A stretch of DNA of 64,000 nucleotides from the NCBI GenBank assembly GCA_020252645.1, contig JADCCN010000002.1:434001-498000 (forward strand), given 5' to 3'. Shown piece by piece: positions 1-64,000 of this stretch (within the stretch, counting starts at the first letter, position 1; each line of letters begins with the position of its first letter). A program made the position numbers and the translations under genes. The notes under the pieces were generated by a model, which saw nothing but the letters and a program-made list of their open reading frames with translations, did not search any database and was not told where the DNA came from. Source of the stretch: Methylobacterium sp. Lineage in GTDB: Bacteria > Pseudomonadota > Alphaproteobacteria > Rhizobiales > Beijerinckiaceae.

Positions 1-718
1 CGCGCTCGACAAGGCGCCCCTCCATGAAGTCGTAGAGCGCATCGTAGATCGGGCGCAGATAGGGATCGACCTTCTCGCGCATGTCGCCGGGCAGGAAGCC
101 GATCTTCTCGCCGGCTTCCACCGCGGGACGCGAGAGAATGAGCCGCTCGACATGCCCGGCTTCCAGCAATTGCACGGCATGGCCCACGGCGAGCCAGGTC
201 TTGCCGGTGCCGGCGGGCCCTTCCGCGAAGGTGAGTTCATGCCGCGCGAGCACGCGCAGATAGGCATCCTGAGCCGCGTTGCGCGCCTTTACAGGTCCGC
301 GCTTGCGCGTGGCGACATGGCCGAAACCCTGCTGCGCGGTCTTGTTCGCATCCGCCGGCTGCTCGCTTTTCACGGGGAAGAGCGCGCGCTGGAGCGCCGT
401 CTCCTCGATCGCGCCATCGACATCGCCCACCCCGACGGTGCGGCCCTTGCGGATGGCGGCATAGAGATTCTCGATCACGCGGCGGGCATGGTTCACGGCA
501 TCGCGGGAGCCGCGCAGGCGAACCTGGTTGCCGTTGACATGCGCCAGCACGTTCAGCCGTCGTTCGAGATGGGCGATGTTCTGGTCGTAATTGCCGACGA
601 GAAGCACCGCGGCGCGGTTGTCGTCCAGCGTCAAGCTTTCCTCGACACCATCGAGCGCGGCTTCCACCGAAGCCGCAAGCCTTGAAGGCTCGCTGAGGCG
701 GAAATTCAAGCGGCCCAT
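1..718 (-). CDS. phoH: PhoH family ATPase (partial, cut by window edge)
   Basis: N-terminal 239 residues of a PhoH-like P-loop ATPase; the remainder lies left of position 1. The reading frame starts at an ATG (718-716) giving [13 protein letters not shown]. An N-terminal region of about 140 residues resembles the KH-like part of PhoH1 proteins. It is followed by a Walker A motif GPAGTGKT (residues 167-174) and the PhoH signature [17 protein letters not shown] (196-212). The start lies inside the last codons of miaB (13-base overlap), so the two are probably translationally coupled. In many proteobacteria phoH sits between miaB and ybeY, in rRNA and RNA maturation clusters, and the order here is consistent. 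The exact biochemical role of PhoH is not settled; RNA helicase or RNase-associated activity has been proposed for the family. Confidence 0.93.
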
Positions 719-2133
719 CCTCCCCGGTCGGCCTCGCCCACGGGCGAGATGATCTCACCATGCAGCGAGTTTGAACGAAGTTCGGTGATTCGCACATCCG
801 CAATCCGGCCGAGCCAGGCGGAAATTTCGTCACCCTTGGGGATATCCACGTGAACCGCCTGAAGATACGGCGATTTTCCCGCAACCTGCCCCGCGTGCCG
901 GCCGGGTTTCTCGAACAGCACGGAAACGTTTCTGCCAATCGTGGCCGCGTTGAACGCGTTCTGCTGTTCCATGAGCAGGGCCTGGAGCGCATGCAGGCGC
1001 GCGGTTTTCACCGCTTCCGGCACCGCATCCCCGGCTTCCGCCGCCTTGGTGCCGGGCCGGGCCGAATACTTGAAGGAATAGGCCGTCGCGAAGCCGGCTT
1101 CGCGCACGAGGCGCATCGTATCCTCGAAATCCGCATCGGTTTCGCCGGGGAAACCCACGATGAAATCCGAGGTGATCGCGATATCCGGCCGAAGGCTGCG
1201 CACGCGCTCGATGATGCGGAGGTATTCCGCCGCCTTGTGTTTGCGGTTCATCGCCTGGAGGATGCGATCCGATCCCGCCTGAACCGGCAGATGCAGATAA
1301 GGCATCAGCTTCGGCAGATCGCGATGGGCGAGGATCAGCGCCTCATCCATGTCGCGCGGGTGGCTCGTGGCATAGCGCAGGCGCTTGAGGCCATCGATCT
1401 CCGAGAGCGATTCCAACAGCCTGGCAAGACCCCAGACCGAGCCATCCGGCGCGATACCGTGATAGGCATTCACATTCTGGCCGAGCAGCATGATCTCCTT
1501 CACGCCCGCTTCCGCCATGCTGCGTGCCTCGGCGAGCACCGCGCCCACGGGTCGCGAGACCTCCGCGCCACGCGTGAAAGGCACCACGCAGAAGGAGCAG
1601 AACTTGTCGCAGCCCTCCTGCACCGTGAGGAAGGCCGAGGGGCCGCGCGCCTGCAACCGCTTCTTCGAGGGCAGGGGCAGATGGCCGAACTTGTCCTCGT
1701 CCGGGAAATCCGTGTCGATGGTCTTCCTTTCGCGCGCATCCTTCAGCAGGTGCGGCAGGCGATGATAGCTCTGCGGGCCCACCACGAGATCGACCGTCGG
1801 CGCGCGGCGGATGATCTCGCCGCCCTCGGCCTGCGCCACGCATCCTGCAACGGCGATCAGCGTTTGCTTGCCTTCGAGGGCCCGTTCTTCCTTCCGCACG
1901 CGCAAGCGGCCGATTTCCGAATAAACCTTCTCGGCGGCCTTCTCGCGGATATGGCAGGTGTTGAGGATCACGAGATCCGCGTCATCCGCGCTCTCGGTCG
2001 CCTCATAGCCTTCGCGCGCGAGGAGATCCGCCATGCGCTCCGCGTCATGGACGTTCATCTGGCAGCCGAACGACTTGATATGCGCGCGCTTGGCGCTCCG
2101 TTCAGGGGTATCGGGCGGGAATTGATCCGGCAT
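706..2133 (-). CDS. miaB: tRNA-2-methylthio-N6-dimethylallyladenosine synthase MiaB
   Basis: 475-residue radical-SAM methylthiotransferase that converts i6A37 to ms2i6A37 in tRNAs reading UNN codons. The N-terminal UPF0004 domain carries its three cluster cysteines at C24 (FGCQMN), C60 (NTCHIREKA) and C98 (AGCVAQ). The radical-SAM CxxxCxxC motif is CDKFCSFC at 175-182, and a C-terminal TRAM domain follows. Length is typical for the family. The start overlaps the end of plsC by 32 bases and the stop overlaps the phoH start by 13 bases, so plsC-miaB-phoH probably share a transcript. Both Fe-S cluster sites look intact. Confidence 0.97.
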
Positions 2134-2956
2134 GCGGCTCCTCTAGCGGTAATTCAGCCGGTCGGGAAGAGCGCGCCTCGCCCGAAAAGGCCTGCCGCAC
2201 GCGGGTTTCGAGCAATCTCGCGGTTTCCTTGCGATTCTGCGCGCCGTTGACCGGCAAAGCCTCGGGCAGGCTCACGCGCACGGTGATGGCCGGCCCGGCG
2301 AGAATGCCCGCGAGATGCGGCGCGAGATCCATGTCGCCATACCAGGCGAGGTGAGGCATCTCCGCGCGATCAACCGGCAATCCGCCACGATGGGTGTAGC
2401 GGATGGCGAGCGGCTGGAGCACGGCTTCCCCCGCATCGGCGGTCGCGGCCTGCGCGGCACCGAGAAGGGCGGAACGGAAGGGCAGCACGCGCAGGCCATC
2501 GCTTGTCGTGCCTTCCGCGAAAAGCACCATGGCATCGCCCTTGCCGATGCGCTCGGCAATCGCGGCATTCACGGCGGCGGTCTTCGCGCGGCGTTCGCGC
2601 TCGACGAAGATCGAGCGCTGCAGGCGCGCCAGCGTGCGCACGACCGGCCATGTCCCGACTTCGCTTTTCGCAATGAACGACACCGGAAACAGCGAGGAGA
2701 GCACGACGATATCGAGCCAGGAACAATGATTCGAGACGATCATCAGCGGGCGGCGCGGATCGAGCCGGCCCTCGCGGATCACCTTCACGCCCATCACGAA
2801 ACAGAGGTAGCGGTGGAAGATCACCGGGATGTGCCTTGTCAGCGGCGAGCCCAGTTTCAGCGCGAGCCATTGCGCCGGAAGCCCGATGGCGAAAGCCGGC
2901 GCGAGCGCCGCGAGCCGCAGGCCCATCTTCATCCGGCCGCGCATATCCAGCGCCAT
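2102..2956 (-). CDS. plsC: 1-acyl-sn-glycerol-3-phosphate acyltransferase (PlsC family)
   Basis: 284-residue membrane-associated acyltransferase, predicted to acylate lysophosphatidate in phospholipid synthesis. The catalytic NHxxxxD block reads NHCSWLD with H77 and D82, and the acyl-acceptor motif FAEGT is at 146-150. A hydrophobic N-terminal stretch (residues 13-35) should anchor it in the inner membrane. It lies between rimI and miaB; in many relatives a fur gene sits at this point, but none is present here. Substrate choice (lysophosphatidate or lyso-ornithine lipid) cannot be decided from sequence, although the position next to miaB favours plsC. Confidence 0.9.
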
Positions 2957-3016
2957 GTCAGGCTTCCCCCGCTCGGGCCGGCCTGCTGCCGGGCGCGCAT
3001 GACAGGATCATGACAT

Positions 3017-3550
3017 CTACCGGTAGCGCGGCGTGGGGTCGAGGCCGGAAAGATCGGCCCGCATGGTCAGTGCATCGCGGCGCCTGCCGCCGGGCTCGCC
3101 GGGATAATAGGCCTTGCGGCGACCGAATTCGCGAAAACCCAGACCGCGATAAAGCGCGAGCGCAGGCGCGTTGTCCTCCGCGACCTCGAGGAACAGCACC
3201 TCCCCGCCCGCGCGGCGCACATTCTGGGCATGTTGCGCCAGAAGCGGCTTCGCGAGCCCCCGCCCCCGCGTTTCGGGATCAAGCGCGATGGTCAGCAGTT
3301 CCGCCTCGCCCGCCACCACGCGGCTGATCGCGAAACCCGTGACGAACTCGCCGATCAGCGCCTGGCTCACCTGCACATCGGCGATATGGCCGTCGAGCAG
3401 CATGCGTTCCAATTCCAGCCGGCCCCATCCCTGCGCGAAGCCGGAGGCATGGATTTCGGCCAGGCGCCAGGAATCGCTCATCAGGGCCGGGCGCATCGCG
3501 GTGGCGAGGCCGCCCATCCACCAGGTCCAGGGCCATAACCACGACCGCAT
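3017..3550 (-). CDS. rimI: ribosomal-protein-alanine N-acetyltransferase RimI-like (GNAT)
   Basis: GNAT acetyltransferase of 177 residues when started at the ATG 3550-3548, five bases after the tsaB stop. The open frame extends further upstream but would then overlap tsaB heavily. The acetyl-CoA binding motif A appears as ETRGRGLAKPLL (about residues 93-104), and the C-terminal NAPALALYRGLGF (about 124-136) is the usual RimI block. RimI family members acetylate the N-terminus of ribosomal protein bS18. Pairing with tsaB is a widespread bacterial arrangement. An internal ATG giving MRPALMSDSWRL is a possible later start. Confidence 0.88.
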   Translation of the reverse strand: MRSWLWPWTWWMGGLATAMRPALMSDSWRLAEIHASGFAQGWGRLELERMLLDGHIADVQVSQALIGEFVTGFAISRVVAGEAELLTIALDPETRGRGLAKPLLAQHAQNVRRAGGEVLFLEVAEDNAPALALYRGLGFREFGRRKAYYPGEPGGRRRDALTMRADLSGLDPTPRYR

Positions 3551-3555
3551 GGCGG

Positions 3556-4266
3556 TCAGGCCCCGGCAGGTGCGACGCGCTGAAGGCGATGAGTATCCTG
3601 CAGGGTCACGTTTGCCTCGCGCAGATACAGGGGCTTGCAGGCGGAGACCGCCGGATCTGCCACCGAAGCCAGCCGGGCGACCCAGCCGATGGCCGGGGCT
3701 GCGCTCGCACGGACTGTATCGGGCCTGATCCGCCAATCCGGGTTCTGCTCCTTCACGGCACGGGCGAGCAGTTCCGCCGCATCGCCCGCACAGATCACCG
3801 GCGCGGCGCCGATTCCACGGGCGGCATCAGCCAGGGTGAACAGGCCTGGGCCCGCCATCACGCTGCCCTCCGCGCTCGTCAACTGGTAGAAGACCATGCC
3901 ATGCCGCGCATCGACCGCAGCGGCCACCGCACGCTTCTCACCGCCGAAGAGCATCGGGGCGGCGAAGGCCGCGAGCGTTGAGACACCCACCACCGGCTTG
4001 CGATGCGCCAGCGCGAAAGCGCGCGCCGCAGCAATGCCGATTCGGATCCCGGTGAAGCTGCCGGGCCCGATGGTGGATGCGTAACGATCGATCTGGGAGA
4101 AACCGAGTCCGGTTTCCTTCAACACGCGATCGACCATGGGCAGCAAGGCCTCGGCATGGCCACGGGCCATGGCTTCGCTGGCCTCCGCGAGCACGCGACT
4201 GGTTTCGCCGTCATAAACCGCGACCGATGTGGCGCCGAGCGCGGTATCCAGCGCCAGAACGCGCAT
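3556..4266 (-). CDS. tsaB: tRNA threonylcarbamoyladenosine biosynthesis protein TsaB
   Basis: 236-residue ASKHA-fold protein that, with TsaD and TsaE, transfers the threonylcarbamoyl group to A37 of ANN-decoding tRNAs. The N-terminus MRVLALDTALGATSVAVYD and the block TIGPGSFTGIRIGIAAA (about residues 64-80) are characteristic of TsaB. The length is normal for the family. It precedes rimI by five bases, and its start at 4266 lies six bases beyond the nfu stop at 4273, so nfu-tsaB-rimI probably form one operon. Confidence 0.95.
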   Translation of the reverse strand: MRVLALDTALGATSVAVYDGETSRVLAEASEAMARGHAEALLPMVDRVLKETGLGFSQIDRYASTIGPGSFTGIRIGIAAARAFALAHRKPVVGVSTLAAFAAPMLFGGEKRAVAAAVDARHGMVFYQLTSAEGSVMAGPGLFTLADAARGIGAAPVICAGDAAELLARAVKEQNPDWRIRPDTVRASAAPAIGWVARLASVADPAVSACKPLYLREANVTLQDTHRLQRVAPAGA

Positions 4267-4272
4267 GATGCT

Positions 4273-4830
4273 TCAGGCCGCCTCGACGGACTGCACATCC
4301 GGCAGGAAATGACGCAGCAGGTTCTGGATGCCGTTCTTGAGCGTCGCCGTGGAGGAGGGGCAGCCCGAGCAGGAGCCCTTCATGGTGAGATAGACCACGC
4401 CATCGCGGAAACCGCGGAAGGTGATGTCGCCGCCATCGCCCGCGACTGCCGGGCGGATGCGCGTTTCGAGCAGTTCCTTGATGGTCGCGACCGTCTCGGC
4501 ATCGGCCGGTTCGAAAAACTCGTCGGCCGGAATTTCGCCGGCATCGCCCTCGCCGAGCACCGGCTCGCCCGAGAGGTAATGCTCCATGATGGCGCCGAGC
4601 ACGGCCGGCTTCAGGTGCTGCCACTCGCCGCCCGCTTTGGTGACGGTGACGAAATCGCCGCCCAGAAACACGCCGGTCACGCCGGGAATCTCGAACAGGC
4701 GGCGCGCCAGCGGCGAGGCCTCGCCCTCGACGGGCGATTTGAACTCACGCGTGGCATCGCCCAGAACGCTGCGTCCCGGCAGGAATTTCAGCGTGGCGGG
4801 GTTGGGGGTGGCTTCGGTCTGAATGAACAT
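4273..4830 (-). CDS. NifU-like Fe-S cluster scaffold/carrier (Nfu)
   Basis: 185-residue Nfu-type iron-sulfur protein with an N-terminal Nfu_N domain (MFIQTEATPNPATLKFLPG) and a C-terminal NifU domain. The latter carries the cluster-binding CxxC in GSCSGCPSS. The start was set at the ATG 4830-4828, which begins the conserved Nfu_N domain; about 30 further upstream codons are open but not conserved-looking. It is expected to deliver 4Fe-4S clusters to client enzymes; radical-SAM MiaB, encoded nearby, is of a type that needs such clusters. A palindromic repeat lies just upstream (4861-4904). Confidence 0.93.
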   Translation of the reverse strand: MFIQTEATPNPATLKFLPGRSVLGDATREFKSPVEGEASPLARRLFEIPGVTGVFLGGDFVTVTKAGGEWQHLKPAVLGAIMEHYLSGEPVLGEGDAGEIPADEFFEPADAETVATIKELLETRIRPAVAGDGGDITFRGFRDGVVYLTMKGSCSGCPSSTATLKNGIQNLLRHFLPDVQSVEAA

Positions 4831-4860
4831 GGCAGAGCCTCGTTTCGCCTCGTGTCTTTC

Positions 4861-4904
4861 GCATTTTCTTCCCGCGAAGCGGCTTCCGCTTTGCTCGAAA
4901 ATGC
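4861..4904. repeat. 44-bp palindromic intergenic repeat, copy 1
   Basis: The outer arms are GCATTTTC and GAAAATGC, with an inner inverted repeat AAGCGG/CCGCTT. The same 44-bp layout recurs at 39180-39223 and, with GCGTTTTTC-type ends, at 50100-50143. Elements of this look are scattered through Hyphomicrobiales genomes. This copy lies in the nfu upstream region. Confidence 0.75.
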
Positions 4905-4977
4905 TTCTCTCCGGGTTCAAGGCCCGGCAGGCTTCCCCTAGATAGCCCCTTGCGCTCGCCGCACAAGGGCTTTCGCC

Positions 4978-5472
4978 TCAGGCCAGCGCCTCGAAATCAT
5001 CGTCGGGCAGGCCGCCGGGCACGATGGTGATGGGCACCGGGAAGCGGGCGGAGGCGCGGCCGGCGAGCTGCGTCACCAGCGGCCCTGGCCCTTCCTTGCC
5101 CGCGCCGGCCGCGAGAACGAGGGCCGCGATGTCCTCGTCGGTTTCGATGCGTTTCTGCACTTCCTCGGCCGGCTTGCCGGTCTGGATTGCGCGTTCGGGC
5201 TCGAAATGAGCGATGTCGCGGATGATCGCTGCTGCCGCATCGAGGCGCTTGCCGGCTTCCGCCTCGGCCTCGGCCTGCATGCGGGCACCGATGCCGAGCC
5301 AGGGCTGGGCATCTTCCGGCTGGATGATCGCGAGCATGACGATGGCCGCACCGGTGCGTCTCGCGCGCCTTGCCGCGAAATGCAGGGCACGCGCGCATTC
5401 GGGCGAACCATCCACCACCACCAGCAGTTTCGCCCGGTGACCCGGCTCATAGGCGCGCCGACGAACCGCCAT
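4978..5472 (-). CDS. universal stress protein (UspA family)
   Basis: 164-residue single-domain USP protein. The N-terminal strand LLVVVDGSPECARAL and the C-terminal ITIVPGG match the nucleotide-binding-type alpha/beta USP fold. The ATP-binding GxxGxG(S/T) motif is not clear (AGAGKEGPGPLV is the corresponding stretch), so nucleotide binding is uncertain. It lies alone between nfu and trpS on the minus strand. The role is presumed stress-related; the partner is unknown. Confidence 0.85.
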   Translation of the reverse strand: MAVRRRAYEPGHRAKLLVVVDGSPECARALHFAARRARRTGAAIVMLAIIQPEDAQPWLGIGARMQAEAEAEAGKRLDAAAAIIRDIAHFEPERAIQTGKPAEEVQKRIETDEDIAALVLAAGAGKEGPGPLVTQLAGRASARFPVPITIVPGGLPDDDFEALA

Positions 5473-5549
5473 CCGCTTCTCCCCGCTGGCCCGGATGTTC
5501 GAAAGAACCGGATGGTGGCAGGCCGTTCCTTCCGGTGCAAGGCCGGGCT

Positions 5550-6620
5550 TCAGCGATGGATGAAGCCCATGATTTCCTTGACATCCCGATAGACCGGCTC
5601 AGCGATGACGCGCGCCCGATCCGCACCATCGAAGAGAATCGCATCGATGAAAGCGGGATCGGCGAGGTAGCGGCGCATCTGCGCCGCGATGGGCGCGAGA
5701 TGGTTCACCGCCACATCGCCAAGCGCCTGCTTGAAGCGCGAGAACTGCCCGCCGCCATACTCGCGCAGAACCGCCTCCGGCGCCTGGCCCGAGAGCGCGG
5801 CATAGATCGTCACGAGGTTTTCGGCTTCCGGGCGACCCTTCAGACCCGCTTCCTCGCCCGGCAGCGGTTCGGGGTCGGTCTTGGCCCTCTTCACCTTCAG
5901 AGCAATCGTGTCGGCATCATCCGTGAGATTGATGCGCGAATAATCCGAGGGATCGGATTTCGACATCTTCTTCGTGCCGTCGCGCAAGCTCATGACGCGC
6001 GGCGCGGGGCCGGCGATCAGCGGTTCGGGCAGGGGCAGGTATTCGCCAGTTTCGAGGCCAAGTTCACGGATGCGGTCGGCGAAATCGAAGTTGAACTTCT
6101 GGGCGATGTCGCGCGCGAGTTCGAGATGCTGCTTCTGGTCCTCGCCCACCGGCACATGGGTGGCGCGGTAGACAAGAATATCCGCTGCCATCAGCACAGG
6201 ATAATCATAGAGGCCGATGGAAGCGTTCTCGCGATCCTTGCCGGCCTTTTCCTTGAACTGCGTCATGCGGTTCAGCCAGCCGAGCCGCGCGATGCAGTTG
6301 AACACCCAGCCAAGTTCGGCATGGCCCGAGACCTGGCTCTGGTTGAAGATGATCGCGCGCTTCGGGTCGAGCCCGGCGGCGAGATAGGCGGCGGTCACCT
6401 CGCGGGTGGCCTTTCGCAGGGCTTCCGGCCCACCCCATACTTCCGGCCCTTGCGTGATCGCGTGCAGGTCGACGATGCAATAGATGCAATCATGGGTCTC
6501 CTGCATCGCCACCCAGCGCTGGAGCGCGCCGAGATAATTGCCGAGATGCAGATTTCCGGTCGGTTGCATGCCGGAAAAGACGCGCGGTTGGAACGGCGCG
6601 AGGCGGAGATGAGCGGTCAC
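5550..6620 (-). CDS. trpS: tryptophanyl-tRNA synthetase
   Basis: Class I aminoacyl-tRNA synthetase of 356 residues charging tRNA-Trp. The HIGH-like block is [11 protein letters not shown] near the N-terminus and the KMSKS loop is [10 protein letters not shown]. The GTG at 6620-6618 was chosen as start because a good ribosome-binding site (AGGAAGG) lies about 8 bases upstream and the protein then begins just before the conserved [10 protein letters not shown]; the frame is open for 32 more upstream codons. Adjacent to murJ, as in many Rhizobiales. Confidence 0.96.
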
Positions 6621-6731
6621 GGGGGCGATCCTTCCTGATCTTCCGCGCGGGGGTTGGAAACACGCGCGGGCCCTTGGGGGTGACGCGCCCTTAGCAACCT
6701 CGATCCCCAGGGGCAAGCGGGGCGGAAGGCC

Positions 6732-8297
6732 TCAGCTCTCGCGCCCGGGGCGCAGCATGCGGAAATCGAGGATGCCCAGCGCGCGGGCCAGGACGAGATG
6801 CACCGCGAGGCCGGCCAGGATGAGGCCAACCAGCGTGCCAGCCTTGATCGCAAGGCCGAGTTCCGCCTTCAGGAAAGGTTCGGCATGGGGATGAAGCAGG
6901 CGGATGGCCAGCGCCATGCCCGCACTGGCCATGGTGGCTGCAGTCAGGTCTCGCAAGGCGCGCAGGCCCAGGCGCAGCCGATGCCGCGCGAGAACATAAA
7001 GGATCGCCGCGTAGCTCCAGGCGCCGATCGCGACGCCGAGCACAGGCGCCAGCGGGTTTTGCCGTGGACCCAGCAGGATGACCGCCAGCGCATTCAGGCC
7101 ACAAGCGACGCCGATGGCCAGAAGCGGCGTGCGCATGCGCTCCTCGGCCAGGAATTCGGGCAGCAGGATCTTCGCCAGCACGAAGGCGGGCAGCGCCAGC
7201 GCCAGTCCGCGCAGGTTGGCGGCGGTCGCCAGGGCATCGGCCTCGGTGAAGGCTCCGCGCTGGAACAGCACGGAGATCATGGGATCGGCCAGCAGGAACA
7301 GTCCCGCGGCAGCCGGCAGGACCAGCAGAACCGCGAACCGGAAGCTTTCAGCCCGCGCCGCATCGAGGCCCGGCTCGTCGCCCGCCTGCAGCGCCCGCGA
7401 AATGCGCGGCAGCAGCACCACGCCAATGGCCGAGGCGGCAAAGCCGAGCGGCAACTGGAAGAGCCGATCCGCAAAATAGAGCGTGGGCAGGCCATGCGGC
7501 CGGAGCGAGGCGAATTGCGCGGCGATCAGCAGGTGCAGATGCCCCGACCCCGCCACCGCCATGCCCGGAACCGCAAGCCAGAGCGCCATGCGCGCTTCCC
7601 CGCTGCGAAAGCCGCGCCGGAACGCCTCGAAACGAGGAACGGCCCGGAAGCCGGCGCGCGTCACCGCCATCGCGAGCAGCGCGAGCTGGATCACCCCGGC
7701 CAGCAGGATCGTGATGACCAGAAACAGGCCCGCGCGCTTCTGGCTGATATCGGTGGCGAGCAGGAGGGTCACCATCACGCCGATGAGCAGAAGGTTCAGC
7801 ACCACTGGAACCAGAGCGGCGATGGCATAGCGCTCAACCGAATTCAGCAGCGCGGCATAAAGCGCGAGAAGCAACGTGAAGCCGACAAAGGGAAAGGCGA
7901 TGCGCGCAAACAGCACGGCCTGCTGGAAGAGAACAGGGTCCTCGCTCAGGCCATGCGCCAGAAAGCGCATCAGCGGTTCCATGAAGAGTTCCGCGATCAG
8001 AACCATCAGGATCGCCGCCACCGAGAGCAAGGCCAGGGCTTCCTCGGCGAAGGCGCGGGCCGCGCCCGCCCCGCCTTTCTGTTCGAGCCGAGCGAGGCGC
8101 GGCACGATCGCGGCATGAAGCCCGCCTTCACTCATCATGCGGCGCACGAGATTGGGCAGGAGGAAGGCTGCGACATAGGCCTCGGCCACCCCGCCCGTGC
8201 CCAGAAGCGCGGCGACCAGGATATCGCGCACGAAGCCCGTGACCCGCGAGAGCAACGTGGCCGAACCGACGACGGTGAACGGGGCGGCGAGAGACAT
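6732..8297 (-). CDS. murJ: lipid II flippase MurJ (MviN)
   Basis: 521-residue polytopic inner-membrane protein of the MOP superfamily, predicted to flip lipid II for peptidoglycan synthesis. The N-terminus MSLAAPFTVVGSATLLSRVTGFVRDI is the typical MurJ start and includes the LSRxxGxxRD motif; about 14 hydrophobic segments follow. The ATG at 8297-8295 was chosen over the 27-codon upstream extension because the conserved sequence starts there. trpS lies directly downstream. Confidence 0.95.
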   Translation of the reverse strand: MSLAAPFTVVGSATLLSRVTGFVRDILVAALLGTGGVAEAYVAAFLLPNLVRRMMSEGGLHAAIVPRLARLEQKGGAGAARAFAEEALALLSVAAILMVLIAELFMEPLMRFLAHGLSEDPVLFQQAVLFARIAFPFVGFTLLLALYAALLNSVERYAIAALVPVVLNLLLIGVMVTLLLATDISQKRAGLFLVITILLAGVIQLALLAMAVTRAGFRAVPRFEAFRRGFRSGEARMALWLAVPGMAVAGSGHLHLLIAAQFASLRPHGLPTLYFADRLFQLPLGFAASAIGVVLLPRISRALQAGDEPGLDAARAESFRFAVLLVLPAAAGLFLLADPMISVLFQRGAFTEADALATAANLRGLALALPAFVLAKILLPEFLAEERMRTPLLAIGVACGLNALAVILLGPRQNPLAPVLGVAIGAWSYAAILYVLARHRLRLGLRALRDLTAATMASAGMALAIRLLHPHAEPFLKAELGLAIKAGTLVGLILAGLAVHLVLARALGILDFRMLRPGRES

Positions 8298-8329
8298 CGC
8301 CCCGATTTTCGACAATGCGGTCAGCCCGG

Positions 8330-9082
8330 TCAAGCTTGCGAGGAGGGCATGAAGCCTGTGCGCAGGGCGAAGGCCCATTCCCGTCGGCCGTTGCGGGCGG
8401 CCTGGCGGGCGGCCGCCTCGAAATCGTAGGGAATGGCGCGAAGCTCGACATTCGGCAGCGGGGATGCGGCAAGATCGAGGATCGCGTAGCGGGCATGGGG
8501 CGAGCCCGCTTCCGAGACATGCGGCCAGCCCGTCTGGTCGTCATAGGCCGGACAGCCGACACTGCCGGGATTGAGGATGAGGGGCCCGCCGGAAAGTTGA
8601 ACGAAATCCGCTCGATGACTGTGCCCGCAGAGAATGATGTGTGCGGAGGTCACACCGAGCCGCCGGGCAATCTCCGCTGCAGAGGCACGGACCAGCCTGC
8701 CCCCCAGGATATCGTCAAGCAGGTAGCGTTCGTCGCTGCCGGGGCTCGCGTGGAACGCCTCGATGCCGGGCAGGACATCGAGACGCATCGGCAGCGCGGC
8801 CAGAAAGGCGCGTTGCGCGGGTGCGATCGCATCATGGGCATGGGAATCCGACGGGCCGAGCCGTTCCCGCTTGCCTTCTCCCACCTGACGATCGTGATTG
8901 CCGCGCACACCGGGAATACCGCGTGCGATCAGGCATTCGTGGGTTTCGCGCGGCCAGAGCGGCCCGGAGACGCGATCGCCGAGATCGACGACATGGTCGA
9001 CATGCTGCGCTGCGAGATCGGCGAGCACCGCTTCGAGCGCCGGGAAATTGCCATGGATATCCGCGATCACCCCGAGCCGCAT
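8330..9082 (-). CDS. metallophosphoesterase (calcineurin-like, YfcE/MJ0936 type)
   Basis: 250-residue phosphoesterase. The five metal-binding blocks are visible in order: GVIADIHGN, GDRVSGP (usually GD followed by xxxxG), RGNHDRQ, and GHSH in ILCGHSHRA, with an NPGSVG block after it. The start at ATG 9082-9080 follows an AGGG-type ribosome-binding site and lies just after the hslU stop. This is the size of cytosolic MJ0936-like phosphodiesterases; the substrate is unknown. It follows hslU closely and may be cotranscribed with it. Confidence 0.88.
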   Translation of the reverse strand: MRLGVIADIHGNFPALEAVLADLAAQHVDHVVDLGDRVSGPLWPRETHECLIARGIPGVRGNHDRQVGEGKRERLGPSDSHAHDAIAPAQRAFLAALPMRLDVLPGIEAFHASPGSDERYLLDDILGGRLVRASAAEIARRLGVTSAHIILCGHSHRADFVQLSGGPLILNPGSVGCPAYDDQTGWPHVSEAGSPHARYAILDLAASPLPNVELRAIPYDFEAAARQAARNGRREWAFALRTGFMPSSQA

Positions 9083-9089
9083 GGTGCCC

Positions 9090-10394
9090 TCACAGAATGA
9101 ACCGCGAGAGATCGGCGTTCTTCGCCAGCGCGCCGACCTCACGTTCGACAAGCGCCCGATCGATGACGATGGTCTCGCCGGCGCGATCGGTCGCGGTGAA
9201 GCTCACCTCATCCAGAACGCGTTCCAGAATGGTCTGGAGGCGGCGCGCGCCGATATTCTCGACATTGGAATTGACCTCGAAGGCCGCCCGCGCGATCGCG
9301 GCGATGGCCTCATCGCGGAAATCGAGAGTCACGCCTTCCGTGCCCATCAGCGCCACATATTGCTTGATGAGCGAGGCTTCCGTGTCGGTGAGGATGCGCC
9401 GGAAATCCTCCTCGCCCAGCGGCTTCAATTCCACGCGGATCGGCAGGCGGCCCTGCAATTCGGGCAGCAGATCCGAAGGTTTCGCGACATGGAAAGCGCC
9501 GGAAGCGATGAACAGCACATGGTCGGTCTTCACCGGGCCGTGCTTGGTGGAAACGGTCGTGCCCTCGATCAGCGGCAGGAGATCACGCTGCACGCCCTCG
9601 CGGGAGACATCGGCCCCGGCGCGGCCGTCGCGCGCGGCGATCTTGTCGATCTCGTCGAGGAAGACGATGCCGTTTTCCTCCACCGCGCGAATGGCATCCG
9701 CCGTGATCCGATCCTGGTCGATCAGCTTGTCGCCCTCTTCCGCCAGAAGCGGCTCATAGGCATCGCGCACACTCATCCGGCGCGGCTTGCCGCGGCCCGC
9801 GAAAGCCTTGCCGAACATGTCCGAGAGGTTCATCGCGCCGATCTGCCCGCCCATGCCTGGGATTTCGAGCATGGGAAAGCCGGTCTGCGCGGGCTGGATT
9901 TCGATCTCGATCTCTTTATCCGCAAGCTCGCCCGCATGGAGCTTCTTGCGGAAGGCGTCGCGCGTGGCGGGAGAGGCGGTGGAGCCTACCAACGCTTCCA
10001 GCACGCGGTTCTCCGCCGCGAGATGCGCCTTGGCCTTCACCTCCTTGCGGCGCCGCTCGCGCTCAAGCCCGATGCCGACCTCCACCAGATCACGGATGAT
10101 CTGCTCCACGTCGCGGCCGACATAGCCGACCTCGGTGAATTTCGTGGCCTCGACCTTCAGGAACGGCGCACCCGCAAGTTTTGCGAGGCGGCGCGCGATC
10201 TCGGTCTTGCCGCAGCCGGTGGGGCCGATCATGAGGATGTTCTTCGGCAGAACCTCCTCGCGCATCGCTCCTTCGAGCTGCTGGCGGCGCCAGCGATTGC
10301 GCAGCGCGATGGCGACCGCGCGCTTCGCCTCGGGCTGGCCGACGATGAAGCGATCGAGTTCGGAAACGATCTCGCGGGGCGAAAAGGTGGTCAT
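9090..10394 (-). CDS. hslU: ATP-dependent protease ATPase subunit HslU (ClpY)
   Basis: 434-residue AAA+ unfoldase of the HslVU protease. Walker A is GPTGCGKT (57-64) and Walker B is VFLDEIDKI; the pore motif GYVGRD is present, as are the I-domain insertion and the C-terminal LSRFIL tail that docks into HslV. The ATG at 10394-10392 overlaps the stop of the upstream membrane-protein gene as ATGA, implying translational coupling. The same frame is open further upstream through the membrane gene, but that extension is not HslU-like. Confidence 0.97.
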
Positions 10395-11482
10395 GCGTGG
10401 GAATCCTGCGCATTCGCAGGAAACCTGCGACGAAGATTGGCGGGCAGAGCCATCAGTGTCAGGCGCCGCAGGGGCTGCCAGCCGATGCTGAGGCCGAGGA
10501 TGATCGCCCCCAGGGCAAGAAGGGCGGCCGGAACGGTCGCGGTGGTGATCGCCGCTTCCCTGAAGAGCGTGCCGAGCGCGATACCGGTATAGACCAGCGC
10601 CGAAACCAGCAGCGCCCGCCGGTCGATGACGAGCGCCACCATCGAGAGCAAGAGGAACAACCCGATCATTGCAATGGCCTTCGCCGGGTTCACGGTCGCG
10701 ACGCCCCCGAACACCTCCTGGATGACGCTGTGCACGATCAGCGGCGCGGAGAGGAGATGCAGCCAGAAGGCGATATCCGTGCGGCGGGTCTCGCGGCGCG
10801 GATCGGACATGTCGAAACGCATGGCAAGCAGGAAGATCAGCACGCCGATCAGCAGGATGATGAGCCCGGCAAAACGCTCGACCAGAACCGGCGCCAGCGC
10901 AAGCAGGAACACGAAAGCCGAACCCGCCAGAACGGCCACGCCGGCCGCCACGGTGACCGGCACGCGGAAGCGCCGGTAATGGAGCCAGACCGCGCCGACA
11001 GTCAGCAGGGCGGAGAGGGCCAGGGCCAGACGATCCCCGAGGAGGCCGGATCGCCGGCCAAAATCGAAGGCGCGATAAAGGCGGGAGGCATCGAGCCCCC
11101 AGATCATCGACATCCAGAGATGGATCGAAACCAGGGCCGAGCCGGTGAACAAGACCAGAAGCACGATGCTGGGCAAAGCCATGCGATGGCGGCGCGAGAA
11201 GAGTTCCGCAAGCCCCCAGATGAGCAGCGTGAGAACGGGCGCACCCACCGCGGGCCTGACCGATTGCAGCAGGAAATAGCTTGCGGCCCCCACGAAAAGC
11301 CCGATGCCGATCACCACGAAGATATCGGCAAAGCCCGAGACAAAGCGGAGTTTCTCGCGATCGGCCTCCGGCTCGAATTCGCGCCGCGCCGCATCCTCGG
11401 CAAGCCGGCGCAGGCCATCCGCCTGCTGGGCCGTGACAATGCCGCGCTCGACCGCCTGGCGCAGGACGGGTTCGGAAATCAT
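10391..11482 (-). CDS. uncharacterised polytopic membrane protein between hslV and hslU
   Basis: 363 residues: an N-terminal cytoplasmic segment of about 45 residues (charged, helical, containing [21 protein letters not shown]), then roughly ten hydrophobic segments, and a short basic tail. The N-terminal segment plus multi-helix body is reminiscent of DUF2157-type membrane proteins, but I do not recognise the family with certainty. It overlaps hslV by ATGA at its start and hslU by ATGA at its end, so the three are translated as a unit. In most bacteria hslV and hslU are adjacent or, in some alphaproteobacteria, separated by an acetyltransferase gene. No catalytic motif is evident. A link to membrane-protein quality control is only a guess from position. 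Confidence 0.7.
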
Positions 11483-12051
11483 GCACCGATGCTTTCGATA
11501 ACGAGGGAATGGTTGGTGTAGACGCAGATATCGCCGGCGATTTGCATCGAGCGGCGCACGATTTCCTCGGCGTCGAAATCCGTCTCGGCGAGAGCGCGGG
11601 CGGCGGCGAGCGCATACATGCCTCCCGAACCGATGCCCATGATGCCGCCTTCCGGTTCGAGCACATCGCCCGTGCCCGAAAGCACGAGGCCGGTGCTTTT
11701 ATCGGCCACCAGCATCATCGCCTCGAGCCGGCGCAAGTAACGATCCGTGCGCCAATCCTTCGCGAGTTCCACGCAAGCGCGCATCAACTGGCCGGGATAT
11801 TGCTCGAGTTTCGCTTCGAGACGCTCGAATAATGTGAAGGCATCGGCCGTTGCGCCCGCAAAACCGCCGATCACCTCGCCTTTCGCGAGGCGGCGCACCT
11901 TCTTCGCATTGCCCTTGATGATGGTCTGGCCGAGGCTGACCTGCCCGTCGCCGCCGATCACGGTCCGGCCGCCCTTCTTCACCATGAGGATGGTGGTGGC
12001 GTGCCAGGAGTTGTTCTGCCAACCCTGGGCCGGCTCTCTCTCGTTCTGCAT
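11479..12051 (-). CDS. hslV: ATP-dependent protease peptidase subunit HslV (ClpQ)
   Basis: 190-residue proteasome-like threonine peptidase. After a short propeptide the mature N-terminus would be T19 in HATTILMV, the nucleophile; [10 protein letters not shown] and the glycine-rich [15 protein letters not shown] follow as in the family. The start at ATG 12051-12049 is preceded by AGGAAG. It is divergent from hisB, as in many Rhizobiales. A heat-shock-type promoter candidate lies at 12076-12106. Confidence 0.96.
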
Positions 12052-12075
12052 CCCGCGCTTCCTTGCTCGAGCCTG

Positions 12076-12106
12076 AATGTAGGGGCTCGCGAGGCGAATT
12101 GCCAAG
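12076..12106 (-). promoter_or_regulatory. candidate RpoH (sigma-32) promoter of hslV
   Basis: On the minus strand CTTGGC is followed after 16 bases by CCCTACATT, close to the alphaproteobacterial RpoH pattern (CTTG at -35, CCCATAT-like at -10). It lies about 25 bases before the hslV start codon. HslVU is a classic heat-shock protease, which makes the assignment plausible; it was judged by eye only. Confidence 0.4.
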
Positions 12107-12203
12107 GCGGGCTGCGGACCACAGTCGCGCTTTTCCTTTTCGCCTGCATGTTCTAAAGCCTCGCGGCATGTGGCCGCGCGCCACGAAAGCACGGGGGCAG
12201 GCC

Positions 12204-12797
12204 ATGCGCCGCGCAGAGGTGAAACGCGAGACGGGCGAAACGAAGATCGCCGTCGCCCTCGATCTCGATGGAACCGGCCGGGCGGATATCGCCACCGGCA
12301 TCGGCTTCCTCGATCACATGCTGACTTTGCTCGCCCGGCATTCGATGATCGATTTCCTCGTGCGCGCCGAGGGCGACCTGCAGGTGGATGACCACCACAC
12401 GACCGAAGATGTCGGCATCGCCCTCGGGCAGGCCCTGCGGCAGGCACTCGGCGCCAAGATCGGCATCCGCCGCTATGCCGATTGCCTGATGCCGATGGAC
12501 GAGACCTTGGCGCGCGTGGCGCTCGACATCTCCGGCCGGGCCTTCCTTGTCTTCAAGGCGGATTTCCCGAGCCAGAAGATCGGCACCTTCGATACCGAGC
12601 TCGTGCGCGAATTCTTCCAGGCTTTTGCGGCGAATGCGCAGGTGACGCTCCACGCCGAGGCGCTTCATGGCGAAAACAGCCATCATATCGCCGAAGCTTT
12701 GTTCAAGGGCCTCGCCCGTGTGCTGCGTCACGCCACTGAAATCGATTCGCGCGCGAAGGATGCCGTGCCTTCCACCAAGGGAACCCTTTCGGTCTGA
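12204..12797 (+). CDS. hisB: imidazoleglycerol-phosphate dehydratase
   Basis: 197-residue monofunctional HisB, which removes water from imidazoleglycerol phosphate in histidine synthesis. The two metal-binding repeats are visible as [14 protein letters not shown] and [13 protein letters not shown]. The ATG at 12204 was selected because it starts the conserved [14 protein letters not shown] sequence after a purine-rich GGGGGCAGG. It is the first gene of the plus-strand histidine operon; the DUF2628 gene follows after 13 bases. Confidence 0.97.
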
Positions 12798-12810
12798 TGA
12801 GGTCGGTCTG

Positions 12811-13305
12811 ATGGCCCGCTATACGGTGCACGTGAAGGGAGAGGGGCCCGAGGCCCTGGCCCGCGCTCAATTCGTGCGAGACGGGTTCTCCTGGCTTGCT
12901 CTGGGCTTCGGGCCTTTCTGGCTTCTGGCCAAGGGCGCTTGGATTTCGGCGCTGCTGCTCATCGCGCTGCTGATGGGAATGGCGATGCTGCTGGGTTCGA
13001 TCGGGATAGCGGTGATGTTTCCGCTGGTTTCCCAGCTGGTTTATTTCCTTGTTGCGCTGGAATCGGGCGCGATCCGGGCCTGGGAGCTGGAAATCAAGGG
13101 CCATCGTTTCGCGGGCGTGATCTCCGGTGATGACCGCGACGTGATGGAGCGCCGGTTCTTCGCGGAATCGCTCGGCGAAGCGGCCGCTCCCGCGCCGGTT
13201 TCCGCGCCCTTCCCTGTCGAATTTGCGCCGACGCGGACCGTGAGCGGCGTCCCGGTCATCGGGCTCTTCCCGAACCCCTCCCGCCCCGGAGGCCGCCGGC
13301 CATGA
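12811..13305 (+). CDS. DUF2628 membrane protein in the his operon
   Basis: 164 residues with a soluble N-terminus (MARYTVHVKGEGPEALARA) and two or three hydrophobic segments around residues 31-82. A proline-rich tail follows. This matches DUF2628 proteins, which commonly sit between hisB and hisH in Rhizobiales. The start is 14 bases after the hisB stop and the end overlaps hisH as ATGA. Function is unknown; no histidine-pathway activity can be assigned. Confidence 0.82.
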   Translation: MARYTVHVKGEGPEALARAQFVRDGFSWLALGFGPFWLLAKGAWISALLLIALLMGMAMLLGSIGIAVMFPLVSQLVYFLVALESGAIRAWELEIKGHRFAGVISGDDRDVMERRFFAESLGEAAAPAPVSAPFPVEFAPTRTVSGVPVIGLFPNPSRPGGRRP

Positions 13306-13952
13306 AGGTCGCGCTGATCGATTACGGCGCGGGAAACCTGCATTCCTGCGGCAAGGCGCTTGAGCGTGCGCTCGCGGCCAATGGCATGGCGGGCACGGTC
13401 GAGGTGGGCGCGAAGCCGGAGGTAATCGGAGCGGCGGATGCCATCGTGCTTCCCGGCGATGGGGCCTTCAAGGATTGCCGTGACGAACTCGCGGCGGTTT
13501 CCGGCCTCGAGCAGGCCTTGCACGAGGCTGTCCGGGTGAAGGCGCGCCCCTTCCTCGGCATCTGCGTTGGCATGCAATTGCTGGCGGATATCGGCGAGGA
13601 GCGCGGAGAAACCGCCGGCCTCGGCTGGATTCCCGGTCGCGTGGTGGCGCTGGATCCGGCCGAGCGGCATCTCAAGGTGCCGCATATGGGCTGGAACACG
13701 CTCGAATCGCGTGGCTCGCACCCCGTGCTGAAGGATGTTCCCTTCGGCGAGCAGGCCCTGCACGCCTATTTCCTGCATTCCTTCCACCTGCTGCCGAGGC
13801 ATGCGGGCGATCTCCTGGCCATTGCCGATTATGGCGGGCCGGTCTCGGCCATCGTGGGCCGCGAGAACATCGTCGGCACGCAATTCCACCCGGAAAAGAG
13901 CCAGCAGCTCGGCCTCCGGCTTCTCCAGAACTTCCTCGCGTGGCGTCCATGA
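13302..13952 (+). CDS. hisH: imidazole glycerol phosphate synthase subunit HisH (glutamine amidotransferase)
   Basis: 216-residue class I glutamine amidotransferase that supplies ammonia to HisF. The nucleophile is C88 in FLGICVGMQ, and the His-Glu pair lies in [10 protein letters not shown] near the C-terminus. It overlaps the upstream DUF2628 gene and downstream hisA by ATGA at each end. Length and motif spacing are normal. Confidence 0.97.
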
Positions 13953-14689
13953 TCCTTTACCCCGCCATCGACCTCAAGAACGGCCAATGCGTGCGCCTGA
14001 AACAGGGCGACATGGCGCAGGCGACTGTGTTCAACGATGACCCTGGGGCGCAGGCCGCGCGCTTCGAGGCGCAGGGCTTCGAGGCCTTGCATGTCGTCGA
14101 TCTCGACGGTGCCTTCGCGGGCGAGGCGGTCAATGCCGTGGCGGTGGAAGCGATTCTCCGCCGCGTGCGCTTCCCCGTGCAATTGGGGGGAGGCATCCGC
14201 AGGATGCAGCAGGTCGAGGCCTGGCTCGCGCGCGGCGTCTCCCGAGTCATCATCGGCACGGCGGCCCTGCGCGATCCCGATTTCGTGAAGAGGGCGGCGA
14301 AGGCCTTTCCCGGCAAAGTGGCGGTCGGCATCGATGCCCGCGACGGGCGCGTGGCGGTGGAAGGCTGGGCCGAGACCTCCGACATGCGCGATGTCGAATT
14401 GGGCAGGCGCTTCGAGGATGCCGGCGTGGCGGCCGTCATCTACACGAACATCGCGCGCGACGGCATGCTCTCGGGCCTCGATTTCGAAGGCACGATCGCG
14501 CTTGCCGAAAGCCTGTCGATCCCCGTGATCGCCTCGGGCGGGCTTGCCTCCATGGCCGATATCGAGCGGCTCGCCTCGCCCGAATGCGCGCATCTCGCCG
14601 GCGCCATCACGGGGCGCGCGCTCTATGACGGGCGGCTCGATCCCGCGCAGGCCATCGCAACCATCCGGGCCGCGAGGGCTTTGGCATGA
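13949..14689 (+). CDS. hisA: ProFAR isomerase HisA
   Basis: 246-residue TIM-barrel phosphoribosylformimino-aminoimidazole-carboxamide ribotide isomerase. The N-terminal [17 protein letters not shown] holds the catalytic aspartate D8, and GGGIRRMQ and the C-terminal phosphate-binding SGGLAS are present. I chose the ATG at 13949, which overlaps the hisH stop as ATGA like the neighbouring junctions. A GTG three codons upstream (13940) is an alternative. Confidence 0.96.
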
Positions 14690-15474
14690 GCCTCAAGGTG
14701 CGCGTCATCCCCTGCCTCGATGTGAAGGACGGCCGCGTCGTGAAGGGGGTGCAATTCGTCGATCTCGTCGATGCCGGCGATCCCGTGGAGAGCGCCAGGG
14801 CCTATGACGCGGCGGGCGCGGATGAGTTATGCTTCCTCGACATCACCGCGAGCCACGAGAATCGCGGCACCATCCTCGATGTCGTCAGGCGCACGGCCGA
14901 GAATTGCTTCATGCCGGTGACGGTGGGCGGCGGCGTGCGCGCGGTCGCGGATATCCGCGCGCTGATGCTCGCCGGCGCCGACAAGGTGTCGATCAACACC
15001 GCCGCCGTGAAGGATCGCGCGATCGTGGGCCGCGCGGCCGAGAAATTCGGCGCGCAGGCGATCGTGGTCGCCATCGATGCGAAGAAGGTCTCCGAGCCGG
15101 GCGAAAACGACCGCTGGGAGATCTTCACCCATGGCGGGCGCAACCACACCGGCCTTGATGCGATTGAGTATGCGCGCGAGGTGGCCGATCTTGGCGCGGG
15201 CGAAATTCTGCTCACCTCCATGGATCGCGACGGCACCAAGGCGGGCTTCGATCTGGCCTTGACCCGCACCATCGCCGAGGCGGTGACCATCCCTGTGGTC
15301 GCTTCCGGCGGCGTCGGGACACTGGACCATCTTGTGGAAGGAATAAAAGTCGGCAAAGCTTCCGCAGTCCTTGCTGCGTCGATCTTCCATTTCGGCACCT
15401 TCACCATCGGCGAGGCGAAAAATCACATGGCGCGGGCGGGCCTTCCCGTGCGCCTCGACGGGATTGCCGGATGA
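14686..15474 (+). CDS. hisF: imidazole glycerol phosphate synthase subunit HisF (cyclase)
   Basis: 262-residue TIM-barrel partner of HisH producing imidazoleglycerol phosphate and AICAR. Catalytic D11 is in [15 protein letters not shown] and D130-region AIDAKK is present. Phosphate-binding glycines occur in GGGVRAV and SGGVGTLDH. It overlaps hisA and hisE by ATGA. Confidence 0.97.
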
Positions 15475-15794
15475 GCCAGTTCACCCTCGAACATCTCGAA
15501 GCCCTCATCGCGGTGAGGGCCGGCGCCGATCCGGCCGAATCGCACACGGCGAAGCTCGTGGCGCGCGGCATGAGCCAGGCCGCGAAGAAACTCGGCGAGG
15601 AAGCGGTGGAAACCGTGATCGCCGGCATGAAGGGCGATGTCGAGGAACTCACCAGGGAGAGTGCCGATGTGCTCTACCATCTGCTCGTGGTGCTCTACAT
15701 TGCCGGAGTTCCGCTGAAAGACGTGCTTGACGAACTGGCTTCTCGCACGGCCCAATCCGGGATCGCGGAAAAGGCCGCTCGCAAGCCTGTCTGA
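15471..15794 (+). CDS. hisE: phosphoribosyl-ATP pyrophosphatase
   Basis: 107-residue monofunctional HisE of the all-alpha NTP pyrophosphohydrolase fold, second step of histidine synthesis. The acidic metal-binding blocks are [18 protein letters not shown] and [13 protein letters not shown]. It starts at the ATGA overlap with hisF; hisI is not in this window, so cyclohydrolase must be encoded elsewhere. Confidence 0.95.
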
Positions 15795-15845
15795 GAACAG
15801 GCGCGGCCAGGGAAGCGAAAACGCTCTGGGGGAGGGGCTTTTTTC

Positions 15846-16814
15846 ATGGATGCTCGCGTCTCGAAACTCGCGCCCGATGTGGATCTCTCGCCCTTCCGCG
15901 TCTTCGACCGGCAGGAATGGGCATCGCTGCGTGCCGATACGCCCCTGACCCTCAGCCTCGAGGAGATCAAGGGCCTGCAATCCATGAATGATCGCCTCAG
16001 CCTCGAGGAGGTGGTGGAGATCTATCTGCCGCTGTCCCGCCTGCTCGCGCTCTACACGGCGGCGGCGCAGGGGCTCTACAAGGCGACGCAGCGTTTTCTC
16101 AATGCCGGAGACGGCAAGGTTCCTTATGTCATCGGCGTCGCGGGCTCTGTGGCGGTAGGCAAATCCACCACGGCGCGCGTGCTGGAAAAGCTGCTGACGC
16201 GCTGGCCCAACACGCCGAAGGTGAGCCTGATCACCACGGATGGCTTCCTCTACCCCAATGCGGAACTGCGCAGCCTCGGACTGATGGAGCGCAAGGGCTT
16301 CCCCGAGAGCTATGACAGCATGGCGATCGTGAAATTTCTCGCGCAGATCAAGGCCGGCGAGCGCCATGTGCCCGCGCCGCTTTATTCCCACCTGGTCTAT
16401 GATGTGCTGCCCGGCGAACAGCAGCTCGTGGACCGACCGGACATCCTGATCTTCGAGGGCCTCAACGTGCTCCAGCCGCCGCGCCTGCCGCGCGATGGCA
16501 AGCCGGTGCCTTACGTCTCCGATTTCCTCGATTTCTCGATCTATATCGACGCGGACGAGGAACTCCTGCGCAAATGGTATGTCGATCGCTTCATGGCCTT
16601 GCGCGAAACGGCCTTCCGCAAGCCGGAAAGCTTCTTCCACCGCTATGCCTCGATCGGCGAGGCGGAGGCGCTCGCCACCGCGCATAGCCTGTGGGACCGC
16701 ATCAACCTGCCGAACCTGCGCGAGAACATTTTCCCCACGCGGCCCCGCGCCGATCTCATCCTGCGCAAGGGCCTGAGCCACACCATCGAGGAAGTGGCGC
16801 TGCGGAAGCTCTGA
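15846..16814 (+). CDS. coaA: pantothenate kinase (type I)
   Basis: 322-residue CoaA kinase, the first step of coenzyme A synthesis. The P-loop is [17 protein letters not shown] (about residues 97-113) and the conserved [10 protein letters not shown] follows at about 135-144. Start ATG 15846 follows a GGGGGAGGGG run. It is 51 bases from hisE, and linkage to the his operon is typical of Rhizobiales. A short perfect hairpin lies between its stop and the convergent kinase gene. Confidence 0.96.
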
Positions 16815-16815
16815 G

Positions 16816-16832
16816 GGCCTGGAGCCCAGGCC
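16816..16832. terminator. hairpin between convergent coaA and kinase genes
   Basis: Perfect 7-bp stem GGCCTGG/CCAGGCC with a 3-base loop, filling almost the whole gap between the two stop codons. It has no T-run, so it would be a weak or factor-assisted bidirectional terminator. Confidence 0.4.
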
Positions 16833-17828
16833 TCAAAGCAAACCGTTTTCCTGCGCCAGAACCTTCAGCGACTGGGCCGGCCGCGCGCCGAGCTGCTGGA
16901 TGACATGGCTTGCGGCCAATGTGCCGAGGCGGCCCGCCTTCTCGTAACCGAGACCCGCCGTGTAGCCGAACAGGAATCCCGCCGCGAAGGCATCGCCCGC
17001 GCCCGTCGCGTCTTCCAGCGTCTCGATCGGGTAGGCCGGCACGGAGACGGTGGTCGCGCCCTCGATGAGGACAGCCCCCTTCTCCGAGCGTGTGACGGCC
17101 GCCCGCTTCGCCTGGCCGCGCAGGACTTCCAGAGCGGTATCGAAATCGGCGGTCTCGTAGAGGGCCTTCAGTTCGTGCTCGTTCGCGAAGACGAGATCCA
17201 CGGTGCCGCTGGCGATCAGATGGCGGAATTCCGCGCGATAGCGATCGACGCAGAAGCTGTCCGAGAGGGTGAGTGCGACTTCGCGGCCGGCGGCATGAGC
17301 GATCTCGGCCGCCTTGCGGAAAGCGAGCTTCGCGGCCGGCGGGTCCCACAGATAGCCTTCGAGATAGGTGACGGCCGCGGCCTGCACGGTGGCGGGGTCG
17401 ATATCGGCCTCGCTCAGGTCCTGGCAGGCGCCGAGGAACGTGTTCATCGTGCGCTCGCCATCGGGTGTCACAAGAATGAAGCTGCGCGCCGTGGCTTTGC
17501 CATCGATCGCCGGACGGGTGCCGAAGGCCACGCCGGAGGCGACGATGTCATGGGCGTAGAGATCGCCCAAAGGATCGGCCTTCACCTTGCCGATGAAAGC
17601 CGAGCGGGCGCCCAGGGAGGCCGCACCGACGCCGGTATTGGCGGCCGAACCACCGGAGATGATCGTGACCGGGCCCATCGCGGCGTAGATCGCCTCGGCA
17701 CGATCCTCGTCGATCAGCGTCATCGAGCCCTTCACCACGCCCTGGCGATGCAGGAAATCCTCCTCGCAGCGGGCGATCACATCGACGATCGCATTGCCGA
17801 TGGTGAGGACGTCATAGGTGCGGGACAT
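16833..17828 (-). CDS. PfkB-family sugar/adenosine kinase
   Basis: 331-residue ribokinase-like carbohydrate kinase. The N-terminal YDVLTIGNAIVDV, the GGSAANTG substrate block and the C-terminal PfkB signature DATGAGDAFAAGF with its catalytic aspartate are all intact. This protein type is often annotated as adenosine kinase in Rhizobiales, but the substrate is not provable here. The ATG at 17828-17826 starts the conserved sequence; the same frame is open far upstream across the smr gene, which is not part of this protein. Confidence 0.9.
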   Translation of the reverse strand: MSRTYDVLTIGNAIVDVIARCEEDFLHRQGVVKGSMTLIDEDRAEAIYAAMGPVTIISGGSAANTGVGAASLGARSAFIGKVKADPLGDLYAHDIVASGVAFGTRPAIDGKATARSFILVTPDGERTMNTFLGACQDLSEADIDPATVQAAAVTYLEGYLWDPPAAKLAFRKAAEIAHAAGREVALTLSDSFCVDRYRAEFRHLIASGTVDLVFANEHELKALYETADFDTALEVLRGQAKRAAVTRSEKGAVLIEGATTVSVPAYPIETLEDATGAGDAFAAGFLFGYTAGLGYEKAGRLGTLAASHVIQQLGARPAQSLKVLAQENGLL

Positions 17829-17883
17829 GGGATTTTCCGGTTCACGATGGGTCGCGAGGGGATGGCCGAGCGGAGGCAGGGCG

Positions 17884-18441
17884 TCAAGCCTTCTCGAACC
17901 TGCGCGCCCGGCGCAGGCGCACATAAAGTGCCCCCTCGCCCCCGTGACCTGGCGCCGAGGCCTCATAACCGAGCACGATGCTGCGCAGGGCTGGATCAGC
18001 CAGCCAATGCGGCACAAGGCGGCGCAAGACGCCGCGCTCCTCGCCGCGGGCATCGAGGCCGCCGCCCTTGCCGGTGATGACCAGAACGAGCTTCGCGCCC
18101 AGATGATGCATGGCATAGAGGAATTCGAGCAGATCGCGATGCGCCTCGGCCTGGCGCAGGCCATGCAGGTCGATCCGCCCGTCAAGCGGCTGCAACCCCC
18201 GCGCAACATCGCGCCGGGCGCGCCGATCCAGCGGCGCGAGGGGCGGAATGGGGCGGGGCTCGGCCTTTTTCGGGGGCTTTGGCGGGTGGTTCGCAGCAAT
18301 CGGCAGCGGTGCCGGAACCGCCGGCGGCGTTTCCTCCGGCAATTCGGGCAGCATGCGGCCCGGCAAGGGCTTCGCCTGCCGCGCCACGTGGTGCCAGACC
18401 TGCACCTCCTCCGGGGATAATCCACGCCGCTTGCGCCGCAT
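17884..18441 (-). CDS. Smr domain protein
   Basis: 185 residues: a proline-rich, charged N-terminal half and a C-terminal Smr domain, recognised by IDLHGLRQAEA (about 88-98) and LVLVITGKGGG (about 118-128). Smr domains act as nucleases or nicking modules in MutS2 and stand-alone proteins; the substrate of this one is unknown. It follows mltA by three bases, an order seen widely in Rhizobiales, so the two are likely cotranscribed. Confidence 0.88.
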   Translation of the reverse strand: MRRKRRGLSPEEVQVWHHVARQAKPLPGRMLPELPEETPPAVPAPLPIAANHPPKPPKKAEPRPIPPLAPLDRRARRDVARGLQPLDGRIDLHGLRQAEAHRDLLEFLYAMHHLGAKLVLVITGKGGGLDARGEERGVLRRLVPHWLADPALRSIVLGYEASAPGHGGEGALYVRLRRARRFEKA

Positions 18442-18444
18442 GGC

Positions 18445-19668
18445 TCATCCCCCCCGCGGCCAGAGGACGACGAAACGCATCGAATCGCGCACCAGACCGG
18501 CGCGTTGCCCTGCCTCGGGGCCTGATCCCATGAAGAAATCCCCGCGGGCCGGGCCGAGAATCGCCGAACCGGTATCCTGCGCGATCATCAGGCGATCGAG
18601 AGGCCGGCGCGGGCCTTCGGGCGTGAGCGGCGAAACCTCGATCCAGACCGGCAGGCCATAGGGCCAGAGCGTGCGATCGACCGCGAGGCTGCGTCCTGCG
18701 GTGAGCGGCACGCCCGCGCCGCCGATCGGGCCGCGCGCAGGATCGAGCATCGGTTCGAGCGCGAAGAAAATGTAGGAGCGGTTGCGCTCCATCAGCGCGC
18801 GGCCCCGCACGGGATCAGCCCGCAGCCAGCCCATCAGGCGCTCCAGCGACATCTCGGGCAGCGAGATCTCGCCCTGCTCCACCAGTAGGCGACCGATGGA
18901 GGTATAGGGATGGCCGTTCCGCCCGGCATAGGTGAGGCGGGCGCGCGTGCCATCCGTGAGCGTGAGCCGGGCCGAGCCCTGCACCTGGGTGATGAAAAGC
19001 TCGGCCTCGTCCCGAAGCCATGCGATTTCCAGGCCCTGACCCGCCAGCGCGCCCGCCCAGATCGCCACACGATCCGGAAAGACGGAATAAAGGCCCTCGC
19101 GCAGGCGGGCGGCGGCATGGGTCTGGTCGATGCCAGGGGGGCGGGGTTCATCCTGCGCGAAGGTCACCAGGTCCGCCGGGCGGGCCAGCACGGGCACGGG
19201 AAATTCGGTGCTGCGCTCGCGGGAAGCCACGATTTCCGGTTCGAAATAGGCCGTCAGGAAGCCATTCCCAATCCTGGGTCGGATTTCGAAGGGCTGGAAA
19301 TGCGCCTCGAAGAACATCCGCGCAGCCCGGCCTTCGGTGATCTGCTGGGCAAGAGCCTTGCGACAGATGGCCACGAGCCCTTCCGGCGGCTTCACGCCGG
19401 GCCGCTGGGCGGGCGCGCCCTCGGCCAGAGGCTTGCAGGTTTCGAGAAAGGCGCGGAAGGCCGCGCCCGCATCATCCCGCTCCCAACCCGGGAGCTCAGC
19501 GAGGGCAAGCGGACGCAGATCGGCCTGTTCGGCCAGAGGCGGCAGGGCGCGTAGCGGATCGGCCGGCGCAGCGCCACTCACGGCCAGAAGCCCCAGCCCG
19601 GCAGCAACCAGAGCCTCAGGCGGATTCCGTCGCCACCAGACGCCAGTTCGGGTCCCGCGAGGTGACAT
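18445..19668 (-). CDS. mltA: membrane-bound lytic murein transglycosylase A (MltA)
   Basis: MltA family lytic transglycosylase, about 407 residues from the ATG at 19668-19666. It cleaves peptidoglycan glycan strands in the periplasm. Conserved blocks GFLTAYFEPE, YTSIGRLLVEQGE, NRSYIFF and the 3D domain AQDTGSAILGPARGDFFMGSG are present. A signal peptide is suggested by a basic start and the hydrophobic ALVAAGLGLLAVSGAAPA; no lipobox cysteine is visible. The start is uncertain: all ATG choices overlap the end of the Tim44 gene, 19668 by 53 bases. Confidence 0.88.
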   Translation of the reverse strand: MSPRGTRTGVWWRRNPPEALVAAGLGLLAVSGAAPADPLRALPPLAEQADLRPLALAELPGWERDDAGAAFRAFLETCKPLAEGAPAQRPGVKPPEGLVAICRKALAQQITEGRAARMFFEAHFQPFEIRPRIGNGFLTAYFEPEIVASRERSTEFPVPVLARPADLVTFAQDEPRPPGIDQTHAAARLREGLYSVFPDRVAIWAGALAGQGLEIAWLRDEAELFITQVQGSARLTLTDGTRARLTYAGRNGHPYTSIGRLLVEQGEISLPEMSLERLMGWLRADPVRGRALMERNRSYIFFALEPMLDPARGPIGGAGVPLTAGRSLAVDRTLWPYGLPVWIEVSPLTPEGPRRPLDRLMIAQDTGSAILGPARGDFFMGSGPEAGQRAGLVRDSMRFVVLWPRGG

Positions 19669-20323
19669 CGCGCGCGAAGGTCCAGATATCCGTGACATCG
19701 GTGACCTTTTCGGGGTTTCCATCGATGACCGCGCCCTGCGCATCCCGCGTGGCGGTGATGAGCTTGGAGAGGAACTTCACCGTGACCTGCGCGTTCCTGG
19801 CGCGCAGCAAGGCATCCGAGAATTCGGCCTTGTCGATCGAGACGAACTGCGTCTCCACCTTCTCGTTGCGGCTCTCGCGATCCTTGATCGCGCCCTCGAA
19901 GCCCTCGTAGACCTCCGGCGAGAGGAGGTCCTTCAGGGTGCGGCGGTCGCCTTGCGCAAAGGCCATCACGATCATTTCATAGGCCGCCCGCGCGCCGCCG
20001 AGGAACTCGCGCGGGTCGAAGGTGGAATCGCTCTGCATGACCTGGACAAGGCCGGCAAAGGCGGGCGATTCGGCCGGAACCAGCCCGGCGAGCCGGGCTT
20101 CCGGCTCGGCGGCCGGCTGCGGGCCTCGCGCGGAGGGCAGCGGTACGACATTGTTGTTGCCGGCACCGGGCGCCGGCTGTTCCGCCGCCTGCTCGCGGCG
20201 AATCATCAGGTCCTGCGGGGGTTTCTCGGTGCCCGTGCGTTGGCCCAGAACCGAGCGCAGCTTGTAGATGACGAAGATCGCCAGCCCGAGAAAAACAAGC
20301 GTGAGAATGTCGAAATTCTGCAT
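19616..20323 (-). CDS. Tim44-like domain protein
   Basis: 235 residues: one N-terminal membrane helix (DILTLVFLGLAIFVIYKL), a low-complexity linker, and a C-terminal Tim44 domain (FDPREFLGGARAAYEMIVMAFAQGDRRTLKDLLSP). Bacterial Tim44-like proteins (TimA) are thought to face the cytoplasm or periplasm from the inner membrane; function is unclear. The start at ATG 20323-20321 is preceded by AGGTG at a good distance. Divergent from the fxsA-secB pair. Confidence 0.88.
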   Translation of the reverse strand: MQNFDILTLVFLGLAIFVIYKLRSVLGQRTGTEKPPQDLMIRREQAAEQPAPGAGNNNVVPLPSARGPQPAAEPEARLAGLVPAESPAFAGLVQVMQSDSTFDPREFLGGARAAYEMIVMAFAQGDRRTLKDLLSPEVYEGFEGAIKDRESRNEKVETQFVSIDKAEFSDALLRARNAQVTVKFLSKLITATRDAQGAVIDGNPEKVTDVTDIWTFARDVTSRDPNWRLVATESA

Positions 20324-20466
20324 CGAAGAGCACCTGTGCAGTCGCGAAACCCATGGGCGCGACCCATTGGTTCTTGCTTCATGCTTCCCATATAGGGTGT
20401 TCGATTGCCCGGCGCCATCCCCGAATCGGCCGCCAGGCGCAGGGAAAACGAGGCGAAAGATTCCGG

Positions 20467-20955
20467 ATGGTCCATTATCCCGACCCGAATGACCGCAATA
20501 TGGCCATGGCAAGGGGCCTTCAGGCCTTCGTGCTCCGCCCCGGCCTGTGGTTTCTGCTCTGGATGGCGCTGGAAGGGGCGCTGTTCATGCTGCTGGCCCA
20601 GAAATGGGGCCTTGGAACCGTCATTCTCGCGGCGATCGGCAAGAGCGCGCTGGGCCTTTTCGCGCTGGTCTGGCTGACCGGGCGATCGCTGCTGAAGGTT
20701 TCCGCACCAGGCTTCCGCCTCATCCAGCTGGAACGGCTCGGCACCGGCATGATGCTGGCGCTGGCCCTGATGATGCCGGGTTTCGCGCTTTCGCTGTTGG
20801 CGCTGGCGCTGCTGGCGCCAGGTCTGCGCAGCGCATTCATCCGCCGCGCCGCGCCGCCGCAGCGGGATGACGTGATCGATCTCGATCCCGGAGAATGGCG
20901 CGAAATCCCCACGCCGGAAACCCGCTTGCCGTCCGATATCGAGAAGCGGCCTTGA
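20467..20955 (+). CDS. fxsA: FxsA-like membrane protein
   Basis: About 162 residues with four hydrophobic segments (roughly residues 20-115) and a polar C-terminal tail. The helix pattern, small conserved glycines (EGALFMLLAQKWGLGT, LERLGTGMMLALALMMPGF) and its place between Tim44 and secB fit FxsA. Sequence similarity by eye is moderate. Start at ATG 20467 is likely; 20500 and 20506 are alternatives. In E. coli FxsA overproduction blocks F exclusion of phage T7; the cellular role is unknown. Confidence 0.7.
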   Translation: MVHYPDPNDRNMAMARGLQAFVLRPGLWFLLWMALEGALFMLLAQKWGLGTVILAAIGKSALGLFALVWLTGRSLLKVSAPGFRLIQLERLGTGMMLALALMMPGFALSLLALALLAPGLRSAFIRRAAPPQRDDVIDLDPGEWREIPTPETRLPSDIEKRP

Positions 20956-21056
20956 GGTGCGCGCGCCTTCCGTGTAAGCCGGCCCGCGAATAAGGGGTGT
21001 TTGCCAGGCCCCTGCGGGCCATCACCCGCCTGACACACGAGGACAGGACCAGAACC

Positions 21057-21521
21057 ATGGCTGAAGGAAATGGCGGCATGCCGCAGCTCGATGCGCTTGC
21101 GCAATATGTGAAGGATCTTTCCTTCGAGAACCCGAATGCGCCGCGCTCGCTTCAGCCGAAGCAGGTTCCGCCGGCCATCAACGTCCAGGTGAACGTGAAC
21201 GCAAAGGAACTGGGCAGCGGCGAATTCGAGGTCGATCTCTCGCTTGAGGGTTCGGCGGGCGAGGCCGATGACCTGATCTTCCGCTTCGAGCTCGTGTATT
21301 CCGGCATTTTCAGGCTCGTGAACATTCCCGCGGAGCACATGCACCAGGTGGTGATGATCGAGTGTCCGCGGATGCTCTTCCCGTTCGCGCGCTGCATTGT
21401 GGGCAACGCCGTTCGCGACGGCGGCTTCCCGCCTTTCCTGCTCCAGCCGATCGATTTCGGCGCGCTTTATCAGCAACGCATGGTGGAAATGCAGAATTCC
21501 GGCGCGACCGCGCGCAACTGA
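21057..21521 (+). CDS. secB: protein-export chaperone SecB
   Basis: 154-residue tetrameric cytosolic chaperone that keeps secretory preproteins unfolded and delivers them to SecA. It has the typical block [13 protein letters not shown], the [13 protein letters not shown] strand and the conserved C-terminal [12 protein letters not shown] plus [12 protein letters not shown]. The ATG at 21057 lies after ACCAGAACC and begins the conserved region. Convergent with dnaQ four bases downstream. Confidence 0.96.
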
Positions 21522-21525
21522 ACCC

Positions 21526-22260
21526 TCACGCGGGAGGCGGCACCGCTGCCGCCTTTTCCGCCTCGGCCCAATAGGCGTTCCAGAGCGCCTTTTCGCCCAT
21601 CTCCGCCACGAAGGCGCGATGCAGGGCGCGCTCTTCCTGCGTGATGAGATGGATGGCCGAGAGTTGCGCGCGCTGTTGAGCCTGCTCTGCGGCATCCCGG
21701 CCGGGGCCTCCGTCATGCCCGGATGAGGCACCGAGCAACAGGCTCGATTGCTTGCCGCCGGTCAGCTCGGCATAGACCTCCGCGAGGATTTCGGCATCGA
21801 GCAGCGCCCCATGGCGCGAACGCCGGCTGTTGTCGATGCCATAGCGCGCGCAGAGCGCATCGAGCGAGTTCTGCTGGCCCGGATGCTTGCGCCGGGCGAT
21901 GGCGAGTGTATCGATCACCCTTTCTGCCGCGAGCGGGCCCTTTTTCATCCGTTTCAATTCGGCATTCAGGAAGCCCATATCGAAGCTCGCATTGTGGATG
22001 ATCAGTGGATCATCCCCGATGAAGGCGAGGAATTCGTGGGCAACTTGCCGGAAGACCGGCTTGTCGGCAAGAAAGGCATCCGAAAGCCCGTGCACCGCGA
22101 AGGCCTCGGGCGACATCGGGCGCTCCGGGTTGATGTAGCGGTGGAAGACCTGCCCCGTGACGAAGCGGTTGACGATTTCCACGCAGCCGATCTCCACGAG
22201 ACGGTCGCCGCGCAGCGGGTCGAGGCCGGTCGTTTCGGTATCGAGCACAATCTCGCGCAT
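21526..22260 (-). CDS. dnaQ: DNA polymerase III epsilon subunit (3'-5' proofreading exonuclease)
   Basis: 244-residue DEDDh exonuclease. Exo I is LDTETTGLDP near the N-terminus, Exo II is HNASFDMGFLN, and Exo III contains the HGALLDAEILAEVY segment. The C-terminal region is the polymerase-binding tail. First in the order coaE-dnaQ seen across Alphaproteobacteria; 15 bases separate it from coaE. Confidence 0.96.
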   Translation of the reverse strand: MREIVLDTETTGLDPLRGDRLVEIGCVEIVNRFVTGQVFHRYINPERPMSPEAFAVHGLSDAFLADKPVFRQVAHEFLAFIGDDPLIIHNASFDMGFLNAELKRMKKGPLAAERVIDTLAIARRKHPGQQNSLDALCARYGIDNSRRSRHGALLDAEILAEVYAELTGGKQSSLLLGASSGHDGGPGRDAAEQAQQRAQLSAIHLITQEERALHRAFVAEMGEKALWNAYWAEAEKAAAVPPPA

Positions 22261-22275
22261 GGTTCCGCCCGAATG

Positions 22276-22866
22276 TCAGCAGAGGCGCGGCGCCAGCGCC
22301 CGGAGAAGGGCCTGAAGTTCGCTCCGCGCAGCGGGAAAACCCCGGCTGGTTTCCAGTATGGCATGGGCGCGCCGGCGTTTCTCGGCATCCGGCATCTGGC
22401 GCTTCAGAAGGGCGTGGAAAAGTTCCTCGGTCATCCCGGGCCGGGCCATCACGCGCTTCTTTTGAACAGCCGGCGAAACCGTTGTCACCAGCACCGCATC
22501 ACAGCGGTTCTCGCCCTTCGTTTCGTAGAGCAGCGGCACATCGAGCACCATGAGCCTGTGGCCCGCGCGCTTTGCTGCCGCGATCGCCTTCTCCTCCTCC
22601 TCGCGCACGAGGGGATGGACGATGGCCTCGAGTTTCCGGAAGTGTTCGGACTTGCCATCGAGCGCCGCCGCGAGCTTCTTGCGATCCACCTCGCCATCCT
22701 TGACCGTGCTGGGAAAAGCCTCCTCGATCAGCGGCGCCGCGCGGCCGCGATAGAGCGCGTGCACGGTCGCATCGGCATCATGAACCGGCACGCCGAGTTC
22801 GCGCAGCATGGTGGCGGTGGCGGATTTGCCTGTGCCGATCGAACCCGTGAGCCCCAGCCGGAACAT
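22276..22866 (-). CDS. coaE: dephospho-CoA kinase
   Basis: 196-residue P-loop kinase catalysing the last step of coenzyme A synthesis. Walker A is GLTGSIGTGKSAT (residues 5-17), the DADATVHALY block follows, and LDVPLLYE is present. It sits between aroE and dnaQ in one minus-strand operon. coaA, the first step of the same pathway, is 6 kb away. Confidence 0.95.
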   Translation of the reverse strand: MFRLGLTGSIGTGKSATATMLRELGVPVHDADATVHALYRGRAAPLIEEAFPSTVKDGEVDRKKLAAALDGKSEHFRKLEAIVHPLVREEEEKAIAAAKRAGHRLMVLDVPLLYETKGENRCDAVLVTTVSPAVQKKRVMARPGMTEELFHALLKRQMPDAEKRRRAHAILETSRGFPAARSELQALLRALAPRLC

Positions 22867-22872
22867 TGCGGC

Positions 22873-23715
22873 TCACTTCGGCAGATGCGCGACCATATGC
22901 GCGCGCAGGGCCTCGGTAACCTCAGGCTTGCGGCCGAACCATTTCTCGAAGCCGGGCACGGCCTGATGCAGCAGCATGCCGAGGCCATCGAGCGTCTTGA
23001 GGCCGCGCGCCTTTGCCGCCGCCAGAAGCGGTGTTTCCAGCGGCACATAGACGATATCCGCGACGATCGCGTGCGCAGGGAGCGCTGAAAGATCGATCGT
23101 CAGCGGCTCCTTGCCCTGCATGCCGAGGCTCGTCGTGTTGATCAGGAGATCGAAATCGGCGAGCGCCGTGTCTTTCGCGGCCCAGGGGACCATCTCGACC
23201 GGGGCATCCGGCGCGACCTTCCCTATATCGGCCACCAGCCTGCCCAGGCGATCCTCCGAGCGGTTGCAGAAGGCGAGCCGCTCGGGCTTGCGCTCCAGCA
23301 GCGGCAGCGCAAGGCCGCGCGCGCCACCGCCCGCGCCGAGCAGCAGGACGCGGCGGTTCCTCCGCTCCCATCCGGGATGCGCGGCATCAAGATGCGCGAC
23401 GAAGCCGAGGCCATCGGTGTTGTCGCCCCAGATCTCGCCATTCTCGAACCAGATCGTGTTCACCGCTTCCAGCGCCGAGGCGCGCGATGTGGTGCGGCTG
23501 CAGGCCCGGAAGGCCGCCTCCTTGTTGGGAATGGTGATATTGCAGCCCGCAAAGCCGCGCGAGGGCAGGGCGCGGAGGAAGGCGTCAACGTCCTCGGGCC
23601 GCACTTCCTCGCGGCCATATTCGCCCGCGATGCCGTATTCCTTCAGCCAGAAGCTGTGCAGCAAGGGCGAACGCGCTTGTGCGACCGGAAAACCGATGAC
23701 GAGCGCGCGCTTCAT
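22873..23715 (-). CDS. aroE: shikimate dehydrogenase
   Basis: 280-residue NADP-dependent enzyme reducing 3-dehydroshikimate. The catalytic lysine is in NITIPNKE and the aspartate in NTDGLGF; the dinucleotide motif is LLGAGGGARG. The C-terminal LDGLGMLLHQAVPGFEKWFG is typical. It overlaps maf by four bases. Confidence 0.96.
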   Translation of the reverse strand: MKRALVIGFPVAQARSPLLHSFWLKEYGIAGEYGREEVRPEDVDAFLRALPSRGFAGCNITIPNKEAAFRACSRTTSRASALEAVNTIWFENGEIWGDNTDGLGFVAHLDAAHPGWERRNRRVLLLGAGGGARGLALPLLERKPERLAFCNRSEDRLGRLVADIGKVAPDAPVEMVPWAAKDTALADFDLLINTTSLGMQGKEPLTIDLSALPAHAIVADIVYVPLETPLLAAAKARGLKTLDGLGMLLHQAVPGFEKWFGRKPEVTEALRAHMVAHLPK

Positions 23716-24353
23716 GCCTCGGTCTCCTTGGCGCCGGCCAGAACGCCCGCCTCCCGCAGCGCATGGAGCACGCCGAAGAGCGGCAGGCCGAGAATGGTGG
23801 CGTGATCGCCCACGATCTCCGAGAAGAGATGCGGGCCGAGGCCCTCGATCTCGTATCCGCCCACGGTTTCGGTGACCCTCGATCCCATGGCGTCGAGATA
23901 ATGATCGAGAAAGGTGTCGTCAAAGGCGCGCATGAGCAAGGTCGCGGAGGAAATGCCCGCCCAGAGCACGGTTTCACCGCGCCGGAGGGCCGAGGCCGAA
24001 TGCAGGTGATGCGCCTTGCCCCGGAGACGCATGATCTGCGCCTGCGCAGCGCCGCGATCCACCGGCTTCATGAAGAGAGAGCCCTCAAGATCGAGCGTCT
24101 GGTCCGCGGCGAGAACCAGGCGAGCCGGCTGCAGCCGCGCGACAGCCTCGGCCTTGGCATGAGCCAGGGCAATGGCGATTTCAGCGGGATTGGCACGGTT
24201 TTCCAGGAGCGTGGCGGCGATGGCCTTCTCATCCACGCGCGGCCGGATGATCTCGAGCGGGATGCCACAGGATTCCAGCAGCAGCCGGCGCGCGGCACTG
24301 CCCGAGGCGAGAACGAGTGGCTCGCTTCCGAGCCAGAAGGGAGAGGCACTCAT
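23712..24353 (-). CDS. maf: Maf-like nucleoside triphosphate pyrophosphatase
   Basis: 213-residue Maf/YhdE family protein hydrolysing non-canonical or excess nucleoside triphosphates. The signature [19 protein letters not shown] is at the N-terminus, followed by VDEKAI and AADQTL with the catalytic aspartate. It overlaps ppsR upstream and aroE downstream by four bases each, so the ppsR-maf-aroE-coaE-dnaQ genes are a coupled unit transcribed away from the putative origin. Confidence 0.93.
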
Positions 24354-25183
24354 TGCGCGATCAGCCTCAGGCGATGCGTGCGGTGCAGATCGATGATGGC
24401 CGCGGCGGTCTCTTCGATGGAACGGCGCGTGACATCGATCACCGGCCAGTCATGCTTGTCGAAAAGCCGCCGCGCCCGCAGGATTTCGTCGATCACGGAT
24501 TGCTTGTCGGTATAGGTCGCGTCCCTGCCATCGGCATTGAGCGCGAGCAGGCGGTTCTGGCGGATCTGCACGATCCGCTCGGGCGATGCCACGAGGCCCA
24601 CGACCAGCGGCTTCAGCAGATGCTCGAGCTCCGGGGGCGGCGCCACGCCGGGCACCAGAGGCACATTGGCGGTCTTGATGCCGCGATTGGCGAGATAGAT
24701 GCTCGTCGGCGTCTTGGAGGTGCGGCTGACGCCCACCAGCACGACATCGGCCTGCTCGAGATTGTCGAGAAGCTGGCCGTCATCATGCATCATCGTGAAA
24801 TTCAGGGCATCGATGCGTCGGAAATACTCCGTGGAAAGGGTGTGCTGCCCGCCGATGCGCGGGGTCATCGCCACGCCGAGATAGGACTGGAACAGTCCGA
24901 CGATCGGTTCCAGGACCGACATGCTCGGGCAGCCCATTTCCTCGCAGGCCGAACGCAAGCGCTCGGAGAGATCCTTCTCGACGAGCGTGAAGAGGACGAT
25001 GCCCGGCTCGTTCTCGATTTCCGAGATCACACGGTCGAGCTGCCGCATGTTGCGCACGAGCGGATAGACATGCTCGATCGGCGAGATGCCCTGATACTGC
25101 GCCGTCGCGGCTCGCCCGACGGTGATCAGCGTCTCGCCGGTGGAATCCGAGACGAGATGGAGATGAAAGAAACTGCGGCCCAT
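24350..25183 (-). CDS. ppsR: pyruvate, phosphate dikinase / PEP synthase regulatory protein (DUF299)
   Basis: 277-residue bifunctional kinase/pyrophosphorylase of the DUF299 family, which controls PPDK or PEP synthase by reversible ADP-dependent phosphorylation. The N-terminal [14 protein letters not shown] and the P-loop-like [19 protein letters not shown] are diagnostic. Which of the two targets is used cannot be told here. It is the first gene left of the proposed origin; in Alphaproteobacteria DUF299 next to hemE commonly marks oriC. Confidence 0.92.
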
Positions 25184-25583
25184 CGCGTTCCGTAACTGGC
25201 TGGATTCGCACGATCGTCTGGCTTGTCTACGGACTTCTCCACAGGGGTGTTGTCAAGCGGGGAAAGGCGGGCTGAAAACAGGCATTGCTGATCCCCTTCG
25301 CTTTCCGGGTGGGGAAAACCGGCTCTCTCATTCACAAGCCCGCGAGCGGGAGAGGTTCACCAGGGGCAGGGATGGAATCGGGGATAACCGGCGGCCTTGT
25401 TGATCTGGCCCGGAAGTGCTTTTCTTTTCAACATGTTGGAGAAGCATTCTGTGAAGCGTGCTGGGGATGGCCGTGCGGAGGGGGAGCACGGCACTGTGGA
25501 CGGAAGTCGGCTTTCGCTCTAAGCCGCTCCAAGAGAAAAAGAAAAGAAGAAAGGTTCTTTTCTTGGTTTGAGGGGGTCTGGGG
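25184..25583. other. candidate chromosomal replication origin (oriC) between ppsR and hemE
   Basis: A 400-bp gene-free stretch. Genes on both sides point away from it. It contains degenerate DnaA-box-like 9-mers: TTCTCCACA (25235-25243, one mismatch from TTATCCACA), TTTTCCCCA on the minus strand (25310-25318), TCATTCACA (25328-25336), TTATCCCCG on the minus strand (25379-25387) and a TCCACA core on the minus strand (25495-25503). GANTC methylation sites lie at 25203 and 25375, and an A-rich tract at 25531-25552. No CtrA TTAA-N7-TTAA site was seen. The ppsR-hemE position, known as the origin location in Caulobacter and several Rhizobiales, and the nearby parABS carry most of the weight. Confidence 0.65.
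25539..25564. repeat. perfect 10-bp purine/pyrimidine inverted repeat before hemE
   Basis: AAGAAAAGAA and TTCTTTTCTT separated by GAAAGG. It ends 19 bases before the hemE start, so it would form an AT-rich hairpin in the hemE leader or an easily melted element of the origin. Confidence 0.6.
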
Positions 25584-26603
25584 ATGGATGGATTGCGTGG
25601 GGTGTTCGCTGGGCGGGTCGCAACCCGGCCACCCGTCTGGCTCATGCGGCAGGCGGGGCGTTATCTCCCGGAATATCGCGAGGTCAGGGCAACGGCGCGC
25701 GATTTCCTGTCCTTCTGCTACACCCCGGAACTCGCGATCGAAGTGACGTTGCAGCCGATCCGGCGCTTTGGTTTTGATGCCTCGATCATCTTTTCGGACA
25801 TTCTCGTCATTCCCGATGCGCTGGGGCAGCAGGTGCGCTTCGTGGAAGGAGAAGGCCCGCGTCTGGATGCGATCGAGACCCCGGAGGCGCTGACAGGCCT
25901 GGCGACAACACTGGATGAGGAGAAGCTGCAGCCGGTCTACGAGACACTTCGCGGCGTGCGGGCTGCACTCCCCGCCTCGACCTCGCTGATCGGCTTCTGC
26001 GGCGCTCCCTGGACCCTGGCGACCTATATGATCGCCGGTCAAGGGACGCCGGATCAGGCACCGGCGCGGCTTTTCGCCTATCGGCATCGCGAGGCCTTCG
26101 AAAAGCTCATCGAAACTCTGACGGAGAGCTGCATCATCCATCTCACCCGGCAGATCGATGCAGGCGCGGAAATGGTCCAGATCTTCGATTCCTGGGCCGG
26201 ACCATTGCCACTCGCTGAATTCGAGGCGTGGTGCGTGGAGCCGGTTGCGCGCATCACCAGGGCGGTCAGAGGCCTTTACCCGCATGTGCCGGTGATTGCC
26301 TTCCCGCGCGCGATCGCCGGAAGCCTGCGCGGCTTCGTCGATCGCACCGGCGTTCAGGCGATCAGCCTGGATACCGCGGCGCGTCTGGGCGAGGCTCGGG
26401 CCGCTTTGCCGGCGCAGATCGTCACGCAGGGCAATCTCGATCCGCTTGTGCTGATCGCCGGCGGGCAGGCGCTCGACCGCGCGGTGGATGACATTCTTGC
26501 CGCGACCGACGGCCTGCCGCATGTTTTCAATCTTGGGCATGGCATCCTGCCGCAAACGCCGATCGCTCATGTCGAACGCATGCTGGAGCGCATTCGCGGA
26601 TGA
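25584..26603 (+). CDS. hemE: uroporphyrinogen decarboxylase
   Basis: 339-residue HemE removing four carboxyl groups from uroporphyrinogen III. The signature [15 protein letters not shown] is at residues 18-32 and the second signature [13 protein letters not shown] is present. The ATG at 25584 follows GGGGATGG. It is the first plus-strand gene right of the proposed origin and overlaps hemJ by ATGA, coupling two haem-pathway steps. Confidence 0.97.
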
Positions 26604-27025
26604 TGGATCTCTGGATCAAGTCCCTGCATGTTCTGGCGGTCATTTCCTGGATGGCGGGGCTTCTCTATCTCCCGCGTCTCTTCGTCTATCATGCCGGCGT
26701 CGCCGCTGGTTCCGAGCAGGATCGCCTGTTCCAGGTGATGGAATACCGGCTTTATCGTTACATCATGCGCCCCGCGATGATCGTCACCTGGATCACCGGG
26801 CTTTGGCTTGCCTGGTCAGGCTTCGGTTTCAGGGGAGGCTGGCTGCATGCGAAACTGGCGCTGGTTGTCGCGCTCTCGGCTCATCACGGCTTTCAGGGCC
26901 TCTGGCTGAGAAGCTTTGCCGCCGGAAAGAATACGCGGGCCGGCCGGTTTTTCCGCATCCAGAATGAAGTGCCGACCCTCCTGATGATCGGCATCGTCAT
27001 CTTCGTGATCGTGAAGCCTTTCTGA
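26600..27025 (+). CDS. hemJ: protoporphyrinogen oxidase HemJ
   Basis: 141-residue inner-membrane protein with four hydrophobic segments. It matches the HemJ family (TIGR00701, CopD-related): conserved H10 in [26 protein letters not shown], then [15 protein letters not shown] and the terminal [19 protein letters not shown]. It oxidises protoporphyrinogen IX aerobically in bacteria lacking HemG and HemY. Overlap with hemE supports the assignment. Confidence 0.93.
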
Positions 27026-27070
27026 GGCGGCTCTTGTGAAGCGGCACGAAAGGCGCTAATCGAGCTCCCG

Positions 27071-27110
27071 GATCCCCTGTTTCGCCCCCGATCTGCGGCG
27101 AAACGGGATC
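27071..27110. terminator. long imperfect hairpin between hemJ and rho
   Basis: Arms GATCCC-CT-GTTTCGCC (27071-27086) and GGCGAAACGGGATC (27097-27110) pair over 14 bp with a two-base bulge. It is either a hemJ terminator without a T-run or a structure in the rho leader. Confidence 0.45.
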
Positions 27111-27203
27111 GGATTTGGTCGCCGCCTGATCGGCACGAGCCCATTGTCCGTGCTGCCGGTGATCCGGATCGCGAGAAACGGGCGTTATCTTTTTCCTAAC
27201 CCC

Positions 27204-27222
27204 GGGCCGTCTCCGGCCCTTT
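27204..27222 (+). promoter_or_regulatory. GC hairpin with short T-run in the rho leader
   Basis: GGGCCG/CGGCCC stem with a 4-base loop followed by TTT, 24 bases before the rho start codon. It resembles a weak attenuator or may affect access to the rho ribosome-binding region. Confidence 0.3.
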
Positions 27223-27245
27223 CCGACCAGATAAGGTTTTCCGTC

Positions 27246-28511
27246 ATGCCCGAGATCAAGCTTCAGGATCTCAAGACAAAGTCTCCCACGGAATTGCTCA
27301 ACTTCGCCGAGGAACTGGAGGTCGAAGGCGCCAGCACCATGCGCAAGCAGGAGCTGATGTTCGCGATTCTGAAGCAATTGGCCGCCCGTGACACCGAGAT
27401 CATCGGTGAAGGCGTGATCGAAGTGCTTCAGGACGGCTTCGGCTTCCTCCGGTCGCCCGATGCGAATTACCTCGCAGGCCCGGACGATATCTATATTTCA
27501 CCGATGCAGATCCGGAAATTCTCGCTGCGCACCGGCGACACGGTGGAGGGTCTCATCCGATCCCCGCGCGACGGCGAGCGTTACTTTGCTCTGCTCAAGG
27601 TGAACACCATCAATTTCGAGGACCCGGAAAAGGCACGCCACAAGGTGCATTTCGACAACCTCACGCCGCTCTATCCTGACCAGCGGCTGAAGATGGAAAC
27701 AATCGATCCCACCAAGAAGGACATGTCCTCACGCGTGATCGATATCGTCTCGCCGATCGGCAAGGGCCAGCGCGCGCTCATCGTCGCGCCGCCACGAACC
27801 GGCAAGACCGTGCTGCTGCAGAATATTGCCCAGTCGATTACCGGCAATCACCCCGAATGCTATCTCATCGTGCTGCTGATCGACGAGCGACCCGAGGAAG
27901 TGACCGACATGCAGCGCTCGGTGCGCGGCGAGGTCGTCTCCTCCACCTTCGACGAGCCTGCGACCCGCCACGTGCAGGTGGCCGAGATGGTGATCGAGAA
28001 GGCGAAGCGGCTGGTGGAGCATGGCCGCGACGTGGTTATCCTGCTCGATTCGATTACCCGTCTCGGGCGGGCCTATAACACGGTCGTTCCGTCTTCGGGC
28101 AAGGTGCTGACGGGTGGTGTGGACGCCAACGCTCTGCAGCGCCCGAAGCGTTTCTTCGGTGCCGCGCGCAATATCGAGGAAGGCGGTTCGTTGACGATCA
28201 TCGCGACGGCGTTGATCGATACCGGCAGCCGCATGGACGAAGTGATCTTCGAAGAGTTCAAGGGCACGGGCAACTCGGAAATCGTGCTCGATCGCAAGGT
28301 TGCGGACAAGCGTGTCTTTCCCGCGCTCGATATCCTCAAGTCCGGCACCCGCAAGGAAGAACTCATCACGCCCCGCGACCAGCTTCAGAAGACCTATGTG
28401 CTGCGCCGCATCCTCAACCCGATGGGCCCGCAGGATGCGATCGAGTTCCTGCTCGACAAACTTCGCCAGACCAAGACCAATGGCGAGTTCTTCGATTCCA
28501 TGAATACCTGA
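27246..28511 (+). CDS. rho: transcription termination factor Rho
   Basis: 421-residue hexameric RNA helicase. The N-terminal Rho_N domain ([37 protein letters not shown]), the RNA-binding cold-shock-like domain ([31 protein letters not shown]) and the P-loop APPRTGKT are clear. The ATG at 27246 starts the conserved Rho_N domain; the frame extends upstream without family resemblance. It is followed by mnmE, the standard Rhizobiales order. Confidence 0.97.
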
Positions 28512-28549
28512 CCATGAAGACCTGACGAGGCGGAGGGCGTGGCGGCGCC

Positions 28550-29860
28550 ATGGAGGCGGAGACGATTTTCGCGCTGAGCAGCGGTGCCGCGCGCAGCGGC
28601 GTCGCCGTGATTCGCGTGTCAGGTCCCGCGGCTGGTGAGGTTCTCGCGCTTTTTCTCGACAAGCCTGTGCGGCCGCGCGAGGCCGCGCTCCGGGCCATCC
28701 GCGATCCCCGGGACGGTTCTCTGATTGACCGCGGGCTGGTGTTGTATTTCCCTGCGCCCCATTCCTTTACCGGAGAAGATGTTGTCGAGTTTCAGGTGCA
28801 TGGCTCCCTGGCGGTGATGCGCCAGTTGCTCGCGCGGCTGGGCGGCGTTCCCGGTCTTCGAGCCGCCCGGCCAGGGGAGTTCACGCGTCGCGCCTGGCTT
28901 GGTGGCAGGATGGACCTGCTGGAGGTCGAAGCGCTTTCGGACACGCTGGCGGCGGAAACCGAACTTCAGCGCAAGCTGGCGCTCGATGGTTCGCGGCGTT
29001 TGCGTGCGAAAACCGCCGAATGGCGCGGGGCGCTCATGCGTCTGCGAGCCCTCGTGGAGGCCGAAATCGACTTCGGTGATGAGGGCGATGTCATCGATCG
29101 ACTCGATTCGGGCGCGGAACGAGAAATACGGGATGTTGCCGATGCCTTGCGCCGTGCCGCTGCGTCGCTGCATATCGGCCAGAAGGTGCGGACGGGGTTC
29201 CGGGTCGCCATCCTTGGTGAGCCCAATGCGGGAAAATCCAGTTTGCTCAATGCGTTGGCAGATCGCGATGTGGCGATCACCTCTCCGAGGCCGGGAACGA
29301 CTCGCGATGTTGTCGAGGCCGTTGTGGACCTCGACGGCCTGCCGGTGATCTTCATGGATACCGCCGGGCTTCGCTCCAGCGCCGAGGATGAACTCGAGGC
29401 GGAGGGAATGCGTCGTTCGATGCGGGCCGGGGATGTGGCGGATCTTGTTATCTGGGCTTCTGCGATCGATTCGCCGACGAAACCATTCGACCCCCGGTTT
29501 CTCGTCGTCAACACCAAGGGTGACCTTGCACAGTCGGATATGGATGGCTCGCTGGTGGTATCGAGCCGAACCGGTGACGGAATCGATTCGTTAACGAAAG
29601 AAATCCACCGTCGCGCGGGTATGGATCGAGCCGGTTTCGACCAGGGAACCGAGGCGCTTGTGGCGCATGAAAGGCATGCTCGATCCTTGCTGCGCGCGGC
29701 GGAGGCGCTGGATCACGCGATCGGGCATGGCGCGATCGCGATGGATATGCGAGCCGAGGAACTTCGCGTGGCGTGCGATTCGCTCGACGGCTTGATCGGC
29801 CGCGTCAGCCCGGATGATGTCCTGGGGGAAATCTTCAGTCGCTTTTGCATTGGGAAGTGA
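28550..29860 (+). CDS. mnmE: tRNA modification GTPase MnmE (TrmE)
   Basis: 436-residue GTPase that with MnmG makes cmnm5U34 in tRNA. It has an N-terminal formyl-THF-binding domain (TIFALSSGAARSGVAVIRVSGP) and a G domain with P-loop GEPNAGKSSLLN, switch PGTTRD, DTAGLR and a TKGD guanine motif. The C-terminal FCIGK tail, essential in E. coli, is intact. mnmG starts three bases after its stop. Confidence 0.97.
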   Translation: MEAETIFALSSGAARSGVAVIRVSGPAAGEVLALFLDKPVRPREAALRAIRDPRDGSLIDRGLVLYFPAPHSFTGEDVVEFQVHGSLAVMRQLLARLGGVPGLRAARPGEFTRRAWLGGRMDLLEVEALSDTLAAETELQRKLALDGSRRLRAKTAEWRGALMRLRALVEAEIDFGDEGDVIDRLDSGAEREIRDVADALRRAAASLHIGQKVRTGFRVAILGEPNAGKSSLLNALADRDVAITSPRPGTTRDVVEAVVDLDGLPVIFMDTAGLRSSAEDELEAEGMRRSMRAGDVADLVIWASAIDSPTKPFDPRFLVVNTKGDLAQSDMDGSLVVSSRTGDGIDSLTKEIHRRAGMDRAGFDQGTEALVAHERHARSLLRAAEALDHAIGHGAIAMDMRAEELRVACDSLDGLIGRVSPDDVLGEIFSRFCIGK

Positions 29861-29863
29861 GCG

Positions 29864-31762
29864 ATGTTTCACGTGAAACAAATCCGTCCGGGGGGCGCGT
29901 TGTCTTGCGATGTCATCGTCGTTGGCGGCGGTCATGCTGGCACGGAGGCTGCTGCGGCTGCGGCACGTCTAGGCGCAGAGGTCGTCCTGGTGACGCATCG
30001 TTGGGACAGTGTCGGCGTTATGTCCTGCAATCCGGCCATTGGCGGCCTTGGCAAGGGACATCTCGTTCGGGAAATTGACGCGCTGGATGGCGTCATGGGT
30101 TGTGCCATCGACCGTGCGGGCATTCATTTCAAGGTTCTCAACCGATCGAAGGGGCCCGCCGTTCGCGGTCCGCGTGCGCAGGCAGATCGAAAACTCTATC
30201 GCCTTGCCGTGCAGGATTTGCTGGTGCGGTTCGAGAATCTTGTTGTCGTCGAAGGCGAGGTTGTCGATCTGATGGAGGAAGGCGGCTCGGTCGCCGGCGT
30301 GGAATTGGCCGATGGCCGGCGATTGCGGTCAAGATCGGTGGTCCTGACCACAGGCACGTTTCTGCGCGGTGTCATTCATGTGGGTGGTGACCGGGCTCCC
30401 GGCGGGCGTTTGGGTGAGGCAGCGGCCGAGCGATTGTCGCATCGACTTTTGCAGCTCAATCTGCCTTTGGGGCGCCTGAAAACCGGCACGCCGGCGCGGC
30501 TGGATGGGCGCACGATCGATTGGGGCGCATGCGAGCAGCAATTCGGAGACGACCCGCCCGAGCCCTTCTCCGCTCTGACGAAATGCATCGCGAACCCGCA
30601 GGTCGCTTGCGGCATCACTTATACGACGCCGGCGACTCATCAGGTGATCCTGGCCAACCTTCATCGTTCCGCGATGTATGGCGGGCAGATCGAGGGAAGA
30701 GGTCCGCGCTACTGCCCCTCGATCGAGGACAAGGTTGTGCGCTTCGCGGATCGGGAGCGGCACCAGATCTTCCTGGAACCCGAAGGTCTGGTTGATCCGC
30801 TCGTGTATCCCAATGGATTGTCGACCTCGCTCCCGGCCGCGGCGCAGGACGCGTTCTTCGCGACCATTCCCGGCTTGGAGAAGTCTCGGATCATGCGTTA
30901 CGGCTATGCGATCGAGTATGATTATGTCGATCCGCGAGCCCTCCACCCGACTTTGGCGCTGAAGGCACTGGATGGTCTTTTTCTTGCCGGTCAGATCAAC
31001 GGCACGACCGGCTATGAAGAGGCCGGCGCCCAGGGGCTGGTGGCAGGGCTGAATGCCGCCCGAAGGGCTGGGGGGCTGGAGGGCATCCGCTTTGACCGCA
31101 CGCAATCCTATATCGGTGTGATGATCGATGATCTCACGCGTCATGGGGTGACAGAGCCGTACAGGATGTTCACGTCCCGCGCGGAATTCCGTCTGCTGCT
31201 GCGCGCGGACAATGCTCCGGAGCGGCTGACAGACCTTGGCATTCGCATTGGATTGGTGGGTGCGGAGCGGTCGCGGCAGTTTCGCTCCCAGCAGGAGCAG
31301 ATCGATTCGGTACGGCAACGATTGCGTATGCTTTCTGTGACGCCCAATCAGGCCGCTGCCGTTGGGCTTTCACTTAATCACGACGGAGTTCGGCGCAATG
31401 GTCTGGAGTTGATGGCGCTTCCCGGCGTGCAGTTCTCGACCTTGGAGGCTTTCGATGCGGAACTGAAAGGGACGCCGGCCCCAGTTCGGGAGAAATTGGA
31501 GACCGAGGCCAAGTATGCGGTCTACCTCGATCGGCAGGCGCGCGACGTGGAGCGGCTGCGGCGAGACATGAACATGTTGATTCCCGAAGACCTGGCTTAC
31601 GGAGATCATTCGGGGTTTTCGGGTGAAATTCGGCAGAAGCTCACATCGATTCGACCCCGTTCCATGGCCGAGGCCGCAGAGATTGAAGGAATGACACCCA
31701 CCGCGTTGCTGTTGCTTTCCGCGCTGGTGCAGAGGAACAAGGCCAAGGTCGATGTCCCCTGA
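29864..31762 (+). CDS. mnmG: tRNA uridine 5-carboxymethylaminomethyl modification enzyme MnmG (GidA)
   Basis: 632-residue FAD-binding partner of MnmE. The nucleotide-binding motif is [12 protein letters not shown]; the two GidA signatures [14 protein letters not shown] and [11 protein letters not shown] are present. Its first six codons (MFHVKQ) are written by a perfect parS site. The end overlaps rsmG by 11 bases. Confidence 0.97.
29865..29880. promoter_or_regulatory. parS: parS centromere site 1
   Basis: TGTTTCACGTGAAACA, a perfect 16-bp palindrome identical to the ParB-binding consensus. It lies at the extreme 5' end of the mnmG coding sequence, about 2.6 kb left of parA and 4.3 kb right of the proposed origin. 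Confidence 0.93.
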
Positions 31763-32390
31763 TCATGCCGGCGAGCGCGCAGCGAAGGACGCCCTGACCA
31801 CAGATTTCGGTGTTTCACGTGAAACACTGGAACGCCTCGAGGCTTACGTCGCACTCCTCACGCAATGGCAAGAAACCACAAACCTCGTCGCCCCTTCGAC
31901 AATCGGACAGATCTGGTCGCGGCATATCCTGGATTCGGCACAACTCTTCGCGCTCGCACCCAATGCCCGGACCTGGATCGATCTGGGCTCTGGCGGTGGC
32001 TTGCCGGGGCTGGTGCTCGCCTGCCAGCTCAAGGAAGTCGGCGGGTCAATCGATCTGGTTGAAAGCAATACCAGGAAAGCGGCCTTCCTGCGCCATGTCG
32101 CAACACAATTGGCCCTGCCAGCCGGGGTGCATGGCGATCGCATCGAGGCCGTGCTGCCAAGGCTTGCAACCCCTGACATCGTTACCGCGCGTGCCCTCGC
32201 GCCGCTGGCCAAACTGATCGGTCACTCAAAGCAGCTGTTGAAAAGCGGGGCAATCGGTCTCTTTCCGAAGGGGAGAGAGTATGCTGCGGAGTTGACCGAT
32301 GCCGGCAAGCACTGGCATTTCTCCCATGAGCTGCACGCGAGTCGAACAGAGCCTGAGGCGCGGATCATTCGGATCACCGGCCTGACTTGA
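31752..32390 (+). CDS. rsmG: 16S rRNA (guanine527-N7)-methyltransferase RsmG (GidB)
   Basis: 212-residue SAM-dependent methyltransferase acting on G527 of 16S rRNA. The SAM motif is [14 protein letters not shown] and the N-terminal segment [21 protein letters not shown] is typical. The second parS site is embedded in codons for VSRET. The start overlaps the mnmG end by 11 bases. Confidence 0.95.
31811..31826. promoter_or_regulatory. parS: parS centromere site 2
   Basis: A second perfect TGTTTCACGTGAAACA, inside the 5' part of rsmG, 600 bp upstream of parA and 1.95 kb from the first site. Clustered parS near parAB and the origin is the usual bacterial arrangement. Confidence 0.93.
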
Positions 32391-32425
32391 GGCCCTGTCG
32401 ACCCCAGGATTTCCGGGAGAGACCC

Positions 32426-33217
32426 ATGAAGCCTCGTGTTCTAACGGTTGCGAACCAGAAGGGCGGCGTGGGAAAGACCACGACTGCCATCAATCTCGGG
32501 ACCGCATTGGCCGCCATTGGCGAGCGCGTGCTGCTGATCGATCTGGATCCCCAGGGCAATGCCTCGACTGGGTTGGGTTTGGATAGCGCCTCGCGGACCC
32601 GGTCGAGCTATGATGTGATTCTCGGCGACCTCGATCTGGCTCAGGCTGCGCAGGCGACGGATGTCCCCCGCGTATCCATCGTGCCGGCGACGATGGATCT
32701 TCTGGGGGCAGAGATTACGCTCGCCGGGCAGAAAGACCGCACGCACAAGCTGCGTGCCGCCATTGACCGGCTTGGGGCGAATGCTCCTTTCTCCTACATT
32801 CTGATTGATTGCCCGCCTTCCCTGAACCTATTGACGATCAACGCCCTCGCAGCCTCGGATGGCGTGCTCGTGCCGTTGCAATGCGAATTCTTTGCCCTGG
32901 AAGGCCTGAGCCAGCTCCTCAAGACGGTCGAGCAAGTCCGGAGCTCGCTGAATCAGGAACTCGAGATCTATGGCGTGGTTCTCACCATGTTTGACCCGCG
33001 CAATAACCTGGCTAATCAGGTCATCCGGGATGTCCGGCAGTTTCTGGGCGCGAAGGTCTTCGAGACGGTCATCCCGCGTAATGTCCGCGTGTCCGAGGCC
33101 CCATCTTTTGGCAAGCCGGCGCTTCTCTATGATCTCAAATGCGCCGGCAGCCAGGCTTATCTGAAGCTGGCCTCCGAAGTGATCCAGCGTGAGCGCCTGC
33201 TGCAGGCGGCCGAATAA
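32426..33217 (+). CDS. parA: chromosome partitioning ATPase ParA (Soj)
   Basis: 263-residue deviant Walker-A ATPase that moves ParB-parS complexes. The motif KGGVGKTT is at about residues 12-19; LIDLDPQGNAST and the LIDCPPSLNLL block follow. The ATG at 32426 has GGGAGAG six bases upstream. parB begins 14 bases after its stop. Confidence 0.96.
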   Translation: MKPRVLTVANQKGGVGKTTTAINLGTALAAIGERVLLIDLDPQGNASTGLGLDSASRTRSSYDVILGDLDLAQAAQATDVPRVSIVPATMDLLGAEITLAGQKDRTHKLRAAIDRLGANAPFSYILIDCPPSLNLLTINALAASDGVLVPLQCEFFALEGLSQLLKTVEQVRSSLNQELEIYGVVLTMFDPRNNLANQVIRDVRQFLGAKVFETVIPRNVRVSEAPSFGKPALLYDLKCAGSQAYLKLASEVIQRERLLQAAE

Positions 33218-33231
33218 GCGGGAGCAGGCCG

Positions 33232-34128
33232 ATGAACGAAGATCTTTCCAAGAACCGTCTGGGCCGCGGCCTCGCCGCCTTGCTCGGGGATGTGGGGGCC
33301 GAGAGCGCGGCCGAGAAGCGGCTCAAGAGCCAGCGTCGGGTGCCGATCGAGTTCCTGCGCCCGAGCCCGATGAACCCTCGCGTGACCTTCCACGAGGCGG
33401 AACTCGAGGAGCTTGCACAATCGATTCGGGAGCGTGACATTATTCAGCCGATCGTTGTGCGCGGTGTCCCCGGTGTGCCGGATGCCTTCGAAATCATTGC
33501 GGGCGAGCGCCGCTGGCGAGGGGCCCAGCGTGCCGGTCTGCATGATGTTCCCGTGGTCATCATCGAAGCGGATGACAAGCAGGCGCTGGAGCTGGCGATC
33601 ATCGAGAACGTGCAGCGGGCAGATCTCAACGCGCTGGAAGAGGCAAAAGGCTACGAGTCGCTCATCGCGCAATATGGCTATACCCAGAGCGATCTCTCGC
33701 AGATCCTTGGCAAGAGTCGCAGCCATGTCGCGAATACCTTGCGCCTCGCTCGTTTGCCGGATGGTGTGAAGGAGAAACTCGCCAGCGGCGCGCTTTCCGC
33801 CGGTCATGCGCGCGCCCTGCTTTCCGTTTCTGATCCGGAACTTGTTGCAAAACGCGTTGTCTATCAAGGACTTACGGTTCGCGATGTCGAGCGTATAGCG
33901 CAGAAGGAAGCGGAGGGCGAAACGCCGCGCGAGCCTCGTGTTCGCGAGAAGGATGCCGACACGCGCGCGCTCGAGCAGCGCCTTTCCGATCTTCTGGGGC
34001 TGGTGGTCAGCATTGACCATCGCGGCGAGAAGGGCGGGGCGATCACGATCCGCTATCGCACGCTCGAACAACTCGATGCATTGAGCCATCGGCTGGCGGT
34101 GTCAGTTGCTGCTCCGGCGCGCGGCTAG
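33232..34128 (+). CDS. parB: chromosome partitioning protein ParB (Spo0J)
   Basis: 298-residue CTP-dependent DNA clamp that loads at parS. The N-terminal GRGLAALLGD (ParA-interacting), the CTPase block with GERRWRGAQRAG, a helix-turn-helix (LSQILGKSRSHVANTLRLARLP) and a C-terminal dimerisation region are present. Its 3' end overlaps the convergent holA by 27 bases. Confidence 0.96.
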   Translation: MNEDLSKNRLGRGLAALLGDVGAESAAEKRLKSQRRVPIEFLRPSPMNPRVTFHEAELEELAQSIRERDIIQPIVVRGVPGVPDAFEIIAGERRWRGAQRAGLHDVPVVIIEADDKQALELAIIENVQRADLNALEEAKGYESLIAQYGYTQSDLSQILGKSRSHVANTLRLARLPDGVKEKLASGALSAGHARALLSVSDPELVAKRVVYQGLTVRDVERIAQKEAEGETPREPRVREKDADTRALEQRLSDLLGLVVSIDHRGEKGGAITIRYRTLEQLDALSHRLAVSVAAPARG

Positions 34129-35124
34129 GGCCACGGCCCAGAGGGCGCGCGCCACGATGGTTTCCTCGAGCGCGGCGTTTCCCCGGGACTGGGCCTGTGC
34201 GGTGCTGAGTGTTTCCAGCGCTCGCCCGAGACCGGCTGGCGACCAGCTCTGAGCCTGTCGCCGCACGCGTGTCTCGCGGCGAAAGAACAGCCGCTCCTGC
34301 TTCACCGCCTGATCCAGCACGTTCTCCGCGCGCGCGCGCACCAGGCGATGCAGCGTTTGGACATGGTTGAGCGCGAGAGAGAGCACGGCACTCGCCGATA
34401 TGCCGTCGCGCAGGCACCGCTGCATCGCCGGCTCAATTCCCTGAAGATTGCCCTCGAAGGCCGTGTCGATGGGCTCGGAGGCCGAACTGGCCGAGGCATC
34501 CGCGAGCACCGCGTCGATATCCGCGATCTCCACCTCTTGCTGTCCGTGGCAATAAAGCGCGAGCTTGTCGACCTCCTGGAGGGAAAGCGACTGATCCGCC
34601 CCGAGCAGATCGACGAGATGCGCAGCCGCCTCGGGCCCGAGATGGAGACCGGCAGCGCGCAGACGCGCCTGAGCCGCCTGTTCCACATCCCGAGCTTCGA
34701 GCGGATAGCATGCGAGCACGGCAACCGCCGGATTCGATTCGCAGGCGTTGCGAAGCGCATGGGACTTGGCCAGCTCGTCCGCGTGCAGAATGACCGGCGA
34801 GGCAGGGTTCCGCGCCTCAAGCAGGGCCTGCCAGATGGCCTTGCCCAGCTTGCCGGCCTGCCGCACGATGATGACACGCTTGTCGCCGAACATGGAGATG
34901 GCTTGCGTTTCATCCGCGAGGCGCGCCGGATCGGCATTCAGCGTTTCGGCATCGAATTCCACGCGATTGAGGGGATCGGCACCCGCGCCAAGCACAGCCT
35001 CGGCCATGGCCCGCACGCGCAGACGCGCAAGGCCCTCATCCGGCCCATGCACCAGCATGATGCGATATTCGCCTCCGCCGCGGGCGATCAGGCGATCGAC
35101 ATCGCCGGGGCGGATCGCGCTCAT
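34102..35124 (-). CDS. holA: DNA polymerase III delta subunit
   Basis: 340-residue clamp-loader delta subunit that opens the beta sliding clamp. The N-terminal YRIMLVHGPDEGLARLR and later FGDKRVIIVRQAGKL match the family's nucleotide-fold domain, with the delta C-terminal helical domain after it. It is downstream of lptE, the usual leuS-lptE-holA order, and ends within parB on the opposite strand. Confidence 0.93.
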   Translation of the reverse strand: MSAIRPGDVDRLIARGGGEYRIMLVHGPDEGLARLRVRAMAEAVLGAGADPLNRVEFDAETLNADPARLADETQAISMFGDKRVIIVRQAGKLGKAIWQALLEARNPASPVILHADELAKSHALRNACESNPAVAVLACYPLEARDVEQAAQARLRAAGLHLGPEAAAHLVDLLGADQSLSLQEVDKLALYCHGQQEVEIADIDAVLADASASSASEPIDTAFEGNLQGIEPAMQRCLRDGISASAVLSLALNHVQTLHRLVRARAENVLDQAVKQERLFFRRETRVRRQAQSWSPAGLGRALETLSTAQAQSRGNAALEETIVARALWAVALAARRSSN

Positions 35125-35130
35125 CGTGCG

Positions 35131-35742
35131 TCAGCCGGTTTCGTCACCGGGGTTGCGTGCAGGCGCCTCATCCCACGGATCGATGGGTTGCGACAAAGCC
35201 GGGGCCGGGCCTGGACGGCGTGGCGCGGCATTGTTCGACAGCGCCCCGATCACGATGAGGCGCAGACGCTCCGCCAGAGCCCTGCCAAGGCGCTCCTCGG
35301 CATCCCGTTGCGCACGGATGGTGGCGAAGCGCTGGCCGGAACGGTCATAATTGGCGGAGCCGAAGGTCCTTCCGGAGGCGCGGATGACCCCGGTCTGGGT
35401 GTCCTTCAGCTCATAGGTGGCTTCTGCCTGAAGGGTCACGCTTTGCGGGCGTGCGGTCTGCGCGTCGATGATGCTCGTCGCGCCGGTCTGCTGGGTTTTC
35501 ACGGTGAGCAGATAACGGGTATCGCCCGCAGGCGCGCCATTGGTCAGCAGGTAATCCAGCTCCGATTTCAGGTTATAGCCGAGGAATCCCTCGATCGGCG
35601 CCACGGAGACCTGCGCCAGTTCCTTCGCGATCGTGCCGCCGCCAATTCCGAGTTGCGGTGCATGGACGGGCTGGAGACAGGCCGATAGCCCGCCTGCCAC
35701 CGCGCCAAGAATCGCCAGTCGAAAAACGGAGCGTCGGATCAT
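35131..35742 (-). CDS. lptE: LPS-assembly lipoprotein LptE
   Basis: 203-residue outer-membrane lipoprotein that plugs LptD. Signal peptide MIRRSVFRLAILGAVAGG ends in the lipobox LSAC, giving a lipidated C21. The body has the LptE pattern (YLLTVKTQQTGATSII, ATYELKDTQTGVIRASGRTFGSANYD). It lies six bases after leuS and six before holA. Confidence 0.9.
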   Translation of the reverse strand: MIRRSVFRLAILGAVAGGLSACLQPVHAPQLGIGGGTIAKELAQVSVAPIEGFLGYNLKSELDYLLTNGAPAGDTRYLLTVKTQQTGATSIIDAQTARPQSVTLQAEATYELKDTQTGVIRASGRTFGSANYDRSGQRFATIRAQRDAEERLGRALAERLRLIVIGALSNNAAPRRPGPAPALSQPIDPWDEAPARNPGDETG

Positions 35743-35748
35743 CTGTCC

Positions 35749-38355
35749 TCACACCACGATATTCACGATGCGCTTCGGCACCACGATCACCTTGCGCACG
35801 GGCTTGCCGTCCAGCGCAGCCTGCACGCTTGCATCGGCGAGCACAAGCGCTTCCACGCTTGCGTGATCGGCATTGGTCGGCACGCTGACATCGGCGCGCT
35901 TGCGACCATTGACCTGCACGGGCAGCAGCAACTCATCCTCGAGGATGAGAGAGGCATCGCCCACCGGCCAGGCGGCATCGGCCACGAAGCCTTCGCCGCC
36001 GAGTTCTGTCCAGCATTCTTCCGCAAGATGCGGCATCATCGGCGCGAAAAGCTGCACGAGAATGCGCGCCGCCGCCTTGATCTGATCGGCGTTCGCGTGG
36101 GAATCTGGCGAGGCGAGCGCATCCGAAAGAGCATTCGAGAGCTCGTGAACATGCGCCACGCAGCGGTTGAAGCGCAGGCGCTCGACATCCTCGCCCACCG
36201 CAAGAATCGCCTTGTGCGCGGCCTTGGTGACCGGGTGAAGCTGCCCCGAATCACCCGCGGGAAGCGCAACGGCATCGCCGACGAGGCGCCAGACCTTCTG
36301 CAGAAAGCGCGAGGCGCCCTGCACGCCATCCTCGGTCCAGATGACATCGCGCTCGGGCGGGCTATCCGACAGCATGAACCAGCGGGCAGTATCCGCGCCG
36401 TAGCTCGCGATGATGTCGTCGGGGTCAACCACGTTCTTCTTCGATTTCGACATTTTTTCGATCGAACCAATCGCGACTGGCTTCCCCGAGGCGATCTCGA
36501 AGGCACGGCGCTCGCCCTCGACCGTCTCGATGCGGATCTCCGCCGGCGGCACCCAGGCGCCTTCCGTATTCCGGTAGGTCTCGTGCACCACCATGCCTTG
36601 CGTGAAGAGGCCGTCGAAGGGCTCTGAAAGCGTGGCATGGCCGGTTTTCGTCATGGCGCGGGTGAAGAAGCGCGAATAGAGCAGATGCAGGATCGCATGC
36701 TCGATGCCGCCGATATATTGGTCGACCGGCAGCCATTTCCGGATGGCGGAGAGGCTCGTCGGCTCGCTTTCGTTGAACGGGTCCGTGAAGCGCGCGAAAT
36801 ACCACGAGCTATCCACGAACGTATCCATGGTGTCGGTCTCGCGACGGGCCTTCAGGCCGCATTGCGGGCAGTTCACGTGCTTCCAGGTGGGGTGGCGATC
36901 GAGCGGATTGCCCGGCACGTCGAAGGTCACGTCGTCCGGCAGCTTCACCGGCAGATCCTTCTTCGGCACGGGCACCGTGCCGCAGGCCTCGCAATGGATG
37001 ACGGGGATGGGGCAGCCCCAGTAGCGCTGGCGCGAAATGCCCCAATCGCGCAGGCGGTAATTCACCTTACGCTGCGCCACCGGGCGATGGCTGAGTCTCG
37101 CCGTTTCGAGCTTCTTTGCGACCGCTTCCTTGGCATCGGCCACGTTCAGGCCATCGAGGAAGCCGGAATTGAAGAGGATGCCATCCTCCGTCACTGGCGG
37201 GTTCTCGCGGCGGAAGGCGGCATTGGCCGCATCATCCGTCTGGCTGGCGGCGCGCACCACCGGGATGATCGGCAGATCGTATCGGAGTGCGAATTCATGG
37301 TCGCGCTGGTCATGGGCCGGGCAGCCGAAGATCGCGCCTGTGCCGTAATCCATCAGGATGAAGTTCGCGACATGGACCGGAACGGTTTTTCCAGGCAGCA
37401 GCGGATGCAACGCGCGGATGCCGGTGTCGAAGCCCTTCTTCTCGGCCGTTTCGAGCACCGCCTGCGAGGTGCCCATGCGGCGGCATTCCTCGCAGAAAGC
37501 GGCGAGTTCCGGGTTCTTCGCCGCCGCCGATTTCGCCAGCGGATGATCCGCCGCGATCGCCATGAAGGAGGCACCGTAGAGCGTATCGGGCCGCGTGGTG
37601 TAGATTTCGAGCTCGGTTTCTCCGGCGGGAACCGTGGCCGCCTCCAGCGCCCAGCGCACCATCAGCCCCTCGGAGCGCCCGATCCAGTTCGCCTGCATCA
37701 GGCGCACCTTTTCGGGCCAGCGGGGCAGTGAATCGAGCGCCGACAGCAATTCATCCGAATAATCGGCGATCTTCAGGAACCATTGCGTCAGTTCGCGCTG
37801 CTCCACCAGCGCGCCCGAGCGCCAGCCGCGCCCGTCGATCACCTGTTCATTGGCGAGCACGGTCTGGTCTACCGGGTCCCAGTTCACCTTCGAGGTCTTG
37901 CGCGCGACGAGGCCGGCGCCGAGAAAATCGAGGAACATCGCCTGCTGATGACGATAATAGGAAGGGTCGCAGGTCGCGAATTCGCGCGCCCAGTCGAGGC
38001 TGAGGCCCATGGACTTCAGCTGCGCCTTCATCGTCGCGATGTTCTGGTAGGTCCAGGTGGCGGGATGGCTCTTCTTCTCCATCGCGGCGTTTTCGGCCGG
38101 CATGCCGAAGGCGTCCCAGCCCATGGGGTGGAGCACGGCGAAGCCCTTGGCGCGGCGATAGCGCGCCACCACATCGCCCATCGCGTAGTTGCGCACATGG
38201 CCCATATGAATGCGCCCCGAGGGATAAGGGAACATCTCGAGCACGTAGTATTTCGGGCGCGGATCGTCGGTGCGGGTCGCGAAGGTTTTCGCCTCGTCCC
38301 AGCTTTTCTGCCAGCGGGGTTCGGCTTCGCGGAAATTGTAGCGGCTCGGGCGCAT
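35749..38355 (-). CDS. leuS: leucyl-tRNA synthetase
   Basis: 868-residue class I synthetase. The HIGH motif is in [15 protein letters not shown] (about residues 43-57). A CP1 editing domain is present ([21 protein letters not shown]), and the KMSKS loop is [13 protein letters not shown]. The zinc-binding HCEAC/CPQC insertion is present. First gene of a leuS-lptE-holA operon. Confidence 0.98.
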
Positions 38356-38482
38356 GGATCAGGCTTAAGGCTCTGGAAGGGCGCGATTTCGCGCGGGAAA
38401 CACGCGCGCTATGGACAATATTCCCGCTTTGCGGTCAACGGAGATTCCCTGCGGGAACCTCTCAATTTTCGGAGCATCGGCC

Positions 38483-39160
38483 ATGGATGACGCGCATCAG
38501 GATGTGATCGAGGCGCTGGCCCGCGTGAAGGCCGAGATCGCGCGCGCGGAAAAGGACCATGGGCGCAAGGCCGGCAGCGTCACGCTTGTGGCCGTTTCGA
38601 AGACCATGCCGGCGACACGCATCCGCTCTGCGCTTGTCGCGGGGCAGCGTGTCTTCGGCGAGAACCGCGTGCAGGAGGGCCAGGAGAAATGGCCCGGATT
38701 GCGCGCGGAGTTTCCCGGCATCGAGCTTCACCTCATCGGCCCGCTGCAAACGAACAAGGTCAAGGAGGCCGTGGCCCTGTTCGATGTGATCGAGACACTC
38801 GATCGCGAGAAGCTTGCGAAGGAAATCGCGAAGGAAATTGCGCGCGCCGGCCGCGCGCCGAAGCTCTATGTGCAGGTGAATACGGGTGCCGAGCCGCAGA
38901 AGGCGGGTATCCTGCCGGGTGAGACCGATGATTTCATCCGCCTTTGCCGGGAATCCCACGGCCTCATCGTTTCGGGGCTGATGTGCATTCCCCCGGCGGA
39001 GGAGCCGCCCTCGCCGCATTTCGCGCTGCTGGGCGAAATTGCAAGGCGCAACGGCATCGCCGTGCTCTCCATGGGCATGAGCGCGGATTATGACCCTGCG
39101 ATCCAGCTCGGCGCGACCCATGTGCGGGTCGGCAGTGCGATTTTCGGCGCGCGGCACTGA
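38483..39160 (+). CDS. YggS-family pyridoxal phosphate homeostasis protein
   Basis: 225-residue PLP-binding TIM-barrel-like protein (COG0325, YggS/PLPBP). The cofactor lysine is in LVAVSKTMPA, and HLIGPLQTNKV, VNTGAEPQKAG, LSMGMSADYDPAI and GSAIFG are all conserved. The ATG at 38483 starts the conserved region. No catalytic activity is established for the family; it buffers PLP supply. Divergent from leuS. Confidence 0.93.
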   Translation: MDDAHQDVIEALARVKAEIARAEKDHGRKAGSVTLVAVSKTMPATRIRSALVAGQRVFGENRVQEGQEKWPGLRAEFPGIELHLIGPLQTNKVKEAVALFDVIETLDREKLAKEIAKEIARAGRAPKLYVQVNTGAEPQKAGILPGETDDFIRLCRESHGLIVSGLMCIPPAEEPPSPHFALLGEIARRNGIAVLSMGMSADYDPAIQLGATHVRVGSAIFGARH

Positions 39161-39179
39161 CGCCTTTCTCCTGTTTTTC

Positions 39180-39223
39180 GCATTTTCTCGCGGCCAACCG
39201 GCATCCACCTGGTCGGAAAATGC
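39180..39223. repeat. 44-bp palindromic intergenic repeat, copy 2
   Basis: The same outer arms as copy 1 (GCATTTTC and GAAAATGC) with a CCGGCATCC centre. It is followed by CTCTAG, as often seen at ends of this element type, and lies between the convergent YggS and L,D-transpeptidase genes. Confidence 0.75.
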
Positions 39224-39224
39224 T

Positions 39225-39755
39225 CTAGCCCATCACGATCCGTGTTCTTGGCGAGAGCCTCGACATCACGAAATCGATGCGGTTCCGGAATATGCCAATG
39301 CAGCCGGCGGTCGGCCCGCCTTCATCGCGCGCGAGGTGCAGGAAGATGGCGCTGCCCTTGCCCTGGCGGCGCGGGCAACGGTTCCAGTCGAGTTCAAGCA
39401 CAACATCGTAGAGGGCGTCCTTGCGCATCATGTCCTCGTGGCTCGCGGCATAGGGCTTCTTCACGAGGCGGTTGTAATTGCGGTCGCCGGGCACCTCGCA
39501 CCAGCCATCGCCGGGCCGGATGGGCCGCAGCGCCATGCATGTCATCGGCGGCAGGCGCCTGTCGCGCCGCCAGAAGCCGCGCACGGCCCGGAGGCTCGCG
39601 CGCGGCGAGGCGCCATCGCCTTCCACCTTGCGATGGGTAACTCCGGACCGACCGATCCGGCACCGCAGCGTCACCGGCCCGAGGGTAATGCGGGCCACAT
39701 GGCGCGGCCCGCCGGGCACGGCGCGGATGGTAATCCGGGAAAGCGGGCGCAGCAT
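39225..39755 (-). CDS. L,D-transpeptidase (YkuD domain)
   Basis: 176-residue YkuD-type enzyme. The catalytic block is IFLHLARDEGGPTAGCIGI with H and the nucleophile C in the HxxxxxxxxxxxGC arrangement. The usual serine before GC is replaced by alanine (TAGC). No signal peptide is evident, which is unusual for a peptidoglycan cross-linker but common for the short Rhizobiales members of this group. The start at ATG 39755-39753 is the best local choice but has a weak ribosome-binding site. Confidence 0.82.
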   Translation of the reverse strand: MLRPLSRITIRAVPGGPRHVARITLGPVTLRCRIGRSGVTHRKVEGDGASPRASLRAVRGFWRRDRRLPPMTCMALRPIRPGDGWCEVPGDRNYNRLVKKPYAASHEDMMRKDALYDVVLELDWNRCPRRQGKGSAIFLHLARDEGGPTAGCIGIFRNRIDFVMSRLSPRTRIVMG

Positions 39756-39914
39756 CGTCTTGAAAACTCCGCAAAAGTCGGACAAGAACGTTGAATTCCA
39801 CCTAAGATCGCGCGCGAACTCTTCCCCAAACCGCAAACGCTTGCAATCCTGCGTGCGGGAATCGGGCCAAACCTTGCCCGACGCGACGAGTTTCCGGCTG
39901 AAAGCAGGTTACGC

Positions 39915-40601
39915 ATGAGTGCTGTTCGCAAAATTCTGGTCTGCGACGACGACAACGATCTTCGCACGACACTGGTGGAACAGCTGCGTCTCTACGATGA
40001 GTTTCAGGTGAAGGATGTCGACAGCGCCACGGCTGCCGTGCAGCAGACCAGGTCCGACCATTTCGATCTGGTGATCATGGATGTCGGCCTGCCGGATATC
40101 GATGGCCGCGAAGCCGTGAAGATCATGCGCAAGAACGGCTTCAAGAGCCCGATCCTCATGCTCACGGGTCATGAGGGCGAGGCCGACACCATTCTCGGGC
40201 TCGAGGCGGGCGCGAATGACTACGTGACGAAGCCCTTCCGTTTTGCCGTGCTGCTCGCGCGCATCCGCGCCCATCTGCGCCAGCATGAATCGAGCGACGA
40301 CGCGATCTTCCAGATCGGCCCCTACACCTTCCGGCCGGGCCAGAAGCTGCTGGTCACGGACAAGGGCTCGAAGATCCGCCTCACCGAGAAGGAAACGGCG
40401 ATCATCCGCTTCCTCTATCGCGCGGGGCAGCGCGTCATTCCGCGGGATGTGCTGCTGCAGGAGGTTTGGGGCTACAATTCCAACGTCACCACGCATACGC
40501 TGGAAACGCATATTTACCGTCTGCGTCAGAAGATCGAGCCCGATCCCGGGCGCGCGCGGCTTCTCGTGACGGAGAGCGGCGGCTATAAGCTCGTGCCCTG
40601 A
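39915..40601 (+). CDS. cenR: OmpR-family response regulator, CenR/OtpR-like
   Basis: 228 residues: receiver domain with acidic D11/D12, phospho-acceptor D56 (IMDVGLPD) and KPF lysine, then a winged-helix DNA-binding domain (about 130-228; LTEKETAIIRFLYRAGQRV, VTTHTLETHIYRLRQKIEPD). The sequence is close to the conserved alphaproteobacterial regulator called CenR in Caulobacter and OtpR in Brucella, which controls envelope and cell-division genes. No histidine kinase is adjacent; the gene that follows encodes a cyclic-nucleotide-binding protein, the pairing I recall at the Brucella otpR locus. Confidence 0.85.
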   Translation: MSAVRKILVCDDDNDLRTTLVEQLRLYDEFQVKDVDSATAAVQQTRSDHFDLVIMDVGLPDIDGREAVKIMRKNGFKSPILMLTGHEGEADTILGLEAGANDYVTKPFRFAVLLARIRAHLRQHESSDDAIFQIGPYTFRPGQKLLVTDKGSKIRLTEKETAIIRFLYRAGQRVIPRDVLLQEVWGYNSNVTTHTLETHIYRLRQKIEPDPGRARLLVTESGGYKLVP

Positions 40602-40613
40602 GGAAAAGGCGCG

Positions 40614-41054
40614 ATGCGGCTCGATGACGTCATCTTCTTTCTGAAAGCCCTGCCGCTCTTCCGGGAGGTCGAGCTGGAGGCCTTGCGCCTGCTTGCCTTC
40701 TCGGCCCCGCGCCGGCCCTTGCGCGCCGGTGACATCCTCTTCCGCAAGGGCGATCTCTCGGATGGCGGCTTTCTCGTGCTCGAAGGCGAAATCGTTCTGG
40801 ATACTTTGGATAGTGGCGCGCCCTCCCCGCATGTCTTCCGGGCGGGGGCGCTCATCGGCCAGGCCGCGCTCTTCGCGCCGGTCGATCGGCCGGCCACCGC
40901 TCTCGCGCGCGAGCCGACGCAATTGCTGGTCTTCACCCGCGATCTGATCGAGCGTGTGCTCGATGCGCATCCGCACAGCGCCCTTGCCGTCCGCGATGCC
41001 ATGGCCGAAGAAGCCCGGCAATTGTCGAATGCTCTGGCAAAGCTGGTGATCTGA
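40614..41054 (+). CDS. cyclic nucleotide-binding domain protein
   Basis: 146-residue stand-alone CNBD with no DNA-binding or kinase domain. FREVELEALRLLAFSAPRRPLRAGDILFRKGDLSDGGFLVLEGEI is the typical beta-roll start. The phosphate-binding cassette region (FRAGALIGQAALFAPVDRPATALARE) lacks the clear RxA arginine of cAMP binders, having RPATA instead, so ligand binding is likely but not certain. It starts 12 bases after the response regulator and is presumably cotranscribed. Confidence 0.85.
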   Translation: MRLDDVIFFLKALPLFREVELEALRLLAFSAPRRPLRAGDILFRKGDLSDGGFLVLEGEIVLDTLDSGAPSPHVFRAGALIGQAALFAPVDRPATALAREPTQLLVFTRDLIERVLDAHPHSALAVRDAMAEEARQLSNALAKLVI

Positions 41055-41063
41055 GGGGAACCA

Positions 41064-41879
41064 TCAGTCGCGCGCGAAGGTCAGCGTGATGGGAACATGG
41101 TCGGATGGGCGCTCCCAGCCGCGCGTTTCCTTTCGGATCGCGCCCGAAATGATCTGGTCTTTCAGCCCGCGCCCCAGCCAGATATGGTCAAGGCGCCGCC
41201 CCTTATTCGCGGCCGCCCAATCCGGCGCGCGGTAGCTCCACCATGAATAGAGTTTTTCCGGCTCGGGCGTGAGCGCGCGGAAGGCGTCGCACCATTCACC
41301 CTCGGCGATCGTGGCCATCATGGCCTCGGTCTCGACCGGGGTGTGGCTCACGACATCCAGAAGCTGCCTGTGGCTCCAGACATCATGCTCGAGCGGCGCG
41401 ATGTTAAGATCGCCGACGAGCACCGAACGAGGGGCCGCCTTGCGCAGGCTTTCGGAGAATTGCCGCACTTCCTCCATGAAGGCGAGCTTGTGCGCGAATT
41501 TCGGATTGGCTTCGGGGTCGGCGACATCGCCGCCCGCCGGCACGTAGAAATTGTGGATCTGGATGGCGGATGCGCCTTCGCCAATCTCCACCGCGATATG
41601 CCGGGCATCGGGCTTCGCGCACATCTCGCGCGCGGCGAGCGGGCGGATGGGCTCGCGCGAGAGGATCGCCACGCCGTTATAGCCCTTCATGCCGATGAAG
41701 GCTTGATGCGCGTAGCCGGCCTTTGCGAAGGCGCTCGTGGGGAAGACCGGGTCGGGACATTTCGTTTCCTGGAGGCAAAGCACATCCGGCTGGTCCTCCG
41801 CCAGGAAGCGCAGAACCTGATCGATTCGCAAGCGAACCGAATTGATGTTCCAGCTGGTGATGCTGAGCGCTTTCGCCAT
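41064..41879 (-). CDS. xthA: exodeoxyribonuclease III
   Basis: 271-residue AP endonuclease/3'-5' exonuclease for base-excision repair. Motifs ITSWNINSVRLR, CLQETKCPD (catalytic glutamate), GDLNIAP, RLDHIWL and SDHVPI appear in order. Length is typical. Convergent with the CNBD gene. Confidence 0.95.
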   Translation of the reverse strand: MAKALSITSWNINSVRLRIDQVLRFLAEDQPDVLCLQETKCPDPVFPTSAFAKAGYAHQAFIGMKGYNGVAILSREPIRPLAAREMCAKPDARHIAVEIGEGASAIQIHNFYVPAGGDVADPEANPKFAHKLAFMEEVRQFSESLRKAAPRSVLVGDLNIAPLEHDVWSHRQLLDVVSHTPVETEAMMATIAEGEWCDAFRALTPEPEKLYSWWSYRAPDWAAANKGRRLDHIWLGRGLKDQIISGAIRKETRGWERPSDHVPITLTFARD

Positions 41880-41907
41880 GAGCCGTCCCCTCCCGCGCGC
41901 TCTCCTT

Positions 41908-41945
41908 AGAGCATGATGTGTTCAGACGGAAGCACATCATGCTCT
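41908..41945. repeat. palindromic repeat (AGAGCATGATGTG arms)
   Basis: Perfect 13-bp inverted repeat AGAGCATGATGTG / CACATCATGCTCT with a 12-base loop. It belongs to the GAGCATGAT...ATCATGCTC group common between genes in Hyphomicrobiales, and is followed after 15 bases by a related element. Confidence 0.75.
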
Positions 41946-41960
41946 TATCTTATTATTATC

Positions 41961-42006
41961 GCATGCTTTTTTGTGAAAAACCTGATTCCACTTTTTCACA
42001 GCATGC
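41961..42006. repeat. palindromic repeat (GCATGC arms)
   Basis: GCATGC...TGTGAAAAA pairs with TTTTTCACAGCATGC; the left arm carries an extra five Ts. The centre CCTGATTCCAC resembles the ACCGGTTCCCAC centre of the widespread rhizobial element. It lies in the xthA-lolA gap and is followed by TCTAG. Confidence 0.7.
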
Positions 42007-42050
42007 TCTAGCGGAGGTCATGCTGGAAATCGATGGCGGAGGGGTCGTCT

Positions 42051-42797
42051 TCAGTTCGGATTGATGACGTTCTGCTCGTCGATCACGAAGAGCGAGCGAT
42101 CCGGATTGGCGTTGGTGTCGAGGTTCGAGAGCATGACGCGCGTATCGAACCCTTGGGGGTCTGTCACGGTCCATTCCCTGAGCGCATAGGTCTGCCCGTC
42201 GAAAACGACGCGGATCTTCGAGGTGCCGCCGATGGTGGACCTGTCCTCGAGGAAGAGCTGCACCTCGTCGCCGGCGCGCTTCAGGTCCTTCACGGCGGAA
42301 TCCCTGGCGACGTCGATCTTCTGCGCGAGCAGGAATTTCAGCGGCGTCTGCCCGATGAAATAGACATCCTGCGTTCGAAGCTTGCGATCGCGGATCGCGA
42401 CCGAGCGGCCATCCGCGACGATCTCGAGCTGCGCGGGTGGGTGATAATCGAAGCGCATGCGGCCGGGGCGCAGCAGGTAGAGCACGCCGCCATAATTGCG
42501 GCCATCCGGCGCGATCTGCACGAAATCCGCCTGGAAGCCCTTGAGGCCGTTGAAATAGGCGTTGATGCGATCAAGGCTCGGCGGCGGAAGTTCCGGCGGC
42601 TTCGGCGCGTTGGCTGGCGCGGCCGCGGGGCGGGAGGGCGGCGGGGGGTCTGCCCGGAACTGGCTGTTCGGCGGCGGCGTGCGCACCGGAGGCGTCGGCA
42701 GGGCCGACTGGGCCATTGCGCCGGCGATTCCGGCCAGCATCAAGCCCCCCGCGAGGGCGGAGCGGAGACTTGCGCGCAAAGAAGCCGATGCAGTCAT
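42051..42797 (-). CDS. lolA: outer-membrane lipoprotein carrier LolA
   Basis: 248-residue periplasmic chaperone ferrying lipoproteins from LolCDE to the outer membrane. A signal peptide (SLRSALAGGLMLAGIAGAMAQ) is followed by a proline-rich linker of about 50 residues not found in E. coli LolA. Then comes the LolA fold (INAYFNGLKGFQADFVQIAPDG, YLLRPGRMRFDYHPP). I prefer the ATG at 42797; a GTG at 42812 is an alternative. Located downstream of ftsK, a common proteobacterial pairing. Confidence 0.9.
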   Translation of the reverse strand: MTASASLRASLRSALAGGLMLAGIAGAMAQSALPTPPVRTPPPNSQFRADPPPPSRPAAAPANAPKPPELPPPSLDRINAYFNGLKGFQADFVQIAPDGRNYGGVLYLLRPGRMRFDYHPPAQLEIVADGRSVAIRDRKLRTQDVYFIGQTPLKFLLAQKIDVARDSAVKDLKRAGDEVQLFLEDRSTIGGTSKIRVVFDGQTYALREWTVTDPQGFDTRVMLSNLDTNANPDRSLFVIDEQNVINPN

Positions 42798-42863
42798 GGA
42801 ATTCCGGATCACTTGGTTATCTGCTTCCTATCGGGGCCATGTGGCGGAAGAACGGCGGCGAAA

Positions 42864-45455
42864 TCAATCCGTTCCGTTCTCTGCGCCGCGCAGCAGGATC
42901 TCGCGCTTGCCCGCATGGTTCGCCGGCCCGACGATTCCTTCACGCTCCATACGCTCGATGAGGGAAGCCGCGCGGTTATAGCCGATCTGCAGCCGCCGCT
43001 GGATATAACTGGTGGAGGCCTTCCTGTCTCGCAAGACCACGGCGATCGCCTGATCATAGAGAGCCGCGCTTTCCTCGCCGAAATTACCATGATCGAACAC
43101 GGCAACATCCTCGCCGGCTTCCCCGCCTTCGGCTTCCGATTCGGCGGTGATGTCGTCGATATAGGCCGGGCGCCCCTGCGTCTTGAGGTGGCTGACGATC
43201 TTCTCGACCTCACCATCGGCCACGAAGGGGCCGTGCACGCGGGAAATTCGCCCGCCGCCCGCCATGTAGAGCATGTCGCCCTGGCCGAGGAGCTGTTCCG
43301 CGCCCTGCTCGCCGAGAATCGTGCGGCTGTCGATCTTGGACGTCACCTGGAAGGAGATGCGGGTGGGGAAGTTCGCCTTGATGGTGCCGGTGATGACATC
43401 GACCGACGGGCGCTGTGTGGCCATCACCAGATGAATGCCCGCCGCGCGGGCCATCTGCGCGAGGCGCTGCACCGCACCTTCGATTTCCTTGCCGGCGACG
43501 AGCATCAGATCCGCCATCTCGTCGACGATCACGACGATATAGGGCAGCGGCTCCAGCGCCATCATCTCTTCGTCATATTCCGCTTCGCCCGTCTCGGGGT
43601 CGTAACCGGTCTGGATGGTGCGGGTGATGACCTCACCCTTCTCCGTCGCCTCGGCGATCCGCGCATTGAAGCCGTCGATGTTGCGCACGCCCACCTTCGA
43701 CATCTTCCTGTAACGGTCTTCCATTTCGCGCACGGCCCATTTGAGCGCGACGACGGCCTTTTTCGGGTCGGTCACGACCGGCGTGAGCAGATGCGGAATG
43801 CCTTCGTAGATCGAGAGTTCGAGCATCTTCGGGTCGATCATGATCAGGCGGCACTCCTCCGGCCTCAGCCGGTAGAGCAGCGAGCAGATCATGGTGTTGA
43901 TCGCGACCGATTTGCCCGAGCCGGTGGTGCCGGCCACGAGCAGATGCGGCATGCGCGCGAGATCGACGATGACCGGCTCGCCGCCGATGGTCTTGCCGAG
44001 GCAGAGCGAGAGTTTCAGCTTCGATTTCTCGAAATCCTCGCAGGCGAGAAGCTCGCGCAGATACACGGTCTCGCGCTTGGCATTCGGCAATTCGATGCCG
44101 ATGGCGTTGCGGCCGGGGATGACCGCGACGCGCGCGGCCACCGCGCTCATGGAGCGGGCGATATCTTCGGCGAGGCCGATCACGCGACTGGATTTCGTGC
44201 CCGGCGCGGGCTCGAGCTCGTAGAGCGTCACGACCGGGCCGGGGCGGACATTGATGATCTCGCCGCGCACGCCGAAATCCTCGAGCACGCTTTCGAGCAG
44301 GCGCGCATTCTGCTCGAGCGCATCGGTGGAGATCTGCTGCACCGTGCCGCGCTTCGGCTCCGCCAGCAGCGAGAGCGGCGGGAACTGGAATTCCTCGTGG
44401 TCGAAGATCGAGATCTGGTTCTCGCGACGCTCGCGCTTGCCGGCCTTCAGCGCACCCACGGGCGGGGTGACGCGGGGCGCGACGGGCTCTCGAATGAGAT
44501 CCTCGTCGTCTTCCTCCATCGGCAGGGGCTGGGGGTCGAGCGGCGCAGGCTCCGGCCGCAGCACCTCGGCACGCGGCGCAGGCGCGCGCTGTTCCGGTTC
44601 CATCATGTGCGGCGGCAGGGGCTGGCCTGCCGGACGAGGCGCGCCGGCCGGCACGAAAATCGGCTCGCGGCGCAGGCGGTTCGTATCCTCCTCGCGCCGG
44701 CGGTTCGCGAGGAAATCGCGCAGGCGCGTCTTGAGGCCGGGGCGGCCGGCCCGGTCGGGCATGAGACGGGCGATGAAGCCCTTCAGCGTGTAGCCGAAAT
44801 GCAGGATCGCGCCGAGCATGAGGATCGAGAAGGAGGGCTCCTCGTCGCGCTCGTCCTCCTCGTCGTCGCGCTCGGCCTCCTCGCGATTCCATAGGCCACG
44901 GAACAGCGCATGGAAGGCAAGGGCCAAGGCCATGCCGGCGACGATCACCACGAGGATGCGCACCGGGCCATGCACCGTCAGGCCGAGAATGCCGACCATC
45001 TGCAGGAGGCCGTCCCCCATCGCGCCGCCGAGTCCCGTGGGCAGCGGCCAGCGTTCGGTCGCGGGAAGGGCGGAGGCTAGGCAGGCCGCGGAGAACACGC
45101 CGATCATCGCCACGGCGAGCCGCCATTTCCAACCGCTCGCGGAGTCCGCCACCAGAAGCCGCAGGCCCATCGAACCGAGGGCGATGGCCAGTGCGATGCT
45201 GCCAAGGCCGATCAGTTGCATCGAGAGATCGGCGATCACCGCTCCGGGATAGCCGAGGAGGTTCGAGACCTTGCCGCTGCCCGTCGTGGAGAGGCTGGGA
45301 TCGCCGGCGGACCATGTCGCGAGCGCCAGGGCATGCGCGATCGCAAGAACGATCAGGGCAAGGCCCAGCCCGTCGCGCAAGCGCCGCGCGAAGCCCTCGC
45401 GGATCTGGTCAGGCAGCCTGGCGAAATTCGATTGAGTGAGGCGCGTCGTCCGCAT
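42864..45455 (-). CDS. ftsK: DNA translocase FtsK
   Basis: 863-residue division-associated dsDNA translocase. It has four or five N-terminal membrane helices (within residues 25-190) and a charged/proline linker. The motor follows with Walker [12 protein letters not shown] and Walker [12 protein letters not shown], and then the gamma winged-helix domain ([29 protein letters not shown]) that reads KOPS-like sequences. lolA follows. Confidence 0.96.
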
Positions 45456-45555
45456 CGAGAAGCCATCCCGGTTTGCGCGGTTCGAGCCAGCAGGAGAGCC
45501 GGCTCGCCGATCTCCGGTTATCGAGCAATCGGGTTAAGGCTCTGTTTGCAAAAGC

Positions 45556-45595
45556 GTGGAGGACCAAGATGAAAAGTGGAGGACCGAGATGAAAA
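45556..45595. repeat. tandem duplication of a 20-bp unit
   Basis: Two adjacent 20-bp units differing at one base (GTGGAGGACCAAGATG... and GTGGAGGACCGAGATG...). Each looks like a ribosome-binding site plus ATG. They lie between ftsK and the amtB terminator. Confidence 0.8.
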
Positions 45596-45621
45596 AAGGG
45601 CGGACCGTTGAAGGTCCGCCC
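45592..45621 (-). terminator. Rho-independent terminator of glnK-amtB
   Basis: Perfect 9-bp stem GGGCGGACC/GGTCCGCCC with a 6-base loop, followed on the minus strand by six Ts. It lies 55 bases after the amtB stop. Confidence 0.85.
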
Positions 45622-45676
45622 TCAGTCTTGGCGGGGCGGGCGGAGGAAGGCGCCGGCCCCGGCCCTGAACTGGATC

Positions 45677-47146
45677 TCAGAGGTTGTAGGCGCGCTCCCC
45701 ATGCTCGGCGATATCGAGGCCTTCGCGCTCCTGATCCTGCGGGACGCGCAGGCCGATCACGACATCCACGACCTTGAAGAGAATCGCGGAGAGAATGCCG
45801 GAATAGAGCAGCGTGAACACCACCGCCTTGATCTGGGCCCAGACGGCGGTGCCCATGTCATAGGCGCCGACCGCGAGCTCGCCCGGCTTGGACGTGTAAT
45901 CGGGGATGCCGACGCCGCCGAGCGCGGTGTTCACGAGGAGCCCCGTGCCGATGGCGCCCACGATGCCGCCGACGCAGTGCACGCCGAACACATCGAGGCT
46001 GTCGTCATAGCCCAGCGCGTTCTTCAGCGTGGTGCAGGCGAAGTAGCAGACCACACCCGATACGAGGCCGAGGATGATGGCGCCCATCGGGCCGGCAAAG
46101 CCCGAAGCCGGGGTGACGGCAACGAGGCCGGCCACCACGCCCGAGGCCAGACCCAGGAGCGAGGGCTTGCCCTTGCCCACCCACTCGATGACGAGCCAGG
46201 CGAAGCCGGCCGCCGCAGTGGCGACGAAGGTATTGACGAGCGCGATCACGGCACCGGCCGAAGCCTCGAGGTTCGAGCCGGCATTGAAGCCGAACCAGCC
46301 CACCCAGAGGAGCGCCGCGCCGATCATGGTCATCGGCAGCGAGTGTGGCGCCATCAGTTCCTTGCCGTAGCCGATGCGCTTGCCGATCATGATGCAGCCC
46401 ACGAGGCCGGCGATCCCGGCATTGATATGCACCACCGTGCCGCCCGCGAAGTCCAGCGCGCCCCACTTGAAGAGCATGCCGGCATCGGCCGTCACTTCAT
46501 CGAGTTTTGCCTGCGCGGCGGTCTTGGCGGCGGCGTCGGTCGCGGAAGCCACGGCCTTCGCGGCATTGCCCAGGGCATCCGGGCCGGCCCAGTACCAGAC
46601 CATATGCGCCATCGGGAAATAGACGATCGTGACCCAGAGCGCGGTGAAGGCGAGCAGCGCCGAGAATTTCATGCGCTCGGCGAAGGCGCCGACGATCAGC
46701 GCCGGCGTGATGCAGGCGAAGGTCATCTGGAAGGCGACATAGACGAGTTCGGGGATGACGACGCCATTGGAAAAGGTCGCGACCGTCGATTCCGGCGTGA
46801 CGCCCTTCAGGAAGATCTTGTCGAAGCCGCCGACGAAATCGTTGAGGCTGCCGCCCGCCGTGAAGGCGAGCGAGTACCCGTAGGTCACCCAGATCAGCGA
46901 GACGAGGCAGACCGTGGCGAGAACCTGCGTGAGCACCGAGAGCATGTTCTTCGAGCGGACGAGGCCGCCATAGAACAGCGCGAGGCCCGGAATGGTCATC
47001 AGCAGCACGAGAATGGTCGAGACCATCATCCAGACGGTATCGGCCTTGTTGGGCGTCGGCGCAGCCCCGGCGAGGGCCGGCATCACCGAGAGCGCGAGGA
47101 GGCTCATCGCTCCGGCCACGCCCGTCATTGAACGCTTGGACATCAT
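45677..47146 (-). CDS. amtB: ammonium transporter AmtB
   Basis: 489-residue Amt/Rh channel. Signal-like N-terminus (MTGVAGAMSLLALSVMPALAGAA), then about 11 membrane helices with VWMMVSTILVLLMTIPGLALFYGGLVR, GVLxx-type FxxWxx phenylalanine-gate surroundings and the twin-histidine helices. The start at ATG 47146-47144 has GGAG upstream; the next ATG (47143) is equally possible. It follows glnK, and GlnK normally docks on and closes AmtB. Confidence 0.95.
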   Translation of the reverse strand: MMSKRSMTGVAGAMSLLALSVMPALAGAAPTPNKADTVWMMVSTILVLLMTIPGLALFYGGLVRSKNMLSVLTQVLATVCLVSLIWVTYGYSLAFTAGGSLNDFVGGFDKIFLKGVTPESTVATFSNGVVIPELVYVAFQMTFACITPALIVGAFAERMKFSALLAFTALWVTIVYFPMAHMVWYWAGPDALGNAAKAVASATDAAAKTAAQAKLDEVTADAGMLFKWGALDFAGGTVVHINAGIAGLVGCIMIGKRIGYGKELMAPHSLPMTMIGAALLWVGWFGFNAGSNLEASAGAVIALVNTFVATAAAGFAWLVIEWVGKGKPSLLGLASGVVAGLVAVTPASGFAGPMGAIILGLVSGVVCYFACTTLKNALGYDDSLDVFGVHCVGGIVGAIGTGLLVNTALGGVGIPDYTSKPGELAVGAYDMGTAVWAQIKAVVFTLLYSGILSAILFKVVDVVIGLRVPQDQEREGLDIAEHGERAYNL

Positions 47147-47192
47147 TGGTGGCTCCAGATTGGTCGAGAAACGATCGAAGGAAGGGGAGGGA

Positions 47193-47869
<677 letters not shown>

Positions 47870-48742
47870 TCAGAATCGGGAAGGCTCCGGCTTGATCACC
47901 CGCACAAGGCCTTCCTGGATCGCGGAAGCGATCAGGCGGCCGTCTTTCGTGTAGATCAGCCCGCGCCCCAATCCGCGCGCATGGCCGGCCCAGGGGCTTT
48001 CCTGCGCGTAAAGAAGCCAGTCATCCGCCCGGAAATCCTCGTGGAACCACAGCGCATGGTCGAGGCTGGCGGGCATGATGTCAGGATCGGAGACGCTCTT
48101 GCCGTGGGCGACCGTCGCGCTGTCGAGCAGAGACATGTCCGAGGCATAGGCGAGCACGGCCGCGTGGGTCGCCGGATCATCCGGGAGGCGGCCGGTCGCG
48201 CGGAACCAGAGGTGATGCTCGCTTGCCTGCTTGCGCCGATCGAAGAAGCCGGAAGGATCCACCGGCCGCACCTCGATCGGGCGTTCGCGCCGCCAATAGG
48301 CCGCCCGGCCCGGCGGCAGGCTGTCGAGATAGAGCTTCTTCAGGTCTGCCTCGCTCGGCAGGTCATCCGGGCCCGGCACTTTCGGCATCGTCGCCTGATG
48401 ATGCAGGCCGGGTTCATCGGCGTGGTAGGAGGCGGACATCGCGAAGATCGCCTCGCCCTTCTGGATCGCCACGACACGCCGCGTGGTGAAACTGCGTCCA
48501 TCACGGATGCGCTCGACCTCGTAGATGATGGGAATGGACGGGTCGCCACCGAGCAGGAAATAGCAGTGCAGCGAATGCGGCCGGCGCCCCTCCACCGTTC
48601 GGTTCGCCGCGACCAAGGCCTGCGCGACCACCTGCCCGCCATAAACGCGCTTCCAGCCCACGAGCGGGGAACGCCCGCGGAAGAGGTTTACCTCGAGCCG
48701 TTCGAGATCGAGGATCGAAAGAAGCGTTTCGACGGGCGTCAT
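47870..48742 (-). CDS. tesB: acyl-CoA thioesterase II (TesB)
   Basis: 290-residue double-hotdog thioesterase hydrolysing medium/long acyl-CoAs. It has the usual LFRGRSP...RVYGGQVVAQALVAA block, RPHSLHCYFL, and the C-terminal SLDHALWFHEDFRADDWLLYAQESPWAGHARGL with the catalytic D, T/S and Q positions. Length matches E. coli TesB. Divergent from ubiH. Confidence 0.94.
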   Translation of the reverse strand: MTPVETLLSILDLERLEVNLFRGRSPLVGWKRVYGGQVVAQALVAANRTVEGRRPHSLHCYFLLGGDPSIPIIYEVERIRDGRSFTTRRVVAIQKGEAIFAMSASYHADEPGLHHQATMPKVPGPDDLPSEADLKKLYLDSLPPGRAAYWRRERPIEVRPVDPSGFFDRRKQASEHHLWFRATGRLPDDPATHAAVLAYASDMSLLDSATVAHGKSVSDPDIMPASLDHALWFHEDFRADDWLLYAQESPWAGHARGLGRGLIYTKDGRLIASAIQEGLVRVIKPEPSRF

Positions 48743-48869
48743 GGAAAGTCCGGTCAGCGGAAGGAGAGGGTTTCTTGCGCTTCCCGCCTGTGCTGCGTCA
48801 AGTCGCCTGTCCCGACGGGTTGGCAGCGCCCGTCGCGCGCGCTACGTCAAACCGACAGGAGGCATGGCC

Positions 48870-50084
48870 ATGTCCGAGCGAATCCTCATTGCAGGCGCAG
48901 GCCCGGCTGGTGCGGCAACGGCGCTGGCGATGTTGCGCGCCGGCCTCCCGGCTTCGGATATCGCTGTCCTTGATGCGATGACCAGCGTGGCAGAGACGAT
49001 TCGCGAGCCGGATTCGCGCATTCTGGCGTTGAATGCCGGCTCCTGCCGCTTTCTGGAATCGCTCGGCGTCTGGCCAGCTCTCGCCGCCGCAGCGCATCCG
49101 ATGCGCTCGATTGCCCTCTCCGATACCGCGCTCGAGGCCGATATCCGGCCCCTCAGCCTCGGTTTTGCGGCGGCGGAAGGCGAGCCGCTCGCGCATCTCG
49201 TGCCGCTCGGGCTTCTGCAGAAGGTTCTGCGCTCGGCTCTGGCCGAGGTCGGCGTGATCCTGCGGCCCGAGATCATCCGCTCCTTCCGCGAGGAGGGCGA
49301 CAAACTGCTCGTCGAGACCAATCGCGGCCGGCAGCCGGTATCGCTGCTGGTTGGCGCGGATGGCGCCCGCTCGGCTGTGCGTCGCATCGCCGGCATTCCT
49401 TTGCATGGCTGGGCCTATGGGCAGGTGGCGCTGACGGGGATTGTCGAGCATTCGGGGCGGCATCACGGCGAGGCGATCCAGCATTTCCTTCCCGGCGGCC
49501 CTTTCGCGCTGCTGCCGCTCGAGGAAGGCCGCTCCTCCATGGTCTGGAGCGAGCGTGCCGAGGTCGCAAAGCGCATGCTCGCCTTGCCGCCGGAAGAGCT
49601 GCGCACACAGATCGATCGGCGCGCGGCGGGCTGGCGCGGCACCATCACCGAGATTGGCCGGATTTCGAGCCACCCGCTCTCGCTGGGTCTCGTGCGGCGA
49701 TTCGTGGGTCCGCGCCTCGCTCTGGTGGCGGATGCGGCGCATGTCGTTCACCCTCTCGCGGGGCAGGGGCTCAATCTCGGTTTCGGGGATGCCGCGACAC
49801 TGGCCGAAATCGTGATCGAGCATCTGCGCGTCGGGCTAGACCCCGGTGATCCGGACTTGCTGGAGCGCTATCAGGCGCGGCGGCGACCCGCTGCTGCGGC
49901 GATGGCCGCTGCGACCGAGGGGCTCAACCGGCTCTTTTCGAACGCCGTTGGCCCCTTGCGCGTGCTGCGCGATGCCGGGCTGAACCTCGTGAACCGCTCG
50001 GATCGGCTGAAGGACATGTTCCGTCAGGCTGCCGCCGGGCGTGGCGCGCATGAGCCGCGGCTCTTCCGCGGCGAGCCGATCTGA
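48870..50084 (+). CDS. UbiH/UbiF/COQ6-family FAD-dependent hydroxylase
   Basis: 404-residue flavoprotein monooxygenase expected to hydroxylate the ubiquinone ring. FAD motifs are ILIAGAGPAGAATALAML at the N-terminus, VGADGARSAVR in the middle and LALVADAAHVVHPLAGQGLNLGFGDA. The ATG at 48870 was chosen because AGGAGG ends seven bases upstream; the ATG at 48864 lies too close to that site. Which ring position it acts on cannot be decided. Confidence 0.9.
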   Translation: MSERILIAGAGPAGAATALAMLRAGLPASDIAVLDAMTSVAETIREPDSRILALNAGSCRFLESLGVWPALAAAAHPMRSIALSDTALEADIRPLSLGFAAAEGEPLAHLVPLGLLQKVLRSALAEVGVILRPEIIRSFREEGDKLLVETNRGRQPVSLLVGADGARSAVRRIAGIPLHGWAYGQVALTGIVEHSGRHHGEAIQHFLPGGPFALLPLEEGRSSMVWSERAEVAKRMLALPPEELRTQIDRRAAGWRGTITEIGRISSHPLSLGLVRRFVGPRLALVADAAHVVHPLAGQGLNLGFGDAATLAEIVIEHLRVGLDPGDPDLLERYQARRRPAAAAMAAATEGLNRLFSNAVGPLRVLRDAGLNLVNRSDRLKDMFRQAAAGRGAHEPRLFRGEPI

Positions 50085-50099
50085 TCTTGTGGCTTGGTC

Positions 50100-50143
50100 G
50101 CGTTTTTCTGACGCGAACCGGCTCCCGCTTCGCGTGAAAACGC
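50100..50143. repeat. 44-bp palindromic intergenic repeat, copy 3
   Basis: GCGTTTTTC...GTGAAAACGC ends, with a centre close to copies 1 and 2 (CGCGAACCGGCTCCCGCTT). It lies directly against the Trm112-family stop codon, between convergent genes, and may double as a terminator. Confidence 0.75.
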
Positions 50144-50144
50144 C

Positions 50145-50354
50145 TCAGTCGAGGCGGCGCGCTTCCTCGGGAAGCATGATGGGGATGCCATCGCGAACGG
50201 GATAGGCGAGCTTCGCGGGTCGGCTCACGAGTTCCTGTCGCACGGCGTCATAATCGAGCGTGGCCTTGGTGACGGGGCAGACCAGCAGTTCCAGCAGCTT
50301 CGGATCAACGCTGCGCTCGGGGCCGGATTGGGTGTCGGTCATCTGGTCGCTCAT
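50145..50354 (-). CDS. Trm112/UPF0434 family protein
   Basis: 69-residue small protein with [21 protein letters not shown] and [19 protein letters not shown], the two conserved blocks of bacterial YcaR/UPF0434. Only one of the zinc cysteines of eukaryotic Trm112 is present. Its role is likely as a methyltransferase partner, but the partner is unknown. Confidence 0.88.
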
Positions 50355-50380
50355 GGCAAATCCCCTGCTTGCCGCGCTTC

Positions 50381-51049
50381 TTACTGCAGGCGCGGCTCTT
50401 CGTCACCATCCTTGCGGGCAAGATCCATCTCGGTGATGGCGATGAGCATCTCGGCGCGGTCCTTTAGCGTTTCCGCTTCCAGCAGCGCCTGTTTCTCGCG
50501 CACGCCATAGGGCGACATCATGGAAAGGCCGTTGACCAGCGCCTCGTTGCCGGCCTGCTCGATGGAGCCCCAGTCGATCGGCACCTTGTTCGCATCCGAG
50601 AACTTGCGGAGAGCCGCAAGCATGCCCTCGCGATCCACCTCGTTCTCGCCTGCGCCAGGGCTGCGATCCGCCGAATAGGGCGCGAAATCCACCTTTGCCT
50701 GCCGGAACGGCGTGATGACCGACAATTCCTCGACGATCCGGAACCGGCTGATGCCGGTGAGTTGAATAAGGTATCGCCCATCGCCGGTCTCCGCGAATTG
50801 CGTGATTCGCCCGGAGCAGCCCACCCGGTAGATCTGCGGCAGGCCGATGCGATCGGCCATGCCCGGATCGGGCTGGACCATGCCAATGAGGCGGCTGCCG
50901 GCGAGTGCGGAATCGACCATCGCGAGGTATCGCGGCTCGAAGATGTTCAGCGGCATCTGCCCGCGCGGCAGCAGCAGTGCCCCCGGCAGCGGGAAAAGCG
51001 GCAGCGTGTCCGGCAGCATGAGGCCCGAGGGGCTCGACGAACTGGGCAT
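50381..51049 (-). CDS. LON substrate-binding-domain protein
   Basis: 222 residues with only the N-terminal (PUA-like) domain of Lon protease: [34 protein letters not shown] and [12 protein letters not shown]+ and protease domains are absent, as in the stand-alone family. The ATG at 51049-51047 has GGAGGAGG upstream. It follows the thioredoxin gene and is commonly found with it in Rhizobiales. Confidence 0.9.
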
Positions 51050-51071
51050 GCCGAAGCCTCCTCCGGGCAAA

Positions 51072-51950
51072 TCAGGCGAACAGGGTGGCGGAGAGCCGGC
51101 GACGGCCGGCGACGGTCGCATCGTCCTGGTTGCCCCAGGCCTCGAAGAATTGCAGCAATTGCTTCCTTGCGCCGTCATCGTTCCAGGCGCGATCCTTCCT
51201 GATGATCGCGATCAGCGCTTCCACCGCTTCTTCCTTGCGTCCCCGCGCATTGAGCGCGAGCGCCAGATCGAAGCGGGCCTGATGATCCAGCGCATTGGCC
51301 TCGACCTGTTTCTGCAGCGTATGGAGATCGCCAAGGGCCTCCACCTGCTTTGCGAGGTCGAGCGCGGCGCGCGCGCCGGCAATGGCGGGGTGTTCGGCCT
51401 TCTCGGCGGCAACGCGGGCCAGCATCTGCTCGGCCTGCATCAGCGCGCCTCCGAGGATCTGCGCGCGGATCAACCCGCCCAGGGCATCCATGTTCTCGGG
51501 CTCCTCCGCGAGAATGGCTGCGAAGAGTTCCATCGCGCCCGCCGCGTCGCCGCTCTCGAGCAGAGCCTGCGCCTCGGCCAGCACAGCGGCGAGGTCAGGG
51601 CCGGCCGGGCCGACGAGCCGCTCGATGAAGCCCTTGATCTGGCTCTCCGGCAGGGCGCCCATGAAGCCGTCGATCGGCTGGCCGCGCTGGAAGGCGAAGA
51701 CGGCGGGAATCGACTGCACGCCGAGCTGGCCCGCGATCTGCGGATGCTCGTCGATATTCATCTTGACGAGTTTCACCTTGCCCTTGTAGCTCGCCACCAC
51801 TTTCTCGATCACGGGGGTCAGCTGCTTGCAGGGCCCGCACCATGGGGCCCAGAAATCGACCAGCACGGGCTGGTTCATCGATTCCGCCAGCACGTCCTGG
51901 CGGAAATCCTTGGTGGTCGTGTCCTTCACGAGGGCGGTGGCGTCGGTCAT
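51072..51950 (-). CDS. thioredoxin-TPR protein (CnoX/YbbN type)
   Basis: 292 residues: a thioredoxin domain with intact WAPWCGPCKQL active site (about residues 34-44), then a TPR-like helical C-terminal domain (about 120-292). This layout matches YbbN/CnoX, a chaperedoxin that protects proteins from over-oxidation and hands them to GroEL. Unlike E. coli CnoX, the redox motif is a complete CGPC, so disulfide reductase activity is expected. Confidence 0.9.
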   Translation of the reverse strand: MTDATALVKDTTTKDFRQDVLAESMNQPVLVDFWAPWCGPCKQLTPVIEKVVASYKGKVKLVKMNIDEHPQIAGQLGVQSIPAVFAFQRGQPIDGFMGALPESQIKGFIERLVGPAGPDLAAVLAEAQALLESGDAAGAMELFAAILAEEPENMDALGGLIRAQILGGALMQAEQMLARVAAEKAEHPAIAGARAALDLAKQVEALGDLHTLQKQVEANALDHQARFDLALALNARGRKEEAVEALIAIIRKDRAWNDDGARKQLLQFFEAWGNQDDATVAGRRRLSATLFA

Positions 51951-52039
51951 GGCTCGGAACCCTGTTCTTCCGGCCGCAGGCGGCCTTGCTGTGATATGTG
52001 GAATTCAAGCGGGAAGGTTGCAACCCGTCACGGGAGATT

Positions 52040-52567
52040 TCAGCCCCCGGCCTCGGGCTCAAGCACGCGATGGGGAAGCTCCATCGCTTGCACCGCATGG
52101 CCTGTCGCCGCGATATAGGCGAGCAATTCCTCGCGTTTCAGGGCCGTGGTGCGTGAATTGACGAGGGGATGCACATTGATGATCTCGTGCTCGAGAAGGC
52201 GTTTCTCGAGGATGAAGGTGACAAGGCCCGCCTTGTCATTCACAAGCGCAAGCGGCGTCACCGAGCCGGGCTCGACGCCGAGATACGCGCGCAGCAGTTC
52301 CGCGCTCGCAAAGGAGAGCCGCCCCCTGGTGCCCAGGAGCTTGCTTGTCGCGTTGAGGTCGACGGGGCTGTCTTCCTCGGCGGTGATGAGGAAGAGCCGG
52401 TCGGCCTTGTCCTTCGTGAAGAGGTTCTTGGTGTGCCCGCCGGGCAGGGTGCCGCGCAATTCTTGCGATTGAGCCACGGTGAAGACAGGCGGATGTTCCA
52501 CCGTGCGGTGGGCGATGCCCAGCTTGGCGAGCAGGGCGTAGGCGGGGGCGGAAGGGTCGGCGCTCAT
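52040..52567 (-). CDS. prolyl-tRNA editing deacylase (PrdX/YbaK family)
   Basis: 175-residue stand-alone editing domain predicted to remove mischarged alanine from tRNA-Pro. The YbaK-fold blocks are TVEHPPVFTVAQSQEL, GGHTKNLFTKDKADRLFLI with the catalytic lysine, and GVEPGSVTPLALVND. The ATG at 52567 starts the conserved region; the upstream open frame overlaps the tRNA gene and is not coding. Confidence 0.9.
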   Translation of the reverse strand: MSADPSAPAYALLAKLGIAHRTVEHPPVFTVAQSQELRGTLPGGHTKNLFTKDKADRLFLITAEEDSPVDLNATSKLLGTRGRLSFASAELLRAYLGVEPGSVTPLALVNDKAGLVTFILEKRLLEHEIINVHPLVNSRTTALKREELLAYIAATGHAVQAMELPHRVLEPEAGG

Positions 52568-52668
52568 GCGGATCGGTCCGGAAAGGGGAGTTGCGGCACG
52601 TTCTTTGCCCGCTTGGCCGCGGAAAGCCAAGCCCTGCCGGCCTCCCGGCACATGGCCACAAAATGCCT

Positions 52669-52698
52669 CTTGCCTTTTCGACGGCTCTTGTTCTAAAC
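52669..52698 (+). promoter_or_regulatory. candidate promoter of tRNA-Gly
   Basis: CTTGCC followed after 18 bases by CTAAAC, about 30 bases upstream of the tRNA 5' end. It is a plausible sigma-70 pair, judged by eye. Confidence 0.35.
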
Positions 52699-52728
52699 AC
52701 CGGGCATCGGCGGTCACGTCGAATGGAT

Positions 52729-52803
52729 GCGGGTGTAGCTCAGGGGTAGAGCACAACCTTGCCAAGGTTGGGGTCAAGGGTTCGAATCCCTTTACCCGCT
52801 CCA
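52729..52803 (+). tRNA. tRNA-Gly (anticodon GCC)
   Basis: Complete cloverleaf: acceptor arm GCGGGTG/TACCCGC with U73, D arm beginning TAGCTCAGGGGTAGAGCA, anticodon stem CAACC/GGTTG with loop TTGCCAA, T-loop GGTTCGAATCC, and an encoded CCA. The anticodon GCC reads GGC/GGU. It marks the boundary between conserved core genes on its left and the accessory catabolic region on its right. Confidence 0.97.
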
Positions 52804-52836
52804 GTTTTCTCTTGTTTCACGAAAGAGTTGTGAATG

Positions 52837-52849
52837 GCCCCCTCGGGGC
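52837..52849 (+). terminator. weak hairpin downstream of tRNA-Gly
   Basis: GCCCC/GGGGC with a 3-base loop followed by GGCCTTCCCTTTTCCC. A possible terminator for the tRNA transcript. Confidence 0.35.
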
Positions 52850-52998
52850 GGCCTTCCCTTTTCCCTTGCCGTCAGGTTTCCGGAGCCGTCAGGCACCCGC
52901 CAGGCACGGGAGGTTTTTCGTGTGGTTTTGATGCTCGAACGAGCGCCACGATCACCGAGCCGAGCGCCATCCTGCGGTAGCAAGGGCCGGCCCACGCC

Positions 52999-53700
52999 TC
53001 AGAGTGCCTCAAGCACCGGCCTCCAGCCGATATCTTCATGCCGATGCGATTGCGTGTTGAGATAGAAAAACCGCGCCGAGTGATAACCGCGGCAGCACCT
53101 GGCGGTCGCGCGGTGCAGATAGGGTTCCTGTGTCCAGCTCACCGCTCCAAGCCAGTTCCAGATCCGATTATGGGCGGAAGCAAGATCGACATCGGAAAGA
53201 TCCCTTGTCCCATCTCGCGCCTTCGGTGGAGGAAGCCCTTCCACCGGCTCATCGCCGCCAATGAACCGGTCCCATTCATTTCGAGGTGAAGCGCCATCGA
53301 ACCCGTCCTTGCCTGTCCGAAAATCCTGCCCGCCAGTCAGAAGCCGGCAGCGAAAGGCCTTGCCATCGATCGAGATCCTGCGGCCGGCCACATAGCCCGC
53401 CGCATCGAGATCATCCCAACTCACGCGCGCGAGAATCACCCGGTCGCTGATGAGAAGCCGACGCCCGTCATCGTCGATCTCATTCCAGAGAAGCTGATGG
53501 GCTGGCGAAGCCGGCGTATCGCCCAGCTGCCAGCGGGCGAAATCAGGCGCGGTTTCAAAATCAGCGATATCCCCCGGAACCACCGGGAATGGCGGCTTGA
53601 GGAGCGACAGATCAATCAGCCAAGGCCTTGAGGGGCGTGGAGATGCAAGATCGTCCTTGATGAGGCATCCAAGGGCGACCTGCCCGAGATAGCGAGCCAT
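52999..53700 (-). CDS. uncharacterised protein with GWRPVLE C-terminus
   Basis: 233 residues, no signal peptide or membrane helix. Two blocks stand out: LWNEIDDDGRRLLISDRVIL plus VSWDDLDAAGYVAGRRISIDGKAFRCRLLTGG in the middle, and a cysteine/arginine/aromatic-rich C-terminus ending CCRGYHSARFFYLNTQ...GWRPVLEAL. From memory this layout resembles hypothetical proteins seen mainly in Firmicutes and their phages, and the RG-S-AR...GWRP ending recalls C-type-lectin or formylglycine-enzyme-like folds. No function can be assigned. It stands alone between the tRNA and the catabolic operon, on the opposite strand, which suggests acquisition. Confidence 0.75.
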   Translation of the reverse strand: MARYLGQVALGCLIKDDLASPRPSRPWLIDLSLLKPPFPVVPGDIADFETAPDFARWQLGDTPASPAHQLLWNEIDDDGRRLLISDRVILARVSWDDLDAAGYVAGRRISIDGKAFRCRLLTGGQDFRTGKDGFDGASPRNEWDRFIGGDEPVEGLPPPKARDGTRDLSDVDLASAHNRIWNWLGAVSWTQEPYLHRATARCCRGYHSARFFYLNTQSHRHEDIGWRPVLEAL

Positions 53701-53838
53701 AATCTCTCCTGATCAAAACGAGGTTCCATTCTTATGGTGGCGGATCGTTGGCCTGGCTGCAAGGAGCTTGTAAAAATGGAAAAATCTATTTCTTTGGACG
53801 TCGACGTCATTGACATCTCCATGCAGGTCGATTCAATA

Positions 53839-53855
53839 ATGAAACGCAATTTCAT
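53839..53855 (+). promoter_or_regulatory. putative operator of the catabolic operon
   Basis: Perfect inverted repeat ATGAAA-N5-TTTCAT, 37 bases before the binding-protein start codon. A weaker GAAA-N6-TTTC motif lies about 60 bases upstream. An IclR-type regulator encoded in the operon is the obvious candidate ligand. Confidence 0.45.
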
Positions 53856-53892
53856 TTTGATGAAGTTCTGAATGCGCTCCAGGGAGACGAAC

Positions 53893-54969
53893 ATGGTCAA
53901 GCAGACTGAAATCAATCGGCGCGGCTTCCTCGCAGGCGCCTCTGCGGTGAGCGCATCGGTGATCGCCGGCCCGGCCTTTGCGCAGCAGGGCACAGTGACC
54001 TTCACCTCCTGGGGCGGCGCCTTCCAGGATGCGCTGCGCAGCTCAATGCTGACGCCGGCCGGGCAGGCGCTCGGCATGACCATCCGGGAAGATACAACCA
54101 ACGGCATTCAGGATGTCCGCGCCCAGATCACGGCCCGGCGCGTCGTTTGGGATGTGACCGAGCAGGAACTTCCGACCGCGGAGACGCTGAAGCGCGAGAA
54201 TGCGCTCGAGCCGCTCGACTACAGCGTCATCAACACGGATGGCATCCCCAAGGAGCTGGTGAACTCGCACTATGTCGGCTTCATCAACTTCACCAAGGTG
54301 ATCGCATGGCAGGCATCGACCTACGGCGAGAACGGCCCGACGACATGGGCCGATTTCTGGGACGTGAAGAAGTTTCCCGGCAAGCGCTCGTTGCAGCAGC
54401 AGGTGAACTACGCCCTTGAAGCCGCGACCATGGCGCAAGGTGTCGCCTTTCCCGATGTCTACAAGGTGCTGGCCACCAAGGAGGGCATGGACAAGGCCTG
54501 GGCCAAGCTTGAGGAGATCGCTCCGCACATCACGGTCTGGTATCGGGGTGGTTCGCAATCGGCCCAATTGTTGCGCGACGGCGAGGTCGACATCATTCAC
54601 ATGGGCCATAACCGCGTCGAGAGCGTCATCGGCTCGGGCAAGAAGGTCAACTACAAGTTCGATGGCGGCACGATGGATATCGATGCGCTGATGGTGCCGC
54701 GCGGCGCGCCCAACAAGGCGAATGCCATGCGGTTGATCAACGAACTGCTGAAGCCCGAGCCGCAAGCGCGTCTGGCCAAGGCGATGCCGCTCGGGCCGGT
54801 GAACACGAATGCCTTCAAGACCGGCATCCTGACCGAGGCCGAGATGCTCAAGGTCAACACGCATCCCAGCAATATCGGCAAGCAGCTTCTGATCGATCCG
54901 AACTTCTATATCGGCCGCCTCGATGTCCTGACCGAGCGCTTCGAGCGCATCAAGCAGCGGCGCGGCTGA
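53893..54969 (+). CDS. ABC transporter substrate-binding protein (PotD/opine family, Tat-exported)
   Basis: 358-residue periplasmic binding protein. The N-terminus NRRGFLAGASAVSASVIAGPAFA is a twin-arginine signal. The mature part begins VTFTSWGGAFQDALRSSML, typical of family-1 extracellular proteins for spermidine/putrescine, opines or related cations; TTWADFWDVKKFPGKR and a C-terminal PNFYIGRLDVLTERFERIK are also typical. The ATG at 53893 follows AGGGAGA. First gene of the catabolic operon; ligand unknown, but the downstream ureohydrolases suggest a guanidino or amidino compound. Confidence 0.92.
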   Translation: MVKQTEINRRGFLAGASAVSASVIAGPAFAQQGTVTFTSWGGAFQDALRSSMLTPAGQALGMTIREDTTNGIQDVRAQITARRVVWDVTEQELPTAETLKRENALEPLDYSVINTDGIPKELVNSHYVGFINFTKVIAWQASTYGENGPTTWADFWDVKKFPGKRSLQQQVNYALEAATMAQGVAFPDVYKVLATKEGMDKAWAKLEEIAPHITVWYRGGSQSAQLLRDGEVDIIHMGHNRVESVIGSGKKVNYKFDGGTMDIDALMVPRGAPNKANAMRLINELLKPEPQARLAKAMPLGPVNTNAFKTGILTEAEMLKVNTHPSNIGKQLLIDPNFYIGRLDVLTERFERIKQRRG

Positions 54970-55041
54970 TCCTGGTCATTGCTCCGGCTGTGTTTCTTGA
55001 TCGCCACGTCCTTCGGCGTGCCTCCGGAAAGGGCGCATCTC

Positions 55042-56136
55042 ATGGCTGTTGCTGCCACCTCGTCCCAGTCCTTGCCGATCACGGTCAGCAACCTCGTCAA
55101 GTCCTATGGCGATCTGCGCGTCCTCGACGATGTTTCGATCGCCATCCGCCCTGGCGAATTCATGACATTGCTGGGTCCATCCGGTTCGGGAAAGACGACA
55201 CTGCTGATGGCGCTTGCCGGCTTCGTCAGCCCCGAAAGCGGTTCGATCCGCTTCGGTGAGCAGGAAATGATCACCACCTCGCCGCATAAGCGCGGGGTGG
55301 GCTTGGTGTTCCAGAGCTATGCGCTGTTTCCGTTCATGAGCGTGGCCGAGAACGTTGCCTATCCGCTGAAGATCAGGGGTATATCACCGGCCGATCAGAA
55401 GCGTCGCGCCGAAGCCGCGCTCGAGATGGTCAAGCTCGGCGGCTATGGTGGGAGGCGGATCAACCAGCTCTCTGGCGGGCAGAAACAGCGCGTGGCTCTC
55501 GCCCGCGCCATGGTGTTCGAGCCGCGCATCATCCTGATGGATGAGCCCTTGTCGGCGCTCGACAAGAAACTGCGCGAGCATATGCAGATCGAGCTGAAGC
55601 AGCTTCATCAGAAACTCGATGCCACGATCGTCTATGTCACGCATGACCAGCGCGAGGCGCTGACGATGTCGGATCGCATCGCGGTAATCAACAAGGGCCG
55701 TATCGCCCAGCTCGACGACCCCAAGGCGCTCTATCGCCGCCCGAACTCGCTGTTTGTTGCGGATTTCATCGGCGAAACGGTGCTTTTGCCCGTCCAGCGG
55801 GATGGGGATGGCGTCAGCCTGCAGGGCCGCAGGCTGAAGCTCGCCACGCCAACTCCAACAGGGTCTGGGCCGCTGCAACTGGTCATCCGGCCGGAACTGC
55901 TCCAGCTCGACGGCGGCGACGACGACCAGACAAACACGATCGCAGGCGTGGTCCGGCAGACAATCTACCAGGGAGACTCGGTCTTGCTGATCATCGATGC
56001 CGGCGAGGGTCGCGAGGTCTCTGTGCGCATTGCCACAAACCGCGCCGGGCAGGCCAGCCTCCCGGACAGCGGCAGCCAGATTGCCCTCGGGCTGCACCGC
56101 GATGACACCGTCGTGCTGGCGGAGCAGTCGTCATGA
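55042..56136 (+). CDS. ABC transporter ATP-binding protein (PotA-like)
   Basis: 364-residue ATPase with Walker A GPSGSGKT (45-52), signature [14 protein letters not shown], Walker [12 protein letters not shown] and H-loop VTHD. A C-terminal TOBE domain (about 280-364) is as in spermidine/putrescine importers. The ATG at 55042 was chosen; the frame is open 21 codons further upstream. It overlaps the first permease by ATGA. Confidence 0.93.
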
Positions 56137-57011
56137 GTGCTGCTAGCTTAATGAATGCCGACGATCTGGCAGGCGGGCAACGGCGCGAGCGGGCGCAGTT
56201 CATCGGGCTCAGCCTGCCCGCGACCCTGCTCATCCTGATCATCGTGTTCCTGCCGCTGTTCTGGCTCGGCTCGCTGTCCTTCCTCGACCGCGGCGGCGCG
56301 GTTTCGCTGGAGAACTACCAGCGACTGACCGGAGATCTCTACATCGACGCGTTCATCGTGACGTTCCAGATCAGCGCTGCGGTCACGATCCTCTGCGTGC
56401 TGCTCGGTTATCCTCTGGCTTATTGGTTAAGCCGGAAACCCCAGTGGACAGCCAATCTGCTGCTGATCTGCGTGCTGCTGCCGTTCTGGACCGCGGTGCT
56501 CGTGCGCACCTATGCCTGGCTGGTGCTGCTTCAGCGCAATGGCCTGATCAACAACACGCTTTTGTCGATCGGGCTGATCGACACTCCCCTCCAGCTCGCC
56601 CATAATCTGACGGCCAGCATCATCGGCATGGTGCATATCATGCTGCCCTTCCTCGTCCTGCCCCTCTATGCATCGATGAAATCAATCGATGGCGATCTGG
56701 TGCGCGCGGCGGTCGGGCTTGGTTCGAGCCCGACGGAAGCCTTCTGGCGCATCTTCGTGCCGATGTCTCTGCCGGGCCTTTTTGCTGGCGTGGTGCTGGT
56801 CTTCATCCTGTCGCTCGGCTTCTACGTGACACCGGCGCTGCTGGGCGGCGGGCGGGTGCAGATGCTCGCGCAGCGGATCGAATCCACCATCACCATCTTC
56901 TCGAACTGGGGGGCAGCCAGCGCGCTGGGCGTCGTGCTTCTGCTTATGGCGCTCGCGCTGGTGGCGATCCTCCACCGGGTCTTCGGGCTCGACAAGCTGT
57001 TTGTGAGGTAA
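56133..57011 (+). CDS. ABC transporter permease (PotB-like)
   Basis: 292-residue inner-membrane permease with six predicted helices. The cytoplasmic EAA loop is DLVRAAVGLGSSPTEAFWRIFVPMSLPGLFAG. The first helix (ATLLILIIVFLPLFWLGSLSFLDRGG) is preceded by about 28 cytoplasmic residues. Starts in the ATGA overlap with the ATPase gene; the second permease follows five bases after its stop. Confidence 0.92.
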   Translation: MSAASLMNADDLAGGQRRERAQFIGLSLPATLLILIIVFLPLFWLGSLSFLDRGGAVSLENYQRLTGDLYIDAFIVTFQISAAVTILCVLLGYPLAYWLSRKPQWTANLLLICVLLPFWTAVLVRTYAWLVLLQRNGLINNTLLSIGLIDTPLQLAHNLTASIIGMVHIMLPFLVLPLYASMKSIDGDLVRAAVGLGSSPTEAFWRIFVPMSLPGLFAGVVLVFILSLGFYVTPALLGGGRVQMLAQRIESTITIFSNWGAASALGVVLLLMALALVAILHRVFGLDKLFVR

Positions 57012-57016
57012 GCGCC

Positions 57017-57829
57017 ATGGCGGCTCAAGACATGCCCGGTGCCTCACCCTGGACGCAGCGCTTGCTCGCCATCTACGGCGCGCTGGTCCTGTTCTTTCTG
57101 ATGCTGCCGACCGTCATCGTGATCCCGATGTCGTTCTCGGATTCGCAGTATCTGGAGTTTCCCCCGACAAGCTGGTCCTTGCGCTGGTACCGCGAGTATT
57201 TCGGCTCATCGGCCTGGATGAGCGCCACCTGGACGTCGCTTCTGGTCGCAGTCCTGACGACCGTGCTGGCCGCGCCGCTAGGCACGTTGGCCGCCTATGG
57301 CATGCATTGCACCTCTGATAAGGTCCGGAACGCCCTGCAGTTGCTCGTTCTGATGCCGGTGGTCGTGCCGTCGATCCTGATCGCCGTCGGCGTGTTTCAT
57401 CTCTATGCGATGGTCGACCTGAACTACTCGATCACGGGCCTCGTTCTCGCCCATACCGCGCTTGCCGTGCCCTTCGTGATCATCACGGTACTGTCGAGCC
57501 TCAACAACTACGACATGACGCAGGAGATGGCCGCGCGGAGCATGGGCTCATCGCGGCCGCGCGCCTTCCTCGATATCACGCTGCCGCAGATCAAGTTCTC
57601 GGTCCTCACCGGGGCTTTCCTCGCTTTCATCACCTCGCTCGATGAGGTGGTGGTGGCCAAGTTCATCTCGGGCGGGGAGAATGCGACGATCACGCGGCGC
57701 ATGTTCAACGCCTTGCGGGACCAGATCGACCCGACGATTGCGGCCATCTCCACCTGCCTGATCGTCATTTCGGTGCTGGCACTGGCCGCGGTGCAGATCT
57801 TTGGCACCCGCGGCAAGGGGAGCGCCTGA
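57017..57829 (+). CDS. ABC transporter permease (PotC-like)
   Basis: 270-residue permease with six helices and EAA loop EMAARSMGSSRPRAFLDITLPQIKFSVLTGAFLAFITSLDEVVVAKFISG, typical of PotC. Together with the preceding three genes it completes a polyamine/opine-type importer. The first ureohydrolase-like gene starts two bases after its stop. Confidence 0.93.
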   Translation: MAAQDMPGASPWTQRLLAIYGALVLFFLMLPTVIVIPMSFSDSQYLEFPPTSWSLRWYREYFGSSAWMSATWTSLLVAVLTTVLAAPLGTLAAYGMHCTSDKVRNALQLLVLMPVVVPSILIAVGVFHLYAMVDLNYSITGLVLAHTALAVPFVIITVLSSLNNYDMTQEMAARSMGSSRPRAFLDITLPQIKFSVLTGAFLAFITSLDEVVVAKFISGGENATITRRMFNALRDQIDPTIAAISTCLIVISVLALAAVQIFGTRGKGSA

Positions 57830-57830
57830 C

Positions 57831-58634
57831 ATGGTGGCCCGGCTCATCCATCGACACGCGATTTCCGACCGAGTTTTCCCGGGCTCGCATCCAGGATGCC
57901 TCGATGATATCGGCGTCGGCGATATTGTCCTGTTCGGGGCTGACATCGATGCGGCCCGTGCCATCCGCGATGCGGCCCACGGCCTCGGCGAAACGTCACA
58001 GCCTGCCATCCGTCGGCTCGATCTCGGTGACATGGATGATCCGGAAAGCCATTTGCCGGACTTTCTCGCCATCGTTGCCGGGCGCGGTGCCCGCTCCGTC
58101 ATGCTCGGCGGCAATGCCGAGCTGGGCACGGCGCTGGCGAAGGGGTTTGCAGGCTCATCCGGCGCCTTGGCGCCGGCCGTTGTCCTGATGTCGCCGCAGC
58201 TGCACATTTCTCCGCCGCGGCAACCTGGCACCCCGGCCCTGGCCATCGGCACTACGCGCCTGGTCGGCAGGCAGGAACATGATGCGTGGCGGAGTGCCGG
58301 CGGAGCGATTCTGCCAGCGGCGACCTTCGACATCACGAAGCTGGAAGAGGCGCTGACCATTTTCGGTGCGAAGGCGCGCGAGGCGCTTCTCGTCGTCGAT
58401 CTGAGCGTCGTCGATACGGGCTATGCCGCCGGAGCCACCCTTCGCAATGTCGGGGGGTTGAGCCCGATCGTCACACTCGAAGCGGTAGCGCGTATTCGCT
58501 CCCGTTTTGAAATCCGCGGCCTTTGCTTGCTCAATCTGATGCCCGAGCGTGACCCGCGCGGCCATTCCGAGCGAATCGCCGCCATGATCATCCAGAGCGT
58601 CCTGGCGGGCCATGCCGCGAGGCACGCAGCATGA
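57831..58634 (+). CDS. degenerate ureohydrolase-like protein A
   Basis: 267 residues that follow the arginase/agmatinase outline but lack its metal site. LDLGD (63-67) corresponds to the family's DxGD block. The GGDH motif has become GGNA (93-96) and the DAHxD region reads LMSPQLH (119-125). The SxDxDxxDP motif reads VVDLSVVDTG (188-197), keeping one aspartate. The C-terminal LNLMPERDPRGHSERIAAMIIQSVL mirrors the family's EVSPxxD...A block. It starts two bases after the permease and overlaps gene B by four bases. Family membership is inferred from motif order and from its intact neighbour; similarity is weaker than for B and C. Confidence 0.6.
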   Translation: MVARLIHRHAISDRVFPGSHPGCLDDIGVGDIVLFGADIDAARAIRDAAHGLGETSQPAIRRLDLGDMDDPESHLPDFLAIVAGRGARSVMLGGNAELGTALAKGFAGSSGALAPAVVLMSPQLHISPPRQPGTPALAIGTTRLVGRQEHDAWRSAGGAILPAATFDITKLEEALTIFGAKAREALLVVDLSVVDTGYAAGATLRNVGGLSPIVTLEAVARIRSRFEIRGLCLLNLMPERDPRGHSERIAAMIIQSVLAGHAARHAA

Positions 58635-59335
58635 TGGCTGCCGAAATGCCCGACCCTGCCCGGAAGCCCGCTCTTGCGCAGATCGCCTCGCTGCTCGGCG
58701 CACCCATTGCCGAACTGGAGGCCGTGCGGCCAGGTGATATCTGCCTTGTCGGGCTGTTCGAGGACCACGCCGACGGTCTGCATTTTGGCGCGCGTTTCGC
58801 CGCCCGGCAGATCCGCTATGCCAGCCAGGCCGAACGTGCGACGCCTTCGGCTGGCATCGCGCCGGGAATTCTCGATCTTGGCGACTTCAATGTGTTTCCC
58901 CTCGAGCGGGAGCGCAACCGTGCCGCCCTCATCCGCCAGATCGCCGCGCTTGTCGAACGGGGCGCGGTGCCTGTGATTGTTGGCGGAGCCTTTGCGATGG
59001 GGCCGATCCTGCAACAGGTGCTGTGCCGGAAAGAGCCTGGGGATGTGCGGCATATCCGTTTGCCGGCAGCCAATGAGCCGACGATGCCTTCGGATGGAAC
59101 GCATCGGATGGCCGTGACGATCGACATGGCCGCCTGGCAACAAGGAGCGCCCGCCGGAGAGCGACCCCTGGCAAAACTCCGTTGCGCGATCGAAGGATTG
59201 CCGCCGCAGCGAATCGGTGCGGCCCACCTCACCGGCCTTGCGCCAGAGCTTGACCTTTGCGGACGCCACGAGAGCAGCCTCGGCCGACTTGTTCTGGAAT
59301 TTCTGGTCGCGCATCTGCGCAAGGCGAGGGCGTGA
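58631..59335 (+). CDS. degenerate ureohydrolase-like protein B (short)
   Basis: 234 residues, about 100 shorter than the intact paralogue. The N-terminal DICLVGLFEDHADGLHFGARFAARQIRYAS (36-65) matches the family's GxP.D...RPGAR.GP..IR..S block, and ILDLGD is at 80-85. GGDH is replaced by GGAF (118-121), the DAHxD strand is missing, and the last ligand motif reads VTIDMAAWQQGAPAG (162-176) with one aspartate. The C-terminal LAPELDLCGRHESSLGRLVLEFL matches the family end. Almost certainly non-catalytic as a hydrolase. Overlaps A by four bases and C by one. Confidence 0.68.
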   Translation: MMAAEMPDPARKPALAQIASLLGAPIAELEAVRPGDICLVGLFEDHADGLHFGARFAARQIRYASQAERATPSAGIAPGILDLGDFNVFPLERERNRAALIRQIAALVERGAVPVIVGGAFAMGPILQQVLCRKEPGDVRHIRLPAANEPTMPSDGTHRMAVTIDMAAWQQGAPAGERPLAKLRCAIEGLPPQRIGAAHLTGLAPELDLCGRHESSLGRLVLEFLVAHLRKARA

Positions 59336-60246
59336 TGTCACTGCGCATCGAACCGCTTCCGCGTATGGCCGGACACCTGCCCTTCATGCGCGGCCGGCTG
59401 GTGCGGATCGATGATCTGGTGCCCGGCATGGTTGCCGCCTTCGGCGTTCGCGCCGGGCGCGATGCACGAACTGACCTTGCCGCACTCGCGATGCGTGAAA
59501 CCTCGGCCTATTTCGGCTCCCATTTCAATGCCAACATGAAATCCGCCATGGATATCGACCAGCGGCAGCCGCTGCGCAGCGCTGCGATGGCTGGCGCGAT
59601 GGTCGACCTCGGCGATATCGAGGTTGATATGGCCGCATTCGGCCTTGATATCGCAATCCGACAGATAGTGGCGCGGATCTGCCGGCGTGGCGCGATCCCG
59701 ATCATGCTTGGCGGCGATCAGGCCGATGGGGTTTCTGCCTCTGCCGGTCTCGGCGAGGCACATGCCGAATCGCCTGAAAGCCCGGCGCTTGTTCTGATCT
59801 GTGCCGCGCCGCGCGCGGGGCCGGCCGGCACCGCCGATGGTTTCTGCACGCTTTCGCAGCCGCTGCGTGAAAACAACCGGCATGCCGGCCTGGCACTGAC
59901 ATTCCAGGATTTGCGCAAATCCTTCGAGTGCGCGGTCGGGATGATGCTGGATCACTTCGGCACGAAGCCGGTTCACGTGGCGCTGGATGCCTCGGCGATT
60001 GCCAGCCATTGGCATGCCACCCATGCGGATGCCGGTTTCGACGGATTGAGCCTCTCGGAATGCCGGGCCTTGTTCCGGCGCCTGGGCCGGGCAAACATTG
60101 CCAGCCTCTCGATAACCGGGCTGGACCCGACCATCAACGGGCTCTCTCTGGTCAAGACCGGCCAGCGCCTGCTCCTCACCGCCATTCTCGATCTGATTTA
60201 CGCGCGGCTCGATGTGCTTGGCCCGCGCCTGGAACCCGGACCATGA
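59335..60246 (+). CDS. degenerate ureohydrolase-like protein C
   Basis: 303 residues. MVDLGD (89-94) and IPIMLGGDQ (121-129) align with the family, but the ligand histidine is now glutamine (Q129). The DAHxD strand reads LICAAPRAG (154-162), and the final motif VALDASAI (215-222) keeps D218 only. Unlike B it has nearly full length, including the GFDGLSLSECRALFRRL helix region. The start shares one base with the stop of B (TGATG), and its end overlaps the intact enzyme gene by ATGA. Likely a pseudoenzyme or structural partner. Confidence 0.68.
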   Translation: MSLRIEPLPRMAGHLPFMRGRLVRIDDLVPGMVAAFGVRAGRDARTDLAALAMRETSAYFGSHFNANMKSAMDIDQRQPLRSAAMAGAMVDLGDIEVDMAAFGLDIAIRQIVARICRRGAIPIMLGGDQADGVSASAGLGEAHAESPESPALVLICAAPRAGPAGTADGFCTLSQPLRENNRHAGLALTFQDLRKSFECAVGMMLDHFGTKPVHVALDASAIASHWHATHADAGFDGLSLSECRALFRRLGRANIASLSITGLDPTINGLSLVKTGQRLLLTAILDLIYARLDVLGPRLEPGP

Positions 60247-61241
60247 CTACGCCAATCGGCTTTTCTTCACCCGTTCGGCATTTCTTTGCCGGTGAACCCG
60301 CCGGGATCGCGGCCCTCCGGCCGGGCGATACCGCCTTCATCGGCATGCCTTCGGATGCCACCCATACAAGCCGTATCGGCGCGCGGTTTGGTCCAAGGGC
60401 TCTCCGCCATGAAACCAGCCAACTCATGGCGGCGCTGCGGCGAGAGGGGCAAGGTCAGCTTTTCGATCTGGCGACCGGGCAAATCTGCCGGCTCACCCCT
60501 TGCCGAAAACTGGTCGATCTCGGCGATGCCGCCATTGATCCGCTGGATGTCGAGCAGATGATCCGGTCGATTGCCGGGTTGACAGGGGGCGCCATTCGTC
60601 AGGGCGCGTTGCCGGTCGCCATCGGGGGTGATCATTTCAACAGCTACCCCGCCTGCCTCGGCGTTTCGGAAGCGCTGATGGAATGCGAGCCTGATGCGCG
60701 CTTCGGCTACATCCAGATCGATGGCCATCTCGATTTCTGTGACCGGCTGGCGGCCTGGGGACCGTTCAATCACGCCACCAATGCCCGGCGCTGCTCGGAG
60801 CTTCCCAATCTTCGCCGCGAGAACATGGTCTGGATCGGCATTGCCGGGTGGGTCGACGGCAATGATGTTTCGGAAATCGAAGGCTTCGGAGGCCTGATTT
60901 TCTCCGCGGAAGACGTTCATCGGATCGGTGCGCGCGAGGTTGCGCGCCGCGCCGTCGCGCATGCGTTGCGCAACTGCGACCGCCTTTACCTGACGATGGA
61001 TGTCGATGCGCTCGATTCCGGCTTCCTGCCGGGAACCGGTTCCATCGTGCATGGCGAGATCACCTGCCGCCAGTATCTCGACCTGCTCGAGGTCTTCGCG
61101 GAGGCGCCGCTATGCGGGATCGACATGGTCGAGGTGTCGCCGCCGCTGGATCCCTCCGGTCGGTCTGAAGCCATTGCGGCTCAGCTGCTGTTCGAGGTGC
61201 TGCGGCCGCGCCTGATAACGGCGGAAGGGGCGCAGGCATGA
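60243..61241 (+). CDS. ureohydrolase (agmatinase/guanidino-acid hydrolase family), intact
   Basis: 332-residue member of the arginase/agmatinase/formiminoglutamase family. All six binuclear manganese ligands are present: H131 in GGDH, D160, H162 and D164 in DGHLD (usually DAHxD), D253 and D255 in MDVDALD. E297 in VEVSPPLDP is also conserved. The family N-terminal block AFIGMPSDATHTSRIGARFGPRALRHETSQL is clear. Substrate is unknown: agmatine, guanidinobutyrate, guanidinopropionate or guanidinoacetate are possible by family. It overlaps gene C upstream and the aldehyde dehydrogenase downstream by ATGA. Confidence 0.9.
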   Translation: MTTPIGFSSPVRHFFAGEPAGIAALRPGDTAFIGMPSDATHTSRIGARFGPRALRHETSQLMAALRREGQGQLFDLATGQICRLTPCRKLVDLGDAAIDPLDVEQMIRSIAGLTGGAIRQGALPVAIGGDHFNSYPACLGVSEALMECEPDARFGYIQIDGHLDFCDRLAAWGPFNHATNARRCSELPNLRRENMVWIGIAGWVDGNDVSEIEGFGGLIFSAEDVHRIGAREVARRAVAHALRNCDRLYLTMDVDALDSGFLPGTGSIVHGEITCRQYLDLLEVFAEAPLCGIDMVEVSPPLDPSGRSEAIAAQLLFEVLRPRLITAEGAQA

Positions 61242-62677
61242 GGGTCTTTCCCAACCTGATCGGCGGCGAAGCTGCCGCGACCGAGGAGGTGATGGCCAAC
61301 ATCAACCCTTCGGACACGCGGGATATCATCGGCGAGTTCGCGGTTGGAACGCGCAGCGATGTGGAAACTGCCATTGCGGCGGCTGCCGCAGCCTTTCCGT
61401 TGTGGTCACGGACAAATGCCCTGACGCGCTTCGAGATCCTTGACCGGATCGGCTCCGAGATCTGCGCGCGCTCGGCCGAAATCGGCGACATGCTGGCCCG
61501 CGAGGAAGGCAAGACCTTGAGGGAGGCGACCGCCGAAGTGCTGCGCGCCGGGCAATTGTTCAAGTTCTTTGCCGCTGAAGCCTACCGGGCGAACAGCGAA
61601 GGCCTGCCCTCCGTGCGCGACCAGATTGGGTTGACGGTGTCGCGCGAGCCGATCGGCATCGTCGGCATCATCACGCCGTGGAACTTCCCGATTGCCATTC
61701 CCGCCTGGAAAATCGCGCCCGCTCTCGCCTATGGCAATACGATCGTGTTCAAGCCGGCCGAACTGGTCCCTGGCTCGGCCTGGCTGCTCGCTGACATCAT
61801 CAACCGCTCCGGGCTTCCCAAAGGCGCATTCAACCTTGTGATGGGCCATGGCGCGGTGGTGGGCGATGCCATCGTGTCCTCTGCGAAGGTCGCGGGAGTT
61901 TCCTTCACGGGATCGACGCGCGTGGGCAAGGCCATCGGCCATGCGCTTTTCGAACGCGGCGCGCGCATGCAGCTCGAAATGGGTGGAAAGAACCCGCTCA
62001 TCGTGCTGGATGACGCGCCGCTGGAACGGGCTGTCGATTCTGCGCTCCAGGGCGCGTTCTTCTCCACCGGCCAGCGCTGCACGGCCTCCTCCCGGCTGAT
62101 CGTGACGCCGGGCATCCATGATGCCTTCGTGACGCGGCTCCGGGAGCGCATGGCCGAGCTTGTCATCGGTGATGCGCGAGATCCTCAAACGCAGATCGGG
62201 CCTGTGGTTTCGGAGGCCCAGCTTGCGATTGACCAGCACTATCTCGACATCGGTCGCCGCGAAGGCGCCCGCCTCGCGCAAGGCGGAGAACGGTTAAACC
62301 CCAAGGCGCCGGGCTACTATCTCAACCCGGCTCTTTTCACCGAGACCACCAACCGCATGACGATCAATCGCGACGAGATTTTCGGCCCGATCGCAGCTGT
62401 CATCCCGGCGCGGGATTATGAGGAGGCGCTGGTCATCGCCAATGATACCGAGGCGGGACTATCGAGCGGGATTGTCACCCGGGACTCGAAAATCATCCGC
62501 CACTTCCGGGAACATGCCGAAGCAGGCATGATCCAGGTCAACCTGCCGACCGCCGGCATGGATTTCCACGCGCCATTCACGGGCCGGAAACAGGCAGGCT
62601 ATGGCCCCGCCGAGAAAGGCAGCCATGCAAGGGAATTCTTCACGGCGGTCAAGGTCACCCACGAGCAGTTTATCTGA
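61238..62677 (+). CDS. NAD(P)-dependent aldehyde dehydrogenase (succinate/ketoglutarate-semialdehyde type)
   Basis: 479-residue ALDH with N149 (PWNF), E247 (LEMGGKNP) and nucleophile C281 (GQRCTASS) all in place. The C-terminal YGPAEKGSHAREFFTAVK is of the type seen in alpha-ketoglutarate-semialdehyde and succinate-semialdehyde dehydrogenases. In the operon it would oxidise an aldehyde made after amidino-group removal and amine transfer, but no aminotransferase is visible in the window. Overlaps the ureohydrolase by ATGA. Confidence 0.92.
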   Translation: MRVFPNLIGGEAAATEEVMANINPSDTRDIIGEFAVGTRSDVETAIAAAAAAFPLWSRTNALTRFEILDRIGSEICARSAEIGDMLAREEGKTLREATAEVLRAGQLFKFFAAEAYRANSEGLPSVRDQIGLTVSREPIGIVGIITPWNFPIAIPAWKIAPALAYGNTIVFKPAELVPGSAWLLADIINRSGLPKGAFNLVMGHGAVVGDAIVSSAKVAGVSFTGSTRVGKAIGHALFERGARMQLEMGGKNPLIVLDDAPLERAVDSALQGAFFSTGQRCTASSRLIVTPGIHDAFVTRLRERMAELVIGDARDPQTQIGPVVSEAQLAIDQHYLDIGRREGARLAQGGERLNPKAPGYYLNPALFTETTNRMTINRDEIFGPIAAVIPARDYEEALVIANDTEAGLSSGIVTRDSKIIRHFREHAEAGMIQVNLPTAGMDFHAPFTGRKQAGYGPAEKGSHAREFFTAVKVTHEQFI

Positions 62678-62720
62678 ACCCCGACCTGATTTCAGGGTCG
62701 ATCCAACGAGCGGTGATGCC

Positions 62721-63479
62721 ATGTCGAATGATTCACTTCTTCATTCCGAGAGCCGGTCGGATGACCGCATGGGGGTCGAGGCTGTCGAGCGCGCCTTGAG
62801 CCTGCTGGATGCGCTTGGTTCTGTGGAGGCTCCGCTGTCCCTCAAGGAGCTGGCGCTGAAGACCGGGCTTTCCAAGGCGACCATCCTGCGCCTGACCGTT
62901 TCGCTGGAGCGGTTCGGCTATGTCAGCCGCAGTCTTTCGGGGGCATACCAACTGGGGCCGACCCTTTGGCGTCTCGGCTCTGTTTTCCGCCAGAACCTCG
63001 AGCTGGAGCCGATCATCCGGCCCGCCATGCAGGCCCTTGTCTCGCTGACCCAGGAGAGCGCTTCGTTCTGGATTCCGCGCGGCGAGGAGCGGATGTGTCT
63101 TTTCCGGCAGAATTCGCCGCGCAGCGCCCGCTCCCATGTCGAGGAAGGCGAGAGTTCGCCCATCGGGAAAGGCTCCGGAGGCCATATTGTGGCCTATTAT
63201 CTCGGCATGCCGACCCGTTTCTCGGAAGATATCCGCGCTGAAGGCGTTGTCGCGACCCTGGGCGATCGCGATCCGGATGTGGCGAGCGTCTCGGCGCCCG
63301 TGCTGGGGCCGAACCGCGAATTCGTCGGTGCCCTGACCCTGGCGGGCATTCTCAACCGCTTCGAGGCCCATGTTCCCGAATACAAGGTGATCGTGAAGCA
63401 AGCCGCAGCGTCGATCACGCGGCAACTGGGCGGCGAGCCTGAACTGGTCTCCCACCGCTCCGCGGAACGTCGCGAATGA
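62721..63479 (+). CDS. IclR-family transcriptional regulator
   Basis: 252 residues: winged helix (VEAVERALSLLDALGSVEAPLSLKELALKTGLSKATILRLTVSLERFGYV, about 13-65) and an IclR effector domain ending ITRQLGG. It lies inside the operon and shares ATGA with the CoA-transferase gene, so it is probably self-controlled. The inverted repeat at 53839-53855 is a candidate binding site. A 43-base gap before it contains an imperfect CGACCTGA/TCAGGGTCG palindrome (62682-62700). Effector unknown. Confidence 0.93.
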   Translation: MSNDSLLHSESRSDDRMGVEAVERALSLLDALGSVEAPLSLKELALKTGLSKATILRLTVSLERFGYVSRSLSGAYQLGPTLWRLGSVFRQNLELEPIIRPAMQALVSLTQESASFWIPRGEERMCLFRQNSPRSARSHVEEGESSPIGKGSGGHIVAYYLGMPTRFSEDIRAEGVVATLGDRDPDVASVSAPVLGPNREFVGALTLAGILNRFEAHVPEYKVIVKQAAASITRQLGGEPELVSHRSAERRE

Positions 63480-64000
63480 CCCTTCCTCTCAGCGGCGTTC
63501 GCGTTCTCGATCTCTCGAATGTGCTCGCGGGTCCGTTCTGCGGCTACAATCTCGCGCGGCTGGGTGCCGAGGTGATCAAGGTCGAGAATCCCGAGGGCGG
63601 CGATCTTGCCCGAAAGCTCGGGGCTGATCCCGACATGGCGAAACGCCTGATGGGCCTTTCCTTCGTGGCCGTGAATGCCGACAAGCAATCCATCACGCTC
63701 GACCTCAAGAAGGCGGATGCGAAGGAAGCCTTCCTGCGCCTTGTCGAGCAGAGCGACGTGGTGCTGGAGAATTTCCGGCCCAAGGTGATGGAGCGGCTGG
63801 GCCTCGGCTATGAGGTGCTTTCGGCCCGCAACCCGAAGATCATCTCCTGCGCGATCTCCGGGTTCGGGCAGGACGGCCCCTGGGCCGGGCGCCCGGCCTA
63901 TGACCAGATCGTCCAGGGGCTTTCCGGGGCCATGAGCGTGACCGGCGATGCAGAAACAGCACCCTTGCGCACGGGTTTTCCGATTTCGGATACGATCGCG
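63476..64000 (+). CDS. CaiB/BaiF family (type III) CoA-transferase, partial
   Basis: First 175 residues of a family III CoA-transferase, cut by the right edge. The N-terminal PLSGVRVLDLSNVLAGPFCGYNLARLGAEVIKVENP and FRPKVMERLGLGYEVL are diagnostic. The catalytic aspartate is D172 in GFPISD. It would activate an acid to its CoA ester using a CoA donor, possibly the acid made by the aldehyde dehydrogenase; substrate unknown. Coupled to the IclR gene by ATGA. Confidence 0.92.
   Translation, partial: MTLPLSGVRVLDLSNVLAGPFCGYNLARLGAEVIKVENPEGGDLARKLGADPDMAKRLMGLSFVAVNADKQSITLDLKKADAKEAFLRLVEQSDVVLENFRPKVMERLGLGYEVLSARNPKIISCAISGFGQDGPWAGRPAYDQIVQGLSGAMSVTGDAETAPLRTGFPISDTIA

Follow-up and report, generated by a model that had tools for sequence, protein, structure and literature searches.

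Four consecutive plus-strand genes, here called A, B, C and D, span positions 57831–61241 of the window, the 64,000-nucleotide stretch of Methylobacterium sp. DNA that was analyzed. They encode one ureohydrolase with an intact binuclear metal site, preceded by three relatives that have lost it. The four proteins probably make up a hetero-oligomeric ureohydrolase encoded in a catabolic operon, with D as catalytic subunit and A–C as structural pseudo-subunits; we infer the complex itself, the dependence of D on A–C, the stoichiometry, the metal and the substrate. The four genes, with the evidence used for each, are as follows.

57831..58634, + strand: A, putative ureohydrolase-family pseudo-subunit, 267 aa (PF00491, hhalign, ligand table, orthologues)
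58631..59335, + strand: B, putative ureohydrolase-family pseudo-subunit, 234 aa, the shortest (PF00491, hhalign, ligand table, orthologues)
59335..60246, + strand: C, putative ureohydrolase-family pseudo-subunit, 303 aa (PF00491, hhalign, N-terminal conservation, orthologues)
60243..61241, + strand: D, intact ureohydrolase, 332 aa, presumed catalytic subunit (PF00491, ligands, solved relatives)

With scores of 32.7 (A), 25.2 (B), 31.7 (C) and 192.5 bits (D), all four proteins exceed the curated 22-bit cut-off of PF00491 (Arginase), so the shared DLGD...GG likeness noticed in the initial annotation is more than a chance resemblance. By hhalign, A and B align to the D family almost full length (244 and 215 columns) and C over 127 columns; C aligns to A over 212 columns and to B over 216, and A, B and C align with one another across almost their full length. 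At the sequence level, placement of A–D in the ureohydrolase superfamily is supported, and the profile check proposed earlier put A–C inside the superfamily rather than outside it. D scored below the cut-offs of the agmatinase equivalog TIGR01230 (105 bits, cut-off 174.3), formimidoylglutamase TIGR01227 (92.4 bits, cut-off 229.15) and arginase TIGR01229 (64.8 bits, cut-off 227.6). Among solved structures, the D profile ranked 9fek (133 bits) and 7esr (130 bits) first, with 3nip among the best, and a single-sequence search with D ranked 3nip first (109 bits) instead of 9fek and 7esr. Structures 9fek and 7esr were also among the best solved relatives of B and C. Recorded as 'Putative/Probable agmatinase 2', 9fek and 7esr are taken here to be guanidine hydrolases; D differs from them in being shorter, in reading DGHLD and in being accompanied by three pseudo-paralogues. 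The 3-guanidinopropionase 3nip and the guanidinobutyrase 3nio resemble D in their intact binuclear site but, unlike the A–D array, are presumably homo-oligomers of a single gene product without pseudo-subunits.

The metal ligands of D are H131, D160, H162, D164, D253 and D255 (in GGDH, DGHLD and DVDALD), and all six are kept in six of six D proteins. The ligand table bears out the earlier statement that only D keeps them. In the window, the GGDH site reads GGNA in A, GGAF in B and GGDQ in C, DxHxD is absent from all three, and the single ligand kept is the first Asp of the last motif (D190 in A and D165 in B). These motif readings of the initial annotation stand, apart from its DAHxD wording, D itself reading DGHLD. 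Across loci, H131, D160, H162 and D255 are absent from all 16 A–C proteins and D253 is retained by all 16; the truncated B of one locus (L009) was excluded from the ligand table, the trees and the N-terminal count described below. GGNA occurs in the window A alone, the other four A proteins reading GGDA, GGDP, GGDG and GGDT, all without the His. Judged from these sites, D is a member enzyme of PF00491, while A–C are members by descent and not enzymes of that kind; it would be an error to annotate A–C as agmatinase or arginase.

It seems improbable that A–C have instead gained another catalytic activity that dispenses with the binuclear metal site, the four proteins carrying out consecutive steps. 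The operon does hold several pathway genes, and strongly conserved non-ligand motifs are present (PERDPRG in A, TGLxP in B and C). However, the metal-site sector is deleted or unconserved in A, B and C (B lacks the DxHxD sector), the conserved positions of C cluster away from the former active site and, to our knowledge, no reaction is catalyzed in the ureohydrolase fold without the metal site.

The A–B–C–D order was found at five further loci (L007, L008, L009, L010 and L016) by the search for conserved gene order that the initial annotation had suggested. Orthologues of A are present at L007, L008, L010 and L016, those of B at the same four and, cut, at L009, whose contig begins inside the gene, and those of C at L007–L010 and L016. 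In the window the overlaps are 4 bp (A/B), 1 bp (B/C) and 4 bp (C/D), and D in turn shares 4 bp with the aldehyde dehydrogenase gene that follows it (start at 61238). All 17 junctions examined across the loci overlap, by 1–14 bp, a count that rests on start codons picked by us. The four adjacent genes and their one- and four-base overlaps were thus described correctly at the outset; the overlaps argue for translational coupling and do not imply the fixed stoichiometry that had been drawn from them.

The frames of A, B and C are open at all loci, across 27–67% identity, and dN/dS of A–C is 0.14–0.48 in four genome pairs, with dS near saturation. Because the order is conserved, the junctions overlap and dN/dS lies in this range, the conclusion that A–C are not decaying and that the array is under purifying selection is supported. 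Between the window and L008, dN is 0.44 for A, 0.38 for B, 0.31 for C, 0.14 for D and 0.016–0.050 for the importer genes upstream; A–C change fastest of all genes in the operon, which also fits loose constraint. This fast evolution, together with five lost ligands and mid-gene deletions, would suit duplicates heading for loss, a reading we reject as barely credible given the open frames, dN/dS well below 1 and the conserved order and overlaps. Nor were the frameshifted pseudogenes seen in relatives that the initial annotation had named as evidence to the contrary.

The cluster is rare among genomes of the class, C being present in 2 of 385. An apparent fifth C-bearing genome of the class (G433, E = 6.5e-10) was rejected as encoding an ordinary ureohydrolase, which scores 130.7 bits with the D profile versus 40.8 bits with that of C. 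Searches for an additional D orthologue without C gave none: at E ≤ 1e-60 the D profile returned G680 only among 385 genomes and G000 only among 397, and at 1e-100 it returned G680 only among 15. No locus with A–C but without D, or with D but without A–C, occurred among those examined. In 72,556 plasmid records C had no match, and D had matches in 89 at E ≤ 1e-20, all under 60% identity, the best 30 of the 89 showing 29–35%; four plasmid neighborhoods (L031–L034, from 391 records at E ≤ 1e-8) contained no such array.

The closest precedent is metformin hydrolase. In the passages of PMC11271267 and PMC11399263 used here, metformin hydrolase (MetCaCb, MefH) and dimethylguanidine hydrolase (DmgH) are described as heteromeric ureohydrolases with a metal-free pseudo-subunit, the former being an α2β4 hexamer in which only α binds metal and neither subunit works alone; it was presented in 2024 as the first ureohydrolase of heteromeric composition (PMC11271267, same passages). 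As in our array, an active ureohydrolase gene adjoins a paralogue stripped of most metal ligands, so the earlier view that no system with this layout had been described goes too far as worded; for a set of three different dead paralogues next to a single active ureohydrolase gene, no match was found in the literature searched. The known systems have one dead subunit instead of three, whereas here the dead genes precede the active gene and the dead proteins are shorter. A more distant parallel is the trypanosomatid prozyme, a dead paralogue that, according to the parts of PMC6221367 and PMC5201418 used, activates its living partner (AdoMetDC); its fold is unrelated, and it forms a heterodimer with one dead partner.

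Phylogenetic analysis separates the array from metformin hydrolase. A–C form one clade in two trees (support 99/97 and 98/96), and A, B and C are nearer one another than D in both. The A protein of L016 (27% identity), assigned to A mainly by position, falls outside A in the first tree and joins it at just 58/22 in the second. In the second tree, MetCa and MetCb pair with each other (99/95). A single clade of A–C and MetCb was rejected by the AU test (p = 0.0008), in a tree with one MetCa and one MetCb sequence and with alignment columns under 60% filled dropped; loss of the metal site in A–C therefore looks independent of that in MetCb. Membership of the array in the metformin/dimethylguanidine hydrolase family would agree with the active gene adjoining metal-free paralogues and with the retrieval of 8ryi_C, the dead metformin hydrolase subunit, as one solved relative of A, of C and of D. 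It is nevertheless very unlikely, as the AU test rules out the shared clade and MetCa and MetCb group with each other; moreover, hypA and hypB adjoin metCaCb, whereas HypA (PF01155) was found in neither of the two genomes tested (G000 and G680; control positive in 7 of 14). A case with three dead paralogues that evolved independently would show that homo-oligomers of the ureohydrolase family have been converted more than once into hetero-oligomers with dedicated inactive parts.

The mutual closeness of A–C in the trees, their nearly full-length alignment with one another and the conserved patches that each of them holds, distinct from those of D, could also indicate that A, B and C make up a separate assembly in the same pathway, such as a guanidino-ligand sensor, carrier or scaffold, and are not subunits of D. 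We consider this unlikely in view of the unbroken adjacency and overlaps with D, the lack of either part without the other among the loci examined and the metformin hydrolase precedent.

In the hetero-oligomer that we favor, a polyamine-type ABC importer would take up a cationic guanidino or similar compound, and the ureohydrolase would hydrolyze it. With the binuclear metal site confined to D, D would be the sole catalytic subunit. A, B and C would descend from a ureohydrolase whose metal site was lost before duplication gave rise to the three; they would occupy places of the usual ureohydrolase trimer or hexamer. There they may stabilize D and either line or cover the active site of D, a role like that of MetCb toward MetCa. 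It counts against the hetero-oligomer that a simple α2β4 pattern does not accommodate four kinds of subunit. A fixed four-gene enzyme is conceivable, if tentative: one form would be a hexamer with a D homotrimer stacked on an A/B/C heterotrimer, each dead subunit having its own place and contact and the invariant N-terminus of C capping the D active site. The first 20 residues of C hold 14 invariant positions across six rows versus 2 each in A, B and D, a comparison made post hoc with the alignment already seen. According to the portion of PMC11271267 used, the dead subunit of MetCaCb caps the active site with its N-terminal part, and soluble expression was lost when this part was removed. A fixed four-gene enzyme of A–D would be the first ureohydrolase in the literature searched to require three different pseudo-subunits, and it would mean that pseudo-subunits arose a second time, independently, in the fold. 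The array also provides a natural series on the role of pseudo-subunits, with an active copy and three copies that have degenerated in different ways in one operon, all under selection and available at six loci of differing divergence.

The surrounding genes are as follows.

52999..53700, − strand: 233-aa protein of unknown family (no Pfam/NCBIfam match)
53893..54969, + strand: solute-binding protein of a polyamine-type ABC importer (PF13416; PotD 32.7 bits, far below the equivalog cut-off)
55042..56136, + strand: importer ATPase (TIGR01187 potA, 365.7 bits, above the cut-off of 355.6)
56133..57011, + strand: importer permease 1, PotB/PotH-like (PF00528; best NCBIfam PotB, below cut-off)
57017..57829, + strand: importer permease 2, PotC-like (PF00528; best NCBIfam PotC, below cut-off)
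61238..62677, + strand: aldehyde dehydrogenase (PF00171; best NCBIfam alpha-ketoglutaric semialdehyde dehydrogenase, 488.6 bits, below the cut-off of 770)
62718..63479, + strand: IclR-type regulator (PF09339, PF01614)
63476..64000, continuing past the window, + strand: CoA-transferase family III (PF02515; best NCBIfam succinate-glutarate CoA-transferase, 281.1 bits, below the cut-off of 750)

Importer permease 2 ends one base ahead of A. The aldehyde dehydrogenase is present at five of the six loci (not found at L010), and the CoA-transferase is 401 aa at full length (L012:11477-12682). Both resemble enzymes acting on dicarboxylate semialdehydes or dicarboxylates, yet score far below the equivalog cut-offs. 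An Rfam search for a riboswitch over positions 50000–64000 yielded one tRNA only, and no repeat of the tRNA 3′ end, looked for as a mark of a genomic island, occurred within 38 kb. The 233-aa protein, which matches no Pfam or NCBIfam family and nothing credible in the PDB, has homologues at L008 and L010 (both cut) and at L016, and it adjoins the cluster wherever the contig reaches.

Four genes on the + strand, each overlapping the next, occupy positions 57831-61241 of the window, which itself spans 434001-498000 of its contig:

A, within 57831-61241, +, 267 aa
B, within 57831-61241, +, 234 aa
C, within 57831-61241, +, 303 aa
D, within 57831-61241, +, 332 aa

All four exceed the curated Pfam cut-off of 22 bits for the arginase family (A 32.7, B 25.2, C 31.7 and D 192.5). 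The initial annotation had assigned A–C to the ureohydrolases, and profile searches against the PDB bore this out, as ureohydrolases were the sole matches for each of the three: formimidoylglutamase 3m1r was best for A (4.8e-13; 13 sequences at E ≤ 0.01), 9fek for B (3.3e-9; 6 sequences) and 7esr for C (4.1e-6; 13 sequences). In profile–profile comparison, the D family aligned to A over 244 columns (probability 97.7), to B over 215 (97.6) and to C over 127 (96.6), while C aligned to A over 212 columns and to B over 216; these values are nominal because the alignments are small.

The same four-gene order, which the initial annotation had proposed seeking in other genomes, was recovered at four loci (L007, L008, L010 and L016); at a fifth, L009, the contig starts within B, and C and D follow. 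A scan for a C pattern in one genome per species of the GTDB 220 collection returned 65 matches, four of them coding for relatives (L007–L010), and of 385 class genomes searched with a C profile, two had a match: the window's own and G680, whose contig gave L016. Identity to the window proteins is 82–56% for D, 67–31% for C, 58–32% for B and 59–27% for A. Among 397 genomes of the window's order, including G082, G287 and G354 of the same genus, which lack the cluster, neither C nor D (E ≤ 1e-60) was found beyond the window's own. G680 alone carried D among 385 class genomes centred on it (E ≤ 1e-60) and among 15 genomes of its order. C had no match in plasmid records. In 398 genomes of the phylum, C matched the window's genome and G433; the latter was rejected, its match being an ordinary ureohydrolase.

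Metal ligands were compared in an alignment of 31 proteins using D numbering, with the truncated B of L009 left out. H131, D160, H162 and D255 are missing from all 16 A–C proteins, and D253 is retained in all 16. Six (four A and two C, none from the window) have Asp at the D164 column, where the alignment is uncertain. All six ligands are present in 6/6 D proteins and in the nine other ureohydrolases from the genomes examined.

A maximum-likelihood tree of these 31 proteins placed A–C in a single clade (99/97) sister to D, with A–D grouped against the nine other ureohydrolases (97/97). A second tree added the active (MetCa) and dead (MetCb) subunits of metformin hydrolase, as one pair only, and four plasmid ureohydrolases, three with all six ligands and one (L032) with Asp for His. 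A–C again formed a single clade (98/96) and MetCa and MetCb were sisters (99/95); the A–D clade was lost because a plasmid protein from L034 joined D (85/80). Constraining A–D as one group was not rejected (AU p 0.344); grouping A–C with MetCb, represented by that one pair, was rejected (AU p 0.0008). Branches in the trees are long, and A of L016 is named by its position, since the first tree does not group it with the other A proteins and the second does so at just 58/22. The simplest history would be one metal-site loss followed by two duplications, predating the parting of these bacteria or the operon's movement among them and differing from the history of metformin hydrolase. The D-joining gene lies on a Mesorhizobium plasmid (L034:3496-6790), where a radical SAM gene, this agmatinase-family gene and a phosphotransferase stand in a row.

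All 17 gene junctions within A–D overlap, by 1 to 14 bases with the start codons that we chose; the 14-base overlap has D of L008 starting at ATG 6905. Pairwise dN/dS in four genome pairs was 0.22–0.48 (A), 0.14–0.39 (B), 0.16–0.35 (C) and 0.11–0.25 (D), rough ratios since synonymous sites are near saturation (pS 0.49–0.73). A–C are the fastest-evolving genes in the operon: between the window and L008, dN was 0.44, 0.38 and 0.31 for A, B and C versus 0.14 for D, 0.085 for an aldehyde dehydrogenase and 0.016–0.050 for an importer. The importer proteins (53893-57829) are 93–96% identical between these loci and A–C (within 57831-61241) 48–62%; at the protein level, the putative pseudo-subunits change about ten times faster within one operon.

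Two papers (PMC11271267, PMC11399263) describe metformin hydrolase (MetCaCb/MefH), in which one active subunit and two that lack metal make up a trimer and trimers pair into an α2β4 hexamer, with neither subunit active alone. The dead subunit's N-terminal loop caps the living subunit's active site, and removing 23 residues from it stopped soluble expression. A parallel is seen in C. Across six C proteins, with identity as low as 31%, the first 20 residues include 14 invariant ones (p 1.1e-6 in a hypergeometric test within C, made after the alignment was seen); A, B and D have two invariant positions each in this stretch. Residues 141–200 of C, the former active-site sector, contain zero invariant positions, in part because the L010 copy of C is missing a large portion of it. 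Given the precedent and this parallel, we read A–C as pseudo-subunits that would occupy places in a trimer or hexamer and shape the active site of D, in a particle that may be D3ABC or another mix. For heteromeric ureohydrolases, searches of open papers returned the metformin hydrolase work alone; PMC11271267 describes 56 paired arginase genes, some pairs with both members intact. An active gene accompanied by three dead paralogues was not found described in the open papers searched.

Upstream of A–D lie genes for a solute-binding protein, a PotA-type ATPase and two permeases, and downstream those for the aldehyde dehydrogenase, an IclR regulator and a family III CoA-transferase. The importer is present at each locus whose contig extends that far (the window, L008, L010 and L016), and L007 has one or both permeases. 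The aldehyde dehydrogenase is encoded at the window, L007, L008, L009 and L016; a search of the 13.2 kb of L010 did not find it, and D is followed directly by the regulator there (L010:6755-8534). A citryl-CoA lyase gene ends the operon at L008 and L016. After the CoA-transferase in L012, a stretch of the window's genome reaching past the window's end, just a 32-residue match to the L008 lyase (13149-13244; 53%, E 1.7e-5) is left, which looks like a remnant of this gene. We infer that the operon takes up and breaks down a cationic guanidino compound, giving urea and a carbon skeleton. Urease is present in three of four cluster genomes tested and was not found in the fourth, G680. HypA, a nickel chaperone family, was not found in the window's genome or G680 (control positive in 7/14), which mildly favours manganese over nickel.

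A 229–233 aa protein (46–69% identity) matching neither Pfam nor NCBIfam adjoins the cluster at all four loci whose contigs reach there; two of the four copies are cut:

window 52999-53700, -, 229–233 aa protein
L016:8335-9024, the same protein, inside the operon, after D and ahead of the aldehyde dehydrogenase
L008 and L010, the same protein, at contig ends

A tRNA-Gly(GCC) (region 52729-52864 of the window and beyond) lies just before the cluster. The left flank is matched in 3/3 same-genus genomes and the right flank over just 29 bases in one of the three; similarity to G354 ends about 60 bases beyond the tRNA. A search of 38 kb gave no second copy of the tRNA end. Genes that by eye resemble sarcosine oxidase alpha and gamma subunits lie at L012:15370-17999 (-), a few kb past the operon on the opposite strand.
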